A stretch of DNA of 64,000 nucleotides, taken from positions 1,798,001-1,862,000 of the forward strand of contig NZ_CP046072.1 in NCBI RefSeq assembly GCF_017357825.1. The letters run 5' to 3'. Of this stretch, positions 1-64,000 are shown in pieces. Position 1 is the stretch's first letter. Each line of letters starts with the position of its first letter. The DNA is from Sulfurimonas aquatica. Its GTDB lineage: Bacteria > Campylobacterota > Campylobacteria > Campylobacterales > Sulfurimonadaceae. A program made the translations under genes and the position numbers. The notes under the pieces are model-generated. The model saw only the letters and a program-made list of their open reading frames with translations, searched no databases and was not told the DNA's origin.

Positions 1-1135
1 CATACTTATTTGCATCTGTAAAGTCAAAGTCTACATCATCAGCAGTTGGAATTTTTGAGGTATTAAAATCAATAGGAGATATAATGTTTTCTAACTCTAC
101 ACCAGCCACTAACTTGTGGGAGTTATAACGGTAAGTACTCTGATGAAAGAGTCCAAAATCATGTGAATCGGAATTAGCGAAATAACCATCAAACAGAGCA
201 GCTCTTTGATGCTGATATTTGTAGTAAAGCAGACTGTTTGACTCATAGTTTAGATAGTTACTCTGATGTCTAGCACCAATAGTAGTAAAGCCGTACTTCG
301 CTTTTATAGTACCAACTGCTTCTGGGTCTTTGACCTCATTTTTAAAACTTGATATTTCAAGTGAATCCTCAGCAGAGATAAGCTCTAGGGAGAAAATATT
401 GTGAGTATTTGGAGTGTACTGACCTAAAAATGTGATGTCATAATAGTTTGGAAACTCTGTATAAGTAGTATTCGTATCTTCATCAAGTGTTCCCGTTGCC
501 TTTCCAACAGCAGATAAAAGAAGGTCAAAGTAACTTCTTCTAACACCAAGATAAAAGCTCACATCTTTACTAACCGGTACATTTATCCCAGCAGATGAGT
601 CATATAGACCCATATGTCCATAACCGGAGAGTTCATCATCAGGGTATGAGGGTGTAACATTTATAACACCACCCATGGCATTTCCATATGTAACATCAAA
701 TCCAGCGAGATAAGCATCTATCTGCTCGATAGCATCTGGTGCTATGACAGAGTGTAAGCCACCCATGTGAAAAAGGTAACCGATAGGCAAATGATTTACA
801 GTAGTGATAGACTCTTCAGGTTTTGAGCCGTAGATAAAAAGTTCCCCATTGTTATCGCCTACAGATGTTACACCGCTGAGGCTCTGTACTGCTTTTATAG
901 GGTCACCTTGGATTCCGGGTATGAACATAGCTTCATCTTTAGTGATTCGTTTTTGTGAGGGCATAGCCTCAACAAACTCAGAGTAATCTTGGTACTCAGG
1001 CTCTTCAAAAACTCCTTCAAAGGCACTTTGCTCTATGAACCGACTCTCCTCTTTGGCGTTTACGTCTATGCTTCCTAAATCTACTGCGTAAGCCCAAGTA
1101 CTTAGCATTACTAAAAAAATAAGACTCTTATACAT
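1..1135 (-). CDS. TonB-dependent outer-membrane receptor, N-terminal part (runs off left edge)
   Basis: Outer-membrane transporter that takes up a ligand (iron chelate, haem, cobalamin or similar) using energy passed on by TonB. Only the first 378 codons are in the window; reading from the ATG at 1133-1135 the frame stays open to base 1. Residues 1-17 form a signal peptide ending near AYA. A plug domain follows, with PGIQGDPIKAVQSLSGV at about residues 76-92 and GNAMGGVINV at about 150-160, both typical of TonB-receptor plugs, then the first beta-barrel strands. It directly precedes exbD, exbB and tonB on the same strand, so receptor and energiser are probably co-regulated. The substrate cannot be told from this part. 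Confidence 0.85.
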   Translation of the reverse strand, partial: MYKSLIFLVMLSTWAYAVDLGSIDVNAKEESRFIEQSAFEGVFEEPEYQDYSEFVEAMPSQKRITKDEAMFIPGIQGDPIKAVQSLSGVTSVGDNNGELFIYGSKPEESITTVNHLPIGYLFHMGGLHSVIAPDAIEQIDAYLAGFDVTYGNAMGGVINVTPSYPDDELSGYGHMGLYDSSAGINVPVSKDVSFYLGVRRSYFDLLLSAVGKATGTLDEDTNTTYTEFPNYYDITFLGQYTPNTHNIFSLELISAEDSLEISSFKNEVKDPEAVGTIKAKYGFTTIGARHQSNYLNYESNSLLYYKYQHQRAALFDGYFANSDSHDFGLFHQSTYRYNSHKLVAGVELENIISPIDFNTSKIPTADDVDFDFTDANKY

Positions 1136-1137
1136 TT

Positions 1138-1548
1138 TTATCTCCTCTGTTTTGTAAGTATGGCTATGTTTTGGATGTTGTTCTCTTTAAAAACGTCTAG
1201 TACGTCGACAAAACATCTGTGTGGTGTCTCGGCGTCTGCTGCTATCTGAAATATAGACTCTTTGTCCGCTCTGTTTTTTTCTACAATGAGCTTACTTAGA
1301 GTCTCACTCGTCACGCTCTCTTTGTCAAAGAAAGTTTTACAGTCCTCTTTTATGCTCACTACAAAAGTAAGGTTTTTCTTATACTTTACGTCTGTGCTAT
1401 CTGATAGGGGAAGATTAAGTTCTATAACCTTTAACTGTAAAAAAGTCGTAGTAGTGATGAAAAAGATAAGCAGCACCAAAAGTAAATCTATAAGATTTAC
1501 GGGAGCTATATCTAAATGAAACTGCTGTTTTTTACGATTTCTTCGCAT
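1138..1548 (-). CDS. exbD: ExbD/TolR biopolymer transport protein
   Basis: Inner-membrane subunit of the proton-driven TonB energiser. The 136-residue protein has a short basic N-terminus, one membrane segment at about residues 18-38 (NLIDLLLVLLIFFITTTTF) carrying the conserved proton-channel Asp, and a small periplasmic domain. Its start overlaps the end of exbB by 17 bases, and it is followed after a few bases by the TonB-dependent receptor, so the order tonB-exbB-exbD-receptor forms one unit. Length and layout fit ExbD; TolR is the close alternative, but the adjoining tonB and receptor favour ExbD. Confidence 0.9.
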   Translation of the reverse strand: MRRNRKKQQFHLDIAPVNLIDLLLVLLIFFITTTTFLQLKVIELNLPLSDSTDVKYKKNLTFVVSIKEDCKTFFDKESVTSETLSKLIVEKNRADKESIFQIAADAETPHRCFVDVLDVFKENNIQNIAILTKQRR

Positions 1549-2116
1549 CTTTTTCTCTTATAAGTCTATAGATTTTCTCTTCAAACGCCGAAACATTTTT
1601 CGTACTTACATACTCAAAACCTTTATAAAAAATCATACTGATAACCGCGACTATAAGTCCGCTCATAGTATCTATTAGCACCTCTTTAATTCCCTTTGCT
1701 ATCACAGAAGGATCACTCAGACTAATGTCGCTTATACCCTCAAAAACATGCCAAACGCCAATAAACGTACCAATAAGTCCAAGCATGGGGGAGAGAACCG
1801 CAATGAGTCCTATAGTTGTAATGTACTTCATTGCGTACTGCTCATACATATCTATCTTGACGTTTACAAAGGAGTGAAAAAGCGTCTCAGAGTTTGAGTC
1901 AAAATCTCTTATCTCTTGGAGCGTCTTTCTTACATGAGCGTCTTTGATTGAGTCTATCTCATCGAGACTCTTTATCTCATCTAACTTTTTAAGCGTTTTA
2001 TAAAGAGAGAAGTAACTATATAGTTTCTCAAAAACCATTACCATAACGATGCCTAAAGCTATAATGAGGATTTTTACAACCCAATCATTTTCCATCCATA
2101 TCTGTGCTATATTCAT
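1532..2116 (-). CDS. exbB: ExbB/TolQ/MotA proton channel protein
   Basis: Inner-membrane proton-channel partner of ExbD and TonB. The 194 residues contain three membrane segments, at about 13-32, 100-128 and 153-170. The second holds the family signature SPMLGLIGTFIGV. The large loop between segments one and two is cytoplasmic, as usual in the family. It lies five bases after tonB and overlaps exbD, which indicates translational coupling. Family membership is clear; ExbB rather than TolQ is assigned from the neighbours. Confidence 0.9.
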   Translation of the reverse strand: MNIAQIWMENDWVVKILIIALGIVMVMVFEKLYSYFSLYKTLKKLDEIKSLDEIDSIKDAHVRKTLQEIRDFDSNSETLFHSFVNVKIDMYEQYAMKYITTIGLIAVLSPMLGLIGTFIGVWHVFEGISDISLSDPSVIAKGIKEVLIDTMSGLIVAVISMIFYKGFEYVSTKNVSAFEEKIYRLIREKDAKKS

Positions 2117-2121
2117 CTTTT

Positions 2122-2829
2122 TTACCTCTGTAGTTTAAAGTTAATATCTATGTTAATCTCTAATGGCACTTTCGCTCCACTAGGTGGTTTTTCAAACTGT
2201 TTCATCTTTTTAAACATCTTTTTTACCGCCTTATTGAGTTCTTTATACTTTGAACTCTTAAGAATTTTAAACCCTGATACGTAACCATCTTTATCTATGA
2301 TAAAAGAGACCGGTATGACGTCTTCTTGACCAAATCTTCGAGACTTTTTAGGGTAGTATTTATTTTTGTTTATCGTATCATATACCTCAGAGTAGTAATC
2401 TTCAACTTCTGAAGTAGTGGAAGTTGATGCCACCTCTTGTATGACTGGCTCCTCTTCAACAACCCCAACTTCTTCAATTATTTTTTCTTTAATCGCCTTC
2501 TCTTCAACTATAGGTTCTACTTTTTTTACTATAGGCTCTTTTTTAGGTAGAGGCTTTGGTAAAATCTTTTTCTTTTTCTTCTTCTTTGGTTTTTTGATAA
2601 TTTTCTTTTTTATTACTTTCTTCTTGATTACTTTTTTCTTAATAACTTTCTTTGGTTCAACAACCTTTGCGACTTTCACCTCTTGAACTGGAGGCTTTGG
2701 TTGCACTATCTTTATCATTATGCTTTTAGTAGCTTTTTTATAACTCTTTATTTGACTCTGCTGATTAAAATTAAATGGGATAAAAACAATAGCCGTAAGT
2801 ATAATTATATATAACAGACTTCGTATCAC
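2122..2829 (-). CDS. tonB: TonB energy transducer
   Basis: Spans the periplasm to pass proton-motive energy to outer-membrane receptors. The 235 residues show an N-terminal membrane anchor (about 1-18), a long Lys/Pro/Val-rich stretch (about 42-105) made of repeated KKVIKKK-like units that forms the rigid spacer, an acidic segment, and a C-terminal TonB fold from about 140 with YYPKKSRRFGQEDVIPVSF and a KILKSS strand. The start is GTG at 2829 with GGGAG six bases upstream; an ATG just before it is out of frame. First gene of the tonB-exbB-exbD-receptor unit. Confidence 0.9.
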   Translation of the reverse strand: MIRSLLYIIILTAIVFIPFNFNQQSQIKSYKKATKSIMIKIVQPKPPVQEVKVAKVVEPKKVIKKKVIKKKVIKKKIIKKPKKKKKKKILPKPLPKKEPIVKKVEPIVEEKAIKEKIIEEVGVVEEEPVIQEVASTSTTSEVEDYYSEVYDTINKNKYYPKKSRRFGQEDVIPVSFIIDKDGYVSGFKILKSSKYKELNKAVKKMFKKMKQFEKPPSGAKVPLEINIDINFKLQR

Positions 2830-2921
2830 TCATGCTCCCTAATTTAAGTATCTATTTATTTATACTTATTATAACGAAGTAAAGTATCCATTCATAGTGT
2901 TGAAATGTCGATTAATCTCAC

Positions 2922-4271
2922 TTAAGGCTTAAACGCCTCTATGGCTTTTTTAGCGGCCTCTTTATGATTTAGCATCGGTTTTGGATAGTTTAAAATATCA
3001 TGTTCTAACAAGTACTCTTCTTTGTGAAGGTTTTTTACTTCCACATCCTTGAGCTCTTTCACGTACTTTTTTATATAAACGCCATCTTTATCAAACTTTT
3101 TACTCTGCAAGTAGGGATTAAAAACGCGAAAATAAGGTTGCGGATCAACTCCCGTTCCCGCACTCCACTGCCAAGACAAAACATTACTCGCTTTGTCATA
3201 ATCCAGAAGACGTTGCGCAAAAAAAGCTTCTCCCCACTGCCAAGGCAGGAGCAAGTCTTTTGTAAAAAATGAAGCAACCACCATGCGAACTCGGTTATGC
3301 ATACTTCCAGTTTGAATCAACTCTCTAACCCCTGCATCGACTATAGGAAATCCAGTTTTACCCTCACAAAAAGTTCTATACTTCTCTTCATTTTCAATAC
3401 CATTAAAAGAGTACTTATAGTTTTCATTCTCAATTTGAGGAAAATGAAATAGCAGATAAGCGTAAAAGTCTCTAAAGATAAGCTGTCTTATAAAGGGCTC
3501 AATGTCTAAGTGAGAATTCTCAAATAAAAATCGTAAGACTTCTCTTACGCCGATAGTCCCAAAACGAAAATCAACGCTAAGTCTCGAACCAATGTCACTC
3601 TCTAAAAAGTCTCTTTTTTCTTTATAACTACTGATATTTTTCATAAAGATTTGAAGTTTCTCGTAAGGCTCAACTATATCTAGCGCCACCTCTTTAAAAC
3701 CCATGCTTTGAAGCTCTAAAGAACTACTAAGAAGTTCTTCATTTTCATTTATGATTGTTAGATTTATATACTCTTCTTCTACTAAAGCATGCTCTTTTAA
3801 AGGGTATTCGTCTATGTTTTTAGAGTCTAAAATCTTTCTAGCTTTTTTATAAAAAGGAGTGAAAACGAGATAAGGAGAGCCGTCATCTTTAAGGACTTCA
3901 TTGTGTCTGAATATATAGGTATCTTGGATATAACGAAAATGTATCTTATGAGATATCTCTAAATCTCTTTGTTTAGCGTAAGCGTCATAATCTCCAGACG
4001 CCACAACCTCATCAAAACCTTTTTTTAAGAAATATTCAAAGACGTCAGTTGGTTTAGCATAGAAAACTTTTAAATCCAAACCTATCTCTTTAAGTTGTTT
4101 TTTTAGTTTTTCTACATAAAAAAATATAAACGCGACTCTTTTATCATCTCTAGGGAGTGAAGATAAAATATTTTCATCAAAGATAAATATGGGAAGAACT
4201 TCGCCACCTAAAGATAAAAGAGGATTGTCTTTGACCCTTAAGTCTCTTCTAAACCAGAGTATTCGTCTCAT
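2922..4271 (-). CDS. phrB: Deoxyribodipyrimidine photolyase (cryptochrome/photolyase family)
   Basis: Light-driven repair of cyclobutane pyrimidine dimers using reduced FAD. The 449 residues start with the antenna-binding Rossmann domain (ILWFRRDLRVKDNPLL at 4-19) and end with the helical FAD domain, where MHNRVRMVVASFFTKDLL and WQWSAGTGVDPQPYFRVFNP are the classic class I signatures. Full length for the family. Its start overlaps the end of the DUF523-DUF1722 gene by four bases, and it is the last gene of the thiE-thiD-DUF523-phr operon. A cryptochrome-only role is possible but less likely. Confidence 0.93.
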   Translation of the reverse strand: MRRILWFRRDLRVKDNPLLSLGGEVLPIFIFDENILSSLPRDDKRVAFIFFYVEKLKKQLKEIGLDLKVFYAKPTDVFEYFLKKGFDEVVASGDYDAYAKQRDLEISHKIHFRYIQDTYIFRHNEVLKDDGSPYLVFTPFYKKARKILDSKNIDEYPLKEHALVEEEYINLTIINENEELLSSSLELQSMGFKEVALDIVEPYEKLQIFMKNISSYKEKRDFLESDIGSRLSVDFRFGTIGVREVLRFLFENSHLDIEPFIRQLIFRDFYAYLLFHFPQIENENYKYSFNGIENEEKYRTFCEGKTGFPIVDAGVRELIQTGSMHNRVRMVVASFFTKDLLLPWQWGEAFFAQRLLDYDKASNVLSWQWSAGTGVDPQPYFRVFNPYLQSKKFDKDGVYIKKYVKELKDVEVKNLHKEEYLLEHDILNYPKPMLNHKEAAKKAIEAFKP

Positions 4272-5212
4272 TTTACGCTTTTTATATCTGAACGCAGTGC
4301 CAACTCTTTTGGATAGGGATGGATAAACTTCTGCCCTAGCAGATACTCTACGTCATATTTTTTCGCATAGATATAGAGCGTACTTAGAGGAACTATAACC
4401 GGAAGAATCTTACCTGCATAGTCATCAATCTGCTCATGGAGTATTTTCTTCTCATCCGAGTCTAAAAAGTTCTTTAAAAAACCCGCCATATGCTCTAAAA
4501 CGTTTCTTGTTTTTCCCACGCTACTTTTTTTGGAGATTGCTATTTTAAAAAGCTTCTCATACTCTTTAAAAGTTGACTCGAAATCTTTTCCATCGTGACT
4601 GCCGACAATTTTGCCAAGCTCTCTATAAGATTTCTCATCCTTAGACTGGAGCAAGAACTTATATGACTGATGAAACAGTACTAAACTCTTCATCTGAGCG
4701 CCCTCTTTAAAGTTTTCAAACGCGTCATAAGCAAAGAGTTGCATCACAAAGTTTTCTCTAAGCCACGGGTCACACAGACGCCCCTCTTCTTCCATTGGAA
4801 GATAAGGAAACGCTTCTTTACACAGACCTGCAAAAACGCCATCGTCTTTTCCCTCGGCAAAACCATTTGGAAGATATACTTTTGAACTACTCATTCCACA
4901 TGTTGGAGATTTTGACTTAAAGATGATGGCTCGAAGATCTTTTGTATTTATCTTCTCCAGCTCCTGATTAGACTTCTCTAGAAGTTCATCTGTAAGATTG
5001 TCACCAGTTTTGTTTGAGATGATATTTAACTTCTCATCCTCTTTTACCATTCTAATAGATGGTCGTGGAGAGCCAAAAGCAAGATTCTCGGGACAAAACG
5101 AGATATACTCCGCATAAGCGCTCAGCTCATCCATAACAAAGTCATCGCGTTTATGACCCTTATCAAATCGAATTTTTTCTCCTAAGAGACATCCCGAGAC
5201 TGCTATTTTCAT
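4268..5212 (-). CDS. DUF523-DUF1722 (YbgA-like) fusion protein
   Basis: Two-domain protein of uncertain function. Residues 1-150 are a DUF523 domain with its cysteine motifs (SGCLLGEKIRFDKGHKR near the start, FCPENLAFG and SPTCGMSSSKVYLPNG), which suggests metal or Fe-S binding. Residues about 180-310 are a DUF1722 domain, known from E. coli YbgA. In E. coli ybgA also sits beside phr, and the same pairing here, with a four-base overlap, supports a role linked to photolyase or to light and oxidative damage. That role is inferred from context; the enzymatic reaction is not known to me. Confidence 0.85.
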   Translation of the reverse strand: MKIAVSGCLLGEKIRFDKGHKRDDFVMDELSAYAEYISFCPENLAFGSPRPSIRMVKEDEKLNIISNKTGDNLTDELLEKSNQELEKINTKDLRAIIFKSKSPTCGMSSSKVYLPNGFAEGKDDGVFAGLCKEAFPYLPMEEEGRLCDPWLRENFVMQLFAYDAFENFKEGAQMKSLVLFHQSYKFLLQSKDEKSYRELGKIVGSHDGKDFESTFKEYEKLFKIAISKKSSVGKTRNVLEHMAGFLKNFLDSDEKKILHEQIDDYAGKILPVIVPLSTLYIYAKKYDVEYLLGQKFIHPYPKELALRSDIKSVK

Positions 5213-5994
5213 TATTTTACCTTTTCTCCAGCTGCTTTATGGTTTATAGGTCCAGGCCCATTTCCAATGTTTGGAGCAGACTCTATTGCTAGGTTGATAA
5301 ACTCTTTTGCTCTTTTTATGGAAACTTCAAGAGAATGACCCAACGCTATGTTTGCAGTGATGGCGCTTGAGTAGGAGCATCCAGTTCCATGAAGATTTGT
5401 AGTCTCTAAATATGGCGTTTGAATGGCTACTTTCTTTTTACCCATAAAAAGCTGATCTAGACTTACCTTTCCCTCTGGAGTATCTACGACGTGGTTTTTA
5501 ACTAAAACAGCCGTAGGAGCGTTTGTTATGCTCTCTAAAGAGCTATCGTTTCCATACTCATATCCAAAGAGGGCCTCGGCTTCATATCTGTTTGGCGTTA
5601 GAACCCTTGCATACTCAAACAACTCTTTCATAGCCTCAACGGCGTCCTCTTTTAAAAGAGGCGAACTTGCTTTTGAGATAAATACGGGGTCTAATACTAT
5701 TGGTGTTTTTAAATCTTTGATAGACTCTTTTACAACCTCTATAATCTCTTTTGAGTAAAGCATTCCTATCTTTATGGCAGCCACGTCAAAATCTTTAAGC
5801 ACTGCGTTAATCTGCTCTTTAACAAATGATGGACTTACCTCTTGGATGTCCGTTACACCCGTAGTGTTTTGAGCGGTCAGAACCGTTAACGCCGAAGTTC
5901 CAAAAAGTCCAAACGCCTCAAACGTTTTCAAATCAGCTTGTATGCCCGCTCCGCCACTAGAGTCTGAACCCGCTATTGTTAGTACTACTTTCAT
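5212..5994 (-). CDS. thiD: Hydroxymethylpyrimidine/phosphomethylpyrimidine kinase
   Basis: Phosphorylates HMP and then HMP-phosphate to give HMP-pyrophosphate for thiamine synthesis. The 260-residue protein has the ribokinase-fold motifs [17 protein letters not shown] at about 8-24 (substrate site), a DPVFISK strand near 102, and the anion-hole motif [11 protein letters not shown] near 203-213. It lies two bases after thiE and shares a base with the next gene, so it is translated as part of the thiE-thiD-DUF523-phr operon. Full length. Confidence 0.94.
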
Positions 5995-5996
5995 TT

Positions 5997-6626
5997 CTAT
6001 TCCTCGTAAAATTTAGTATAAAATTTTGACTTCTCTTTTATATCTTCACACTTCCAAATGTCACTTACTAATGATATCATATCTGGTTTATGTTCCATAA
6101 CTTCATCTATGTTATCTTTAGAAATTCCACCGATAGCACATACTGGAATATTAAGTTCAGCTCTTGCTTTGCTTAAAATATTTAAATCCACAATGTTCGC
6201 GTTAGGTTTGGTAGGCGAAGTATAAAATGAACCAAACGCCACATAGTCAACTCCAACTTCTTGCATACTTTTAGCAAGAGAAATGTCTCCATAACAAGAA
6301 ACACCCAAGTAACCAGAAAAGTTTTTTCTAATCTCTTTGACTCTATGATGATCGCTCTTGCCAATGTGAAGAGCGCTAAGACCTAGCTCTATAGCTAGTT
6401 CTACCTTGTCGTTTAAAACAAATATTGCGTCGTACTCTTGACATAAACTCTCTAGCTCTATAGCTTTTTGTTTTATTTCATCTAACGAGCTTACTTTATC
6501 ACGAAGTTGTACGATTTTAGCTCCACCCTTTAGTGACTCCGTTACTTGCTCCAATAGTGTTGCATTGGGAGTTAAAAGATCGTCTGTAATAACATACAAT
6601 CCTCTTAATTTATCTAAGTTCATCAT
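5997..6626 (-). CDS. thiE: Thiamine-phosphate synthase
   Basis: Joins HMP-pyrophosphate and thiazole-phosphate to thiamine phosphate. The 209-residue TIM barrel carries the family motifs YVITDD (11-16), VQLRDK (about 39-44), [26 protein letters not shown] (pyrophosphate loop) and CAIGGIS. Two adjacent ATG codons (6624-6626 and 6621-6623) are possible starts; the choice alters one residue. First gene of the four-gene minus-strand operon. I see no clear TPP riboswitch in the short upstream region. Confidence 0.93.
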
Positions 6627-6775
6627 AAATCCTCATATATTTTGTTTATGTGAATTTTATCTTAGCTTAGCAAGCGTTTGTATGCTAATTATGTCGTTTG
6701 ATTATAGAATTGTTTGTGTATAATGCGAATACAAATAAATCAAAGTGACTATGTTTGCTTATATTTAGGATTAAC

Positions 6776-7132
6776 GTGAAGAAAATATTTTTTATACTAT
6801 TGTTTATGCTTTGTACAGTCTCTAGCGCGACTACGCCAACAAAATACGATGCTATGATAGAGTCTCAGTGTCACTACATTGTCAATGGCACCGGAGTGGA
6901 TAATGACTTCACTCATGTTTATATGGCGGGTTTGGTTACTAAACGAGTCTATACGACAGATTTTAAGTACTTAACAAAAATAGCCAAAACGTCTACAAGA
7001 CAAAACACTATAAAGATTGCATGTGAAGAAGCACTTTTAAATACTAGTAATTTAAAGTTTGACGTAAAGTTTAAAAATGGATTGTCAATAACGCTAGATA
7101 CTAGATATGCAAAACACTCAAAAAGAAAATAA
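6776..7132 (+). CDS. Small exported protein of unknown function
   Basis: I do not recognise the family. The protein has an N-terminal signal peptide (MKKIFFILLFMLCTVSSA) and a mature part of about 100 residues with two cysteines, so it is likely periplasmic. I chose the GTG at 6776 because AGGA lies five bases upstream; a TTG at 6755 in the same frame would add seven residues before the signal peptide and has no good ribosome site. The next gene overlaps its 3' end by 26 bases in another frame, which suggests coupling. Confidence 0.6.
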   Translation: MKKIFFILLFMLCTVSSATTPTKYDAMIESQCHYIVNGTGVDNDFTHVYMAGLVTKRVYTTDFKYLTKIAKTSTRQNTIKIACEEALLNTSNLKFDVKFKNGLSITLDTRYAKHSKRK

Positions 7133-7403
7133 TTTATCTATGGCGTTAAAGAAACTATTTCATACTAAACTATTAGCCCTAGAAGATGGAAGCTATGATG
7201 TTTTTTACTATAAAAAACGCTACTTATTGTCCAAACAAACTGAGCTTAATGGAAAGCTTATAAAGCTATACGCAGAGGAGCTTGGAGATACTGATTTTAT
7301 CAGTTTAAACTACTACCCACTCATTGGTGATGGACTATTAAGACCCTGTGAGATGCCAGAAAAAAAAGTTATTGACTTTGTTTTAAGTCTTAAAAAGAGT
7401 TAA
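7107..7403 (+). CDS. Small protein of unknown function
   Basis: A 98-residue soluble protein with no membrane segment and no motif I recognise. It overlaps the preceding exported-protein gene by 26 bases; a second in-frame ATG at 7140 (MALKKLF...) lies just after that gene's stop and is an alternative start. Codon use matches its neighbours, so it is probably real. Function unknown. Confidence 0.55.
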   Translation: MQNTQKENNLSMALKKLFHTKLLALEDGSYDVFYYKKRYLLSKQTELNGKLIKLYAEELGDTDFISLNYYPLIGDGLLRPCEMPEKKVIDFVLSLKKS

Positions 7404-7494
7404 TTATTAAAAGAAGCGACAGCTATTCTCAACCGTTACTAAAGTTTATAGGTTCTTTTCTTCTAAATAGTCAAAAAGTCTAAAATGCAGTATA

Positions 7495-7977
7495 TCATTT
7501 ATGCCCTATACTCTTAGAGGCAAAGTTCCCCTCTTTATCCATCTTGTAAGCTGCACCAAATCCTAAGACTAAACTTTTTTCCTGTGGCACTAATCTAATT
7601 ACTCTGAAGTCTTTCATATCTCTCAAAAAAGAGAGTTTGTCACCATATCTTTCATCAAATAGTTTAAATATTTTTTCACTATCACTCTCCGGACTACACT
7701 CTGCACTAAAATAGAGTCTATTTCTTGCATAGATATGATTTGCAGTTGCCTCATCTTCTATGATTAGAATATGCGCTTTTTTTGTTTCAATCATATTTGT
7801 ATAATGAGGTAAGTTTGAACTCACGCAAATATAGTAATCACCCTCTAGTTTCACAAAAGGAGAGTAGTTTGTTAGGGGGTTTGCATCTTTATCTGCGCTT
7901 GAGACTATAAGACTGTACTTATCTTTATCAAAGCTATCAAATTGTTCTATTATCTCTGCATCGCTTAATTCATTCAT
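7495..7977 (-). CDS. HugZ-like haem utilisation protein (pyridoxamine-phosphate oxidase fold)
   Basis: Likely haem-binding or haem-degrading protein of the split beta-barrel (PNPOx-like) family that includes HugZ of Helicobacter and Campylobacter. The 160 residues show LIVSSADKDANPLTNYSPFVKLEGDYYI-type strands near 22-50 (only shortened here) and the C-terminal signature LGFGAAYKMD followed by a terminal GHK, where HugZ proteins place the haem-ligating His. It is shorter than Helicobacter HugZ, which has an N-terminal extension. With the TonB system nearby it fits iron acquisition from haem; activity is inferred. Confidence 0.75.
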   Translation of the reverse strand: MNELSDAEIIEQFDSFDKDKYSLIVSSADKDANPLTNYSPFVKLEGDYYICVSSNLPHYTNMIETKKAHILIIEDEATANHIYARNRLYFSAECSPESDSEKIFKLFDERYGDKLSFLRDMKDFRVIRLVPQEKSLVLGFGAAYKMDKEGNFASKSIGHK

Positions 7978-8094
7978 TAAAATTTATCCTATTATTTTTT
8001 TATTTTTTACTATAGCCAATATTGTTTAAGACGGCTCTTATAACTTACTTTTATTAAAAGCAATGTTATACTTTTTAAAAGTAGGAGGTGTACT

Positions 8095-9012
8095 ATGTCA
8101 TCAGTTGCGTTTATATATGACCCCATATTCTTAGAGCATGATACAGGATTGTCCCATCCTGAAAACGCCAATAGACTTCGCTCAATCTTAAGAGCGATAG
8201 AACCACTTCGTGAGAAGTTACTCTTTCTAGAGCCTAAACCTGTGCCTTTAGATCTTGTTATGCAGGTCCATCCTAGTTATCATGTCGAATTTATTGAAGA
8301 GAAAAGTTTAAGCGGAGAAGCTATAGATAGTGATACACAAGTCTCAAGTGAATCTTACGAAGCGGCTTTGATGGCGGTTGGTGCTGGTAAAGAAGCTATA
8401 GATAAAATAGTTTCCCAAGAGATAAGAAGTGCATTTTGCGCCGTGAGACCTCCAGGACACCATGCAACCACTACTCAAGCTATGGGTTTTTGTTTGTTTA
8501 ACAACATCGCGATTACAGCTCGCTATGCTCAGTCCATGGGGTATGAGAAAGTGATGATAATTGATTTTGACGTACATCATGGTAATGGAACTCAAGAGAT
8601 ATTTTATGACGATTCTAGCGTGTTTTACTTTAGCACTCATGAGTATCCAGCCTACCCTGGCACTGGTTCAATAGATGAGTGTGGGAGTGGTGAAGGAGAA
8701 GGATTTACTCATAATTTTCCAATGCGCTCATATAGTACAGATGATGACATCCTCCCTATTTATGAAGAGGATCTTTTAGACGATGTTGAGAGTTTTCAAC
8801 CTGATATCATTCTAGTCTCTGCTGGCTATGATCTACATGCTGCAGATCCTTTAGCTCAACTACAAGTGAGTACGGAGGGCATCAAAAAGATTGTCGAGTC
8901 AATTATGCACTGCAGCAACGTTCCAAAAGTTTTTATGCTTGAGGGTGGTTACAATCTTAATGCGCTTGGAGAGAGTGTTTTTGAGACTATTGATGCGATG
9001 ATATCTTCGTAG
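8095..9012 (+). CDS. Histone deacetylase family amidohydrolase (AcuC/acetylpolyamine-type)
   Basis: Zinc-dependent deacetylase of small acetylated substrates (polyamines, acetyl-lysine or acetoin-related). The 305 residues keep the whole active site: HPENANRLRSI near 22, PPGHHATTTQAMGFCLFNN near 118-137, the zinc ligands in IDFDVHHGNGT near 157-167, and SAGYDLHAADPLAQL near 242-256. The ribosome site AGGAGG lies seven bases before the ATG. A decayed fragment of a related gene is present at 17562-17719, so the gene was partly duplicated or shuffled. The substrate cannot be read from sequence. Confidence 0.9.
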   Translation: MSSVAFIYDPIFLEHDTGLSHPENANRLRSILRAIEPLREKLLFLEPKPVPLDLVMQVHPSYHVEFIEEKSLSGEAIDSDTQVSSESYEAALMAVGAGKEAIDKIVSQEIRSAFCAVRPPGHHATTTQAMGFCLFNNIAITARYAQSMGYEKVMIIDFDVHHGNGTQEIFYDDSSVFYFSTHEYPAYPGTGSIDECGSGEGEGFTHNFPMRSYSTDDDILPIYEEDLLDDVESFQPDIILVSAGYDLHAADPLAQLQVSTEGIKKIVESIMHCSNVPKVFMLEGGYNLNALGESVFETIDAMISS

Positions 9013-9040
9013 CTAGATCTATTTTTAAAGACGCTCCACC

Positions 9041-9307
9041 CTACTTCTTAGGCTCATCTGGTTTCTTTTGAAATGAGCTTGGTCTAAACTTGTGAGATAT
9101 TTTTAGTAAAAAAGCGCTTGCCACTCCGCCTGCCGGAAGTATCCATAGACATGCTATAAATATCATTTTGCCTATGTCACCCATCTGCTCTGCAGCTTCT
9201 CTATACTCTCTGTTTTTTAACTGTTTGGGGATTTGTTTGGTTTCATGAAACTCTTGTTTCATTCCTTTAGATAACTTTTTGCTAAAGTGCTTTATCTTTT
9301 TTCTCAT
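9041..9307 (-). CDS. Small membrane protein, LETM1-like segment
   Basis: An 88-residue protein with a basic N-terminus, a motif HETKQIPKQLKNREYREAA, one hydrophobic stretch at about 48-68 (IFIACLWILPAGGVASAFLL) and a basic tail with FRPSSFQ. The pattern resembles the membrane segment of LETM1-like proteins, which are often found as short stand-alone proteins in bacteria; this match is from memory and weak. It is the downstream neighbour of the YjbQ gene with 17 bases between. Confidence 0.6.
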   Translation of the reverse strand: MRKKIKHFSKKLSKGMKQEFHETKQIPKQLKNREYREAAEQMGDIGKMIFIACLWILPAGGVASAFLLKISHKFRPSSFQKKPDEPKK

Positions 9308-9324
9308 ACTAAGTATCCATTACC

Positions 9325-9741
9325 CTATTGGCCATAAATGGTTATTATAAGGTTTCTTCCACTTGCACAATCTCTATGTTCGCCTAAATATATTCCCTGC
9401 CAAGTTCCAAGGTTTAATTTTCCATTTGTTATAGGTATTGTGAGAGATTGTCCTAGAAGTGAACTTTTAATATGTGCAGGCATATCATCATCACCCTCAT
9501 AGGTATGAATATAATATGGTTTGTCATCTACGCTATCGCTAAAAAAGTTTTCCATATCATCTCTAACGCTTGGATCTACATTTTCATTTATGGCAAGTGA
9601 GGCACTGGTATGCTGTATAAATATATTTATCATGCCGGTGGATATATTGTAATTAGAGAGTAGTATGTTAATTTGATTTGTAATAATATGAAACCCGCGT
9701 TTGTAAGGCTTAAGAAGTAGTTCAGTTTGATATATTTTCAT
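9325..9741 (-). CDS. YjbQ/UPF0047 family protein (secondary thiamine-phosphate synthase-like)
   Basis: A 138-residue YjbQ-family protein with the signatures FIQHTSASLAINEN at about 42-55 and GTWQGIYLGEHRD near 112-124, whose His residues probably bind metal. Family members show weak thiamine-phosphate synthase activity in E. coli mutants, but their main role is unsettled. Full length and apparently intact. Transcribed away from the SPFH gene, with 254 bases between that hold a promoter for the latter. Confidence 0.85.
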   Translation of the reverse strand: MKIYQTELLLKPYKRGFHIITNQINILLSNYNISTGMINIFIQHTSASLAINENVDPSVRDDMENFFSDSVDDKPYYIHTYEGDDDMPAHIKSSLLGQSLTIPITNGKLNLGTWQGIYLGEHRDCASGRNLIITIYGQ

Positions 9742-9935
9742 TTCTTATGGATTATCTCCCATTAAACGTATTTGTTTACATAGGGATTGTCCCCTATATA
9801 GTCTATTAATATAAAATCTTTAAATGATATATGTCATTGTTCCATAATTTTATATTACAAATGCAAACAGCTTTGTAGGATTGTATTATAAATAGTATGA
9901 ATTTAAGTTATCACTCAGTGTAAAAGATATTTATA

Positions 9936-9967
9936 TGACACAACCTGTCCCAAACTAGTTCTATAAT
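9936..9967 (+). promoter_or_regulatory. Shared-type dyad promoter upstream of the SPFH gene
   Basis: Dyad TGACACAACCTGTCC (9936-9950), 11-bp spacer, then TATAAT (9962-9967). GGAGG and the ATG of the SPFH gene follow at 9985 and 9996. Same layout as the other dyad promoters of the window. The rest of the 9742-9995 gap shows nothing else I can name. Confidence 0.7.
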
Positions 9968-9995
9968 TTTTATACTTAAAATATGGAGGTTCCAA

Positions 9996-10982
9996 ATGGA
10001 ATTTGTAAAAGCTAAACCAAATGAGTATCTAGTAGTAGCTAAAGCTGGGAATATTCAAAGTCTTGGAGTTGCTGGAAGTAAGTTTATATGGCCAGGTCAA
10101 TCTTCTATTATGATACCAAGCACACAAATAGAAGCAGAGTTTGCTATGACGCAAGAGTCAAAAGACGGGATAGCTCTACGCTTTAAAGGTATAGTGGTTT
10201 ATCATATTGACAAACCTGAAGTAGCAGCACAAAGGTTTGATTTTTCAAATGATGGACGGGCTGAAATAAATCATCTTCTAGCCAATGTTTCTCTTGGCGA
10301 ATTACGAGATAAAGTATCTCATATGAATATGCAAGACTGTATAAACGAGAGAAAAACAACACTTAAAGACGCAATAGTTCAGGAGCTTGAAACAATCACA
10401 GATACTTGTGGCATAGCGATAAATGTTGTTCAAGTAGCACAGGTCTTTATCGTAGAAGAAGATGTAAGACAACAGCTTGAAGCAGAGGTTAGAAATAAAC
10501 TTCGTGCAAATAGTGAACTATCAAACATTAAAACTTTAGAAGCTATAGAGCAAGAAGATGCCGCTTCTAAGCTTAGATTAAAACGTGATGAGTTTGAACA
10601 TCAAAAAGAACGTATGAAAATTGACGGAGAAAGACAAGAACTTGCATTAAAAAATAAAAGAAAAGAGATGGAGGATACTCTTCCTTTTAAACTTTTTGAA
10701 TCAGAACAGAAAATGACGCTGATGCAAAAAAAGTTGGAAGTTTATGAGTTTAAAGAAAAACTCAACCTAGTTAAAGCCAAAGCAAACCTTGTTGAAGAAA
10801 TCGAAAGAAATAAAGTGAGAAAAGACATTTTACCGCTAGAACAGATTCCTGAAATTGCAGGAGCGGTTTCAAAAATGTTTAATGGAGCAAATTTGAGTTT
10901 TTATAATGATCAATCACAACTAATGTCTACAATTTCACCCATAATAGATAGGGTTTCAGAAGCTTTAAATAAAAATAAATAA
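9996..10982 (+). CDS. SPFH/band 7 domain protein
   Basis: A 328-residue cytoplasmic SPFH-domain protein. Residues 1-165 form the SPFH core (LVVAKAGNIQSLGVAGSKFIW near 12-32, then strands and the LGELRDKVSHMNMQD segment). Residues about 175-285 are a long charged coiled coil, followed by a short C-terminal domain. No membrane segment is visible, unlike flotillins. SPFH proteins build ring or cage assemblies. Here it is the first gene after a dyad promoter of the type shared with the defence-like operons to the right, which suggests it belongs to the same regulon, as a scaffold or sensor (inference). Confidence 0.8.
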   Translation: MEFVKAKPNEYLVVAKAGNIQSLGVAGSKFIWPGQSSIMIPSTQIEAEFAMTQESKDGIALRFKGIVVYHIDKPEVAAQRFDFSNDGRAEINHLLANVSLGELRDKVSHMNMQDCINERKTTLKDAIVQELETITDTCGIAINVVQVAQVFIVEEDVRQQLEAEVRNKLRANSELSNIKTLEAIEQEDAASKLRLKRDEFEHQKERMKIDGERQELALKNKRKEMEDTLPFKLFESEQKMTLMQKKLEVYEFKEKLNLVKAKANLVEEIERNKVRKDILPLEQIPEIAGAVSKMFNGANLSFYNDQSQLMSTISPIIDRVSEALNKNK

Positions 10983-11025
10983 ATTTTATGTTTAACTGTG
11001 TCACTAAGTTTAAAGGGATATAAAA

Positions 11026-12282
11026 GTGAAAAATAAAATCTTACTTGTAGAAGATAATAGTGAGTTGTTACAACAACATATAGACCAAGTCTCTGTTCTT
11101 GGATATGAGTCAATTGGAGTGAGTAATTTTAAAGAGTTAAAAAATATATTAGATCTTGAAAAAGAAAATATTTTTATAGTATTACACGATCATATACTTG
11201 CTAATGATCTTGAGTCAAATGCTCTTGATCTGTTGATGCAAAATGATATACCTACAATAGTTTTTTCAGAAGTTTATAATGAAAACATAGCTGAAGAAAC
11301 TGTCTTTAACGGTGCTTTAGATTATGTTGTAAATAATGAAGGCATTGATTATACATATATATTGCAGATGATTGAAAGAACATATAAAAACCAAGTTGTA
11401 AAAGCAATAGTAGCCGATGGAAATAAAACTGCTAGAGCGACACAGGTCAATCTTCTTAAAAAATTTAATATTGATTCATTTGAAGCAAAAAACACTCTAG
11501 AAATAGAGAGATTACTTCAAAAGAATAAAGATATTGGTTTAGTGATTGTAGATCAGTCTCTTGATGGTGAAACAGGTACGGACGTTATTTTAAAATTGAG
11601 AAAAATACACTCAAAAGACAACTTAGCAATTATTGGGGTAACGGAACATGGGCACTCTAGTCGTCTAGCGATAGAGTTTTTAAAAAAAGGTGCCAATGAC
11701 TTTATAACAAAGCCCTTTATAAGTGAAGAGTTTAACTTACGCGTAATGCAATCATTAGATACTTTGGAGTTTATACATGTAAATAAACAAAGTGCTATGA
11801 CAGACCACCTTACTCAAATGTATAACAAAAGAGCTTTTGAGTCACTTGGCGGTGAAATTTGTATTTTAGCTAAAAAAGAAGACTCAAATGTTGCATGTGC
11901 AATGTTAGACATAGACTTTTTTAAAAAAATAAATGATACATATGGGCATCATATAGGTGATAAAGTTTTAGTAAGTGTTTCTGAAATATTTAAAGAACAC
12001 TTTAGAAAAAGCGACCTTGTAGCAAGAGTCGGTGGTGAAGAGTTTACTGTACTCTTAAGTAATATCAAAACTGAAAAAGTAGTTGAAATATTTGAAGAGT
12101 TCAGAAAAAAGATTGAAAGTAAGGTTATATCTACTGATAATGGAGATATAACTGTCACTATCTCCATTGGACTTTATTTAAGCAAAGAATACATACTCCA
12201 TAACATTGTAGAAAAAGCTGATGGATTACTTTATGATGCAAAGAACAGCGGAAGAAATAAAATAAAGTTTTTAGAAAAGTAG
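11026..12282 (+). CDS. REC-REC-GGDEF response regulator, diguanylate cyclase
   Basis: Makes the second messenger c-di-GMP from GTP. The 418 residues hold a first receiver domain (about 2-115), a second receiver (about 125-242) with phospho-acceptor Asp in VIVDQSLDG and the Lys in TKPF, and a GGDEF domain (about 255-416) with DHLTQMYNKRAFESL and active-site GGEEF. An RKSD five residues before GGEEF is a product-inhibition I-site. The start is GTG at 11026 with AAAGGG upstream. It follows the SPFH gene by 43 bases and may be co-transcribed from the same dyad promoter. Confidence 0.88.
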   Translation: MKNKILLVEDNSELLQQHIDQVSVLGYESIGVSNFKELKNILDLEKENIFIVLHDHILANDLESNALDLLMQNDIPTIVFSEVYNENIAEETVFNGALDYVVNNEGIDYTYILQMIERTYKNQVVKAIVADGNKTARATQVNLLKKFNIDSFEAKNTLEIERLLQKNKDIGLVIVDQSLDGETGTDVILKLRKIHSKDNLAIIGVTEHGHSSRLAIEFLKKGANDFITKPFISEEFNLRVMQSLDTLEFIHVNKQSAMTDHLTQMYNKRAFESLGGEICILAKKEDSNVACAMLDIDFFKKINDTYGHHIGDKVLVSVSEIFKEHFRKSDLVARVGGEEFTVLLSNIKTEKVVEIFEEFRKKIESKVISTDNGDITVTISIGLYLSKEYILHNIVEKADGLLYDAKNSGRNKIKFLEK

Positions 12283-12311
12283 TTATTTCATATATATATT
12301 AGGAAAGTAGA

Positions 12312-12662
12312 ATGGTTGATAATAAGAGCGGGCATATAAAGATTCAAGAAATCAGTCATGGCACAGCCAAAATCGCAATAGCAAAATTGTTTTATTTTTG
12401 TGATTATGATGCACTAGGTTTTGAGTTCAAACTTAATCATAAAATTTTATATGATCATATAGAAAAATCTCTTGACCCAAGGTTTATAAAATTACTGCAC
12501 AAATCTTTTCAAGAATATACAGAACAAAAACAACTGTTTATAGAATATTTAGAGTATAGAGTAATTAATCTAGAATATGATGAAAACAGTAAAAAAGATT
12601 TTGAAAATGCAGTTTATTATTTTAGAAATATATATTTTCCAAGGATTGAGAATAACATTTAA
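12312..12662 (+). CDS. Small soluble protein of unknown function
   Basis: A 116-residue protein rich in Tyr, Phe and Glu and predicted mostly helical; no family recognised. It follows the diguanylate cyclase by 29 bases with AGGAAAG before the ATG, so it is probably the last gene of the SPFH-cyclase unit. Its downstream side is the start of the relic-rich stretch 12.7-13.3 kb. Confidence 0.55.
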   Translation: MVDNKSGHIKIQEISHGTAKIAIAKLFYFCDYDALGFEFKLNHKILYDHIEKSLDPRFIKLLHKSFQEYTEQKQLFIEYLEYRVINLEYDENSKKDFENAVYYFRNIYFPRIENNI

Positions 12663-12764
12663 ATGTATTTTAAAATTCCAATTTTCACCAAGAAAACAGT
12701 AAAACAATTTTTTATAGGCTACTGCAACACCTTGAACAGCACAGAAACGAATAGCTAATCGTGA

Positions 12765-13064
12765 CTATGCGCTTAACTGACGAGGTGTGTAAGCCTCCGG
12801 CCGATAATAATCATAGTACGAAACAAAGTACTCGACATGATTGTTTGGGAAGAGTTGACTAAACTCAGAATATAATTGAGCTGCTAGAGTTTTGTTATGA
12901 GTCATAACTATAGTAGGCATTTTTACATTCTCTATAACTCTTGCCATAGTGTGTGTTTTACCGCTACCTGTTACACCTTCGAGTGTTTGGTAACGATTAC
13001 CTTTTAGTATAGACTCACTTAGTACTTTTATAGCTTCAGTCTAGTCACCCGCTGGTTTTGAAGT
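12765..13064 (-). pseudogene. uvrB: Remnant of uvrB (N-terminal part, with nonsense codon)
   Basis: Decayed piece of the excision-repair helicase UvrB. Reading the minus strand, SKPAGD is followed by an in-frame TAG (13041-13043) where UvrB has Gln, then [19 protein letters not shown] with an intact Walker A, then [18 protein letters not shown] and [18 protein letters not shown]. Similarity ends at about 12777, after which three unrelated codons and a stop follow. The rest of UvrB (over 500 residues) is missing, so the piece cannot work. A second, shorter echo of the same segment lies at 17446-17497. The rest of 12663-13303 holds only the promoter and leader of the next gene. Confidence 0.88.
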
Positions 13065-13126
13065 ATTTTTAGATGTGTGGCTGTTATATTGCTGCCGAGA
13101 AATTGTTACATATAAATCAATAAATA

Positions 13127-13158
13127 AGACATACCCTGTCTTATTAAAGATATAAGAT
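13127..13158 (+). promoter_or_regulatory. Shared-type dyad promoter upstream of the TIR-NTPase-WD40 gene
   Basis: Dyad AGACATACCCTGTCT (13127-13141), 11-bp spacer, TAAGAT (13153-13158). The outer base of each half-site differs from the consensus but the dyad stays symmetric. A leader of about 140 bases follows, with a short upstream reading frame. Confidence 0.6.
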
Positions 13159-13233
13159 TATCACTTAAGTAGTAAATGATAAAATATTTTGTTCAATATA
13201 TTGATTGAACATCTTTAATAAAAGGGTATATAA

Positions 13234-13293
13234 ATGAAAGTATTTTTCTCATATGGACAAATAAAACAAAAAATATACCAAAAAAAAATTTGA
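13234..13293 (+). CDS. Short upstream reading frame before the TIR gene
   Basis: Nineteen codons starting MKVFFSYGQ with AAAGGG seven bases upstream, ending in a TGA that overlaps the ribosome site (GAGAGG) of the TIR gene 11 bases later. Its first residues mimic a TIR domain start (compare FISYGRD in the next gene), so it is either a relic of an earlier TIR gene or a translated leader that couples translation. Both readings are inference. Confidence 0.35.
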   Translation: MKVFFSYGQIKQKIYQKKI

Positions 13294-13303
13294 GAGGCAA
13301 TTA

Positions 13304-15664
13304 ATGATAAAAAAAACTATATTTATATCTTACGGACGTGATGTGAAAAACCCTCAGCACGTAGAACTTGTTAAGAAAGTAAAGTCAACCCTAGAGAAGG
13401 AAGGCTTTAATGTTTTAATGGACATTGAACAACTCCAAACTGGAGTAGATTGGGAGCTTCAACTAGAAAAAAATATTTCCCAGTCAGATTGGATACTTTT
13501 TTTTATAACACCTTATTCAGCAAGAAGACCTGATGGATACTGTTTAAATGAATTGTCTTTTGGACTTAGTTTGCGAAAGCCTATAGCTCCTATTATGGTT
13601 GATTTTGAAGTTGCCCCTCTTTCTATTTCTCGTATTCAGTATCTTGACCTTCAGCATGTTATTGATTATGATACGAAAATTAAAGAGATTCTTTCCGTGC
13701 TTAATGAGAGAAAAAAGCTTGGATTTGAAGGGGGTCATACAGCATTATTGAGTGTTCTTGATCCACTTAAATCAGATACAATTATAGCTAAGCATATTCA
13801 TGGGTTTGTAGGACGTGAATGGATTTATATTGAAGTTGATCGTTGGCTCAAAGAAGAGAAAAATTCAAGAGTTTTATGGATTACCGCTGAAGCTGGCTAT
13901 GGTAAGAGTGCCTTGTCAACTTTTTTAAGCGAGAAGCATCCTTCTTCTACAAGTGTTCACTTCTGTCAGCATGACTATAGAGAATCAAGAGACCCTATTC
14001 ATATGCTTAAAGTACTTATTTATGAACTTAGTACACAGATTCCAGAGTATTATGAAATGCTATTAGGTATAAATTTTAAAGAAAAAATACAAGGCAGTGC
14101 AGAAAATATTTTTAAACAGATTTTACTGGAACCATTAGATAAAATTAAGAGACCAGAAAAAGATAGATTTTTTATTATCGATGCCTTGGATGAAGCAAAG
14201 GACGGCGACGAAAAAAACCCTATTATGGAACTTATCTCTAACCACTTTTCTGCTTTACCAGAGTGGCTAAATATAATTGTTACAAGTAGGCCTGAACCGG
14301 AATTAATGCGTAAATTAAAAAAGTTTAATCCAATTGAACTTAAAGCCAATAATCGAGAGAATTTTGATGACCTTGAAAAGTTTATCTTTCAAACTCTTCC
14401 AGAACTAGAAGCTTCTAAAGTGCAAGCATTGTTGAACAAAAGTGAAGGAAATATACTTTTTCTTAAAAAGATGCTAGAGCTGGAAAATATAAAAGATGAT
14501 GATTTTAGGATTGAAGATATTGAAAAATTACCTATAGGTATGGAAGGCTTTTATCAGCAGTTCTTTGAGCGGAAATTTGATGATATTGAGCTGTATGAAG
14601 AGGTCTTTCTTGACTTAGTGAGCATAATTGTTTCTTCCCAAGAAGGACTACCTTCATTTTTAATCACTTATATTTTAGAGATGGGTGAGCGTGAGTATAA
14701 TAAAAAAAGAGCAAGCTTTGGTTCTTTATTAGAAGAGCATAACTCACTTATCACTTTTTATCATAAATCTTTATTTGATTGGCTGAGTGATTATAGTATT
14801 AGTGGTGACTACTCCGCTGACATTAATAAGGGAAATCAGCTTCTTGCTAATAAGCTTTGGCAACTATACCAAGAAGATCAAAAAAAATTTCTAACTCATT
14901 ATGAACATTACCTGTTACAGGCACTTTACGAAATAAAAGCATATGATAAACTTGAGATAATATTGCAAGATATTTGTTTTATAAAAGAAATGTTTTCCAA
15001 TAATAAAGAGCTTGTGTATAAAGATATTTTGGATTTTTTAATGAAATCCAACTCGATCAAGATGGATTCAAAATATCAAAATATTAGTTTTATCGAATCG
15101 TGGCCAAATGGGAGTATTCTTTCTTCAGATAGAAGAAATATATTTATATGGAGCAAGAAAGGGGAGTTACAAAGTATTATCGAAGGACATACGGGCTTGA
15201 TTAATGGTATTCAAATCTTGGATGACGGTAGAATTCTTTCATATTCAAATGATGCGACCATGCGCATATATAGCCCAGATGGAATACTTTTGGTTATTAT
15301 GCAAGGTCATACCGATAGGGTCAATGGGATAGAAATATTAAATGATAATAGAATTCTTTCATATTCATGGGATACTACATTACGACTATGGAGTCCTGAT
15401 GGAATGGCTGTAGCTATTATGTGCGGCCATAGTGATTGTGTCAATGGTGTAGAGATATTAAACGATGGAAGAATCCTTTCATATTCATATGATAATACAT
15501 TACGACTATGGTCGTCAAGCGGAAAGCCTTTAGTTGTTATGGAGGGCCATACTAGCCCAATTAATATCGTTGAGATATTGGCTGATGGTAGGATTATTTC
15601 ATCGTCAGTAGATAATATATCATTTATTTGGAGTTCAAAAGGTGAATTACTTGAAAAGCACTAA
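13304..15664 (+). CDS. TIR domain - STAND-type NTPase - WD40 repeat protein
   Basis: Likely immune-type receptor of 786 residues. Residues 1-115 form a TIR-like domain (TIFISYGRDVKN at 5-16; LNELSFGL near 82-89 carries the Glu expected at the NADase site). A P-loop NTPase follows, with Walker A AEAGYGKS near 195-202 and Walker B FFIIDALDEA near 288-297. The C-terminus (about 620-786) has four to five WD40-type repeats, each with GHT/GHS, DGRILSYS and LRLWS motifs. The layout suggests a repeat sensor controlling a nucleotide switch that releases a TIR effector, as in known NAD-depleting systems. Alone on its transcript, after a dyad promoter; flanked by relics of other genes, so probably acquired. 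Confidence 0.88.
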   Translation: MIKKTIFISYGRDVKNPQHVELVKKVKSTLEKEGFNVLMDIEQLQTGVDWELQLEKNISQSDWILFFITPYSARRPDGYCLNELSFGLSLRKPIAPIMVDFEVAPLSISRIQYLDLQHVIDYDTKIKEILSVLNERKKLGFEGGHTALLSVLDPLKSDTIIAKHIHGFVGREWIYIEVDRWLKEEKNSRVLWITAEAGYGKSALSTFLSEKHPSSTSVHFCQHDYRESRDPIHMLKVLIYELSTQIPEYYEMLLGINFKEKIQGSAENIFKQILLEPLDKIKRPEKDRFFIIDALDEAKDGDEKNPIMELISNHFSALPEWLNIIVTSRPEPELMRKLKKFNPIELKANNRENFDDLEKFIFQTLPELEASKVQALLNKSEGNILFLKKMLELENIKDDDFRIEDIEKLPIGMEGFYQQFFERKFDDIELYEEVFLDLVSIIVSSQEGLPSFLITYILEMGEREYNKKRASFGSLLEEHNSLITFYHKSLFDWLSDYSISGDYSADINKGNQLLANKLWQLYQEDQKKFLTHYEHYLLQALYEIKAYDKLEIILQDICFIKEMFSNNKELVYKDILDFLMKSNSIKMDSKYQNISFIESWPNGSILSSDRRNIFIWSKKGELQSIIEGHTGLINGIQILDDGRILSYSNDATMRIYSPDGILLVIMQGHTDRVNGIEILNDNRILSYSWDTTLRLWSPDGMAVAIMCGHSDCVNGVEILNDGRILSYSYDNTLRLWSSSGKPLVVMEGHTSPINIVEILADGRIISSSVDNISFIWSSKGELLEKH

Positions 15665-15902
15665 AACTATAGTGAATTTTATGCATTGGTAAAATCATTC
15701 TTATAGGCTAGAGTTCAACTAGTGAAATAATCTCAATAAATTTCCTCTACTACAGAGATCTTTTTCACCTTGATCAGCTTCATGTAGCGAAGTGCTTAAT
15801 GAAGGCTATATAACTCAAAATAAAGCTCAGTACAGCTCTTTAACTACAGTTTCCTCACTCTTTTGTCTAGGTAAGAGTTAAAACTGCTGTAACGATAAGT
15901 AT

Positions 15903-16112
15903 TCAAAATATAGCTTGTACTACTTCCTGTCGAGCATCTGGAGAGATTTTTGAATATCTCATGAGTTGTTTTAAATATTTATGGCCTGAAAGTTTAGCTG
16001 TGAGTACAGCTAGAAGGCTTAAGCGAATCTCATCTTCCCATCTTTACTCTTTCGCTGATTTTTTTATCATAGAGTCACTTACAGATTCCCATAAAAGCTT
16101 ATTGGAATGTTC
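15903..16112 (-). pseudogene. Decayed coding remnant, family not recognised
   Basis: One minus-strand frame reads as protein-like sequence for about 70 codons with one internal TAA: SNKLLWESVSDSMIKKSAKE, stop, then WEDEIRLSLLAVLTAKLSGH and KYLKQLMRYSKISPDARQ, ending at a TGA. There is no start codon or ribosome site. It looks like a helical protein fragment in decay. The rest of the gap 15665-16148 shows nothing recognisable. Confidence 0.4.
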
Positions 16113-16148
16113 CCTATAAACTAGACAAAGTAAAAGCTTTGCAGGCTA

Positions 16149-16811
16149 CTATATTTTAATAATTTTATTAAATTTACTTGCCATTATATGATCTATTACC
16201 ATTTTACTAGAAAGTATGTCTTCTTTACTGGTTATCTCTATCTCTCCAAGATCATGCTTCATATGTGAGATAAGGCCGCCAATCCCAACAAATTTTTCAC
16301 AGGATTCACCATCTTTGCTTATTAAACATGTTTCACCATATTGTTCTTTATACCATGCAACAAAATCTTTTTTTTCATCGATTGTAAACTGTTTAAATGA
16401 AACTTTACGAAAAATATGGGACTGTAAAAAGAATTTGTCAATTGTGTCAGAAACTTCTTTCCCACAAATTAATGAAACTTTCATTACCCATTCTCTAAAG
16501 AGCTTTTCTTCATTGTCATCTAATTTTCCATCATCTATAAATTTAATAGTTAAAAATTCTATAAACCCTTCGTAGTATTTCAATTTTGCATTAAAGACGG
16601 CAACATTCTTTTCCTTTAAAATTTCATTTGATGACTGCTGTCTTAAGAGCATAGCTGTAATCACTACAGTAATTATTGCACCCATGAAGCCTGCTATAAT
16701 TTCTTGTGCATATGTAGTTGATACTTGATTGTAAAAAAACAAGCTAAAAGTTATGAAGCCTATCGTAACCAAGACTACTATACTTAGTAAATTAACTAGG
16801 TGATTTTTCAT
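16149..16811 (-). CDS. Membrane protein of unknown function, two N-terminal TM segments
   Basis: The 220 residues start with two membrane segments (about 6-26 and 38-56), followed by a cytoplasmic domain of about 160 residues with a helical start (EILKEKNVAVFNAKLKYYEG). Four Cys residues are present, none in a known motif. I do not recognise the family; similar two-TM plus soluble-domain proteins are common in islands. AAGGATT before the ATG supports the start. No partner gene is obvious apart from the toxin gene upstream. Confidence 0.65.
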   Translation of the reverse strand: MKNHLVNLLSIVVLVTIGFITFSLFFYNQVSTTYAQEIIAGFMGAIITVVITAMLLRQQSSNEILKEKNVAVFNAKLKYYEGFIEFLTIKFIDDGKLDDNEEKLFREWVMKVSLICGKEVSDTIDKFFLQSHIFRKVSFKQFTIDEKKDFVAWYKEQYGETCLISKDGESCEKFVGIGGLISHMKHDLGEIEITSKEDILSSKMVIDHIMASKFNKIIKI

Positions 16812-16872
16812 ATAAATAATCCTTTTTTTACTGTATCATTTTGTAAGATGATATCATAATTATTCTATCTAA

Positions 16873-17205
16873 TTATAATAAGTTATTCTCTTTAAAAATA
16901 TTAAAAATAATTTTATCATCAATATTTTCTAATTCACTTTTTGCGTACATACTCATAAGATATAAGTTGTTGTCTTCATCTATGTAGTAATAAATAACTC
17001 TAAATCCACCACTTTTACCTGTAGGATTTGAACTATTGGCTAGTCTTATTTTATAGCATTCATGGCCAAGTTCTATTCCAGATTTAGGATTTTCTAATAG
17101 TTCTTTATTTAATACTTTTAAATCACTTGGTAGCTGTTTGTATTTTTTATAAAGCCTCTTAACATCTTTTTGAAAACAACTAAGAGTTTTAATGTTCAAG
17201 TTCAT
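16873..17205 (-). CDS. RelE/ParE superfamily toxin
   Basis: Probable mRNA interferase of a type II toxin-antitoxin pair. The 110 residues have the RelE-like layout: FQKDVKRLYKKYKQLPSDL (helices, about 11-29), GHECYKIRLANSS near 47-59, and KSGGFRVIYYYIDEDNNLYLMSMY near 64-87 (shown for position only in shortened form: SGGFRVIYYY), ending in a helix. It overlaps the antitoxin remnant by 16 bases. Since that antitoxin is frameshifted, either the toxin is weak or silent or another antitoxin covers it. Confidence 0.8.
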   Translation of the reverse strand: MNLNIKTLSCFQKDVKRLYKKYKQLPSDLKVLNKELLENPKSGIELGHECYKIRLANSSNPTGKSGGFRVIYYYIDEDNNLYLMSMYAKSELENIDDKIIFNIFKENNLL

Positions 17206-17395
17206 TAGTTAACTCATCAAGTGACTTCTTTAATTCCTTCGATGCTGCATCAAAATAACTATAAAACATAATTGGCTTTTTGCTCACTAATATACGATGT
17301 AATTGCTTCGGTAATTACATCTGATCTGTTGATAGAAAATTGATTTGTATAAGCATCGATTTCTTCTACAACAATCTTGAATAGGATTCTTAAAC
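17190..17395 (-). pseudogene. Frameshifted ribbon-helix-helix antitoxin remnant
   Basis: Upstream of the toxin, one frame reads FKIVVEEIDAYTNQFSINRS then DVITEAITSYISEQK, a ribbon-helix-helix-like antitoxin start, and hits a stop soon after a run of five A (17277-17281 on the + strand as T). The frame shifted at that run continues as PIMFYSYFDAASKELKKSL to a TAA that overlaps the toxin start. One more A in the run would join the two. No clear start codon remains. True decay, programmed slippage and sequencing error in the homopolymer are all possible. Confidence 0.6.
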
Positions 17396-17445
17396 ACTCT
17401 AAACACCTCAGAAACAAACAGTTCTAAGTAATATTAAGCAGCTAA

Positions 17446-17497
17446 CTCTTTTGCATGTAAGCCTCCGGCAGATAATAATCATAATTTAAGTAAATTA
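17446..17497 (-). pseudogene. Second, shorter uvrB echo
   Basis: Bases 17457-17483 match 12789-12815 at 26 of 27 positions; both encode the UvrB stretch YDYY-x-PEAY on the minus strand. Flanking codons (VIYLNYDYYLPEAY) still resemble UvrB, so this is a decayed piece of the same gene and not chance. It sits between the antitoxin remnant and the deacetylase relic. Confidence 0.7.
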
Positions 17498-17561
17498 CTT
17501 AATTGAATTTAATCTAGGTTATAGGGAATATTCCTATCTTAACCATCTTATAAATTGTAAA

Positions 17562-17719
17562 CCTTATTATGCAGGTATCCCCTAGCAATCACATTGAATT
17601 TATTTAAGAGAAAAGTTTATATCAAGAGACGATAGATAGTAAATCCTATGAAGTAGCTTTGATAGTAGTTGGATTAATAGAAGATAGAACAAGCACTTTT
17701 TGACCTAAAAGTCCTGATT
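17562..17719 (+). pseudogene. Relic of a histone deacetylase-family gene
   Basis: The + strand reads MQVSPSNHIEFI, stop, EKSLYQETIDSK, SYEVALIVVG, then RTSTF, stop. This follows the intact deacetylase gene of this window around residues 57-125 (MQVHPSYHVEFIEEKSL..., SYEAALMAVG..., RSAFCAVRPPG) with two stops and two small deletions. No start or rest of the gene remains. It is therefore a partial, decayed copy lying 9 kb from the intact one. Other parts of the gap 17206-17780 are covered by the antitoxin and uvrB remnants. Confidence 0.8.
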
Positions 17720-17780
17720 AAAGAGATATAATTAGAAATAATCTATTAATTTGAACTTTCACCTAACAGCTATAACTAAA

Positions 17781-20327
17781 TCAACTAACCATTTTTTGAG
17801 TCATTATTTTATCTAGTTGCTCTTCATGAATAACCTCTTGACTCAGTAGAACATTCGCAACCCTTGTAATGCTTTTCCAATTCTGATCAATCAAGGCTTG
17901 TGTTACACCTTTTAACCTCTCTAAAAGTAGTACAACCTTTGAATCTATAACACTTTTTTGAATGTCAGAAAGTGTAACTGACTGTAAACTGATGAAACCT
18001 AACTCTTTATCCATTCCATAGTAAGCAATCATTTTATATGCAAGTTTAGTTGCCATATCGAGGTCTGAAATCGCTCCTGTATCACATGCATCATCTCCAT
18101 ACTTCTTCATCTGAGCCATTCTCCCAGCAAAAGCTATGCATATTTGAGATTCCATATCTTTTTTTGACATGTTTGCATTTGCATTTTCCAGATTAAAAGA
18201 GACAAAGCCCAAAGCATTTTCTCTTGGAGTTATAGTCACCTGTTCAATCTTAAGTTTAGACATCAATGCATTAGAGATTACAGCATGCCCCGCTTCATGA
18301 AAAGCTGTTGAAGAAAGACTATTTTTTTGACTTTCACTTAAAACTTTTTTACCATATTTTTCTATGTTTATCTGTTCGATAACTATCTCTTGAGTTAATT
18401 GCTTCAGATTATTTCGTATGGCATATAAAGAACTTTCATTAACAGCTTTTTCAAGTTCTGCACCTGTCATTCCAGATGTATACATAACAAGTTTTTCAAT
18501 GTCTATGTCATTTGAAGTTGGTCTTTTTAATATTTTTTTCATAAAAGCTTTGCGCCCTACTTTGTCTAAAACAGGAACCTCTACTTGAAGTTCAATTCGA
18601 CCAGCACGTAAAATTGCTTCGTCTATCTTCTCTTTGTAGTTTGTTGCAGCTATTATGAACACATTATCTTCAGTTTCATCCGAGAATCCATTGATCTGTG
18701 TTAATAATTCATTAATTGCAGCTGGTGACTTCGTATCATTTCGATTTCCAAAAGTATCTATTTCATCTATAAATATAATAGAAGGCGCATAATCCTTAGC
18801 TCTTTGAAATACTTTTTTCATCATTGAGTAATCATTGTTTGCAAAGTCCATTAAATCATTTGCCGTAGTTTCTATAAAGGGCAAGTCTGCATAATTCGCA
18901 AAAGCTTTCGCCATCATTGTTTTTCCTGTTCCGGGTTTCCCATAAAGTAACATTCCTTTTGGAATTTTTGCATCAAAAAGTTTAAGTTGATCTGGGTTTT
19001 TCAAAAGGTTTGCTATCTCTTTTAATCTCTCTATCTGTTCAATATGACCATCTATGTCTCCAAACGAAGTCTTCGGGACTTCAAAAGATATGGAACCATC
19101 ACCAACTGTATCAACAACTTTTTCGACTTTTTTAAACTCAATATTGTCGATAAAATATATTAAACTATCTCCCTTTTTTTCTACATGATCGGTAAGTTTC
19201 AGAGTCATATTTTTTCTAAAGAGGTACTTCAAAAGAGAGCCATCGTGCATCCCAGAAGCTATGTTCTTTTTAGAGTAATCCATTACATTTTTACTGACTA
19301 TAATTTCAATCTTGCTTACATCTTTCCATGACAAGTTGTATTTTAAAAGATAATTTGTCAACTTATCTGCAAACTGTTCATAAATTTTGGCTTTTACTCT
19401 TCTAGCATCTATCTCTGGAGCGAAACATAGAAGTTGAGATTGAATAAAAGGTATACTTTTGGAGTTGTATGTGAATTTTAAATCGTATTTTGACGTCAGT
19501 TCTCTCAACTGTTTTGTAAATGCATCGGCCGCTATTTCTCTTAAGGATTTCATACTATGTTTGTTAAACAACACTATTTTCCCTTGTGACAAACGCGAAA
19601 GCATCTCTGGCACTATTGCCGGTATTTCTACATTTGCTTCTCTTTTCTTCTCGTGAGCTAACTCTTGAAGAATCATGGATTCTGCTTGATACTTGTCAGT
19701 GTCTATTGAGTTTAAAAAATCTTGATTGTTGTAAAGAGACGAGCCAAGATTAGAAGTAAATACTACTATAGTTTGTGTAAAATCAACTTTTGTTATTCGC
19801 TCAGTGACCCTTCTCTTATGATCCTCATCATTTGAATTGAATATGTCAAATTCGTCTTCGTCAAGTGATGCGGGAATCCATCCAAGAGCATCTATCAAGT
19901 ATCCAGCGCTCAACATAGGTAAAAATTTTCTCTGAACTATTGTATGTGCCTTTTCAAACTCGTCTATTAAAATCACGGTTTTTGGATTCTCACGAACGAA
20001 CCCTGTTAAATCTCCGATGCTTTCGGTACCATAACCTTTATCGGTTCCAAATAGGTTCTGTCCGTCGTTGTGAGTTTGATAGTCACTCATACTCGTTTCA
20101 TAAAAGCTATAGCCTTCGAAATTTTGAGCCATTACCTGTGACATATAAGTTTTACCAGTTGCTGGAGGTCCAAGAAAAAAATAAATATGCTTTGGAGTCT
20201 CTTTTGGATCGACTATTCTGTTTTTTACACTATCGACCACTGCATCAATCGCAAGATTCTGTCCATATATTTGGCACTGTAATGCTTTTTTTAATTTTAC
20301 TGCTTCTTCTAGTGGATCTAACTTCAT
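17781..20327 (-). CDS. Soluble AAA-AAA-M41 metalloprotease (ClpB-like plus FtsH-like fusion)
   Basis: An 848-residue fusion of two ATPase modules and a protease. The first AAA module (about 15-340) is ClpB/ClpX-like, with GPPATGKT at 53-60 and Walker B VILIDEFEKAH. The second (about 425-640) is FtsH-like, with GKPGTGKT near 462-469, IIFIDEIDTF and RAGRIE. The C-terminal M41 domain keeps HEAGH near 677-681 and the third zinc ligand in GAISDLDMAT. No membrane segment is visible, so unlike FtsH it is probably cytosolic. Presumably it unfolds and degrades particular proteins. A paralogue lies at 52582-55491; both units start with a dyad promoter, and here the leader is short. Confidence 0.9.
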   Translation of the reverse strand: MKLDPLEEAVKLKKALQCQIYGQNLAIDAVVDSVKNRIVDPKETPKHIYFFLGPPATGKTYMSQVMAQNFEGYSFYETSMSDYQTHNDGQNLFGTDKGYGTESIGDLTGFVRENPKTVILIDEFEKAHTIVQRKFLPMLSAGYLIDALGWIPASLDEDEFDIFNSNDEDHKRRVTERITKVDFTQTIVVFTSNLGSSLYNNQDFLNSIDTDKYQAESMILQELAHEKKREANVEIPAIVPEMLSRLSQGKIVLFNKHSMKSLREIAADAFTKQLRELTSKYDLKFTYNSKSIPFIQSQLLCFAPEIDARRVKAKIYEQFADKLTNYLLKYNLSWKDVSKIEIIVSKNVMDYSKKNIASGMHDGSLLKYLFRKNMTLKLTDHVEKKGDSLIYFIDNIEFKKVEKVVDTVGDGSISFEVPKTSFGDIDGHIEQIERLKEIANLLKNPDQLKLFDAKIPKGMLLYGKPGTGKTMMAKAFANYADLPFIETTANDLMDFANNDYSMMKKVFQRAKDYAPSIIFIDEIDTFGNRNDTKSPAAINELLTQINGFSDETEDNVFIIAATNYKEKIDEAILRAGRIELQVEVPVLDKVGRKAFMKKILKRPTSNDIDIEKLVMYTSGMTGAELEKAVNESSLYAIRNNLKQLTQEIVIEQINIEKYGKKVLSESQKNSLSSTAFHEAGHAVISNALMSKLKIEQVTITPRENALGFVSFNLENANANMSKKDMESQICIAFAGRMAQMKKYGDDACDTGAISDLDMATKLAYKMIAYYGMDKELGFISLQSVTLSDIQKSVIDSKVVLLLERLKGVTQALIDQNWKSITRVANVLLSQEVIHEEQLDKIMTQKMVS

Positions 20328-20357
20328 AGTTTCAACCTTTAAGTTTTGTTATGATGT

Positions 20358-20389
20358 AGTTTATTCAAACAATATGACAAGTAGTGTCA
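20358..20389 (-). promoter_or_regulatory. Shared-type dyad promoter of the first AAA-M41 gene
   Basis: Read on the minus strand: dyad TGACACTACTTGTCA (20389-20375), 11-bp spacer, TAAACT (20363-20358). The AAA-M41 gene starts 31 bases downstream, with AAAGG before its ATG. Confidence 0.7.
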
Positions 20390-20470
20390 CACAATAGGAT
20401 TTGATGTATTTATTCGCACTTATATAGAGTATTTTAGATGGTTCCAGATGAAAGGAGAAGATAATAAATA

Positions 20471-20494
20471 ATTCAACTCGTTAAAGAGCTGAAT
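20471..20494 (-). terminator. Hairpin terminator after the histidine kinase gene
   Basis: On the minus strand ATTCAGCTC-TTTAAC-GAGTTGAAT forms a nine-pair stem (one G-U pair) with a six-base loop, followed by TATTTATTAT. It begins nine bases after the stop codon of the kinase gene. Probably a rho-independent terminator, although the T tract is interrupted. Confidence 0.5.
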
Positions 20495-20502
20495 CCCTTA
20501 CT

Positions 20503-21783
20503 TTAAAATTTCAATGAAAAGAGATACTTCTCTTTTGAGTCAACTGAATATTCACCTTTTAGCTGCGATGTGGATAAATTTTGAATTAGTAGACTCCCTA
20601 GAGATTTATTGTGTTTGTCATACCCAACACCATTGTCTGCATATATGAATGAATAGGTATTTTCTTTTTTTAGAGTAATGGAGACTTTTGGATCTTCAAT
20701 GTTTAAAAAAGCATGTTTTATAGAGTTTGTTATTAGTTCGTTGATTATAAGAGCCAATGGAGTAAGTTTTTCAACACTTAAAAACAGATCTTCTTTGCAA
20801 CTCAGTGTAAATGTTATCTCTTTGTTTAACACCTTGTATGGTTCAAGCATGGCATCTAGATACTCGCTCATGTTTACTGCCCCAACATGTTTCGAATTTT
20901 GAAGGTTTTCATGCATAAGGGAGATGCTACGAATTCTGCTTATTGTGTCTTGTAGATACTCTTTAACATCAATCTCTTTAACTCTACTTTGTTGTAGTGT
21001 GAGGATACTTATGATAGACTGTAGATTATTTTGAACTCTATGAGACAGCTCTTTAAACAGAAGTTCGTTCTGTCTTAGTTTTAATATCCCATCTTTGTGT
21101 TTGTAAGAAATTGCAAATGAGAATATAATCGATTCTAAAAGAAGAGAAAATTCAATAATATAAGTCATTTTTGGACTTAAGTCGAGAACATCGAAGTAAC
21201 TTAAAAAAGCGATGATAACCGAGATAAGTAGACCCATTAAACCAACAAGATAAAAATAAGCATAAACTTCTTTTTTCGCTAAACTAAGATAAGATGAAAT
21301 TCCCACAAGTAAAAAAGCGAGTAAGATGATATATACAATAGCGATGTTCACGATTATGCTGATGGTATTTGTTATAGGAAAAACAGAGAGTGCAAACAAG
21401 ACTAAAAGAGGGTATTGTAAATATATAATATACTTATCTGCATTAGAGTTAATTTTTTGCAAATTTAAAAAGTTTCTACTAAATGATAAGAGTGCCAAAA
21501 CCGCTAACAAAAAGAACCCGACGGGAACACCCTTCATGCTAAACTCAAGTAGTCCATCGTCAAACACACCGGTATAAAAAAGCATAATGACAAATACTAA
21601 CACATGAAATAAAAAATAATCTGCATAAGCTTTGTCTTTTATTACAAGATAATAGGCTAGATTGTAAAGCACAATCATGCCAAATGCACCTAAGAACAAT
21701 AAGTTTAACTGCTCATACAGCTCAAAAGAAGCTGCATTTGCATAAACGGATAGCAGGAGTAAACCTGAAAATATTTTTAACAT
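20503..21783 (-). CDS. Sensor histidine kinase, 7TM sensor with HisKA_2-type kinase core
   Basis: Inner-membrane sensor kinase of 426 residues. A signal-peptide-like start is followed by seven or so membrane segments up to about residue 225 (7TMR-DISM type). Next comes a dimerisation/phospho-acceptor helix ELSHRVQNNLQSIISILTLQQ near 243-263 with the His of the HisKA_2/HWE kind (motif shortened: ELSHRVQNNLQ), and a HATPase domain with NELITNSIKHAF and DNGVGYD. It has almost no periplasmic sensor domain, so it probably senses a membrane or internal signal. It is divergent from the response regulator gene at 21906; a dyad-like site lies between them. Confidence 0.85.
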   Translation of the reverse strand: MLKIFSGLLLLSVYANAASFELYEQLNLLFLGAFGMIVLYNLAYYLVIKDKAYADYFLFHVLVFVIMLFYTGVFDDGLLEFSMKGVPVGFFLLAVLALLSFSRNFLNLQKINSNADKYIIYLQYPLLVLFALSVFPITNTISIIVNIAIVYIILLAFLLVGISSYLSLAKKEVYAYFYLVGLMGLLISVIIAFLSYFDVLDLSPKMTYIIEFSLLLESIIFSFAISYKHKDGILKLRQNELLFKELSHRVQNNLQSIISILTLQQSRVKEIDVKEYLQDTISRIRSISLMHENLQNSKHVGAVNMSEYLDAMLEPYKVLNKEITFTLSCKEDLFLSVEKLTPLALIINELITNSIKHAFLNIEDPKVSITLKKENTYSFIYADNGVGYDKHNKSLGSLLIQNLSTSQLKGEYSVDSKEKYLFSLKF

Positions 21784-21841
21784 TACTTTGCCTTTTTGGA
21801 GCTACAATTGTAGCTAAAGTGTTCCTAATTTGAATTTTACA

Positions 21842-21873
21842 AGTGTAAAATAAAATTGTGACAAAATTTGTTA
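21842..21873 (-). promoter_or_regulatory. Weaker dyad promoter candidate between kinase and regulator genes
   Basis: Read on the minus strand: TAACAAATTTTGTCA (21873-21859), 11-bp spacer, TACACT (21847-21842), then the kinase gene at 21783. One half-site is exact (TGTCA), the other has one change. In the + direction a TATAAA starts ten bases after the dyad, before the regulator gene. If real, the kinase/regulator pair belongs to the same regulon. Confidence 0.4.
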
Positions 21874-21905
21874 CGTTTATTTATATAAATTGAGTAAGAT
21901 GCAGT

Positions 21906-22598
21906 ATGAAAATTTTGATAGTAGAAGACGACTTCTTGATAGTCGCACAGATACAAGAGTGCTTAGAGAGACTTGGACATGAAGTTTTGGCTACATTTGA
22001 CGATGCCAGTTTAGCCTTGACTTTTGTAAAAAACAATAAACCAGACTTTGTATTTATGGACATCGAGTTAAATGGTCCACTAGATGGTATACAGTGTGCA
22101 AATGCTCTAAAGAATAGATACTCCATTCCATCTATATTTGTAACTTCACACCACGAAACCGATATTTTAAAAGAGTCTATGGCTGCTACTCCTTTAAACT
22201 TTCTGCCAAAACCATTTGAAGATAGTAATATCGAAGCCGTTGTTGCACTTGCAGAGATAACTCTTAAACTAAACCCAGTTAATAGCACTCCAAGTATTAT
22301 TCAACTACAAGATTATGAATTTAATTTTGAGTACAAGCTATTAAAGAAAAATGATCAGGTTGTTAAGCTTACAGATAAAGAACTGCTCTTAGTATCGATT
22401 TTATTCAAAAATATTGGAAATATAGTAAGTAAAGAAGAGATAGGTAAATATGTTTACGAAGGTAATCTAACTACGGATAGTTCTCTAAGAAGACTTGTAA
22501 GTAGAACAAGAGATAAGCTTCCTGGACTCAATATTCAATCTGAATCAAAACAAGGTTATTTTTTAACTGAAGAAAAAACAAACAATTTAAACCGTTAA
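21906..22598 (+). CDS. Response regulator, receiver plus winged-helix DNA-binding domain
   Basis: Transcription factor of 230 residues, presumed partner of the divergent kinase. The receiver domain (1-118) has acidic residues EDD at 7-9, phospho-acceptor Asp in FVFMDIELNG near 52, and Lys in LPKPF near 104. The C-terminal domain (about 135-222) is an OmpR/PhoB-like winged helix (KLTDKELLLVSILFKN, then DSSLRRLVSRTRDKL as recognition region). It is the only clear DNA-binding transcription factor in the window, and so a candidate regulator of the dyad promoters; this link is inferred. Confidence 0.87.
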   Translation: MKILIVEDDFLIVAQIQECLERLGHEVLATFDDASLALTFVKNNKPDFVFMDIELNGPLDGIQCANALKNRYSIPSIFVTSHHETDILKESMAATPLNFLPKPFEDSNIEAVVALAEITLKLNPVNSTPSIIQLQDYEFNFEYKLLKKNDQVVKLTDKELLLVSILFKNIGNIVSKEEIGKYVYEGNLTTDSSLRRLVSRTRDKLPGLNIQSESKQGYFLTEEKTNNLNR

Positions 22599-22695
22599 CA
22601 TAAAAGAAGTTTAAAATTATCCATTAGTCTTGTCTGCTAGGGGATACAGTTCCAAGGGATGAGACAGAGAAAGAGAAAGATCTCTTACATTAAAT

Positions 22696-23178
22696 CTAGT
22701 GCATATACTTCGTTAAACCATTTAATTTCACATCCTTTTTCCATTCTTCGAATTCTGCTAAATAGTCAATTTCTAGAAGATACCCGCCTGTCCCAAATTC
22801 AAATTCAAGCATTTTATACATAGCAAGTATGTATTGTTTTTTAAGACTAATTAGTTTCATATCATTCTTATCTGTCTCAAACCCTCGATTCTGAAGCTTT
22901 TTTATGTCAAGACTAGAGGTAACTGCAGCTTGAATTTTTTCTAACAATGATTTTCTTTTAATTAAAAGTTTTTCTTCACTACCATAAATTTTCTGAATTA
23001 AATGGTTCTGCCTATCGTATTTCTTAGATGAATATTTTATCCATATTAAAAAGTAATATGATATAAAATCTAATCCTATAAAATCTAACCGCAAGGTCTC
23101 TTCTGATACACCCTCAGAATATATAAATAATTTTTTCCTTATTGCTAATTCTCTTCGCTGCATTTCAAATAATTCCAT
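22696..23178 (-). CDS. Small protein of unknown function
   Basis: A charged, helical protein of 160 residues (MELFEMQRRELAIRKK...), family not recognised. A GTG at 23229 in the same frame would add 17 residues, but I prefer the ATG at 23178: AAGGAT lies six bases upstream, and the GTG region overlaps a dyad and -10 element whose transcript would begin downstream of the GTG. It is isolated between the response regulator gene and a lipase remnant. Confidence 0.6.
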   Translation of the reverse strand: MELFEMQRRELAIRKKLFIYSEGVSEETLRLDFIGLDFISYYFLIWIKYSSKKYDRQNHLIQKIYGSEEKLLIKRKSLLEKIQAAVTSSLDIKKLQNRGFETDKNDMKLISLKKQYILAMYKMLEFEFGTGGYLLEIDYLAEFEEWKKDVKLNGLTKYMH

Positions 23179-23196
23179 GTTAAATCCTTCTACAAA

Positions 23197-23228
23197 ATGA
23201 TATACATTTTTTGAGACGGGATTTGTCA
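23197..23228 (-). promoter_or_regulatory. Weaker dyad promoter candidate before a small gene
   Basis: Minus strand: TGACAAATCCCGTCT (23228-23214), 11-bp spacer, TATCAT (23202-23197), then AAGGAT and ATG at 23178. The second half-site departs from TGTCA at two positions, but spacing to the -10 and to the gene fits the pattern. Confidence 0.4.
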
Positions 23229-23239
23229 CTTTTATCTAA

Positions 23240-23530
23240 TTAAGTTGATAACACCTTTGAGTCTATAAACTCTTTCATATTATCTATATAGCCATTGAGT
23301 GAGTGTATTTCACCATCATTGGATGGAAGTTCGATACTGTTTCCTAGATGCACTAACTTAAATTTATTTGACCACTGAAGTAATCTGTACGAGGGAGGAA
23401 CTATATCTAAGGTATTAACGAAACGAAATATATTTAGTAATTTTTCGTATTTTAAGTTAAACTCTGGTGAGCTAAATGCTGGGATAAATTTAAAATATTT
23501 TAATATAAAAAAGGTTAAAGTCTAATATCA
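23240..23530 (-). pseudogene. C-terminal remnant of a class 3 lipase gene
   Basis: A minus-strand frame without a start codon reads FIPAFSSPEFNLKYEKLLN, then IFRFVNTLDIVPPSYRLLQW and HLGNSIELPS to HSLNGYIDNMKEF and a TAA. The RFVNTLDIVP and HSLNGYI pieces match the C-terminal part of class 3 (triacylglycerol-type) lipases, around the catalytic Asp and His. The serine-containing half is missing. This fills most of the 23230-23551 gap. Confidence 0.55.
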
Positions 23531-23551
23531 ATAGATCTTAAGAAATAAAAA

Positions 23552-26500
23552 TCATATTTTTAATTTCAAAATTTCCCTTTTCCATATCTCATTAAGCGGC
23601 TCATCTGGAAGTTTTAGTGCTATTTCACATTCTTTGTGAAATTCATCCATTCTGTTAAGCTCTTTAAGAGCTTTTAAGTAGTCGAAGTACTCTTTTGCCA
23701 TAAATTCTATATTTACTCTATCAGAGTCGCTCATATAGTCGTATATGTAGCGTTTAAACATATCTACTGCTTCTTCGTAGTTTCCTTCGAGTATGTTTAT
23801 TCTCGCTTCGTATGGTGTAAAACCGGTACACCCAGAGCTCTCATAAACTGACTTATCTTGTGGTATGTAGCATATGCTTTTGTACACCGATGTTTCATCA
23901 TTTTTAAACTTCTCTAAGTAGAGTTTAGCTTTTTCTACATCTTCCATAGCATAGTAAAGGTCAAAGTATAGAGCGTATAAGTTCTTCACAAACCTTCTGG
24001 CACTTAAGTTCTCTAGCCTACTCTTCCAAAAGACTTCAAACGCAGTACCTAGTGTAGTTTCAAACAGCTCATAGTCTCTATAGTAAACAAACCTTACTTG
24101 TCCATACTTTATGAGACTCATCTGTCTACTTACTTCACCATCACCAGCTGCGTTTATACTCTCTTGTAAAAACTTTAATGCTTTTTCAGGCTCTCCTCTT
24201 AGGTAAGCTATGGTTCCTACATCGTAAAGTATAGTCGACTGCTCTAGATTGTGCAGTTTTTTTATGCCGTCGTTAGCGATTATCTCTTCATAGAGTTCAT
24301 TTGCTTCTTTGAGCTTCGCCTCGCGTCTAAGCACGTTTCCTTTTCTCGCTTTAAATGCCACCATATATGAGTCTATAACATTCGAGTTATACTCACTTTG
24401 AGTCTCCTTCGCGGCTACCAACACCTCTAGTATCTTCAAGTACAACTTCGCGTTGTTTTTAAAAACATAAGTGGCATGAAGGTCTTCAACACTTATGAGC
24501 TGACTCGTCGGATCTTTTACTTTCTCTATGAAAAAAGAGAACAATGTATGCACTACTTTTTCGATGAGTTCGTCTTTATACTCTACATTTAGTTCTTCGT
24601 TGTTTAAAAGACTCTCTACAAATTCGTAGAGCTCGTGAAGCATATTCTCCTTTTGTCCGGCGTTCACCTTTTTACTCATAAAGTCGACTTGGTACAACTC
24701 TATGAACTTCGAGTATGAGTTGCTTTTTAGACAGTGAAAAGGAAGTTCCGACAATTTTCTAAAGTTTAGCACGCTACTTTTTTCATGAACGAGCGGTTGG
24801 TTCCAAAAGTACTCCAACAAGTTCGTGTGGTAAAACTCTTTACTCGTTCTATAGTAGTAGTCTCTACTGCACTCTTTAATCTTTCTATGGTAAAAGCTTA
24901 TGAGCGAAACACCGTCAAACTCGACAAATGTGAAGTACTTGAGTAGGTCATAGTATAGTCTTGACCATACTGCAGCCGGTAGTTTGTCTACTCCCGAAGT
25001 GGAGATGAGTTTGTGGTAAGGGTTGGAGATGTCGTCCATAACTATGTAGTCAGACGAGAGTATACTAACAAGTTCATGCTCGCTCAGACCATTTTTAGAA
25101 GCACTTAGATAACCAAGAGTATGTTCAACTAACATCTTTGAGTGGTGGTGTTTCACTTCCAACTCTTTAAAGTACGTTCGTATGGCCTCTACTAGGGTTT
25201 CGTCGTTTAGCGTTTTATAGTCGTTGTCATACGACTTCCAACTCAAAGCTTGGTCAAATATGATCTTCAAGTATAGCGGCAGCGCGTTCTTTTCAAAGAG
25301 AGCTAGTAAATGCTCCATCTGCTTCTGAGTCAATTTTTTCTTGTTTATCTTCAGCCATTCGTCCACTATAGCTCTAGTCTCAACGACATTTAGTTTTTCA
25401 ACTTTGTAGATGTTCTTTTTTGAGACTTTAGTCTTAAGTATCCCGTAGTAGTCTCCATACTCAGACGGGAGTGTCGAGAGTATGATCTTTATGTTTTTAG
25501 GTAGTTGCGACTCTATCCACTCCAAGCTACTTTTCGTCTCAAACTGATCTAGAGCGTCTATAACGATTACGAGTTTTTCCGATGAGAGCTCCGAAAACCT
25601 ATTTAGCGTTCTGATGAAAAGGTTAATGCTCTGGGAGTAGTCTTTCGGCGTTACACTTTTTTCATCTCCCATATAAGACTCTATTGTATATATCATGTTA
25701 TCTATCAACTGTTTTGGCTGAGAAGAGAGTTCGCTGATGCCTACAAACCTATAGAGAACTCTTGTGCTACCTAGTGTCTCTTCCATAGTCGCTATGATCT
25801 TCGCCATAAGAGCAGACTTCCCTACTCCCGATTCTCCGTATATTGTAAAGGGACTTTGCTCTTCACTCTCTACATAGTTCTGTATCTTCTCGAGGATATC
25901 TTCTCTACCTATGAAAACTTTTGCTCTTTCAGACTTGAACTTTTCATGTATCTTATCTTCTAACATTTCTGTTTGCGAAGACACTTGTCCTATCTCATTG
26001 TCGATTTTCTCTTTTAAAAATCTTTTAACGGCGATTGCATAGTCTTCTAAGTACTCTTTGTCAGGCTTGAACTGCTCTTCTTTTTTTACAAGCTTGGCGT
26101 TTAACTCGCAGTACTCTACCTTTGGTTCTTGGCATACTTGCAGTCTACTTTTCAAGTCGTTAAGTTTCTCTCTGTTGTCTTCTAAAAAAACAGCATCGTC
26201 TACCTCACCTATGTTACTGATGTTTCGTACCATACATAAAACGCTGTCGTCGCTAGTTTGTATGATATGAGCGGAGTTTAAAACTCCCTTGATTATCTCT
26301 TGCTCGGTTGCGGACTTACCTATGTGAAGATGCGAAGGAAATATATGTTTATGTTCTAAGATACTTGAGACTATCTTTTTCTCTACTTCGCTCCAGGTAC
26401 TCACATAGTCTTGAGTCTCGTCCAGTACACTGTTTATGGCTTGTAGGACATACTCTTGGGGAATGCTGTTCTCATCTTTTATATACCACTTGGAGAGCAG

Positions 26501-26851
26501 TTCTTTTTCGTGAGCTTCTACAACCTCTAATAATTTCTCAAAGTAAAGTGCTTCGATGTTCGTAGGAGCTGGAATCCAGCCGTATCTGCTTCCGAGCATT
26601 ATCAAAAAGTTTGGTTTTGGATAGTTTACGAGCTTTTCAACTTCGTTTATACATATCTGCATAGCTTTATGGTCAAGCCCAGCCTCACTGCTAACACCCC
26701 AACGCAAATCTATAGGCTCAAAACTGTATCCGTAAGACTGACAGTAAGCTTTTATCTCAGGGAAGACTTCACCTTGGAGTATGTTTCTCTCTTCTTGTAA
26801 GTCGTTAAATGTCGAGCTTATAAAGAGTCTAAATGTTTTTGAACTTGTCAC
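23552..26851 (-). CDS. DUF4062 - NTPase - TPR protein
   Basis: Large switch-type protein of 1099 residues. Residues 1-110 are a DUF4062 domain (KTFRLFISSTFNDLQEERN, DLRWGVSSEA, FLIMLGSRYGWIP). The NTPase (about 310-560) has Walker A YGESGVGKSALM near 335-346 and Walker B VIVIDALDQF. The C-terminal half is helical with TPR-like repeats (YEEIIANDG, YLRGEPEKALKFLQESI, EGNYEEAVDMFK). Architecturally it resembles TEP1/NPHP3-like STAND proteins. The start is GTG at 26851 with AAAGG upstream and overlaps the previous gene by 23 bases. Last gene of operon A. Paralogues: 31520-36517 and 48640-52128. Confidence 0.85.
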   Translation of the reverse strand: MTSSKTFRLFISSTFNDLQEERNILQGEVFPEIKAYCQSYGYSFEPIDLRWGVSSEAGLDHKAMQICINEVEKLVNYPKPNFLIMLGSRYGWIPAPTNIEALYFEKLLEVVEAHEKELLSKWYIKDENSIPQEYVLQAINSVLDETQDYVSTWSEVEKKIVSSILEHKHIFPSHLHIGKSATEQEIIKGVLNSAHIIQTSDDSVLCMVRNISNIGEVDDAVFLEDNREKLNDLKSRLQVCQEPKVEYCELNAKLVKKEEQFKPDKEYLEDYAIAVKRFLKEKIDNEIGQVSSQTEMLEDKIHEKFKSERAKVFIGREDILEKIQNYVESEEQSPFTIYGESGVGKSALMAKIIATMEETLGSTRVLYRFVGISELSSQPKQLIDNMIYTIESYMGDEKSVTPKDYSQSINLFIRTLNRFSELSSEKLVIVIDALDQFETKSSLEWIESQLPKNIKIILSTLPSEYGDYYGILKTKVSKKNIYKVEKLNVVETRAIVDEWLKINKKKLTQKQMEHLLALFEKNALPLYLKIIFDQALSWKSYDNDYKTLNDETLVEAIRTYFKELEVKHHHSKMLVEHTLGYLSASKNGLSEHELVSILSSDYIVMDDISNPYHKLISTSGVDKLPAAVWSRLYYDLLKYFTFVEFDGVSLISFYHRKIKECSRDYYYRTSKEFYHTNLLEYFWNQPLVHEKSSVLNFRKLSELPFHCLKSNSYSKFIELYQVDFMSKKVNAGQKENMLHELYEFVESLLNNEELNVEYKDELIEKVVHTLFSFFIEKVKDPTSQLISVEDLHATYVFKNNAKLYLKILEVLVAAKETQSEYNSNVIDSYMVAFKARKGNVLRREAKLKEANELYEEIIANDGIKKLHNLEQSTILYDVGTIAYLRGEPEKALKFLQESINAAGDGEVSRQMSLIKYGQVRFVYYRDYELFETTLGTAFEVFWKSRLENLSARRFVKNLYALYFDLYYAMEDVEKAKLYLEKFKNDETSVYKSICYIPQDKSVYESSGCTGFTPYEARINILEGNYEEAVDMFKRYIYDYMSDSDRVNIEFMAKEYFDYLKALKELNRMDEFHKECEIALKLPDEPLNEIWKREILKLKI

Positions 26852-29564
26852 TTTTTGCCTTTATTGAACAAATATATGGATATGAACTACTATTAACTTC
26901 ATTAGTATTTGGACTAATCCAGATAATTCTTTTTCTTTTTGATATAGCATATTCTATAATTTTAGCTGTGCCACCTTCTCCTTTAGCTTTTTTACCGTCC
27001 CATATAGCAAATATAATATCAGACTTATTTACTACTTCTTGTCGAGATTTTTTATACTGATTAGTATCAAATTTATTTTGAGCATTAGATAATAGTCCTA
27101 TTTCTACCTTATTAAGTAACACTTCATTATTCCAAAACAGTTTTCCAATAGCTCTAAGTATCTTCTCGCAAAGTCCAGTTTTATAAATGCTTTTTTGCTT
27201 TCTCTCACTTCCATTAGTAAGTGAATAGTCATTGCAAATATCATTTCTCAAATGGTGATTAAAATCAATTTTAGATGACATTTGTAAAAAATCTTGCATA
27301 TAATCTTCTTTTTCAAATGGCATTGGTACTATTAATTGCTTAATTTTTTGTGTATCAACTTGGAATGCTACATTGACAAACAAACGATCTGCACCTTCAG
27401 CAAGTGGAGATATTAGCTTTATATTTCCATAACTATTGATTACTTTTTTCAGCTCTTTAGTTAAGGTTTGTTGTAACTCTACATCTTGCATATTTATATT
27501 TTTATCCCCAGTTATACCGATTGAAATCTCCTCTATTGGAACGATTCTATAACCAGTACTTGCTAAATAATTTGGAAGGTACAAAATAGAATATAAATCA
27601 TATATAACAGTTTGTTGAATACCAATATCTGCAAACTCTTTCATAGGTAATAAACAATTATGCTCTTTGATTTGACTTTTTCCACTACCATTCTCATCAT
27701 ATGTCCAACCATTCAAATAATGAAATGCATTCCATCGTTCATGTTCAGATATTGCTAATTTTGAGTAGTTACTACTACTTTTTATTATATATTCAAAAAA
27801 AACTTTTAAATCTAGTTGGTCTTCACTATATAGTTTAGAAGACAAACACTTAATTTCCTTATTTATGTCAAAGTATATTTTTATATAGTTATACTCAACT
27901 GGTTTGGATTTTTTCCACTGTACTATTTTGAATATTCTCCACCTTTGAGCAAAGTCATCTTTATGTATTCTGAGAATTTTTTGATTATGATTTATTAGTT
28001 CTTCAGCAGATTCTGTAGAAGTTACTTTTTTCAATCCCAAAGACATCAGTTTTGTATTAATATGAAGTGCTTGCGAACGATTAGACTCACGTTTATTTAG
28101 AGTTGTACTGTCATGCCACTTTTCACTAATCTGCTCCTTTTTATCTTTGTCGTTTACACGAAGAAGCATATCTTTTTTATATTCTTCTGCATAACCAAAA
28201 TGAATTAGCTTAGCAATTTCCTCATATTTTTCATCTATTAAGAAATCTCTACTTGTTATCTTTTTAGCATCACCAAAGGTGTAATATTCGCTAAATTCCT
28301 CATTATTATCATTGATTGCTTGGCCTAGTTCTAAATTATTATACATTGCGAAGAGTATTTTTGTTCTCATTGTTTTTTGAATAGATTCTTTCAAATAAAT
28401 TTTATCATGTAAATTAACAACACATTCTAGGTTTAGATTTTCATCATCATCACATATTATTACATTTGCTAAATTATCTTTCTTCCATATAGGGTTTTCA
28501 TAAAACTCCATTTTAGCCATTGATGTTTTATGAGCTATAAATGAAATTGTTTCTATTTTTGGTAGCTGCATGAAAATTGAATGTAGTTTTTGAATAAACT
28601 TTTCAGAATTTTCTCCAATACAGTGTATGGAAAGATGATTGTCATTTGGTAAACTTGACAATAGACATAAGTGATACACTATCCTTTCGGCTAAATTCCC
28701 ATCTCCCACAAGCACTATGTGATAAGGAGTACTCTCACTGGCTAAATTATGGTAGTTGCCTAAAATAGTATGTGTTTCAAATAAATCTCTAACCGCATTC
28801 TCATAAAATGAGTAGACCTTAAACTCTAATGGAAGGTTTCTATTAACACTTAATATCTTTTGTTGAAAAAGTGCTTTATATTGTTGATTATTTAAGTGGA
28901 TATGAACCACTGTCGTATTTCCAAACTTTTCTTTAGACATATCTTTTGGAATTTTATGTATTATTGTTCCAGCTATTTCAATATTCATTCTATCGTTACC
29001 TGTTGATACCACAATATGCTCTAATGTTACATAGTTTATTTTATACATATCTAAAGTACCAATAAATACAACAAAGCCTTTGTCTTTATAATCATGAATG
29101 TATATGTTATTTTTATCAGGTTCGATGATAATTATTCTATTTTCATTGCCACACTTAAGTTCACTATCTAAATATTTACGATTATTTTCTCCCAAACCTA
29201 TTACAATGCTATGCTTTGTATCTGCAATAATTTTAATTCGTAGAGAGTGTAGAACATTTTTAAACAATTTAAATAAAATAGCTGATACAACTACACCATA
29301 AGCAATAAAGTTTGCATGAATAGAATATTGATTAACAAGTTCACCAGGTAAAGCGACAAAAAGGTTTTCAAAAGCTAACACCCCTATAAAACCATAATCA
29401 TCTACATCAATCTCGGTCAATGGGCATATAGACTTCTGCCAAACTCCATAATAACTTAAAAAATATGCAAATAGTAAAATCGCGAATACAGCTTTGTTGC
29501 TAGAAGACAAATAATGTATTCCTTTAAATAGATAATATAGTAATACATAAAAATAAGTCATCAA
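26829..29564 (-). CDS. Membrane protein with TrkA-N-like, RyR-like and SLOG-like domains
   Basis: A 911-residue protein with N-terminal membrane segments (up to about residue 105). A Rossmann domain of the TrkA-N/RCK kind follows (HSIVIGLGENNRKYL near 118-132, IVVSTGNDRMNIEIAG). Near 615-685 lies a RyR-like domain (SEHERWNAFHYLNGWTYDEN, then KEHNCLLPMKEF), and the C-terminal 220 residues form a SLOG/LOG-like domain (ISIGITGDKNINMQD, SPLAEGADRLF, IIFAIWDGKKAKGEGGT). SLOG and RyR domains have been proposed to bind nucleotide-derived signals in conflict systems. A ligand-gated membrane sensor or effector is therefore likely, but inferred. Overlaps both neighbours. Confidence 0.78.
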   Translation of the reverse strand: MMTYFYVLLYYLFKGIHYLSSSNKAVFAILLFAYFLSYYGVWQKSICPLTEIDVDDYGFIGVLAFENLFVALPGELVNQYSIHANFIAYGVVVSAILFKLFKNVLHSLRIKIIADTKHSIVIGLGENNRKYLDSELKCGNENRIIIIEPDKNNIYIHDYKDKGFVVFIGTLDMYKINYVTLEHIVVSTGNDRMNIEIAGTIIHKIPKDMSKEKFGNTTVVHIHLNNQQYKALFQQKILSVNRNLPLEFKVYSFYENAVRDLFETHTILGNYHNLASESTPYHIVLVGDGNLAERIVYHLCLLSSLPNDNHLSIHCIGENSEKFIQKLHSIFMQLPKIETISFIAHKTSMAKMEFYENPIWKKDNLANVIICDDDENLNLECVVNLHDKIYLKESIQKTMRTKILFAMYNNLELGQAINDNNEEFSEYYTFGDAKKITSRDFLIDEKYEEIAKLIHFGYAEEYKKDMLLRVNDKDKKEQISEKWHDSTTLNKRESNRSQALHINTKLMSLGLKKVTSTESAEELINHNQKILRIHKDDFAQRWRIFKIVQWKKSKPVEYNYIKIYFDINKEIKCLSSKLYSEDQLDLKVFFEYIIKSSSNYSKLAISEHERWNAFHYLNGWTYDENGSGKSQIKEHNCLLPMKEFADIGIQQTVIYDLYSILYLPNYLASTGYRIVPIEEISIGITGDKNINMQDVELQQTLTKELKKVINSYGNIKLISPLAEGADRLFVNVAFQVDTQKIKQLIVPMPFEKEDYMQDFLQMSSKIDFNHHLRNDICNDYSLTNGSERKQKSIYKTGLCEKILRAIGKLFWNNEVLLNKVEIGLLSNAQNKFDTNQYKKSRQEVVNKSDIIFAIWDGKKAKGEGGTAKIIEYAISKRKRIIWISPNTNEVNSSSYPYICSIKAKSDKFKNI

Positions 29565-31453
29565 TATTTACCTTCAACTATCTCATACCCAGCATTAGCC
29601 AAATAGTTAGGGATATATAAGATTGCATACATGTCATATAAAATAGTTAGTTGAAGTTCTTTCTTTTTAAACTCTTTTAGTGGCAGGAGACAGTCATGTT
29701 CTTTTTTTGGTTTTGATTTCACTTCTTTATACTTCCATCCGTTTAAGTAATGAAATGCATTCCAACGGTTGTGTTCAGCTCGTATGAGTTTTTCAAACAT
29801 TGTTTTATACTCTTGTGGAAAGTACATTATATCAATGCTATTTTTATCCTCCTCACTTCCCCATAACTTAGGTAATTGATGAGAGTAGTTTTGAAGTCGC
29901 TCATTATCCAAGTTTAGACTATTTCTATCTTGCTTCAATGTAGCATCGAGAATAGCTCTATTTATCATAAGCAATTCATTCTGACTCTTTTGGGATTTAA
30001 CTTGTTGTAGCCCCAAAGCTTTTAACTTCATAGGTATGTGTTTACTTTGTGCTTTACTAGAGAGTTTGTCGCTTAATTTTGAGGAGTCATACCATTTGTC
30101 ATGAATCTTTTTTAGAACTTCTATATCGTTTAGGTCATGAATATCCATAGGCTTGTAATTATCCGCATATGCATTATGAACTAGCTTTGAGAGTAAGTCA
30201 TTTTTCTCATCTAACAAGTTTTCTCTAGTACATATCTCTTTAACATTCCCAAATGTGAAAAACTGCTTGAAAGCCTCTTTGTTAACATTAATTTTATTAC
30301 TCATCTTATATGCGTTAAATATTGCAAAGCTAACGCGAGTTTTCATATCATGAGCATCTGCTATATATGTTTTGTTAAAAAGATCTATAGCTATCTGAAT
30401 ATTTTTCTCTTCATCGTCATAACAGACTACGGCATGAGTCAAGTTGTTCGTAAACCACAGATCTTCGTTATCGTAGAACTCTATCGTCTCACTACTTTTA
30501 GCAACTACTTCAAGTGCTAACACGTGCTCGATACCGCTGTATCTTTTAATGACTTTCTTTCTAAATACATCCGCATTTTTATCCACGAGGTGTATAGTCA
30601 ATTTGTTTTCATTAGGTAAGTGAGCCAGTTTCGCTATTTGATAAATCATGTTTAGCGCTAACTCACCATCACCGACTATTGCAATATTATAACCTTCACT
30701 ACTTTCTATGATTTCATTTGTTTGTCCATCTACATAATTTTCACTAAAAAATGTATCAGCAGCTGCTTCATAAAATGAAAATGTTTGTATGTCTATTTGA
30801 CTCTCTTTATTTGAAGTGGCAACTATATTTTGATGAAACACTGCGTTTAAGTCTTGGTTAATAATATGCACGACAAGCTTTATAGGGCTTTTTATTTCTT
30901 TAGTCGCATAATAATCCATAATCAAGGTAGCTAACTCTACATTAAGCCTGTCATTGCCTAACGCAATGACTGCATAGTCCATAGTATCAAAGTTTAGTTT
31001 TGAGAGCTGCTCTTCATCAAATACATCGCCTTCTACAACACCCATGCCAGACTTTCTGAAATGTTCAATTTTTTCATTTTGCATATTCTTTTCAAAAATG
31101 ATGTATTTATTCTCTTGTGAATGCATATCATTTTCTAAAAGAGCAGTGCTAAACTCCCCTAGCCCAAATACTACAGTATGTTTCGTTACAGATATACTCG
31201 TTATAAGCTGCTTATTTATAAAATCTTTAAAGTAGATAAGAATAGCAATAAATGATGCAGATATTATCGATGCAAACTCTAAGGCAGAAGAAAGCGAGTC
31301 CAAAAGGTCTTTAGTCTGAAAAGAAAGAAAAAACCTTAATGTAAATGCTAACAGTGCAATAATTCCAATAGCTATAGGTTTATTTTCAAGTAAAAAATAC
31401 ACAACACTTGGTGAAGCTTTATACTCATTTACAATTTGTTTTAGTTTATTCAT
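29561..31453 (-). CDS. Membrane protein with TrkA-N-like and RyR-like domains
   Basis: Shorter paralogue (630 residues) of the downstream gene, lacking the SLOG-like part. Two or three membrane segments (about 24-80) lead into a TrkA-N-like Rossmann domain (HTVVFGLGEFSTALLEND near 92-109; YAVIALGNDRLNVELA) and a second Rossmann-like segment (YNIAIVGDGELALNMIYQ). The RyR-like domain is at the very C-terminus (AEHNRWNAFHYLNGWKY, KKEHDCLLPLKEF). Its stop overlaps the next start by four bases, so the two are probably made together and may form a heteromer. The role in signalling or ion flux is inferred. Confidence 0.78.
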   Translation of the reverse strand: MNKLKQIVNEYKASPSVVYFLLENKPIAIGIIALLAFTLRFFLSFQTKDLLDSLSSALEFASIISASFIAILIYFKDFINKQLITSISVTKHTVVFGLGEFSTALLENDMHSQENKYIIFEKNMQNEKIEHFRKSGMGVVEGDVFDEEQLSKLNFDTMDYAVIALGNDRLNVELATLIMDYYATKEIKSPIKLVVHIINQDLNAVFHQNIVATSNKESQIDIQTFSFYEAAADTFFSENYVDGQTNEIIESSEGYNIAIVGDGELALNMIYQIAKLAHLPNENKLTIHLVDKNADVFRKKVIKRYSGIEHVLALEVVAKSSETIEFYDNEDLWFTNNLTHAVVCYDDEEKNIQIAIDLFNKTYIADAHDMKTRVSFAIFNAYKMSNKINVNKEAFKQFFTFGNVKEICTRENLLDEKNDLLSKLVHNAYADNYKPMDIHDLNDIEVLKKIHDKWYDSSKLSDKLSSKAQSKHIPMKLKALGLQQVKSQKSQNELLMINRAILDATLKQDRNSLNLDNERLQNYSHQLPKLWGSEEDKNSIDIMYFPQEYKTMFEKLIRAEHNRWNAFHYLNGWKYKEVKSKPKKEHDCLLPLKEFKKKELQLTILYDMYAILYIPNYLANAGYEIVEGKY

Positions 31454-31519
31454 TTGTTCCCTTCGTATTTTAGTCTCTATTTTAATCCCATCTATCTATC
31501 ATATGCGAATACTCTATAT

Positions 31520-34500
31520 TTAGAAGGGTATTTCGTCTTCATCAAACTCAACTTTATTTCCTAAGTGTTCCTCTAGCTGATTAAATGACTTTTGCAATAT
31601 TTTATTCTCAAATAAGAAACTATCAGGTAACTTGGTTTTTAAGTGTTCGAGGCCTGCAATTGCCTGAGCATAGTCATTTTCATTAATATGAGCAATAATA
31701 GAATTACAAAAATTCATAAAAAAGTTATGAAGAATCTTTTTTTGTTTATAGTCATATTTAGAAGCAGTTTCTATTTGATCAGAACTATATGCAAGCAACT
31801 TCTGAAAAATATCTCTAAATTCATAAGATTCCATCGCAGTATATTCAAATTGTTCATTCATTTCTGTTTCAATAACATTTTCTCTTATAAATAACATTAG
31901 TCTGTCTTCGCTTAATACAAACTCATTATTGATAATAGAGTTTGTATGATAAGTAGAATTACTAATTACTGTTGCTAAATTAGAAAAATGATTTTTAATT
32001 TGATTAATCCGATGTAAATCTTTATTAGATTTAAGACCATTACTTATCGTGTTTACAATATCAATCGCTTTCTTTGCAAATATTCTAGACTCTTTATATT
32101 GATTTGAATCTAAGAAATATGAAAAATTAATAAAAAAAGTAATATAAGAATCCCACCAAAGGTCTCTATTATTTGGGTATATCTCTGATACCAGTAAATA
32201 ATATTTCACATAATTTTGTATAGAACTATTTTCCAGCTTCTGATACTCAAGAATTTTTTCAATCTTAGTATTATAAGTTATCAGCTCTCTAAGATAGCCA
32301 GCCATCTGTGTATACATCTCTTCATTTTCTATAAACTTATTAGGTAGTAATCTTATTACATATAAGCTTGCTTGAATAGATTCAGTTATCTGATTATCTA
32401 ATATAAGTTCTCTAATCTCTTTTTGTACTGTACTAAACTCTTCATCTATAATTTTACGGTTATAAGGAATATTAACCAACTTAAATATTTCGTCTGATGT
32501 CATATCCTCAAGTATATTAAATACACCTATTTTAGGTAAGAAGATTTCATCTGTTCCATAACTTAACAATAATACTTCAACCTCAGGTTCAAATGTATAA
32601 TCACTTGCTAACATACCTGCATCTGAATAAATTGTTTTATCCGCACCATTTTCAAGTAGATATTTAACTTTTGAATAGTTTGATTGCCCCTGCATAATTA
32701 GTTTATGATCAAGTTTTGCCGCCATAATTAAGGCTGTCATACCACCTTTACTTCTCATGTTTATATTTTTAACTTTTGGTAACAAGAGTTCAAGAAACTT
32801 TAGCTCATTTTTTGCAGCAGCATATACAAAAGGAGTCGTTCCTGAGGCGACAGGTAAATCTGGGTTTGCTTCATGTTCTACCAAGAGAGTACATACATCA
32901 TATAAATCTTTACTTAATGCCCAAAAGAGTGCTGTATATCCATTTTGTCCTTGAATATTAGGATTGGCCCCTAAGTTTAATGCCTTTGATATAACTTTAT
33001 AAGCAGCAGCTTCTTGTGTAGCGTTTAACCCGGGATTACTTGTGATATGTGTTAATATTGTCTGGCTAGCTTTATCTTGATCATTAACATCTAATCCTAC
33101 TTCAGTAATTAAAAAATCAAGACATCTTACTGCTTTGTGATCTATAGCTACAAATAGTAAATTTCTACCTTGTATATTTCGTTCATTTAATACAACTTCT
33201 TCTGCATGTAACCTATGGAAATAAGCTAAGTTGTCGTAAGCTAACGCTATATCTAAATATTTATCTTTTTCATTTATATTTATAGACAGAGGAATATCCC
33301 CTCTATCAAATAGATAATTTATAATCTTTTCATTATTGTTTCTAAAATAATAAAAAATTGTATCTTTATCATTCTTATCTATCTCAAAGAGGTCAGCCCC
33401 TTTATCAAGTAACATTTTCAAGATCTTTACATTATCATTGTTACACAAATATTTTAAAGGTGTATCTCCTAGTTTATTTTGATGATTTACATCTGCCCCA
33501 TATTCTAATAAAATCTTAACAAGTTCTACATTCTCAAACAGTACGGCATAAGACAAAGAAGAACTATGCATACTTTCAATATTTGCCAAATCATAGTCTG
33601 AATCATCTTCTTCAATCAAGATTGATTTAATTAATGAAAACTCGTCTATATCATTGATTGCTAATTTTTTTGATTCTATCTCTTCAACACTATCATGATC
33701 TTTTTCTACTGCATTTACATCTGCCCCATTTTCAAGTAAAATCTTACATGTCTCATAAGCAGCACTTTTATTCTGATTTTGGGCTGCTTTGAGTAAAGGA
33801 GTGTACCCATTGTTGATAATATTAACATCTATTCCTTCTTCAAGAAACCTTTTGACTAATATTGTATTTCCATTTTCTGCTGCAAGTATCAAAGGTGACC
33901 AATTCTTTGGATTATTCATATTAACTTTAGCACCCGCATCAATAAGGTATTCAACAACAGATGTTTGGTTTAAGTGTGTTGCATGCACTATTGGATAAGT
34001 ATTTGCCATATTAGTAACATTAAATGTCTCAATCGACTCTCCAATATACTGTATAACTTTCATTGATGCACAAACAACAGCATGAGTTAAGATGTCTGCA
34101 TTAAACCAGTGCACTTTTGTTAAACTTTCACTTGATTCTGAAAAATATTTAATATAATTAACAGCATCTAATCGAGCAGCGACTATGAGTGAAAATGACA
34201 TAAAACTCACTTTATTAATCTTTTCTAATTCACTTTTCAACTCTCCATATTTTTTATTATATTTAGAGAACAAGCCTTCACTATTTAAAGATTCAAAAAT
34301 TGACACATATACCTCCATCATTTCAAATTGATCAATACTTTTTAATATATTATCTGTGAAAAATAAAAAAAGCTTCTCATATTGTTTTGACCCAAGCAAC
34401 GCATACAGATATACTAGATATCCTCTCTGTGTTTTAGAGGATGAAAAAAGATTTGCAATATCACCGTTCAAGCTAACAGCATCTAATCTATAGTAGTCAA

Positions 34501-36517
34501 AAATATATCTCTTAAACTGTTCATCTTTAATGAAATATATAATTAACCCATTATTCTCTGTCTTTGATACAAAAGGAGATACTGCATTCAATAGCATTGT
34601 CCATACAGATGACGGTATTTGTTCATCTGCGAGTTCATGGAATTCATTTTTAATAGATAAATACACCTCTTTATTTTTTCGTAAAAGAGTGTTTAATTCC
34701 AATTCACTAAGACCATTATTACTGCTGCTTATATATCCTATAAAATTAGCAATGAGCTCTTGAGAGAAGTATTTCAGATAATGTTCATCATAATAGCTAT
34801 GAACCTCTTCAAGTGTAGTAAAAAATCTATCTGTTTGAAGTACATGATCAAAAGGGGTAGTTCTATGTAAAAAAATCAAAGAGTTAAAGATAGTTAAGTT
34901 TTGGAAATCAACTTGAGAGACAAGAGCATCAGCCTGTTCTCTTTGAAGCACTCTATTTTCACTAGAGAGTGTCAGATTAATATATTGGACTGGATCAAAC
35001 TGTTCCTCTAATGAAATATTATCAACAAATATATCTGCCCACGGTTTAATCGTAATTAACTGCTTATATTGCACAAATGAATTTGTTGAAATAATAAACC
35101 TTATATTATTATATTTTGTATTTATATTATCTACCAGTAAAAAAACTTCTTGAAAACCATCTACATAATTTAATCCATCAATAATAACTGTTTTATTATC
35201 ATTTTCATTTAGGCAATCAAGTTCATACATAACAAATTTTTCAAGGTAAGAAAGATTAGCTAATAGAGGGCTACTCTCAATACTTGCAATTATTATATTT
35301 TGGGTATTGCTATAAAAATTGTAAAGGATTGAAGATTTACCAACTCCTTTTTTTCCATATAAAATAAATGGTGTACTATTTTTTTCTGTATGAGAGTGAA
35401 TTTTTTCAAGAAAATCTAATTCATGTTTTCTTGCCATAAAGAATTTATATCTATTTTGAAAATAGTAATTTTGCTCATGCTTAATACGTTCAAATTCTGG
35501 CATCTCTGCTTGTCCAATCTGTTCTTTAATTGCATTTAGAAAATGTTCTGTTATGTCTTTTGAGAAAGTAGCTAAATAGTTTTGATCAAGTGTATCGTTT
35601 TTACAATATGTTGTCTTAAGTTCTATAATATTTTCATCATCAATACTCCTGCGTAAAGCATCTTTGAAAGTATCGCTATTCAAATGATTTTCATCTACAT
35701 AGCTTTTACTTGAATCATCAAAGTTTGAAATAGTACGTATAAAAGCATATACATGTTTTTTATCGACAATTTGTTGATTCTGACATAATTCTGAAACTAA
35801 ACGCTCCCCTTCTTTATAACTACATATCCCTTCTCTAACCTCATGTTCTGTTGCTGAAAGAAAATACTTCTCATCTTTATTTAGAATTTTAAGTGTTGTC
35901 ACAGCCTTTTGTAATATTTCTCGTAAGGCTATCTCTTCAGCTTCCCAATTCTCATAAATAGTATACTCACCTACCCTTTTTGTAAGTATATAAGCACCGA
36001 TAGAAGATTCTTTTTTACTATCAACTATCTGATTTGCATCAAATGAATACCATTGTGTAAGAAGTTGAAGCTCTGATATTTTACGACTTTCTTTTTGCTC
36101 TTCATGAAATGATGTAGGTGTACTCACATCAGCATAAACTTTATAGCTTCTATAATTTAATTCCACAGAGTCTTGATTAGATTCAATATATGTTATTATA
36201 CTTTCATACTCTTCTTTTGCTATAGCATATGGTAAAGGAATCCAACCATATCTATCTCCTTGCATAATTAAAAAATTTGGATGAGGAAAAGCTTTACATT
36301 CTTTGACTTCATGAAGACATATATCTAAAGCTTTTTGATCAAGTTGGGCTTCGTTATTTACCCCCCAACGTAAATCAATAGGCTGAAACTGATAGCCATT
36401 GTCTAAACAATGTTTGTTTAAAACTGGGAATACAGTTTCATGTAGAATATGTCGTTCTTCTTGAAAGTCGCTAAATGTTGATGATATAAATAATCTAAAT
36501 GTTTTTGATTTGTTCAC
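31520..36517 (-). CDS. DUF4062 - NTPase - ankyrin repeat protein
   Basis: The largest protein of the window, 1665 residues. The DUF4062 domain (1-105) has KTFRLFISSTFSDFQEERH, DLRWGVNNEAQLDQKALD and FLIMQGDRYGWIPLP. The NTPase (about 360-640) has Walker A ILYGKKGVGKSS near 384-395 and Walker B KTVIIDGLNYVDG. From about 845 to 1310 follow ankyrin repeats (WSPLILAAENGNTILVKRFL, YTPLLKAAQNQNK, LENGADVNAVE), then a long helical tail. Ankyrin repeats suggest protein-protein sensing. The start is GTG at 36517, with AAGGATT upstream. Second gene of operon A. It shares its first third with the TPR-type paralogues but carries a different sensor. Confidence 0.86.
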   Translation of the reverse strand: MNKSKTFRLFISSTFSDFQEERHILHETVFPVLNKHCLDNGYQFQPIDLRWGVNNEAQLDQKALDICLHEVKECKAFPHPNFLIMQGDRYGWIPLPYAIAKEEYESIITYIESNQDSVELNYRSYKVYADVSTPTSFHEEQKESRKISELQLLTQWYSFDANQIVDSKKESSIGAYILTKRVGEYTIYENWEAEEIALREILQKAVTTLKILNKDEKYFLSATEHEVREGICSYKEGERLVSELCQNQQIVDKKHVYAFIRTISNFDDSSKSYVDENHLNSDTFKDALRRSIDDENIIELKTTYCKNDTLDQNYLATFSKDITEHFLNAIKEQIGQAEMPEFERIKHEQNYYFQNRYKFFMARKHELDFLEKIHSHTEKNSTPFILYGKKGVGKSSILYNFYSNTQNIIIASIESSPLLANLSYLEKFVMYELDCLNENDNKTVIIDGLNYVDGFQEVFLLVDNINTKYNNIRFIISTNSFVQYKQLITIKPWADIFVDNISLEEQFDPVQYINLTLSSENRVLQREQADALVSQVDFQNLTIFNSLIFLHRTTPFDHVLQTDRFFTTLEEVHSYYDEHYLKYFSQELIANFIGYISSSNNGLSELELNTLLRKNKEVYLSIKNEFHELADEQIPSSVWTMLLNAVSPFVSKTENNGLIIYFIKDEQFKRYIFDYYRLDAVSLNGDIANLFSSSKTQRGYLVYLYALLGSKQYEKLFLFFTDNILKSIDQFEMMEVYVSIFESLNSEGLFSKYNKKYGELKSELEKINKVSFMSFSLIVAARLDAVNYIKYFSESSESLTKVHWFNADILTHAVVCASMKVIQYIGESIETFNVTNMANTYPIVHATHLNQTSVVEYLIDAGAKVNMNNPKNWSPLILAAENGNTILVKRFLEEGIDVNIINNGYTPLLKAAQNQNKSAAYETCKILLENGADVNAVEKDHDSVEEIESKKLAINDIDEFSLIKSILIEEDDSDYDLANIESMHSSSLSYAVLFENVELVKILLEYGADVNHQNKLGDTPLKYLCNNDNVKILKMLLDKGADLFEIDKNDKDTIFYYFRNNNEKIINYLFDRGDIPLSININEKDKYLDIALAYDNLAYFHRLHAEEVVLNERNIQGRNLLFVAIDHKAVRCLDFLITEVGLDVNDQDKASQTILTHITSNPGLNATQEAAAYKVISKALNLGANPNIQGQNGYTALFWALSKDLYDVCTLLVEHEANPDLPVASGTTPFVYAAAKNELKFLELLLPKVKNINMRSKGGMTALIMAAKLDHKLIMQGQSNYSKVKYLLENGADKTIYSDAGMLASDYTFEPEVEVLLLSYGTDEIFLPKIGVFNILEDMTSDEIFKLVNIPYNRKIIDEEFSTVQKEIRELILDNQITESIQASLYVIRLLPNKFIENEEMYTQMAGYLRELITYNTKIEKILEYQKLENSSIQNYVKYYLLVSEIYPNNRDLWWDSYITFFINFSYFLDSNQYKESRIFAKKAIDIVNTISNGLKSNKDLHRINQIKNHFSNLATVISNSTYHTNSIINNEFVLSEDRLMLFIRENVIETEMNEQFEYTAMESYEFRDIFQKLLAYSSDQIETASKYDYKQKKILHNFFMNFCNSIIAHINENDYAQAIAGLEHLKTKLPDSFLFENKILQKSFNQLEEHLGNKVEFDEDEIPF

Positions 36518-36590
36518 AGTATGTAATCCTTTTATTCTTGTTTCTCATATTCTTATTCAAGATAGTTCTTGATATCCGTATTGTTTCTTT

Positions 36591-37160
36591 CTACCTCAAA
36601 GCTTCTGGAACATTTTCTTCATAGTATGCATCGATAATCTCTAACCTATCCTGTGCATTTGCAGTTTGAAACCATATTTCTGTAAGTGTGTCATTTCCAT
36701 TTAAATCTGGATTTATTTGCACTAGTTTGCTTATAGACTCAAAGATGTCTAATGTTTCTTTAAACAATGGTTTAGACCTTATGATGTTCATTCTCTCTGC
36801 TAAAAACATTATAGGAGGTTCAAAACTAAATGAATCTATCTTTAAGGCATGAGAATATGCTTCATATTGTGTTTGCAATGCAAAAACCATTTTAGCCATA
36901 CTTGCAAGATGACTTAATATTTCATCTTCCGTACTTTCAGCAGTCAAATTATCTATCTCTTTTAATATAGCTGCAGGTTCCGTATGTAACATGTCATAAT
37001 CAAATTCCGTTGGCTGTGATTTAGCTAGTTCAGATTCAACATGTTCTACCCAATCCGGAGCCATATCATTTAATTTTTTCAACATCTCTTCTTCGAGAGT
37101 TCCAGCTTTATATTTATGGTAAAACTCTTCTAAGAATCCAAATAGTTCTTGTTCCATCAT
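36591..37160 (-). CDS. Small acidic protein of unknown function, first gene of operon A
   Basis: A helical, acidic protein of 189 residues with no motif I recognise (segments such as FLEEFYHKYKAGTLEEEML and IWFQTANAQDRLEIIDAYYE). AAGGA precedes the ATG pair at 37155-37160. It is the first full gene after the dyad promoter at 37451-37482 and lies 73 bases before the DUF4062-ankyrin gene. It occupies the same position in operon A that the YbjN-like gene has in operon B, so an adaptor or chaperone role is possible but unproven. Confidence 0.65.
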   Translation of the reverse strand: MMEQELFGFLEEFYHKYKAGTLEEEMLKKLNDMAPDWVEHVESELAKSQPTEFDYDMLHTEPAAILKEIDNLTAESTEDEILSHLASMAKMVFALQTQYEAYSHALKIDSFSFEPPIMFLAERMNIIRSKPLFKETLDIFESISKLVQINPDLNGNDTLTEIWFQTANAQDRLEIIDAYYEENVPEALR

Positions 37161-37223
37161 TTTTTCTTCCTTGTGTTTAGTTGCTTAGTATGCTGTGTAA
37201 GATTTATTATTTATAACAATATT

Positions 37224-37316
37224 TCAAAAGCCTAATGAGTCCTTCTCCACATTATAGTCATACTTTAATTCCAGTGTGTCTAGGGAAACTTGGACTTGTT
37301 CTAATGTTATTGCCAT
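37224..37316 (-). pseudogene. Truncated start of a YbjN-like gene
   Basis: Thirty codons starting MAITLEQVQVSLDTLELKY and ending at a TGA. The first seven residues match the start of the YbjN-like gene (MAVTLEQ) that follows the sister promoter at 56.3 kb, and the DNA upstream is duplicated between the two loci. Probably a truncated copy, or a short leader peptide. Confidence 0.45.
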
Positions 37317-37482
37317 TTTTATTTTATAAATCTTAATTTACACACTTAAGTTATTGATGTTAATTAAATAATGTAAAATAACATAATTTGTATTTAATTT
37401 GTTACTAAATGTCTCTTATTGAATAGCATTTCTGATATTAAAGAAAATTATTATATATTAGATTTATGACAGGGTATGTCAT
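37301..37482 (-). repeat. Duplicated promoter-leader block, copy A
   Basis: Dyad promoter, about 130-base leader and gene start are duplicated at 56117-56312. The best-kept core is 29 identical bases containing AATAATGTAAAATAACATAA, followed by TTGTTACTAAATG in both. The leader between promoter and start codon is unusually long and conserved, which hints at a regulatory RNA element. Confidence 0.7.
37451..37482 (-). promoter_or_regulatory. Shared-type dyad promoter of operon A
   Basis: Minus strand: dyad TGACATACCCTGTCA (37482-37468), 11-bp spacer, TATAAT (37456-37451). It begins two bases after the stop of the transglutaminase-like gene, at the junction of operons B and A. Confidence 0.78.
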
Positions 37483-37484
37483 TT

Positions 37485-39038
37485 TTAGTCTTTAAAGTAC
37501 TTTACACAAAAGATATTATATTTTTTACTAGGATGTTTCTGATATTGATTTAATTCACCATAATCATTTTGATATGTCCAAAATAGCCCTGGCCTATAAT
37601 AAGCTTCATAGTTAGTCCAGTATCGCTTTTTTGAAGATGGTATTCGCTGAGCTTTAACAAGTATTTCGGCTGTTGAAAAGTCTGGGAGCTTCATACCGAT
37701 GCTTTTACATTTTTTAGTAGCATCAGTTAAGATGTACTTCCCATCGATTTGTTTTAGTTTAATTTTTTTTGCAGCTTCTCGTATATCTTTATATTTTTCT
37801 TCAACTAAAACTTTATCTATCAATATATCTTTGTCTTGCATACTTATCCAAAACTTTTCGCTTAAATAGCCTTTTTTAGATAACTCTATTTGATACATTC
37901 CTGGATAAAGTAATATTCCATCATGATATTTTGGTTTTATATTCATTATTTTAATTTTTGCGTTATCTTGTTTTACATTGATTTTCAAAGCATGGCTTTT
38001 TTTATCTAAGTATATTGGATCATCTGGCAAAAATTCGCTCCTAAGTACCCATTTCTCACCATGATAATTAACTGTATACTTTGAACCTGTATTTTGCCAA
38101 AAATATTTGCGATTAAACATATACTCCGGATGATATTGTGGTAGTGACTTGGCTAGTGGCAAGTGCGACCATTTATTTTTTTGAGTAGCCTCTAAAATAT
38201 ACTCTTTATTTTTTTCATATAAGACAACCCATGCATGCCCATCCTCTTTTTTACCTACTGGCGTTATCGTTCCAATAACAACTCGAGCATTATAACCCTG
38301 CCCTATAAGCCAATCTGCCAATAATATGGCATGATCTTCACAGTCTCCCCTTAAATTTCTACTAGCCTCTCGAGATGTTTGCCACACTTCCCTTTTACCA
38401 TTATATGCATCTGTATCAAGTTGATACTTTATTCGAGTTCGCAAAAGTGACAGTGGTTCCCATACAGATTTTATATTTTTTGGATTATAGCCCACTAAAT
38501 AGGCATTTGAATAATACAACCTTGCTGTACTTGATGGTGCAGCAATATTAAAATATTCTTCTCTAAAAGGTAGTATTTGTTCTATGTAAGTATTTTGTTG
38601 TTCTTGTTTTACGGAGAGTAATTTACCAATATTTAAAAGACTTCTGCTTTTTAGAACTTTTGTTTTACCACTCTTGGCTTTTTCATTATAGTTTCTATCT
38701 ACGGACTCTTTATCTTTTGAAGATTTACCTTTAAACATAGGTTTCAAATTTTCTTTGTTTATTTCTTCATATTTGGTTTTTTCAAGAAGACTTTTATTAG
38801 ATTCTTTTTTATTTTCATTCGCATCTTCTGCAGAGTTGCCATCATACCTATAGACTATAAAAATATACATAATGCTAAATATAATCAAGTTTAGAAATAA
38901 AATCCATGTACTCATTGCTTTGCCAGCATACTTATAGATACTTATAAGCAATAATAAACTTGCTATAAACATAACTGGAATCAGTTTAGCTAGTACTGGG
39001 TATTGATTATATAACTCAACAACTACATTATAAAGCAT
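37485..39038 (-). CDS. Membrane-anchored transglutaminase-like protein
   Basis: A 517-residue protein with two N-terminal membrane segments (about 15-36 and 43-63), a charged linker, and a transglutaminase/cysteine-protease-like domain near 195-300 with the Cys in RGDCEDHAILLADWL, the His in EDGHAWVVLY and an acidic partner in YILEAT. A PEGA-like beta domain follows (DGILLYPGMYQIELSKKGYL), and the C-terminus (CKSIGMKLPDFSTAE, KRYWTNYEAYY, FCVKYF) resembles Lcl/FGE-type domains. Which side of the membrane it faces cannot be settled. Last gene of operon B. Peptide cleavage or cross-linking is inferred from the Cys-His-acid set. Confidence 0.72.
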   Translation of the reverse strand: MLYNVVVELYNQYPVLAKLIPVMFIASLLLLISIYKYAGKAMSTWILFLNLIIFSIMYIFIVYRYDGNSAEDANENKKESNKSLLEKTKYEEINKENLKPMFKGKSSKDKESVDRNYNEKAKSGKTKVLKSRSLLNIGKLLSVKQEQQNTYIEQILPFREEYFNIAAPSSTARLYYSNAYLVGYNPKNIKSVWEPLSLLRTRIKYQLDTDAYNGKREVWQTSREASRNLRGDCEDHAILLADWLIGQGYNARVVIGTITPVGKKEDGHAWVVLYEKNKEYILEATQKNKWSHLPLAKSLPQYHPEYMFNRKYFWQNTGSKYTVNYHGEKWVLRSEFLPDDPIYLDKKSHALKINVKQDNAKIKIMNIKPKYHDGILLYPGMYQIELSKKGYLSEKFWISMQDKDILIDKVLVEEKYKDIREAAKKIKLKQIDGKYILTDATKKCKSIGMKLPDFSTAEILVKAQRIPSSKKRYWTNYEAYYRPGLFWTYQNDYGELNQYQKHPSKKYNIFCVKYFKD

Positions 39039-39044
39039 TAATAT

Positions 39045-39272
39045 TTATCGTATTCCCATTCCAACAATTATGGCAATAAAAATCATAATGCTAGAAGCAA
39101 ATATTGCAGCGGCGATATTACCTTTTTGAATCTCTGATTGTAAATCTATATTTTTCAATAAAACCTTATCAATTACTAGTAAAAAAATAACACTCGCGAC
39201 CAATGTAACAAATGTTACACCTAAATTCATCCCTATAGCAAAGTATGTAGCCTCTATAAAATCTGTTTCCAT
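39045..39272 (-). CDS. DUF350-like small membrane protein
   Basis: A 75-residue protein with two membrane segments (about 15-37 and 52-72) joined by a short loop with EIQKGNIAAAIFASS, the typical DUF350 signature. The function of the family is unknown. It sits six bases before the transglutaminase-like gene and 16 after the radical SAM gene in the kinase/AAA cassette. Confidence 0.7.
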   Translation of the reverse strand: METDFIEATYFAIGMNLGVTFVTLVASVIFLLVIDKVLLKNIDLQSEIQKGNIAAAIFASSIMIFIAIIVGMGIR

Positions 39273-39288
39273 TTTCTTCTCCTAATTT

Positions 39289-39936
39289 TTATGCTATCCA
39301 TGAGTTATCATTAAGCACTAAACCTTTTTCAAGGCACTTTTCTTCCAGAGTTTGCATTGTACCCTTTTGAGGAATTCCTATAAACCATACATTGCCGTTA
39401 GACACTGCAACCTGAATTTTTTTACTATTTTGATTCTGATATAAAGCATCTTCGTCATAACGCTTAAGCCCTAACTTGCTTAAACATACAATATTTTGAT
39501 TTGTTGAACCTTTAAGGTATGCTGTTTCTAAGTTTTGATTATAAGGTTCACAGACTACCGCATCTAATAGCTTCAATATAGAAGGAAATTCTTTTTGTAA
39601 GTAATCGTAAGAAAAGCCAGAATACACTAATATGTCAAAATCTTTTTCAAGAGTTTCTCTCCACTTAATTATCTTTTTGAGAAAGTCTTCAAGTGCTTTT
39701 GGTTGTTCAAAAGGTTCTCCACCAGATATGGTAATGCCATCTAAGTTTTCATTTTCAAACTTCTTACACCAACTTAGTAACTCTTTTATTGGCATTAGTG
39801 AATCCAACTTATCTTCCCAGGTGTCTTTAGATATACATCCACTACATCCTATGGAACAACCCTGTGTCCAGATGCCAAGTCTAGTTCCATATCCTAAAAC
39901 CGTTACTGGAAAGTGAGCTTTATTTATGGCTATCAT
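39289..39936 (-). CDS. Radical SAM protein, NrdG-like activase type
   Basis: A 215-residue 4Fe-4S radical SAM protein of the short activating-enzyme type. The cluster motif is atypical in spacing but clear (TQGCSIGCSGC near 27-37), and the SAM-binding motif is ISGGEPFEQ near 69-77. No glycyl-radical enzyme is encoded nearby, so it probably modifies another protein, perhaps a partner in this cassette (inference). Its start overlaps the stop of the ClpB-like AAA gene by four bases, a sign that the two work together. Confidence 0.8.
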   Translation of the reverse strand: MIAINKAHFPVTVLGYGTRLGIWTQGCSIGCSGCISKDTWEDKLDSLMPIKELLSWCKKFENENLDGITISGGEPFEQPKALEDFLKKIIKWRETLEKDFDILVYSGFSYDYLQKEFPSILKLLDAVVCEPYNQNLETAYLKGSTNQNIVCLSKLGLKRYDEDALYQNQNSKKIQVAVSNGNVWFIGIPQKGTMQTLEEKCLEKGLVLNDNSWIA

Positions 39937-41801
39937 GAAACACTTATTTTAATACTATAAACATTATCACTCATGGTAATAGCATCAACTATTATTGTTT
40001 GGTCTTTAAAAGACTCTAACTCAAATAGTTTCCTTGCCAGAGGATTTACCAATGAACTTTCTAATTTACTTCCGATACCTCTACCACCATTTTTTAAATC
40101 ACTAGTTGAGATAGCTATTAAAGTATTTCGAGCTCCTTCAGACAACTCTAGTTTAGCTCTATGCTCATCTTTTACTCTTCTTTTAATATTGTTAACCATT
40201 ATCTCGAAGATTTCAATTGCAACATCTTTTTGAATAAAATTAAAAACTACAATATTATCACCCAATCGGTTAAGAATCTCAGGACGGCGTAGTTCATTCG
40301 TGAAATGCTCTTCAATTCCCTTAAGTACATTTTCTCTCACTTCTTCATATGTGTTCTGTGGATGAACCAACTGCTCAGTCGTGCCATCTCTATGACGTTT
40401 TGATATCCCCAAGTTAGAGGTAAAAACTATAATACTTTCAGAGAAAAACACAGTATCTCCAAGCCCATCTGTAATCCTTCCATCTTCTAAAATTTGAAGG
40501 AACTTATCTAAAATCTTGGGATGTGCTTTTTCAATCTCATCAAATAATATAAGACTAAAAGGCTTAGAACGAACAGCTTTAGTTAGTTCACCTCCACTCT
40601 CATAACCAACATAACCAGGAGGTGCGCCTATTAGTCTTGCCTCTGAGTGCTCAGATGCAAATTCACTCATATCAAAACGAATGTATGCATCCTGCGAACC
40701 AAATATACTTTGTGTAAGAGATTTTGCTAACTCAGTTTTACCTACTCCAGTTGGCCCAGCAAGGAATAAAACACCCCTTGGGCGTGATCCAGATGAAGAT
40801 GTTTGCGCTCCAGTTAGACCCATTATAGATCTTTTTAATATATCTAATGAAAGTTCAATAGCGGCGGGCTGTCCTTTAACTCTAGATGAGATTCTTTCTT
40901 TGGCGTTATCGACTCTTTCTTTTAAGCCATTAGCTCTCCATGGACTATTTACATCTTGATTCCCAGTTTTATATCCACGAGCAGCATCATCTAAATCATC
41001 CATCCCTATTTTTTGATCCCTAACAAGAGTCATGATATCAATCATGTCCTGGAGTTTAAGGCCCTCACTTAGGCCTGCAAATATATTTACATACTGCGAG
41101 TGATTATCTTTATAATTTTCATAATTATGTATATGTTTGATATATAAGTCTGCAACAATACTTCTAGATTCATGGGATGGCTTTTCTACTTCCTGAAAAA
41201 CTATACGATTATTTCCTGCACCATACCATACAGGTATATCAAATCTATTTTGAACACACCAAATAACTGGGTTGTAAAGTTTGTTAGCGAGCTCCTCATT
41301 TTTTATTCTTCGAGCATCTCTAGCTAGTTGATCACAGCTACGAAAAAAGTTATACTCTTCTTCACTTAGTGAGTCTACACTTCTTGAGATTCTTGAAGCA
41401 TATTCAATTAAAATAGCAACTCTATGTTTTGTATATGTACCATACCCATCGTCTTCTTGCAATACGATTTGTTTTATATAACTTGCAAACTCTTGTAAAG
41501 AGGGTTTACTACCTGATGTTAGCTCAAGTCCATCTGCAACTTCTAACTTCTCGTCTTTTTTTAAATATTTACCATCGATTAAAATTGATATGCCATTAAC
41601 TGGGTTATACTTAACTATGCACTCGTACTTTTCATTTTCCAACATATTCCATAGGATAGCATCCATGTGTAGTACTTTTGCTACATTATCTTCTTCATAT
41701 ATATGTTGATCGTCTACATTTCCACTCAAAATAAACTGTTGACGAATTGGTAAAAGTCTTTTTATTTCTTTAGCATACTTTACAGTCCTACTCATCATCA
41801 A
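39933..41801 (-). CDS. ClpA/ClpB-type AAA+ ATPase
   Basis: A 622-residue protein with one ClpB-D2-like ATPase module. The first half (about 1-300) is a unique domain followed by an AAA fragment with degenerate motifs (VWYGAGNNRIVFQEV). The second half has Walker A AGPTGVGKTELAK near 349-361, pore loop GAPPGYVGYESGG, Walker B LILFDEIEKAHP, sensor FTSNLG and a C-terminal ClpB-like small domain. It lacks the Clp N-domain and tandem D1. Overlaps both neighbours (coiled-coil and radical SAM genes). Probably remodels a partner protein in this signalling cassette. Confidence 0.85.
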   Translation of the reverse strand: MMMSRTVKYAKEIKRLLPIRQQFILSGNVDDQHIYEEDNVAKVLHMDAILWNMLENEKYECIVKYNPVNGISILIDGKYLKKDEKLEVADGLELTSGSKPSLQEFASYIKQIVLQEDDGYGTYTKHRVAILIEYASRISRSVDSLSEEEYNFFRSCDQLARDARRIKNEELANKLYNPVIWCVQNRFDIPVWYGAGNNRIVFQEVEKPSHESRSIVADLYIKHIHNYENYKDNHSQYVNIFAGLSEGLKLQDMIDIMTLVRDQKIGMDDLDDAARGYKTGNQDVNSPWRANGLKERVDNAKERISSRVKGQPAAIELSLDILKRSIMGLTGAQTSSSGSRPRGVLFLAGPTGVGKTELAKSLTQSIFGSQDAYIRFDMSEFASEHSEARLIGAPPGYVGYESGGELTKAVRSKPFSLILFDEIEKAHPKILDKFLQILEDGRITDGLGDTVFFSESIIVFTSNLGISKRHRDGTTEQLVHPQNTYEEVRENVLKGIEEHFTNELRRPEILNRLGDNIVVFNFIQKDVAIEIFEIMVNNIKRRVKDEHRAKLELSEGARNTLIAISTSDLKNGGRGIGSKLESSLVNPLARKLFELESFKDQTIIVDAITMSDNVYSIKISVS

Positions 41802-42777
41802 TCCTTTTTTCTTTTCTCTTTTTTCTTTCTATCGTTGTCTCAGCATCAGATTTTTGAGTTCTTTCTATTATTACTCTGTCTTTTGTGACTGTGTGCACCG
41901 GTATCTCACCTGCTCTAAGATGATTAGTTACTTCTATCGATATTCCTTTAGAGCCTAAACTATGCTGTAGATGTGTAAAATCTCCGCACCAATCATCTTC
42001 AGTCTTTTGATCATCAGAACGACTGTGCATAGTATCACCAGTGTAGACCATATGAAAGTTCATGCTTTCATCTTTAGGCTCTATACGCATCTCGACATAA
42101 TAGTTATCAGCCCATGTTGAATCTCTAAAATGTGTCACCCCACCCTCTACAAATAGTGTTTCAGAAATAGTTCCAACTTCATAATCCATCTCTTTTAATG
42201 ATTCGGTTATTATACTTGCAACTTTTGCTTCATCAACTTTTTTTCTTTGTATTTCTTCTTGTTTTATCTGCTCTTTTATTTCTTTAGCCTCTTGAGCTAT
42301 TCTAGAGTGAACTTGAGTAGCAATTTCCTCCATACTATCGAGAGAAAATGCCTGATTAAACTCATTTAACAGGGATTCCATGGATTCACTTATAGTTCCA
42401 TGTTCATTTATATGTTGAGTTATATCACTTAGAAGTTTTTCACGATATTCCCGTAACTCCTGAAAATTATCGCTAATAGCTAAATCACTCTCTGACTTAT
42501 CCTCTTCTAAGTATTCTTCAGGAATTTTTTCAATCTCTCCTTTTACAAAACCTTGTTCCATCTTTGTTTTTCTATCAGTAGCTTTTTGTTCTCTCTCTTT
42601 TAATTTCTTAGCTCTTTGTTCTAGATATAAATCTTCTTGTTTTTTTAATTCTAATAAGTACTGTTGCTCATTCCCTTTTAAAGTTTCTATCTGCTCTTCA
42701 ACCTGCTTATCTCTTTTCCTGTCTTCCACTAAAGCTTCAACAGCAATATAGTAGTTTGCACTTTTTGGTCCACTCAT
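41788..42777 (-). CDS. Coiled-coil protein of unknown function
   Basis: A 329-residue protein beginning MSGPKSANYYIAVEAL, followed by long charged coiled coils (about 20-75 and 100-205) and a compact C-terminal domain (about 210-310: VGTISETLFVEGGVTHFRD, MNFHMVYTGDTMHSR). No family recognised. Overlaps the FHA gene by four bases and the AAA gene by 14, so it is a fixed member of the kinase-FHA-AAA cassette, perhaps an adaptor between the ATPase and FHA/kinase parts. Confidence 0.65.
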   Translation of the reverse strand: MSGPKSANYYIAVEALVEDRKRDKQVEEQIETLKGNEQQYLLELKKQEDLYLEQRAKKLKEREQKATDRKTKMEQGFVKGEIEKIPEEYLEEDKSESDLAISDNFQELREYREKLLSDITQHINEHGTISESMESLLNEFNQAFSLDSMEEIATQVHSRIAQEAKEIKEQIKQEEIQRKKVDEAKVASIITESLKEMDYEVGTISETLFVEGGVTHFRDSTWADNYYVEMRIEPKDESMNFHMVYTGDTMHSRSDDQKTEDDWCGDFTHLQHSLGSKGISIEVTNHLRAGEIPVHTVTKDRVIIERTQKSDAETTIERKKRKEKRIDDE

Positions 42778-43331
42778 AATTCAACACCCTTTAAACTAAT
42801 TTCTATTACTAAATCTTTTGCTAGTTTTAATGTGCTCTCTTGAGTTAATTCTACTTTTTGATTTGGTATTATTCTTTGGGAATTCACAAAAGTTCCGTTT
42901 GTGGACTCTAAATCTACTATGTATAACTTACCATCGTCCACACTGATTTGTGCATGATTTCTAGATATGTTTTTAAAGTTTTTTTCCAACTCTTTTGTCA
43001 TATCTTGTGGAGCAGGTTTAATTCTTCCTATCCATAGATAATCGGCTATTTTATACTCCCCCCAAGGAAATTGTAAACTCCACTCCCCAGTTGAAATCTC
43101 ATTTATCTTAACATACTCTCTACAGTCTAAACAGTAGTTACCATGAAGATTACTGTGTGCACACTCCTCTTGAATAACGTCCACTGGCTCTTGTGGTTGC
43201 TCTTGAGTTACTTCCACTTCACTTTCTTCTATTGGGTCAACCCCGACTAGATCTGTGCCACACTCGTCACATTCTGCATAGCTCTCAGGATTAATATGTA
43301 AACAGGTAGGGCATTCCTTTACCATTTTCAT
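42774..43331 (-). CDS. Zinc-ribbon and FHA domain protein
   Basis: Phosphothreonine-reading adaptor. The N-terminus is a zinc ribbon (CPTCLHINPESYAECDECG at 6-24); an acidic linker and a second Cys/His cluster (CAHSNLHGNYCLDC) follow. The FHA domain (about 85-185) keeps the key residues: IGRIKPAPQ, ISRNHAQIS and LESTNGTFVNS. FHA domains bind phospho-Thr, and a Ser/Thr kinase is encoded two genes upstream in the same operon, so kinase-dependent assembly is likely. Confidence 0.85.
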   Translation of the reverse strand: MKMVKECPTCLHINPESYAECDECGTDLVGVDPIEESEVEVTQEQPQEPVDVIQEECAHSNLHGNYCLDCREYVKINEISTGEWSLQFPWGEYKIADYLWIGRIKPAPQDMTKELEKNFKNISRNHAQISVDDGKLYIVDLESTNGTFVNSQRIIPNQKVELTQESTLKLAKDLVIEISLKGVEL

Positions 43332-43333
43332 AT

Positions 43334-44527
43334 TTATGCCTTCTTCTCGTAGATTTTGTTATGAGAATCTTCAAGAATGTCTTCAAAAATATCTGTAATC
43401 TCAGTCCTACTTAATTCTATCCTTAGTCTTTCTAAATCTTCGATTGAATTATTTCCTTCTGCCATCTCTATCTCTTTTTGAATAATATCATTTGCTTTAT
43501 TGCTAATTCCAACTATTTTATTAATATTTAATTTTCTTCTTGCATCTAGGTAAGCATTATATTCTGAATATGGAAGAAACATTTTTGTAACAACGGGAAA
43601 AACTTCAAACATTATAAAAAATAGCATTAAAAACATTCCAAAGGTAGCAGCCTCTTCATGCTCTTTTTTGATCTCTTCAAGAGCTATAAACTGTGTGAGT
43701 AAATCATTTGATTTTTTATTAGTTGCTATCTCTTTTGCTAAAGTCTCAAGTCTACCTAGTTCTGTTTTCATCTCTTCTCTAATACTCTTTTCTATGCCAA
43801 CTTTTTTAGCTTCAAGTTCTTTAACTTTCATTTCTATCTTTTCATCTAAGGCAATTCTTTTAAGCTCAATTTTAATTGCTTTAGGACCACACTCTCCACG
43901 ACCACACTCTTTTATATACTCTTGTTGATAGCCTTTAGATGTTTTTCTATCTGCTTCAATATCTATTAATAACAAATTTATTGCATTATTTCTTTTAGTG
44001 TCAAGTTTTTTTTCTGTTTCTCTGATCTCTCTGATTTTATGCGCGTTTTCTTGTTCACTCATTTTACTAATTCTTGATTTTATCTGATCTTCTTGAACTT
44101 TCAATTCTAAAGGAAAAGCTATAATGATACCGATGATGACTGAAAACACCAACCTAGGAATATATGGTCCTTTACTCTTTATTTTCTCCCACACTTTTCC
44201 TAATGCTGTAGTCGCCTTACTTGTACTTGGTGCGACTACAACAGAAACAACTTCACGGTCAAAGACCACAATTGCAAAAGCGTAAAAAAAGCTCAAAGCA
44301 CCTGCTATAAATAGTTCTTGAGTAGTTGCGTTTTCAAAAAATACGCTCTGTAGTGCAAAAAACATTGATATCATCGCCATAATACCTGTGATCAATACAA
44401 TAACGCCAATACTCGATTGCACTGACCTTGTTTCAGCAGTACAAAATTGAAGAGCATGTGTGTCAGTTTTTGACAAAAAGTAGAAAAACCTACTTACTAA
44501 ATTACCGTTTTTATTTTTTTCATTCAT
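43334..44527 (-). CDS. DUF4407 membrane protein
   Basis: A 397-residue membrane protein with segments near 36-60, 64-88, 120-140 and 290-310, and a long periplasmic or cytoplasmic coiled-coil loop between about 145 and 280 (RISKMSEQENAHKIREIRET, and similar). The start motif FFYFLSKTDTHALQFC and the fourth segment fit DUF4407. Family function is unknown; such proteins are often found with kinases and secretion-like systems. It lies two bases from each neighbour (kinase and FHA genes) and is a probable membrane platform or kinase target. Confidence 0.75.
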   Translation of the reverse strand: MNEKNKNGNLVSRFFYFLSKTDTHALQFCTAETRSVQSSIGVIVLITGIMAMISMFFALQSVFFENATTQELFIAGALSFFYAFAIVVFDREVVSVVVAPSTSKATTALGKVWEKIKSKGPYIPRLVFSVIIGIIIAFPLELKVQEDQIKSRISKMSEQENAHKIREIRETEKKLDTKRNNAINLLLIDIEADRKTSKGYQQEYIKECGRGECGPKAIKIELKRIALDEKIEMKVKELEAKKVGIEKSIREEMKTELGRLETLAKEIATNKKSNDLLTQFIALEEIKKEHEEAATFGMFLMLFFIMFEVFPVVTKMFLPYSEYNAYLDARRKLNINKIVGISNKANDIIQKEIEMAEGNNSIEDLERLRIELSRTEITDIFEDILEDSHNKIYEKKA

Positions 44528-44529
44528 TT

Positions 44530-46860
44530 TTATTTCCTTTTTTTATTTTTATTTTTTAGCTTATTACTACTAATCACCATGTCATACACTTTTCTCCCAA
44601 GTAATTTTTTTAAAATCATCTCAAAAAAATCCGCTTTAGGAATAGAATCTATAGTTAAAGATTTAATAGTGTCTTTCCTATTTCCGAAACTATCTAGTTT
44701 CTTAATAGTTGAGTTGCTCTTTTTAAATGGCTCTAAGTCACCTATGGAACTATCGCACTCTTTAAACATATCAATACCATCGTTTATAGAAGATAATGAA
44801 AAAAGATTCTTAACGCCATCTTTTTTCATATTAAACTTAATTGTCGGGTCAAGTGTAAATTCTGGTGCTTGGACAAAAACTTCACATCTTTGATAATTTC
44901 CTCTTGCATCAAAACTATACAGGGTATATACCTTTGATGCTGATATAGTCAGCTCATATTCTCCTGAGTTGTCTACAAAACCTACTTCTGTTATATAGTT
45001 CATAACGCTGTTCTTTATATTCCACGAAAGCTTGACTCGATTAGCGATATAAAGTTCTTTATTACAAAGTTTGTATTTAACAGGTATTTCTGAGACACGT
45101 AAGACAGCCGTAGATATTACTCTCATATCTGGTGTAATTAAATTTCTTCGAGCCCTTCTAAATCTTCGAATATTATGGATAACTCTCCATATACTTAGGA
45201 TTATAGATTGACCTGTATCTTGTTGTGTTCTAATCTCTGAAACATCAGTAAATGTATGAAGATTATCTTCGAGTAAAGATGCATAATGGTTTGTAATTAG
45301 TGAAGCTACAAGTCCATAACCATTTCCCTTGTCTGCTTTAGCAACAAGATAGTTAACCCATATATAACATAAACTTTCAGACTTACTCCACCTAAGTTCG
45401 TAGTCAAATTTAGCTTCTCTATTTATATAGAGTTCAGCATAGTCTCTTGCCCTGTTAAATAGACTATCCTCGCCTTTTTTTGATTTAACAAAAACTGTCG
45501 CTTCTACATAGTCATCTATTTGCTTTATCCATTTTTCAGATATTATATTTAATTCATTTATACCAGTCAGTTCATATAACTCACCAATTATATTGTTGTC
45601 GTATATCTCTTTTATCGAAATTTTAGTATTAAGATCCCCCTCAATAACTTTTTGTGCAATTTGCAATAAATTGTTTTCATTGATCTTATACTCTTTATAC
45701 TGAGGTGGAAAATTTGGATCGAGGACATAAATTAATTTTAAAAGATATATATCGTTATTTTCAGATTTTGATTTTTTTATTATTTCATCTGAAAGGTTTA
45801 GTTCGATTAACCTCTCTCTAATCCAATCCTCAAAAATACCCTGAGACATTTTTGAAGTCATCTCTCGCCATGTAATTGCTAACTTATGAGCTAGTTGTTT
45901 AGCATTTTTAAAGTTTCCTGTACTTGTTTCTTTTTTATTTTCGTGAGAATCTATCCATAGTTGAATATCTTTTTCATTCCATCTTTTTTCAATGCTCTCT
46001 TCTAGTAATCCGACAAAAAGTTCTTTCCATCTCATTTTAGCTTCATCAAAACCAGACCATGACTTCCAATCACTAAGATCTTCTAATGATGTTAATGCCA
46101 CTAGTATACTTACGCCTAAAGAATAAAAATCTGACTTAAGAACAATAGACCCAGCTTCAACCTCTGGAGCACTAAAGAATGGTGTTCGGCCTTGTCTAGG
46201 TAAGTGAGGGTCAATGCCAACTTTGGCAGATAAGCCATAGTCACATAATCTCCAAACTTTTTTCTCTCCATCATATATGATGTTTTCTGGTTTAACATCC
46301 GCATGAATAATCGACTCGCTGTGTAAACGACTCAAGCCTTCAGATACATCTTTAAGTATCTTTTTTAAACTTAGCTCTCTTGAGTAACCCAAATCTATTG
46401 ACTCTTGAAAAGTCCAACCATCTACTCCATCTAAAATCTCATAAGATCTATTGTTGCAAACTCCCCACTCTCTCAAAGGAACTAAGCTATCATGTTTAAT
46501 GCTTACGAGTGAATCTAGGACATCCGTATTGGAATTTATTGCCTCTCTATAAATCTTTAAAACTAAAAACTCGCTATTTTCTTCTACCTTCCATAAGCAA
46601 CCTTCTGAACCACTGCCTAAAGGTTCTATATTATGAAATCTAGTACGAAATTCGCTGGGAAGAAATATTAATGGAGTAGTATCAGGATGACAATCTCTGA
46701 GTGTTTTAAAATATAGACCACCAACAGAGTTGGTAAGTCCATCTCTAAGAGTTACTAAGGCAGCATCTCTTTCATCAACATCTATTAATGTATTTGTCTC
46801 TAGAGAACATGGAGTATGTATCCCAGAGTATAGATCATCACGCATAGTCAATGTATTCAC
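44530..46860 (-). CDS. Hanks-type Ser/Thr protein kinase
   Basis: A 776-residue protein with a kinase domain at about 72-300. The glycine loop is LGSGSEGCLWKV, the ATP Lys lies in LVLKIY, the catalytic loop is HADVKPENII, the DFG motif is changed to DYG in LCDYGLS, and the APE motif is SAPEVEAG. All catalytic residues are kept, so it is probably active. The long C-terminal part is helical and then beta-rich, with a basic tail (KLKNKNKKRK), and is not recognised. There are 133 bases without a dyad between it and the TIR-nuclease gene; it may be read through from operon B or have its own promoter. Works with the FHA protein downstream. Confidence 0.85.
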   Translation of the reverse strand: MNTLTMRDDLYSGIHTPCSLETNTLIDVDERDAALVTLRDGLTNSVGGLYFKTLRDCHPDTTPLIFLPSEFRTRFHNIEPLGSGSEGCLWKVEENSEFLVLKIYREAINSNTDVLDSLVSIKHDSLVPLREWGVCNNRSYEILDGVDGWTFQESIDLGYSRELSLKKILKDVSEGLSRLHSESIIHADVKPENIIYDGEKKVWRLCDYGLSAKVGIDPHLPRQGRTPFFSAPEVEAGSIVLKSDFYSLGVSILVALTSLEDLSDWKSWSGFDEAKMRWKELFVGLLEESIEKRWNEKDIQLWIDSHENKKETSTGNFKNAKQLAHKLAITWREMTSKMSQGIFEDWIRERLIELNLSDEIIKKSKSENNDIYLLKLIYVLDPNFPPQYKEYKINENNLLQIAQKVIEGDLNTKISIKEIYDNNIIGELYELTGINELNIISEKWIKQIDDYVEATVFVKSKKGEDSLFNRARDYAELYINREAKFDYELRWSKSESLCYIWVNYLVAKADKGNGYGLVASLITNHYASLLEDNLHTFTDVSEIRTQQDTGQSIILSIWRVIHNIRRFRRARRNLITPDMRVISTAVLRVSEIPVKYKLCNKELYIANRVKLSWNIKNSVMNYITEVGFVDNSGEYELTISASKVYTLYSFDARGNYQRCEVFVQAPEFTLDPTIKFNMKKDGVKNLFSLSSINDGIDMFKECDSSIGDLEPFKKSNSTIKKLDSFGNRKDTIKSLTIDSIPKADFFEMILKKLLGRKVYDMVISSNKLKNKNKKRK

Positions 46861-46993
46861 AGCCGATTGATCCTTAACTCTTTTTCTCTTTAATTATATT
46901 TTAGGATAACATAATTTTAATTATAAAAAACTATTTTTGTTTAGAATTTATTCTATGATTCTTAAATGTAATAAATATACACATTTACTATTA

Positions 46994-48643
46994 CTAATGC
47001 CAAATCAAATTAGCGTACTTATATAGATCAGTAACGCTTTTGTCATCCAACCAAAAGAAATCCGTGTTTTTTTGTATATTTGGCGGGCTCTTTACTTTGC
47101 CCTTACTCACTTCGCCGACGTTAAGTATGTATACTTCGGTTCTCTTCTCATCTCTAAAATGGGCAAACAAAAAGAGATAGACTTCATCCCAGTTTACATG
47201 ATACTTCTTAGCGTGTTTATAGAGATCTTGGTTTTTAGTGAGACTTTCGTTAAACTCCTCTTCAGACGAAAAGTTTCTGTACTTCACGTCAAAAAAGAAT
47301 GAGTTTATCATCTGGTTTTGCTCATTAAGTTTTAGTATAAGCAGATCAGGCGAACTCATAAACCTACTCATAACCTTTTTAGACTCTTGGTTTTCTACAT
47401 CATTTGTTTTCTCGATAAAATTAAGAGCGTTTCCTACTATATGCTCAACTCCAAAACTTTGAACCACAAGGTTGTTTTTGTTGAAAAAAACTTCCGCTAA
47501 CGTCTCTGCTAGACGCCCGTTGTAATGGTTATACTGCTGTGCACTTGAAACTATCTTTTGAAACTTCTCCGTATACAGCAGTTCTTTATATGCATCTGTA
47601 AAGCCTTTATAGTAGTTTCCTCTAATATCTTCAAGCCTATCTTTTGTGGCACCCCACCAATTTGGAAACATCGAAAAGTTTAAAAAAAGATTTGGGAGTT
47701 TCTCCCCATCTTTATACTCCCCTGTAAATGGGAGAGCATATTTTGCTTCTTTGTATTTTGGTGGGTGTTTTACATACTGATAAAAGAGAATAGGCAGCAA
47801 TGACTTTTTTATCAACTCCTTGTACTCTAGTTGTCTAAAGCTATCAACGATAAGCGACCTTTTTTTAAAGTCGATGTTGTCATCTTTCATGTCTAGATGG
47901 AATTTCTCTTGCGTCGACTCTAAAAATGAACTACTATATATAACTTCCCTCGCATCGTAAAAGTAACTTGCCTCTATCGCTTTATAGTAAGTGGTAGTCG
48001 CCTTTTGCAAATACTTTGGAATGATGATCAACGACTTTTTCTCTTTATAAGCGTATATGGCATTATGCTCTTCAAGGTAGTTAAGTATCTGTGATTCTTT
48101 TTTTGGCTCTTTTTTTATAGCGCTTTTAACGGAGCCAACACTCTTCCAGTTCTCTCTGTTGTAAAGGGCGAGCTTGTAGCCCATAAGTTTAAAGTGTTGC
48201 ACGCAAAACTCATCTATGTTATCCTCGTCGATGTATTTTCTGTTATCGTAAACGAGTCCGAGCTGTTTTAACGTGTTTGTTACAAAGGTCTCTACTTTTT
48301 CTTCACTATCATCAAACGCATTAAACCACTGCACGGTAGATAAAAAGTACTCCATTCCCTCCTCTGGCTCACAATCTTCTATACGTACAGGGAAAATCTT
48401 TTTTTGATACTTCGTAGCCAAGTCCAACTCTCTTGGAATATGCTGTGAGCCGTTTGCGTTTTGTGAAAAAACCAAAACAATGCAAGAGGCTTCTTTTATG
48501 GCGGAAGTTATCGCCGCTGAGTAGTTCTCGCTCGTCTTTATGTTCTCATCAGCAAACCAAGTCTTTGTGTTTTGACTCAAAAATCCATCATTGATCTTCT
48601 GAGCTACCCTTAAGTCTTTAGTCGAGTACGATATAAATATCAT
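46994..48643 (-). CDS. TIR domain - PD-(D/E)XK nuclease-like protein
   Basis: A 549-residue protein. Residues 1-115 are a TIR domain (MIFISYSTKDLRVAQ; RELDLA near 76 carries the putative catalytic Glu; PVRIED). The middle is unrecognised. The C-terminal 170 residues have a restriction-endonuclease-like pattern: LAEVFFNKNNL, SSPDLLIL, then FFFDVKYRNF, which gives the E, D and D-x-K set. So it may act on NAD, on DNA, or use TIR to sense and the nuclease to act. It overlaps the DUF4062-TPR gene by four bases, which suggests a sensor-effector pair. Confidence 0.8.
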   Translation of the reverse strand: MIFISYSTKDLRVAQKINDGFLSQNTKTWFADENIKTSENYSAAITSAIKEASCIVLVFSQNANGSQHIPRELDLATKYQKKIFPVRIEDCEPEEGMEYFLSTVQWFNAFDDSEEKVETFVTNTLKQLGLVYDNRKYIDEDNIDEFCVQHFKLMGYKLALYNRENWKSVGSVKSAIKKEPKKESQILNYLEEHNAIYAYKEKKSLIIIPKYLQKATTTYYKAIEASYFYDAREVIYSSSFLESTQEKFHLDMKDDNIDFKKRSLIVDSFRQLEYKELIKKSLLPILFYQYVKHPPKYKEAKYALPFTGEYKDGEKLPNLFLNFSMFPNWWGATKDRLEDIRGNYYKGFTDAYKELLYTEKFQKIVSSAQQYNHYNGRLAETLAEVFFNKNNLVVQSFGVEHIVGNALNFIEKTNDVENQESKKVMSRFMSSPDLLILKLNEQNQMINSFFFDVKYRNFSSEEEFNESLTKNQDLYKHAKKYHVNWDEVYLFLFAHFRDEKRTEVYILNVGEVSKGKVKSPPNIQKNTDFFWLDDKSVTDLYKYANLIWH

Positions 48644-51600
48644 CTATTATCTTCTAAAAATATTTTCACAAAAATACCGTACTTCTCTCTGTCAAAATTC
48701 TCCTCAGAATCCTTCAAAGAACTATAAGCATCATGCAGTTCATCTATAACACTTGAGTATTCTATCCCAAGTTTCTCCCTATAAAGCTCTATCAGCTTTA
48801 TGGCAAGCAGATTTAATTTATCTAACTTTTCCTGATTCTTCAAGTAAATTTCACACTGATACCATTTCACAAAGTCATATATAAACCAAGTGATATCGTC
48901 TTGACTTTTAAAATCTAAAACTTCAAAATATATTTCAAAAAGTTCACTAGCTGCTAGAAACTCTTTATTTTTAGATTTTGAGCTTGCGAAACCACTTAAA
49001 GAAATGGTGTAATCCTCCGCCCACCTCTGAGGATTCTCTTCATAAAGCTTCTCTAGTATCTCAAGAGACTGCTCTAGTAACGTTATCGCTTTGTTTAGGC
49101 AGTTTTGATTTTTATACGAAAATGCGAGATGTTTTAAAGATGTTGTGTAAAACTCCGCCCATCTCTGGGGGTTCTCTTCATAAAGCTTCTCTCGTATCTT
49201 AAGAGACTGCTCCTCTAACACTATCGCTTCGTTTATGCGGTGTTGCTTTTTATATAAAGATCCTAGGTTGTTTAAAGATGCGGTGTAATACTCCGCCCAT
49301 CTCTGGGGGTTCTCTTCATAAAGCTTCTCTAGTATCTTTAGAGATTTCTCTTGTAACACTATCGCTTCATTTAGACGGTTTTGATTAGAGTATGAAGTTG
49401 CAAGGCTAGTTAAAGATGTTGTGTAAAACTCCGCCCATCTCTGAGGATTCTCTTCATAAAGCTTCTCTAGTATCTTTAGAGACTGCTCCTCTAACACTAT
49501 CGCTTCGCTTATGCGGTTTTGCTTTTTATATGAAGATCCTAGGTTGTTTAAAGATGCGGTGTAATACTCCGCCCATCTCTGGGGGTTCTCTTCATAAAGC
49601 TTCTCTCGTATCTTAAGAGACTGCTCCCCTAATGCTATCGCTTCGCTTATGCGGTTTTGCTTTTTATATAAAGATTCTAGGTTGTTTAAAGATGCGGTGT
49701 AACTCTTCACCCATCTCTGGGGATTCTTCCTGTAGAAACCCTCTGCCACATGATAATAACTCTCTTGATAAGCTATTGCCTTATACATTCTGTTATGCTC
49801 ACCATGTGCAAACCCAACACTATTAAATTTAGAGAGATATTTTCGAATCCACTTTTCATTTTTTAGGCTTACTACAAACCTAGCGAACTCTATCTGTTTT
49901 TGCTTATCTTTATATCTTAACTCATACTCAGTAATGAGTGTGGCATAGAGTCTTCCCCATCTGTTTTCATCAAAGGGTTTGCCTTGATTTTCTTTTATGA
50001 GCTTTTGAGTAGCGATTATAACAGCTTCATGCTCTTCTCTTTGAGTTGACAGCTCTTTTATGGCATCTTCAAACTCTCTATGGAAGAAGTACATGAGCTC
50101 TTTAGCATCTTGAGTTTTTGAGCTAAGGAATGGTTTGAGTTGGGTATGGAGCCTGCTCCAGTGAACCATTGGAAGCTCTTTTGTAGGGTTTTCATGCCAA
50201 GTCTCTGGTGCCATCATCTCCACAAAGATTTCATCACTAGAGATAAGTGCTAAAAGTTCAGCTTCGCTCAAACCATCTCTTGAGGCATATATGTATCCAA
50301 GTACTTTGTGTACAAACTTTTCATTGTGATGGTAAGTTTGACTTAGGTTAGATATAAACTCTTGAATGATTCCTGTCTGACCTAGTTTCAAGTCTTGTTC
50401 CACTCCATCTTCTTTAGGAGTGTCTCCTTGCATAAAGTCACTGCTCTTCCAGTTCTTTATCTCTTGAGAGGCTATGCTTACATAAAGGGGTGAAGGAGAT
50501 GACTTAAACTGTTGTAGAAAATACTCTTCTTGATCTTCTTGGAGAGTTCTATCATCTTCTTTGAGTAAGGCTTTTAGAAGCTCGCTTGGTTGATTAAACT
50601 CTGGTATCAGATGGAGTAAACTTATTCTACTTCTAAGAGCTTTTAGGTACTTGGAATCTTGCTTATAGTTGTCATCCTCCAAGGCCGATAAAACTATTTT
50701 TACATTTTTGGGTAAGTTGTTTGGTAACCATAGAAACTGATCGTCATTTTGCAGTTGGTCTAGTGCATCTATGAAGATCACCACCTCTTCTTTTATATTT
50801 CTAATCTCCGAGTATATTCTCTGGCTGAAGTCCTCGAAAGACTCTGTATCTTCATTACTTCCTAAAGAAAGAGTCTCTTCTTCTTCAGTCTGCTTTTCTT
50901 TTTCACTTCTGACATCTATGCTGAGTTCTTCAAATATACTAGTTAGTATCTCTTTAGATGAAGAGGAGTTCGGAGTGGCGCTTACGAACCTATAAAGTAC
51001 TTTTGATTTTGCTAAAGTTTGAGCCTCTTCTATAGCCTTGGACATAAGAGCTGATTTTCCTCTTCCTGATTTTCCATAAATTACCAAAGCTTGTTCTTCA
51101 TCGCTTTGAAGATAAGAAGCTATGCTTTTTCTCATTTGTTCTTGCGAGAGGAAGTTTTTGCGTTTATTTATCGCGAAGTAGTTTTGGGCTTGAAGCTCTA
51201 TCTCCAACGGTGTAAGTTTTAACTCTTTTTCTCTTTGTGTCTGAGAGTCTACTTGTGACTCTAAAAACTCTATCATCCTTACTTCAAATTTTTCTAGGTA
51301 TGTCTCATCTAGTCTATCTTTATCTATTTGTTTAGTATGAGCTTTTAGTATGTTTTCACTTTGGAGAACTTCTTTTACTTCTTTTTTAAACGCTTGAGCT
51401 TTATCATATGCTGGACCTATAAACTTCTCTTCTACCTGTGTATCTTTATCTACGTATCTTTGAAATGAAAAAACATGCTGAGAGTCTACTTCATTCAAAG
51501 CTGTGTTTTGATTTAGAAGTTGACTTTGGTATCTCGCATGAGACTTATAAGGAAGAATCCCCTCTTCTACTTCTGCTTCGGTTGCAGAAAGAAAATACTT

Positions 51601-52128
51601 TCTTTTTTTATCTTCATTTAGGTTTGAGCTATCTACTGTCGCTTGAAGGATATCTCTTAGTCTAGTTTCTATACTCGACCATCTCTCAAAGTCTTCATAC
51701 TCATCTTTTCTTTCTTTGAGTATGTAAGAAACTGGCAATTGGTTTAGGTCAAGTTTATACCACTCTTTTAGTAAGTTTAACTCTGTACTATCTCTTACTA
51801 ATGAGAGTAAGTCTTCAAACTCTTTTGTTTCTATCGCATAAGGTAAGGGAATCCATCCATATCTATCACCTATCATGATAAGGAAGTTTGGATGCATATG
51901 GGTTTTACATGCTCTTACTTCGCTTAGACATAACTCTAGAGTCTTTTGGTCAAGTTGGGCTTCGTTACTTACTCCCCACCTCAGGTCTATGGGTTGAAAG
52001 GTATAGCCTTGTTTAGAAGCATACTCTTTTATATGAGGAAAGACTTTTGTTTGTAAGACCTCGCGTTCTCTTCTGAAGTCGTTGAATGTTGAACTTATGA
52101 AGAGTCTAAAAGTTTTATTGTTTGTCAA
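48640..52128 (-). CDS. DUF4062 - NTPase - TPR protein (long tandem TPR array)
   Basis: A 1162-residue switch-type protein. DUF4062 (1-105): KTFRLFISSTFNDFRRERE, DLRWGVSNEAQLDQKTLE, FLIMIGDRYGWIPLP. NTPase (about 330-600): Walker A VIYGKSGRGKSALM near 347-360, Walker B EVVIFIDALDQLQ. From about 795 to 1045 it carries five to six TPR units of 46 residues (NPQRWAEYYTASLNNLG, ISEAIVLEEQSLKI) that are nearly identical. The start is TTG at 52128 with AAGG upstream. Closest in layout to the other two DUF4062 proteins; directly coupled to the TIR-nuclease gene. Confidence 0.87.
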   Translation of the reverse strand: MTNNKTFRLFISSTFNDFRREREVLQTKVFPHIKEYASKQGYTFQPIDLRWGVSNEAQLDQKTLELCLSEVRACKTHMHPNFLIMIGDRYGWIPLPYAIETKEFEDLLSLVRDSTELNLLKEWYKLDLNQLPVSYILKERKDEYEDFERWSSIETRLRDILQATVDSSNLNEDKKRKYFLSATEAEVEEGILPYKSHARYQSQLLNQNTALNEVDSQHVFSFQRYVDKDTQVEEKFIGPAYDKAQAFKKEVKEVLQSENILKAHTKQIDKDRLDETYLEKFEVRMIEFLESQVDSQTQREKELKLTPLEIELQAQNYFAINKRKNFLSQEQMRKSIASYLQSDEEQALVIYGKSGRGKSALMSKAIEEAQTLAKSKVLYRFVSATPNSSSSKEILTSIFEELSIDVRSEKEKQTEEEETLSLGSNEDTESFEDFSQRIYSEIRNIKEEVVIFIDALDQLQNDDQFLWLPNNLPKNVKIVLSALEDDNYKQDSKYLKALRSRISLLHLIPEFNQPSELLKALLKEDDRTLQEDQEEYFLQQFKSSPSPLYVSIASQEIKNWKSSDFMQGDTPKEDGVEQDLKLGQTGIIQEFISNLSQTYHHNEKFVHKVLGYIYASRDGLSEAELLALISSDEIFVEMMAPETWHENPTKELPMVHWSRLHTQLKPFLSSKTQDAKELMYFFHREFEDAIKELSTQREEHEAVIIATQKLIKENQGKPFDENRWGRLYATLITEYELRYKDKQKQIEFARFVVSLKNEKWIRKYLSKFNSVGFAHGEHNRMYKAIAYQESYYHVAEGFYRKNPQRWVKSYTASLNNLESLYKKQNRISEAIALGEQSLKIREKLYEENPQRWAEYYTASLNNLGSSYKKQNRISEAIVLEEQSLKILEKLYEENPQRWAEFYTTSLTSLATSYSNQNRLNEAIVLQEKSLKILEKLYEENPQRWAEYYTASLNNLGSLYKKQHRINEAIVLEEQSLKIREKLYEENPQRWAEFYTTSLKHLAFSYKNQNCLNKAITLLEQSLEILEKLYEENPQRWAEDYTISLSGFASSKSKNKEFLAASELFEIYFEVLDFKSQDDITWFIYDFVKWYQCEIYLKNQEKLDKLNLLAIKLIELYREKLGIEYSSVIDELHDAYSSLKDSEENFDREKYGIFVKIFLEDNR
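49015..49740 (-). repeat. 138-bp tandem repeats encoding TPR units
   Basis: Five near-identical 138-bp units (for example CTCCGCCCATCTCTG at 49153, 49291 and so on, spaced by 138) within the DUF4062-TPR gene. Each encodes one 46-residue TPR unit. High identity at the DNA level shows recent duplication or gene conversion. Confidence 0.85.
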
Positions 52129-52189
52129 ATTTTTTACCTTAATATTGTTATTTTATTATTTGAGATTGAGTTTGAAAAAATGAAAACTA

Positions 52190-52582
52190 TCAGTAGCACT
52201 CTAAAACAAGAGTGGCGGAGGCTTCTGATGAGCTTTCAACAACAAGTCTATACTCATCCCATTCATTGATGATAAACTCCCAGTATGCAGAGCCAAAGTA
52301 ATTATTATCTTCAATGATTTCTCTTTTATCATCAACAATACGATCAAGTTCTACAGACTGAGTATATACAGTGTCATAGACTCTTAGAGAACATGCATCG
52401 TCTATATAATCATCCCAGTAAGTTAGACCATCTCTCAAGAATACTTCTCTTGAACCTTCACTATATGTATAAGGACACTCATAACTGCCATCTCGAGAGT
52501 CACATTCTGAGTACTCATCAGATCCACATCCTGATAAAAACATAACTATAGATAATAGTGTCGCATTTATGAGATGTCTCAT
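52190..52582 (-). CDS. Small lipoprotein of unknown function
   Basis: A 130-residue protein with a lipoprotein signal peptide (MRHLINATLLSIVMFLSGC, Cys 19 as lipidation site). The mature part has more Cys residues that probably form disulphides and is acidic and beta-rich; no family recognised. Its start overlaps the stop of the AAA-M41 gene by one base, so it is part of operon B. A surface or periplasmic member of an otherwise cytoplasmic operon is notable. Confidence 0.7.
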   Translation of the reverse strand: MRHLINATLLSIVMFLSGCGSDEYSECDSRDGSYECPYTYSEGSREVFLRDGLTYWDDYIDDACSLRVYDTVYTQSVELDRIVDDKREIIEDNNYFGSAYWEFIINEWDEYRLVVESSSEASATLVLECY

Positions 52583-55491
52583 TATATTTTTACTTTAATA
52601 TTTTCACTCAGCCAAGAACCATCAAGCATCTCGGACTCTTCTAACTTAGTAGCAAGTTTTACAATGTTTTCCCAGTTGTTATCAATAGTTACTCTACACA
52701 ACTCTTTAATCTCTTCTTGCCATCTTAAAACCGTCTCATCTATCTTTTGTTTTGTAGACTCACTTAGATCACCCTCATAGTTTATGAGTCCAAGTTTTTC
52801 ATCCATACCAAGCTCAAGTACCGCTCTTCTGATAGTTTTAGTTGCTTGTTCTATGTCTCCACTTGCACCAGCGGAGATACCATGTTCTATATCTTGATCA
52901 TTTTTTACAAAGTATGCCTCTTCCGCTACCCGACCTGCATAAGCACTTGCTATCCTACCTATAAAGAACTTCTTGTCATATCTATGTACATCTTCAGGGT
53001 TATAAGAGACAAAACCACCAAAGTCCGCTCTGGAGATTATAGTCACTTGATTAATAGTTAGGGATGGATTTAGTGCAAGCGAAACTATCGCATGACCCGC
53101 TTCATGATAAGCCGTTAACATATTTTCGAACTTGGCGTCAGCTCTAGTCTCGTTTACCGCACCGTATCTCACTTCATTTACAACCTCTATGAGCATTTCT
53201 AAGTCAATTAGTATGCTACTATCTTCTTTTTCTTCTCTTATGATCTCTATGTTGTATCTCGCTTTTTTAAAGACCTGCTCTAGGTCTGCCCCGCTCATTC
53301 CAAGTGTATACTTCAAAAACTTTTCTACATCTATATCTTTTGAAAAGCTATCATCGTTTTCAAACATGTAAGCTATAAACGCAGCACGAGCATCTTTATC
53401 TAGAGGGCCTATCTCTATGTGTTCTTCTATTCTTCCACCCCTGATGATTGCCGGGTCTATAGTGTCTTTTCTATTTGTAGCGGCAATGATAAAGACAGGC
53501 TTATACTCATCTTTACTAAAGCCATCTAGCTCTTCAAGAAGAGTGTTTATATTTTTGTTATTCTCTTGTGCGTTTTCTGAGTTACTGCGTGTACCAATGG
53601 CATCTATCTCATCTATAAACAGGACAGATGGAGCAAAGTCTCTTGCCTTTTGAAAGATCTCTTTTATCTTCTTTATCCCTGTTCCTACATACTGATCTGT
53701 AGTCATATCCTTTCCCGAAGCAACGATGATAGGACACTCTACTTGGGCCGCAAACGCTCTTGCTATTTTTGTCTTACCTGTACCTGGAGGTCCATAAAGC
53801 AGTATTCCTTTTGGAATGTTTTTAAGCACTTCGCTAGCTTCTGGATTGTTTTGACGTCTAAGGTCTTGAAACTTTTGGATTTTGCTAGATATACGAACAA
53901 GCATTTTTTTAGCATTGTCATGGCCAAATATATTGGCGTTTGGTTCGCCTTCTATTTTTCCAGAAGGTATATCAAGCTCTACTTTTACGTCTCCATCAAA
54001 GTCTTGTATATTTTTTACTTTTTGAATATCTGGTTTCGTTAGTATATACTTTATTGTATCTCCAACTATTTCAAAACTTGGAACTATAAAGAGAGTCTCT
54101 TTTTTATCTATAAGCTCTTGAAATCTTGCATCGTTAAACTCTAGTTTATTTATGTCTTCTATAAAGTTCTGATCAAGCAGCTCTTGTAATTCTGAACTTA
54201 CTTCAATGCTTATCTTATTATATTTTGAGATATCGATGCTATTGTGTTGTATATAGTCACGAAGAGAATCAAAAAGGTCATCACCAATTTTACCTTTAAT
54301 CCTTCTTGGATCAAAAAATGGTAGGTAGGTTAAAAGAGAGGCTATTATCGCTTCATTTTTACACTCTAAAGAGATACCAAACTTGTTTTTTATAACGCCA
54401 AAGTATCTCTCTATCTCTTGTTTAGACATATTAAAATACGCTTTCATTCCCACTTTGTTAAAAAGGACTATTTTAGAAGCGCTCAACCTTGAAGTAAGTG
54501 GTGGTGTTATAGCCAAGATATCTTTGTTGTACTCACTTTTTTCTTTTGCTATAGATTCTAAGAGTAGTGTTTCTGTCTCTTTTTGATTTCGTATCATACT
54601 TGTGTAATCGCTTCTGTCATATATATTTTTACCAAGGTTAGACGTAAAAATCAAAATACAATCATTTGCTTTTACGATGGAGTTGTCATACTTATCCTCT
54701 ATGTAACCACGATCTAACAATCTAAAAAGGTTTCTTTGCTGTTTTTGGTGACACTTTTCTATCTCATCAAAGATTATTAATGACTTTGGATTCTCTTCTA
54801 TGTACTTTGTCAAATCACCTTTACCTGCACCCTGCCAAGATTGAGCTAAGCCAGTAAGGTTTGAGGAGTCATCAGAATACATAGTCATGTTAAAGACTTT
54901 AGTTTTATATCCGAACTCTTCAAGTATTTTTCCCGTCTCTTCGCTTAAAAATGTTTTACCAGTGGCTGGTGGTCCGACAAAAAAGAGTATAGCTTTTACA
55001 GCATCTTCTCTCTCTTCAAATATAGCACGTGAGACTGTATCTTTAACTGCTTCTATAGCGATCTCTTGGTCAAATATGATTGAGTTTAATTTCTCTTTTA
55101 TAGATCCTAAAGATATAAGTTGTTTAGCATGATGATCATAAAGTTCTTCCGTTGTTTCAATAATAACCGGAACGCCCTCCCTACTATCTCTAGTCTCTAT
55201 TTTAGTCTCTTTAGTAGAGTAACCTTTTTCTTTCATTGAAGTTATAAACTTCTTTAAAGAGTCTGAAAATTTCATTTTTCCATGACTCGAAGCTTCTTCA
55301 ATATATTTTGTATCTATGTAACTTTGAGTGTTTGTTCCGCCCTTAGTAGCTAAAAGTTCTTCTATAGTCTTTCTCATATCTTGATCGTCAACATGTGAAT
55401 CAACAAATGCTTGTTTTAAATGCTCTTCAGTAATAGTTTCTTTTTTTTCTTGGATTGCAAAATACTTTGCATAAAGTAGTAAGTTTTTCAT
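52582..55491 (-). CDS. Soluble AAA-AAA-M41 metalloprotease (second copy)
   Basis: A 969-residue paralogue of the protease at 17781-20327. An N-terminal extension of about 130 residues is followed by a ClpB/ClpX-like AAA module (GPPATGKT near 171-178; LIIFDEIEKCHQ), an FtsH-like AAA module (GPPGTGKT near 565-572; VLFIDEIDAI; RGGRIEE) and an M41 protease domain (HEAGH at 796-800; zinc-ligand region GASGDIEQAT). No membrane segments. Second gene of operon B after the YbjN-like gene, separated from it by about 100 bases with two hairpins. It may degrade or activate a member of the operon; inferred. Confidence 0.9.
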   Translation of the reverse strand: MKNLLLYAKYFAIQEKKETITEEHLKQAFVDSHVDDQDMRKTIEELLATKGGTNTQSYIDTKYIEEASSHGKMKFSDSLKKFITSMKEKGYSTKETKIETRDSREGVPVIIETTEELYDHHAKQLISLGSIKEKLNSIIFDQEIAIEAVKDTVSRAIFEEREDAVKAILFFVGPPATGKTFLSEETGKILEEFGYKTKVFNMTMYSDDSSNLTGLAQSWQGAGKGDLTKYIEENPKSLIIFDEIEKCHQKQQRNLFRLLDRGYIEDKYDNSIVKANDCILIFTSNLGKNIYDRSDYTSMIRNQKETETLLLESIAKEKSEYNKDILAITPPLTSRLSASKIVLFNKVGMKAYFNMSKQEIERYFGVIKNKFGISLECKNEAIIASLLTYLPFFDPRRIKGKIGDDLFDSLRDYIQHNSIDISKYNKISIEVSSELQELLDQNFIEDINKLEFNDARFQELIDKKETLFIVPSFEIVGDTIKYILTKPDIQKVKNIQDFDGDVKVELDIPSGKIEGEPNANIFGHDNAKKMLVRISSKIQKFQDLRRQNNPEASEVLKNIPKGILLYGPPGTGKTKIARAFAAQVECPIIVASGKDMTTDQYVGTGIKKIKEIFQKARDFAPSVLFIDEIDAIGTRSNSENAQENNKNINTLLEELDGFSKDEYKPVFIIAATNRKDTIDPAIIRGGRIEEHIEIGPLDKDARAAFIAYMFENDDSFSKDIDVEKFLKYTLGMSGADLEQVFKKARYNIEIIREEKEDSSILIDLEMLIEVVNEVRYGAVNETRADAKFENMLTAYHEAGHAIVSLALNPSLTINQVTIISRADFGGFVSYNPEDVHRYDKKFFIGRIASAYAGRVAEEAYFVKNDQDIEHGISAGASGDIEQATKTIRRAVLELGMDEKLGLINYEGDLSESTKQKIDETVLRWQEEIKELCRVTIDNNWENIVKLATKLEESEMLDGSWLSENIKVKI

Positions 55492-55529
55492 GTAGTTTCC
55501 ATTTTATTATTTATGATTGAGGATAATCA

Positions 55530-55568
55530 TTAAGAGTAGTATTAAAGTATTTGTAATACCACTCTTAA
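55530..55568 (-). other. Large RNA hairpin between the YbjN-like and AAA-M41 genes
   Basis: TTAAGAGT-x-GTATTA and TAATAC-x-ACTCTTAA pair over 14 base pairs with one mismatch and a nine-base loop. There is no T run after it on the minus strand, so it is more likely an mRNA-processing or attenuation element than a simple terminator. Confidence 0.5.
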
Positions 55569-55578
55569 AGAGTATAAA

Positions 55579-55598
55579 CTAAGAGAAAAATCTCTTAG
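55579..55598 (-). terminator. Small hairpin at the end of the YbjN-like gene
   Basis: CTAAGAG-ATTTTT-CTCTTAG on the minus strand, a perfect seven-pair stem that overlaps the stop codon and is followed by TTTAT. It may partly terminate transcription so that the first gene is made in excess over the rest of operon B. Confidence 0.4.
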
Positions 55599-56134
55599 AT
55601 TACATCGTCACTATCATCTGATGAGCCATCTTTAAGTGTTGCAAGCATAGCTTCAAGCTTAGCAATCATCGCTGCAGCATCTGGTTCTTCAGTTTTAGGA
55701 ATTTCTCCATTATTTAAAATATGTAAAATCTCTGTTGCTCCATTGTGTGCATCTCTTCTCATATACCCATAAATTCTTTTAAATTGTTTTTGTGTCATAA
55801 GAGCGTCTTCTAAAGGTATTTCTACGCATAATCGCATGTCTCCATCACTTGGATCAAACTCCCATGTACCAAATTTTGTAGTATAATTTAGATAAAGCAT
55901 ATGTGAAATTACTTTACCTGCATATTTATGCTCTTTGATATCAATCATATCTGAGTTATCGTCAAGTAGCTGTACAGTCCACTTAAACATTTCTCCATTT
56001 TCTGGTGCTCTAAGGATGTGAGCGAGTTTACTGTCTTCATCGCTACTCATTGATACAATTCTTTCATCTGATAAATCATGCTTAAACTCTTCAAGATCCA
56101 TCCACTTACTAATTTGTTCTAACGTTACTGCCAT
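55595..56134 (-). CDS. YbjN-like (type III chaperone fold) protein
   Basis: A 179-residue acidic protein with a YbjN-like core: LNYTTKFGTWEFDPSDGDMR near 77-96, then CVEIPLEDALMTQKQFKRIY, the usual YbjN pattern of a strand, an acidic turn and a final helix. A C-terminal acidic tail ends SSDDSDDVI. YbjN folds resemble type III secretion chaperones and bind partner proteins. First gene of operon B after a dyad promoter and a leader of about 140 bases. Probably an adaptor or chaperone for the AAA protease or the DUF4062 proteins (inferred). Confidence 0.68.
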   Translation of the reverse strand: MAVTLEQISKWMDLEEFKHDLSDERIVSMSSDEDSKLAHILRAPENGEMFKWTVQLLDDNSDMIDIKEHKYAGKVISHMLYLNYTTKFGTWEFDPSDGDMRLCVEIPLEDALMTQKQFKRIYGYMRRDAHNGATEILHILNNGEIPKTEEPDAAAMIAKLEAMLATLKDGSSDDSDDVI

Positions 56135-56312
56135 TATTATTCCTTTTTATTTTTATAAATATTAATTTACATAGTTAATTCATTGATTTTGATTAAATAA
56201 TGTAAAATAACATAATTTGTGATTAACTTGTTACTAAATGTGCCGTATAAAATATTACTCCTTTATATTAATTAAAAATTATTATATATAGTATTAATGA
56301 CAGGGAGTGTCA
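56117..56312 (-). repeat. Duplicated promoter-leader block, copy B
   Basis: Partner of the block at 37301-37482. It contains the dyad promoter, the conserved AT-rich leader and the first codons of the YbjN-like gene. Confidence 0.7.
56281..56312 (-). promoter_or_regulatory. Shared-type dyad promoter of operon B
   Basis: Minus strand: dyad TGACACTCCCTGTCA (56312-56298), 11-bp spacer, TATAAT (56286-56281). The YbjN-like gene starts about 147 bases downstream. Confidence 0.78.
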
Positions 56313-56344
56313 CCTTAATACTATTTCTGCATAAATTTCTTAGA

Positions 56345-58000
56345 TTAAAAACTTACCGCTATATCCAGTTCATCTTCGTCATACTCATCTGTGTTTATAA
56401 AATCTTTATAATCTTGTTCAGCCTGATTTATCTCTTGAATACTCTCTTCAATCAACTTTTCTACTTTCCATCCAGTAGATACAATTGATCTTAAACTTGA
56501 GGAGTTCACTACTTGTTCTTTTAGTGTATTTGTATTTATAAGAATGAGTTTTTTATCTCTATAGAGTCTAGGTACGTATTCTAAAACGCAAGGTTTTTTG
56601 TCATACTCATAAGCAAACTTTTTTACTATCTCATGCTTTTTTTGATACTTCAGCTCTGCTTTTATTTTCTCTTTTAACTCTATAAAGAGTGGTGTTGAGG
56701 AGGATATAGACTCGTATTTATTCGTACTGCTCAGATGCTCAAAGCTTTCAAGCTCATCCAAAAGGTATGTGCTATTTAACTCTTCATCAACAGATGACTG
56801 AAAATAATACTTATGTACTAGGTTACCCATTAACGCTTCAAACTTTTCAGATTCAAGTTTATTTTTTAGGAGTGCACTATTTTGAGTAGAGAGAAATATA
56901 TCTACTTTCGCTTCTCTTAATACATCTATTGGCAAGTCGGTCGACTCACTAAGTATCCTTTGTGCTTCATCCATAAATACGGATATGGGTTGAAGTTTTA
57001 AACTTCTTGTTCTCTGCGTTAGTTCATTTAATATACTGTTATTTAAACTCTCTAAAACAGAATCAGAAAGTGCTTGGGTGTTAACAACTACTATCTGACC
57101 TCTATTTAACGCCGATACAATGTCAAAAGAGTTTGCGTTAAAAAAACTATTTTGAGAAAGACTAATGAGAGGAGAGACTAATGAACCTATAATGTTTTGA
57201 GTAAGATTCTCATTTGAGTTTTCACCAAAACTACTTAATGAGTCATAACTTTCATCTATTATCTCACAAAGATTTTCTCGAGTTCGGACTAACTCTGTGA
57301 TCAAAAGTTTTATCTCTGTCAACTCTTCATCATGGGCACTTGCAACCAACTCTTTTACATTCTCTTTTATCATCACTTGAGTCCTACTCCTAAGATCGCT
57401 TAATCCTTTAATAAAACTACTTAATGTCTCAAACGTACTGCATACTGCGACAAGAGAAGTGAGTGTTCTTTTTGTTGGGTACTTGTACGAATATTTTGAT
57501 GAACTCCTTCCAATTTGTATATAGGACTCTCCTTGCTCAAAATCTTTATCGACCTTGCTCATCACAAGAGAAAAAGACTCTATAGCCTTTAAAATCTTTA
57601 ACACAGCCTGTCCTAAAGACTTCGCGCTATTTTCCCAGTACTTACCATCTTTACCATGACTTAATATATTTGAGAAGAACTTGTCTAGCTCCTCTTCGTC
57701 CATGTTTTGAATAAGGTTGATGTTTTCTCCCCATGGTTTACCTATCTCAACAACATCATTAAGTCTGCCTGTACTTTGAGCTAAGTACTTTACGCTTAGA
57801 TGTTCTTTACCCTTGTAGTCATATAGTAAAACCCCATGACCAAGTTCAAGTCTTTTTTTCAAGTTTGGATAGATAAAGCTAGTAGTTTTTCCACAACCCG
57901 TTTGACCAAACGCGATAGAGTGAGTAAATGTTTCAGGAACGATGATAGATGAAGTAGGTACTTCGCAAGTTGTTGATTGTATAAAACCCATAGTTGCCAT
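56345..58000 (-). CDS. VirD4/TraG-like ATPase without a secretion system
   Basis: A P-loop ATPase of 551 residues related to type IV coupling proteins. Walker A FGQTGCGKTTSFIYPNL lies near 34-50 and is followed by VLLYDYKGKEH; Walker B ISVFMDEAQRIL is near 336-347, then a DVLREAKVDIFLSTQN motif. No N-terminal membrane anchor and no other conjugation genes nearby, so it is probably a stand-alone cytoplasmic pump or translocase. I chose the ATG at 58000 (AAGGA seven bases upstream); an ATG at 58087 in frame lies upstream of the promoter elements. Sole gene after its dyad promoter. Confidence 0.78.
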   Translation of the reverse strand: MATMGFIQSTTCEVPTSSIIVPETFTHSIAFGQTGCGKTTSFIYPNLKKRLELGHGVLLYDYKGKEHLSVKYLAQSTGRLNDVVEIGKPWGENINLIQNMDEEELDKFFSNILSHGKDGKYWENSAKSLGQAVLKILKAIESFSLVMSKVDKDFEQGESYIQIGRSSSKYSYKYPTKRTLTSLVAVCSTFETLSSFIKGLSDLRSRTQVMIKENVKELVASAHDEELTEIKLLITELVRTRENLCEIIDESYDSLSSFGENSNENLTQNIIGSLVSPLISLSQNSFFNANSFDIVSALNRGQIVVVNTQALSDSVLESLNNSILNELTQRTRSLKLQPISVFMDEAQRILSESTDLPIDVLREAKVDIFLSTQNSALLKNKLESEKFEALMGNLVHKYYFQSSVDEELNSTYLLDELESFEHLSSTNKYESISSSTPLFIELKEKIKAELKYQKKHEIVKKFAYEYDKKPCVLEYVPRLYRDKKLILINTNTLKEQVVNSSSLRSIVSTGWKVEKLIEESIQEINQAEQDYKDFINTDEYDEDELDIAVSF

Positions 58001-58029
58001 AGACAGTCCTTCTTTAGTTAGATAAAAGA

Positions 58030-58061
58030 AGTATATTTTATTAGTGTGACAGCTTGTGTCA
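58030..58061 (-). promoter_or_regulatory. Shared-type dyad promoter of the VirD4-like gene
   Basis: Minus strand: dyad TGACACAAGCTGTCA (58061-58047), 11-bp spacer, TATACT (58035-58030). It supports the start codon at 58000. Confidence 0.78.
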
Positions 58062-58158
58062 TTTTTAGATATAAAAACAAAAAACATCTCTTTATGTTTA
58101 TAAATAAGTCTTAAATAATTTACTGTATACTTTCGAATAAAATATTATAAGGGTAGCA

Positions 58159-59583
58159 ATGTCTATATTTATATCTTATTCTTCAAAAGATGTCATTTAT
58201 GCACAGAAAATAGTCGATCTTCTTAGAGCCAATGGAGAGGATGTCTGGTTTGCAGTTGACTCAATTGGCATAGGAGAGAACTATGCTGAATCAATTGTCA
58301 AAGCTATGGAAAAGTCAGATAAAATGATAATGCTTTTGTCTAAACATTCAATAGAATCAAAACATGTAAAAATCGAGCTAAACTTAGCGTTAGACAATAA
58401 TGTCACTATTTACCCTATTCGACTAGAAGATATACTTCCAGATTCTAATATGAAATACTATTTTATAACCTCTCAATGGTCCGACTTGTTTTACGATGAC
58501 TTTCATCGCTTAGTTGATGGCTTTGTTGAAAAGATATTCCCAAATAAAAATACCGAAATTAAAACTAAAAAAGCGCTCCATTCAGTCAAGGTAGAGTCTG
58601 ATGAAGCAAAAATGGACATAGTTTCTACGTTTACTGTAGAGGATTTTATACCTGAAGAGTATGGAGAAAAATCATTTTTTGAGACAGATGAGGAATTTAT
58701 AAAAAGAAACCTTGACTATAACTATGTTGCAGTTTCGAAATTTGATTTAATAGGTAACAACTATGATATTCAAGAAAATGTATTTACTTTACACTTGGAT
58801 GATGCGATACCTTTTGATAGTATAAACATTAAACCCGAAGAAGCCAAAGCACTTTTTAAAGATACGAACAATAGACAAGTTTATCAGAAGTTTTTTCTTG
58901 AAAACAATGTCTTAGTAAAAAAATACTATGTTATTTTGGGTGAAAGCACTTATGAACTTACAGTTTCTAAAGAGGCTCAAAGAAAGATAGACTTTCAAGT
59001 ACTTTTTGAATGGGCAAATAAATTTGATATTTCTGAGTCGGTATTTCCTCGAAACATAGCTGATTTAACCAATATCACACATCTAGACTTATTTGGCAAC
59101 AAGATAACAGAAGTGCCATCTGAACTGGCACTATTAACTAACTTAACAACGCTAAACTTAGGCAATAATCACATAGAGAAAATGCCAAAAGAACTTACTA
59201 CTCTAAAAGAGCTAACAATTATAGATCAACGTATTATAGAAAAAAAAGATGAATCAGCAAAATTTTTCGATGAAATAACATTAGATGAACTAACTGATAG
59301 AGTTAGTAAAAAAATGAATTTTACTGTAATTATAGAAGAGACAAGAGGCAGTGTTTTTGATATAGTTGAAGACCCTAAATTAATAATTGGACATCTAGTT
59401 AAAAGAATAAGTACTTTTGATCTCGTAGAAGGGGATATAGTCTCTTTTATAAATACTAATAAACTGAGTGCTAAGATAGAGTTGGGTTTAGTAACAAAAG
59501 ATAAACCTCAAATTATGTATTGGGAAGATGGAAAACCTAAATTTTCTTTTTATGTAGATGATGCTTTAGAGATATTCAAATAA
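58159..59583 (+). CDS. TIR domain - leucine-rich repeat protein
   Basis: A 474-residue protein with a TIR domain at 1-110 (SIFISYSSKDVIYAQKI; IELNLAL near 75 with the putative catalytic Glu; YPIRLED), a linker domain, and two to three leucine-rich repeats near 305-355 (NITHLDLFGNKITEVPSELA, NLTTLNLGNNHIEKMPKEL). The C-terminal 100 residues are not recognised. TIR plus LRR is a receptor-like layout, known from plant immune receptors and from scattered bacterial proteins. It sits alone on the + strand, transcribed away from the VirD4-like gene; a TATACT and AAGGG lie upstream but no dyad in its own direction. Confidence 0.84.
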   Translation: MSIFISYSSKDVIYAQKIVDLLRANGEDVWFAVDSIGIGENYAESIVKAMEKSDKMIMLLSKHSIESKHVKIELNLALDNNVTIYPIRLEDILPDSNMKYYFITSQWSDLFYDDFHRLVDGFVEKIFPNKNTEIKTKKALHSVKVESDEAKMDIVSTFTVEDFIPEEYGEKSFFETDEEFIKRNLDYNYVAVSKFDLIGNNYDIQENVFTLHLDDAIPFDSINIKPEEAKALFKDTNNRQVYQKFFLENNVLVKKYYVILGESTYELTVSKEAQRKIDFQVLFEWANKFDISESVFPRNIADLTNITHLDLFGNKITEVPSELALLTNLTTLNLGNNHIEKMPKELTTLKELTIIDQRIIEKKDESAKFFDEITLDELTDRVSKKMNFTVIIEETRGSVFDIVEDPKLIIGHLVKRISTFDLVEGDIVSFINTNKLSAKIELGLVTKDKPQIMYWEDGKPKFSFYVDDALEIFK

Positions 59584-59592
59584 GATTTTATA

Positions 59593-61071
59593 TTACTTTA
59601 TCAATGTAAAAAGTTCTCTACATAAGTCGATAACATTCTTCTCACAAACAACATAATCAAATGATTTATTCATCTTAGTTTTATATAGAGTATTACCTAT
59701 ATACATTCCATGTGTCCTTATATTGTGAACATGAAAGAACTCCTTTTTTAGTGGCTTATCATCTATCATACCATCTGTTAATATCCAAGTATAGTCACTA
59801 GAAGAGAGGAGCTGTATATTTGCTTTCATTGTGCTCGCTAGTCCTTCTCCGCCATAAGATGGGACAAGTCTTTCAATCACGTCCTTTTCTAAAGGCATGT
59901 TCAAGATTTCATAAATCGAGCCACTACCACTAGCAGCGGTTAAGATTAATGTAGCATCTATAATGTTTTTTTGAACCATCTTATCCATTACGTCTATTAT
60001 GAGTCTCATATTTTCTATCGTCGCACCCATAGACCCAGACATATCTAAGATGATGGTTATCTTTTTTTTAACCTGCTTTGGTTGCTCTTTTTTCTTAAAC
60101 AACTTTTTACTTCCTGATGCAAGTCTTTTTAGATTCAGCCTCTTAGCTGGTAATTCCGATGAATAAAACTTATCTGGAGCTAAAAATAGTTTTTCCATCT
60201 CATGAAGTAGTAAATCCCTCTCTCTTGTTGGATAGGCAATGCTTACAGGTTGTCTACTGAGTAAACAGCTTTGAATTGAGTTTCCATCTTTCAACTTCTC
60301 AGAGGAGTGTTTAATCTCTTCAGGGGGGACTGGTGATAATACATTTAACGCATCTTTAATTAGCTCATCAAACTTTTCATCATCAATCAAGTATTTTGAT
60401 TCTTCACAAAACAGATAGCCAATATACTCTATACGTTCTATATATTCATAAGTCTCAGGAAACTCTTTACACCACTCCTCTACAATTTTCACGACATCTA
60501 AACTAGAAGTACATGCCACTACTCTTTTGTAGTAATCAAAGGCTCTTGTAAGAGCTGGCATTAGTTCTTCTCCTAAGTCTAGTTTCATAACCCGCATATC
60601 TTTTTTATTGTGTTCTGACTGGAGTATATAAAAAAATATGTCTAACACATTTTGAGGTGTTATCATCTCTTCATACTCAAACCATTTAAACGCTTTTTTT
60701 GTATAGTTTCTCATACTCTCTTCTATGCGTGCATCCTCAAACAGGTTAAATAACTGAAATGGAATCTTTTTTTCTCTGAGCATAGTAGATATGTATATTA
60801 AATTTTTATCAGTCCATATACTATGTGCTAACTCATGCTTTAAATACGAATCTAAATATTTATGTTTATGCTCAACATTGAATATATCTATCATATTAAC
60901 AAATATATCCGTACCTATAACAATTTGATGTTTTCCATTATAAAAACGCCATGAAGCAGTATTAAAATATTTTTTTATATATATTTCATATTCCTCTTGT
61001 GGTAACATACCGCTGATCTGCATTAGTACATAGTTTTTTTTTGCAACTCTAGCCATTTCTCTAGCAGTCAT
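59593..61071 (-). CDS. VWA domain protein with HELAH metallopeptidase-like motif
   Basis: A 492-residue partner of the MoxR ATPase. The N-terminal half has a zinc-peptidase-like motif LKHELAHSIW near 86-95, and a helical middle part follows. The C-terminal VWA domain (about 335-490) has the MIDAS start ILDMSGSMG near 342-350, then later Thr and Asp positions (ILTDGMIDD). This resembles DUF2201-type VWA proteins. The start overlaps the MoxR gene by 11 bases. MoxR-VWA pairs act as ATP-driven chaperones for metal insertion or protein activation; the target here is unknown. Confidence 0.82.
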   Translation of the reverse strand: MTAREMARVAKKNYVLMQISGMLPQEEYEIYIKKYFNTASWRFYNGKHQIVIGTDIFVNMIDIFNVEHKHKYLDSYLKHELAHSIWTDKNLIYISTMLREKKIPFQLFNLFEDARIEESMRNYTKKAFKWFEYEEMITPQNVLDIFFYILQSEHNKKDMRVMKLDLGEELMPALTRAFDYYKRVVACTSSLDVVKIVEEWCKEFPETYEYIERIEYIGYLFCEESKYLIDDEKFDELIKDALNVLSPVPPEEIKHSSEKLKDGNSIQSCLLSRQPVSIAYPTRERDLLLHEMEKLFLAPDKFYSSELPAKRLNLKRLASGSKKLFKKKEQPKQVKKKITIILDMSGSMGATIENMRLIIDVMDKMVQKNIIDATLILTAASGSGSIYEILNMPLEKDVIERLVPSYGGEGLASTMKANIQLLSSSDYTWILTDGMIDDKPLKKEFFHVHNIRTHGMYIGNTLYKTKMNKSFDYVVCEKNVIDLCRELFTLIK

Positions 61072-62419
61072 AAACCTGTCCTATAACAGCCTCAACAGCA
61101 CTAAGTTGTTCTACGTTTGGATACCCATTATAGTCACGTTCAACCCATATCAGTTTAGAGTCAATGATAATTTCTCTAATCTCTTTAGGATTTTTAGCTA
61201 GCTCTATAGCTTCACTTAAATGACGGATGTTTACTATTTTACTAATAACTTTACTAGTTTCTAATCGTTTCATTTTTGAGTAAAAATCCATAAGTTTACT
61301 TACATGTTCACTAGGAAAGTTTCTCTTTGTTGCTTTAAGCATAAGTATCTTTTGTAACTCCATTTGAGTAGTATCTTTACGAATTGGCTTAAACCTATCT
61401 ATAAGTGCTTCATCCATAGCTTCAACGGCATAGTTTGCACCAATGTTCGTTGTTCCTATCACCCAAAGATTTTCCACTGGCGTTTTAATAACTTCTTCCA
61501 TAGCAATGTCGTTTTTAGAGTCTAGTGCCCTGCCCGTTCTAAGTACATACTTTTCATCTATAGGTGAGAGAGCTGAAATAAGAATATTTAACTCGCGTTT
61601 AGGAATTCTCAGTATCTCATCGATTATAAGTAGTACTTTTTCTCCGCGTTTAGATTTTCTAAAAGCTTCACTGAGAGGACCATCTTTCCAAGCTAAGTCA
61701 CCACTTTTTTTCTGTATATAGTGGCCTAAAAAGTCTATAGACTCAAACTGTTCATGCCCACCTATAAAAAGTTCTGTGACTTTTTTATCTTTTCCCCAAG
61801 AAGTTGCCGCATATGTTTTTCCACTTCCTTTGTCTCCCTCAAGCAAAATATGTTTTTTAAATGCATATCTATCGAATTTTACTTGCAGGTCATAAGACAA
61901 TCCATTTGTAGATTCTCCATGTAAGGTTTCTGTATATTTTGTATATAGATTATCAAGTACTTCATTTGGCAAGTCACTTAAAAAGTTTGATATATGCTCA
62001 CACAAATCATTAGACTGTTCATAATTTTTTTGATTAAAACTGCATGAAGAGCTTCTAGGAGTAGTTTTAAAACTAGCTCGCAGGATAGAAGGCAGTTTTT
62101 TATTTTTACTCTCTGCTTTTTCTAGAGTTTGATTTACTAAGTTCTCCACAGTCTCATCAGTTAACATACCTGCTAAATAAGGATCACCGCATTTAAGTAT
62201 ATACTTCTTATCATAATAAGAAAGTACTGTCACAAAATGGACATCAGGGTTTGCCACTAATGAGTACATAGCATAATAGGAACTGTTAAACTCATGTTTT
62301 TTTACAGGAGCAAACTGTGAGATAAATGGACTATGCACATATCCGCTCTTTACAAATGTCAACTTGTTTAATTTACTTTTAGACACTTTAATATGCCATG
62401 AAATTTCTTCTCTAGTCAT
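61061..62419 (-). CDS. MoxR-type AAA+ ATPase
   Basis: A 452-residue AAA ATPase of the MoxR/RavA group. An N-terminal domain of about 170 residues precedes the AAA core, with Walker A LLEGDKGSGKTYAATS near 199-214, Walker B KVLLIIDEILRIP and sensor VIGTTNIGANY. I chose the ATG at 62417-62419, with AGGAG seven bases before it. An upstream ATG at 62455 is unlikely because it would lie before the -10 element of the promoter at 62446. Co-transcribed with the VWA gene. Together they form a typical MoxR-VWA module. Confidence 0.85.
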   Translation of the reverse strand: MTREEISWHIKVSKSKLNKLTFVKSGYVHSPFISQFAPVKKHEFNSSYYAMYSLVANPDVHFVTVLSYYDKKYILKCGDPYLAGMLTDETVENLVNQTLEKAESKNKKLPSILRASFKTTPRSSSCSFNQKNYEQSNDLCEHISNFLSDLPNEVLDNLYTKYTETLHGESTNGLSYDLQVKFDRYAFKKHILLEGDKGSGKTYAATSWGKDKKVTELFIGGHEQFESIDFLGHYIQKKSGDLAWKDGPLSEAFRKSKRGEKVLLIIDEILRIPKRELNILISALSPIDEKYVLRTGRALDSKNDIAMEEVIKTPVENLWVIGTTNIGANYAVEAMDEALIDRFKPIRKDTTQMELQKILMLKATKRNFPSEHVSKLMDFYSKMKRLETSKVISKIVNIRHLSEAIELAKNPKEIREIIIDSKLIWVERDYNGYPNVEQLSAVEAVIGQVYDC

Positions 62420-62445
62420 TATAATTCTCCTATATATTTGAAAAA

Positions 62446-62477
62446 ATTGTAACAACTACTTGTGACAGCTTGTGTCA
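62446..62477 (-). promoter_or_regulatory. Shared-type dyad promoter of the MoxR-VWA unit
   Basis: Minus strand: dyad TGACACAAGCTGTCA (62477-62463), 11-bp spacer, TACAAT (62451-62446). The dyad is identical to that of the VirD4-like gene. Back to back with the next dyad, 10 bases away. Confidence 0.75.
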
Positions 62478-62487
62478 TAAACATAAA

Positions 62488-62519
62488 TGACGCAAGCTGT
62501 CATTTTATCTGAGTATACT
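62488..62519 (+). promoter_or_regulatory. Shared-type dyad promoter of the small membrane protein gene
   Basis: Plus strand: dyad TGACGCAAGCTGTCA (62488-62502), 11-bp spacer, TATACT (62514-62519). AAGGGAG and the ATG at 62548 follow. Confidence 0.75.
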
Positions 62520-62547
62520 TTTTATAGTTCAAATAAAGGGAGAAGAA

Positions 62548-62742
62548 ATGAATATATTATTTACCATATATATTGTTTCATATGTTCTAGTTGAAATGGA
62601 TTCTGTTAAACGCCATAAAATGTTTTATTTTCATAGAGCTTGGAAAAGGTATGATCATAGTAGTTTAATTTTTTATTTTCGTATGCTTATATTAATATTA
62701 CTTTTCCCATTATTTGCATTATTGGTTATTTTCGACATATAA
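62548..62742 (+). CDS. Small membrane protein
   Basis: A 64-residue protein with a hydrophobic start (MNILFTIYIVSYVLVE), a basic middle (KRHKMFYFHRAWKRYD) and a C-terminal membrane segment (about 43-62). Good ribosome site (AAGGGAG) and its own dyad promoter make it a real gene and a member of the presumed regulon. No family recognised. Small membrane proteins in such islands may be pore-forming effectors or regulators; not shown here. Confidence 0.68.
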   Translation: MNILFTIYIVSYVLVEMDSVKRHKMFYFHRAWKRYDHSSLIFYFRMLILILLFPLFALLVIFDI

Positions 62743-62772
62743 AAAATGTTTAAAGATTTAGCATCTTAGATA

Positions 62773-62804
62773 TGACATAAGCTGTCACTTTTATCTACTA
62801 TAAT
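62773..62804 (+). promoter_or_regulatory. Shared-type dyad promoter of the last + strand unit
   Basis: Plus strand: dyad TGACATAAGCTGTCA (62773-62787), 11-bp spacer, TATAAT (62799-62804). AAGGAGAAGG and the ATG at 62832 follow. Confidence 0.8.
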
Positions 62805-62831
62805 TCATATATAAATACTAAAGGAGAAGGA

Positions 62832-63197
62832 ATGCTTGATATCAGAGCAATAGTATATTTTGATAAACAGATGAATCCTAATGGAGGCTGGGGTAATGAA
62901 GACAATTGCTTATATTTAAATTTGAAATCCTTTGGAAGAGATTGGGGAGAGTTTAACAATTCATATGATTTTATAGAACATAGTCCATGTATGCTTGACA
63001 ATCGATGTGATATACCTGTAGATGAGTTTTTATCCATGGTTGGCTCTACACATGAAGAGGCTTATCAAAAACTTTTACAGATTATGCCGCATCTAAAAAG
63101 CAGACAACCTCTCCAGCAGAGTGTTGTTCTAAAGTTTTACGAAGAGTTAAAAATAAATACTATTAAAAAAGTAACCTTACAATTATGGGAAACTTAG
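62832..63197 (+). CDS. Small soluble protein of unknown function
   Basis: A 121-residue protein with a Gly/Trp-rich start (FDKQMNPNGGWGNEDN) and FGRDWGEFNNSYDF; three Cys or so, no membrane segment. Family not recognised. Strong ribosome site AAGGAG and a dyad promoter directly upstream. The repeat protein gene follows 33 bases later and is probably co-transcribed. Confidence 0.65.
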   Translation: MLDIRAIVYFDKQMNPNGGWGNEDNCLYLNLKSFGRDWGEFNNSYDFIEHSPCMLDNRCDIPVDEFLSMVGSTHEEAYQKLLQIMPHLKSRQPLQQSVVLKFYEELKINTIKKVTLQLWET

Positions 63198-63230
63198 TCA
63201 TAAAAATTCGATTATACACAAGGAGAAGTT

Positions 63231-64000
63231 ATGGGACATGGTTGTTGCAATGAGATACTAACGCATAGTGATAGAGTTTATGCTCTCAAAGAAGCGAACG
63301 AACTCGCTATTAGGATTGCTGATGAGATGACACAAGAGAATTATCATATATTTGTAACACGGGACTACTATAACAGAAAAGTGCATTGGAGGATGGCCGA
63401 AGGTGCTAACTTGGATAATAACTGGATAACTTACATAGCCATTAAAAAGAACTATGGTCTTGATGTTTTCATACATAGTAGCGATGAAAAGATTAGAGCT
63501 GCAGTTGGAGCACAAGGTTACCAATCTTCTGTACTTATTAATGATAAAAGTGCCTTAGTTCGTGCTGGAGTGGCACAGTCTGGATATGATCTAAAAAAAC
63601 TTATAAATGATGAAGAACCGGTAGTGCGTTGTGCAGTGGCGAAACAAGGTTACGGTCTTGATATATTGATAAGCGATGAAAACGATAGAGTACGTCGTAC
63701 GGTGGCCGAACAAGGATATAAAACTGAGATTTTAGTAAATGATAAAAGTCCAAGTGTCCGAACTGGTTTGGCAAAATCAGGATACGAGCTCAAAACCCTC
63801 ATGCTAGATGGTGATTCTAATGTTAGTCGTGCAGCAAGAGAGGAGTCTCTTAAAAAGATAGTCCATTGTGAGAACGATGAGGAAGCACTAAAAGCACTTA
63901 CATATATTGTGAATTTACCGCCTATCTCAGATGTTAACATTCCAGGACTTTGGCTAAACAATATGGTTATAGATGAAGATATAGCCATTGACATTATAAA
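63231..64000 (+). CDS. LRV/HEAT-like short-repeat protein (runs off right edge)
   Basis: The ATG at 63231 follows AAGGAG by six bases. The 256 residues seen start MGHGCCNEILTHSDRVYALK. From about residue 75 they contain five or so repeats of 21-22 residues with the pattern LI-x-D-x4-VR-x2-VA-x-QGY (LINDKSALVRAGVAQSGYD, LISDENDRVRRTVAEQGYK, LVNDKSPSVRTGLAKSGYE). This is like leucine-rich-repeat-variant or HEAT-type repeats. A solenoid of this kind would serve in protein binding. The frame is still open at base 64000. Part of the dyad-controlled unit starting at 62832. Confidence 0.78.
   Translation, partial: MGHGCCNEILTHSDRVYALKEANELAIRIADEMTQENYHIFVTRDYYNRKVHWRMAEGANLDNNWITYIAIKKNYGLDVFIHSSDEKIRAAVGAQGYQSSVLINDKSALVRAGVAQSGYDLKKLINDEEPVVRCAVAKQGYGLDILISDENDRVRRTVAEQGYKTEILVNDKSPSVRTGLAKSGYELKTLMLDGDSNVSRAAREESLKKIVHCENDEEALKALTYIVNLPPISDVNIPGLWLNNMVIDEDIAIDII

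Follow-up and report, generated by a model that had tools for sequence, protein, structure and literature searches.

A kinase, FHA, Hsp100-type AAA, and radical SAM gene cassette of Sulfurimonas aquatica as a possible horizontally acquired conflict system

Introduction

Mokosh type I combines a kinase with an SF1 helicase/nuclease, and the threonine phosphorylation pathway of type VI secretion is composed of PpkA, PppA, Fha, and ClpV. The kinase-kinase-phosphatase module (KKP) of Pf prophages contains two kinases and a PP2C phosphatase, with no mention of an AAA protein (PMC11341870). In FtsH-type vWA-MoxR ternary conflict systems, dead and live AAA domains are found, and some of these systems have a radical SAM effector (PMC7159879). 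The right flank of core defence hotspot 1 in P. aeruginosa is made up of a large DUF4011 gene, a small gene of hypothetical product, and a gene for a radical SAM enzyme, to which the paper assigns no function (PMC10250203).

The locus described here lies within a 64,000-nucleotide stretch of the Sulfurimonas aquatica genome, referred to as the window. The earlier note on this DNA knew of no described system with the gene set of the locus, and our search of the open-licence literature likewise found no published description of the kinase-DUF4407-FHA-coiled coil-AAA-radical SAM set.

Results

Eight open reading frames were confirmed at positions 37485-46860 of the window, all on the minus strand, with intergenic gaps, taken from the coordinates and running from the kinase to the transglutaminase-like gene, of 2, 2, -4, -14, -4, 16, and 6 bp. 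The overlapping or nearly touching same-strand genes of the earlier note are thereby verified in coordinates, strand, and gaps, and Pfam backs the names given to them. Six of the genes, at 39289-46860, encode a kinase, a DUF4407 protein, an FHA protein, a coiled-coil protein, an AAA protein, and a radical SAM enzyme and are one unit. Promoter-like sites occur at background level (49 observed versus 48.7 in shuffles).

Several features of the cassette recall Mokosh type I, as the PADLOC MkoA model matches the kinase at 3e-21, over the kinase region only, and a related branch of the family carries a kinase fused to DUF4011, an SF1 helicase, and an REase domain. In contrast to Mokosh type I, the window cassette has neither helicase nor nuclease, and no AAA_12 match over the cut-off was found in the window's genome. 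A kinase, an FHA protein, and an Hsp100 ATPase are shared with the type VI secretion threonine phosphorylation pathway, as is PP2C in relatives of the cassette, whereas the cassette adds a radical SAM enzyme and a scaffold, and its first ATPase domain is modeled as dead. No type VI secretion structural family was detected among the window ORFs scanned, and the cassette AAA protein scored 210 bits against the TssH model, for which the cut-off is 885. With KKP (PMC11341870) the cassette would share a phosphorylation balance for phage control that involves Ser/Thr kinases, PP2C, and FHA domains, but in place of two Ser/Thr kinases and PP2C it has one kinase, a separate FHA protein, an AAA protein, and a radical SAM enzyme, and none of the eight window genes encodes a PP2C. 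The predicted pairing of one dead and one live AAA domain, and the presence of a radical SAM enzyme, resemble some FtsH-type vWA-MoxR systems (PMC7159879); unlike these, the cassette AAA protein is of the Hsp100/ClpB type with a ClpB-type D2 rather than FtsH, a kinase and an FHA protein are added, and the cassette genes contain no vWA or MoxR domain.

The AAA family was collected as 45 loci, window included, and compared with 58 ordinary ClpB/ClpC loci scanned in the same way. A radical SAM gene is present at 36 of the 45 family loci (35 besides the window), a count that takes in one doubtful partial match (L040), and at none of the 58 controls (p = 1e-19), and in most family loci it lies beside the AAA gene. 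The co-occurrence that the earlier note had proposed to check is thus conserved. Nine family loci have no radical SAM gene; some of these are short or truncated contigs, and one rumen clostridial clade genuinely has none nearby. Because of these nine loci, the radical SAM enzyme is not strictly required. Kinase homologs occur at 19/45 family loci compared with 1/58 controls and FHA homologs at 17/45 compared with 0/58, in keeping with the earlier note's linking of kinase, FHA, and AAA genes and with their membership in one conserved system, and coiled-coil homologs occur at 20/45. Eleven loci were counted as having all five, with a separate FHA gene in only nine of them. The identical six-gene set and order was found in Methylocaldum, whose AAA protein is sister to that of the window in the tree (support 91/94), both falling inside a 14-row clade (support 100/100) composed of loci of the same kind. 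Co-inheritance is seen in the pairwise distances of the AAA protein, which correlate with those of the radical SAM enzyme (r 0.82, 34 loci, p 1e-4) and of the kinase (r 0.87, 17 loci, p 1e-4), correlations that in part reflect shared species history.

Proteobacteria, Actinomycetota, and Clostridia also have the kinase, FHA, and coiled-coil genes, which are often accompanied by PP2C phosphatase (PP2C genes at nine related loci), and a Clostridia plasmid carries genes for a DUF4011 protein, kinase, coiled coil, FHA, radical SAM, AAA, and PP2C in a single run. In other branches, SF1 helicase and nuclease genes replace the kinase or are fused to it. The genes PA2725-PA2728 of P. aeruginosa PAO1 may belong to this helicase-fused branch. 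Judged by gene description alone, the hotspot 1 flank resembles the same branch (PMC10250203).

The last two genes of the run encode a DUF350 membrane protein of 75 aa (39045..39272, minus strand; Pfam DUF350 2e-9, the match being confined to the C-terminal half of the model) and a membrane-anchored transglutaminase-like protein (37485..39038, minus strand; CEP76-like peptidase/Transglut_core in Pfam). Their gaps of 16 and 6 bp, the common strand, and the lack of a convincing terminator between the radical SAM and DUF350 genes would be compatible with a single eight-gene operon in which the transglutaminase-like protein is the membrane effector. However, neither gene occurs at any other of the 45 family loci, and shared function would not follow from co-transcription alone. 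In a genome of the same genus (G1433), the two genes are adjacent (69% and 49% identity) on a 10-kb contig that carries no cassette gene. Since the congener has the pair without the cassette, the pair is probably outside the unit, both genes probably being bystanders, and the eight-gene operon appears improbable. The earlier note had treated linkage of the radical SAM and transglutaminase genes to the kinase-FHA-AAA genes as decisive for its proposal; the radical SAM linkage survives, but that of the transglutaminase gene fails, and its suggestion of a transglutaminase-like final effector finds no support. As a candidate effector, the transglutaminase-like protein was rejected on linkage.

The AAA protein (39933..41801, minus strand, 622 aa; Pfam AAA_2 4e-47 and ClpB_D2-small, with NCBIfam in agreement) has the two stacked ATPase domains of Hsp100/Clp proteins, comprising an NBD1-like domain without a P-loop and a D2 of the ClpB type in which the Walker A and Walker B motifs, the pore loop, and the arginine finger are all present. 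The D2 motifs are invariant, and no full-length family member has an N-terminal P-loop. The AF2 model (pLDDT 85) aligns end to end, through NBD1 and NBD2, with ClpC/ClpB (Z 27, though with an rmsd of 7), and the protein models as an Hsp100-type protein whose first ATPase domain is dead and whose second is live.

The radical SAM enzyme (39289..39936, minus strand, 215 aa; Fer4_12 1e-25, Radical_SAM 5e-7) has the CxxxCxxC and GGEP motifs of the NrdG/PFL-AE class. Across 16 homologs the CxxxCxxC cysteines are invariant and GG[ED]P is conserved. Its closest solved relative is the PFL-activating enzyme (1e-16), and NrdG and PFL activase are its nearest named families, as would be expected if it were a conventional activase whose glycyl-radical enzyme is encoded at another locus, with the cassette regulating anaerobic metabolism. 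Against such a role, the window's genome, which is 99.99% complete, yielded no NRDD or Gly_radical match, so the absence of a glycyl-radical enzyme reported earlier for the locus extends genome-wide as far as these two families show. In the non-clostridial partner genomes, some of which are incomplete MAGs, NRDD is missing from 15/15 and Gly_radical from 13/15. Nor was a conserved R-V/I-x-G-Y/F motif found in any cassette family, occurring in 1/48 AAA, 2/21 kinase, and 1/37 radical SAM proteins and in none of the coiled-coil, FHA, or DUF4407 proteins. With NRDD and Gly_radical both unmatched in the host genome, the radical SAM protein does not qualify as a conventional activase; that role is largely refuted, and the metabolic explanation built on it is highly improbable.

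The Ser/Thr protein kinase (44530..46860, minus strand, 776 aa; Pfam Pkinase 3e-23) has a long C-terminal region and the motifs HADVKPEN and DYG. The FHA phosphopeptide reader (42774..43331, minus strand; Pfam FHA 3e-15, DZR 2e-4) carries one or more N-terminal zinc ribbons. The earlier proposal that these two proteins control the AAA machine by phosphorylation is strengthened by the PP2C genes of related loci, and the switch itself is one that we infer. A kinase-FHA fusion was considered for loci L027 and L028, where zinc-ribbon/FHA profile matches extend little past the ribbons; since the matches in these kinases are mostly to ribbons, the fusion is not claimed. The DUF4407 protein (43334..44527, minus strand; Pfam DUF4407 2e-38), probably a membrane protein with long helices, has homologs only in the window and, at the same position, in L026 among the 45 loci, and was not found in 396 other genomes of the phylum. 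The coiled-coil scaffold (41788..42777, minus strand), assigned from its alignment, AF2 model, and homologs, shows a conserved N-terminal MSGPK strand, long helices, and a conserved C-terminal alpha/beta domain. In the AF2 model (pLDDT 74) this domain appears KA1-like, with a VIA Z of 8.6 to the Chk1 KA1 domain over 90/93 residues, a match that comes from the VIA second look only and has a score where chance matches begin. Foldseek with this helix-rich model returned nothing at E <= 0.001. Plasmid tblastn searches gave no match with the coiled coil or DUF4407 and generic kinases only with the kinase.

The AAA family was found in about 0.4-2.5% of sampled genomes across five groups and also on plasmids, of which 12 of the 20 typed are conjugative. 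The window itself forms an island with TIR, STAND, and DUF4062 genes, and locus L026 adjoins type III-B CRISPR genes. A PADLOC census of 113 neighbors at 23 loci gave matches to DRT4, Cmr, LmuB, and MkoA, and control neighbors also matched PADLOC models, mostly Clp-like and desulfurase-like ones; the census is too thin for a claim of enrichment.

Discussion

From its genomic context, we estimate a probability of about one in two that the six genes reached this genome by horizontal transfer as a copy of a multi-gene conflict system, probably directed against phage. The core of such a system would consist of the coiled-coil/KA1-like scaffold, the Hsp100-type AAA unfoldase with its dead first and live second ATPase domain, and the radical SAM enzyme, and in the branch to which the window belongs this core would be governed by the Ser/Thr kinase and the zinc-ribbon FHA reader, joined in many relatives by PP2C. 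A signal of invasion may shift the kinase/phosphatase balance, upon which the FHA protein would dock to a phosphorylated partner and the scaffold would hand a protein to the AAA ring. The ring may open or thread this protein and so present it to the radical SAM enzyme, whose modification would either arm an effector or disable a target.

Patchy spread, plasmids, the helicase/nuclease partners of other branches, the island setting, and the CRISPR-adjacent locus L026 are the observations that speak for a role in conflict. Against it stands the kinase branch, where neither a nuclease nor a pore nor any other killing enzyme can be recognised, unless that part falls to DUF4407 or the kinase.

The rival here would be a phospho-regulated machine for protein quality control or stress repair rather than defence. 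In it, damaged proteins would be pulled out by the AAA ring and then repaired or marked by the radical SAM enzyme, at a level of activity set by the kinase, FHA protein, and PP2C. The chaperone-like parts and the missing killing enzyme of the kinase branch would fit such a machine, but the distribution, plasmid carriage, helicase/nuclease partners, and island setting are unlike housekeeping repair, making this explanation unlikely. Returning to the conflict system, a more specific form is put forward only tentatively, namely a new kind of immune machine. Its Hsp100 ring, dead in the first ATPase domain, would open a protein so that a PFL-activase-like radical SAM enzyme could place a radical modification on it, switched by kinase, phosphatase, and FHA protein and operating without a glycyl-radical enzyme, with the helicase-nuclease and kinase branches as alternative sensor/effector arms of one core.

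The cassette represents a bacterial system that is widespread and mobile and, it appears, undescribed. If the proposed reading is right, this system would link the phosphorylation and unfolding of proteins to radical chemistry, and would occur at least in Campylobacterota, other Proteobacteria, Actinomycetota, and Clostridia as well as on conjugative plasmids. The shared AAA-radical SAM core would tie the kinase-type loci to the helicase-nuclease-type loci, and PFL-activase-like radical SAM enzymes would gain a partner besides glycyl-radical enzymes, making their target in this system a testable question.

Conserved linkage of the AAA and radical SAM genes

All eight genes of the earlier note were recovered on the minus strand at its positions (37485-46860), spaced -14 to +16 bp apart, and Pfam backed every gene name. 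Besides its FHA domain, the FHA protein has a zinc ribbon at the N-terminus, and the DUF350 gene matches only the C-terminal half of the DUF350 model. A motif segment specific to the window's AAA family was scanned against 84,980 species. It retrieved 22 members of the family (L026-L047) together with 58 loci of the ordinary ClpB/ClpC-like kind (L048-L105), which served as controls; class-wide searches in three further groups supplied extra loci, giving 45 family loci, the window counted. Neighbour families were counted by iterated profiles and, because many family loci lie on short contigs, the counts are lower bounds. A radical SAM gene is present in at least 36 of the 45 family loci (one of them, L040, doubtful) compared with 0/58 controls (Fisher p 1e-19), bearing out the suspected conserved co-occurrence of radical SAM and ClpB-like AAA genes. 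Typically the two genes share a strand and either overlap by up to 7 bp or are separated by at most 19 bp. The kinase (at least 19/45 compared with 1/58; Fisher p 1e-7), FHA (at least 17/45 compared with 0/58; Fisher p 1e-7) and coiled-coil genes (at least 20/45 compared with 0/58) show the same linkage, and pairwise distances of the AAA protein correlate with those of the radical SAM protein (r 0.82) and the kinase (r 0.87). Methylocaldum (L026), which the AAA tree places as sister to the window (support 91/94), repeats the window's gene order from kinase through DUF4407, FHA, coiled coil and AAA to radical SAM; type III-B CRISPR genes (RAMP, Cmr2, Cmr3; L026:10028-14335) lie directly downstream. 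Both loci fall inside a 14-row Proteobacteria/Actinomycetota clade (support 100/100). Nine family loci also contain a PP2C phosphatase gene, and the fullest set, on a rumen Clostridia plasmid, comprises a DUF4011 protein, kinase, coiled coil, FHA, radical SAM, AAA, phosphatase and second kinase in a single run. In a rumen clostridial clade (L038, L039, L040, L042) the AAA gene has no convincing radical SAM neighbour and is followed instead by a conserved ~245-aa protein; one copy, when scanned, matched no Pfam model.

The earlier note had counted the transglutaminase-like gene (37485-39038) as part of the cassette, which the linkage does not support. Neither this gene nor DUF350 (39045-39272) occurs in any other AAA-family locus. 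A transglutaminase homolog (49%) turned up in one of 89 relatives, a same-genus genome, where it adjoins DUF350 (69%) on a 10-kb contig without any cassette gene. We therefore regard the two genes as a unit of their own that lies downstream by chance, although it may be co-transcribed with the cassette.

Helicase-nuclease branches

Among 397 phylum genomes (E <= 1e-80), eight AAA relatives were found besides the window's, seven with the radical SAM gene directly after AAA; no other relative of the DUF4407 gene was found in this sample. Upstream, the place of the kinase set is taken by an SF1 helicase and a coiled-coil-like protein, often with a PIN protein as well. The order helicase, PIN or other protein, coiled-coil-like protein, AAA, radical SAM is found in Campylobacterota, an archaeon, and Moellerella and Acinetobacter plasmids. 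One of the Acinetobacter plasmids has another annotated radical SAM gene (L151:10857-13213) just past its helicase-PIN-AAA-radical SAM set. In Burkholderia, Bradyrhizobium and Sphingomonas the radical SAM gene is followed by a ~2,100-aa kinase-containing protein and then the coiled-coil gene; the Bradyrhizobium protein, the one scanned, combines kinase, DUF4011, SF1 helicase and REase domains. Between the two branches the coiled-coil proteins show a weak C-terminal relationship (hhalign E 2e-4, probability 46%). The AAA protein was found on 20 plasmids, 12 of them typed conjugative.

Properties of the encoded proteins

Full-length alignment of the AAA model (pLDDT 85) with ClpC and ClpB gives Z 27 at an rmsd of 7, and its C-terminal domain alone aligns at an rmsd of 3.2. 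The first AAA domain lacks a P-loop in every full-length family member, the two matches being truncated proteins; the second domain's motifs are invariant. Visual inspection showed no evident ClpP-docking tripeptide, which makes a protease partner appear unlikely. The coiled-coil protein begins with a conserved MSGPK segment, which together with the C-terminal domain of the model (pLDDT 74) matches kinase-associated KA1 domains (Z 8.6, 90/93 residues). Since Foldseek alone gave no significant match, this likeness is only a hint of a possible KA1-like domain.

Both the CxxxCxxC and the GG[ED]P motif are preserved in the radical SAM protein, and its nearest solved structure is the PFL-activating enzyme. 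The reported lack of a glycyl-radical enzyme extends to the whole genome (2.85 Mb, two contigs, 99.99% complete), where neither NRDD nor Gly_radical was matched. Among 15 non-clostridial partner genomes tested, some incomplete, NRDD was missing from all and Gly_radical from 13, making a conventional glycyl-radical partner unlikely.

Known systems and island setting

The cassette shares part of its logic with KKP (PMC11341870), Mokosh, the T6SS phosphorylation pathway and vWA-MoxR FtsH systems (PMC7159879), but falls outside each by a defining test. No description of the cassette's gene combination was found in the open-licence literature; as closed-access papers and preprints lie largely outside that scope, we keep the claim of novelty modest and do not call the cassette categorically new.

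The cassette's neighbours are TIR, DUF4062/STAND, RyR and double-AAA M41 genes. On the minus strand, a TIR protein (46994-48643) lies directly upstream of the kinase, two long proteins (17781-20327, 52582-55491) combine Clp-like AAA_2, FtsH-type AAA and M41 peptidase domains, and three STAND-like sensors (31520-36517, 48640-52128, 23552-26851) join DUF4062 to ankyrin or TPR repeats, with a clear NPHP3_N NTPase in two. Two adjacent minus-strand genes (26829-31453), one TrkA_N plus RyR and one a weak RyR match, overlap the neighbouring DUF4062 gene. The other two of the three TIR proteins, TIR-NPHP3_N-WD40 and TIR-LRR, lie on the plus strand (13304-15664, 58159-59583). A PADLOC census of family-locus neighbours gave DRT4, Cmr, LmuB and MkoA matches, which are suggestive only, because control-locus neighbours also match PADLOC models, mostly Clp-like and desulfurase-like. 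In a published map of Pseudomonas aeruginosa (PMC10250203), the right flank of core defence hotspot 1 consists of a large DUF4011 gene, a small hypothetical gene and a radical SAM gene, a possible relative of the helicase-fused branch. Together, the island setting, patchy distribution, mobility and helicase-nuclease relatives favour a putative role of the cassette in conflict.
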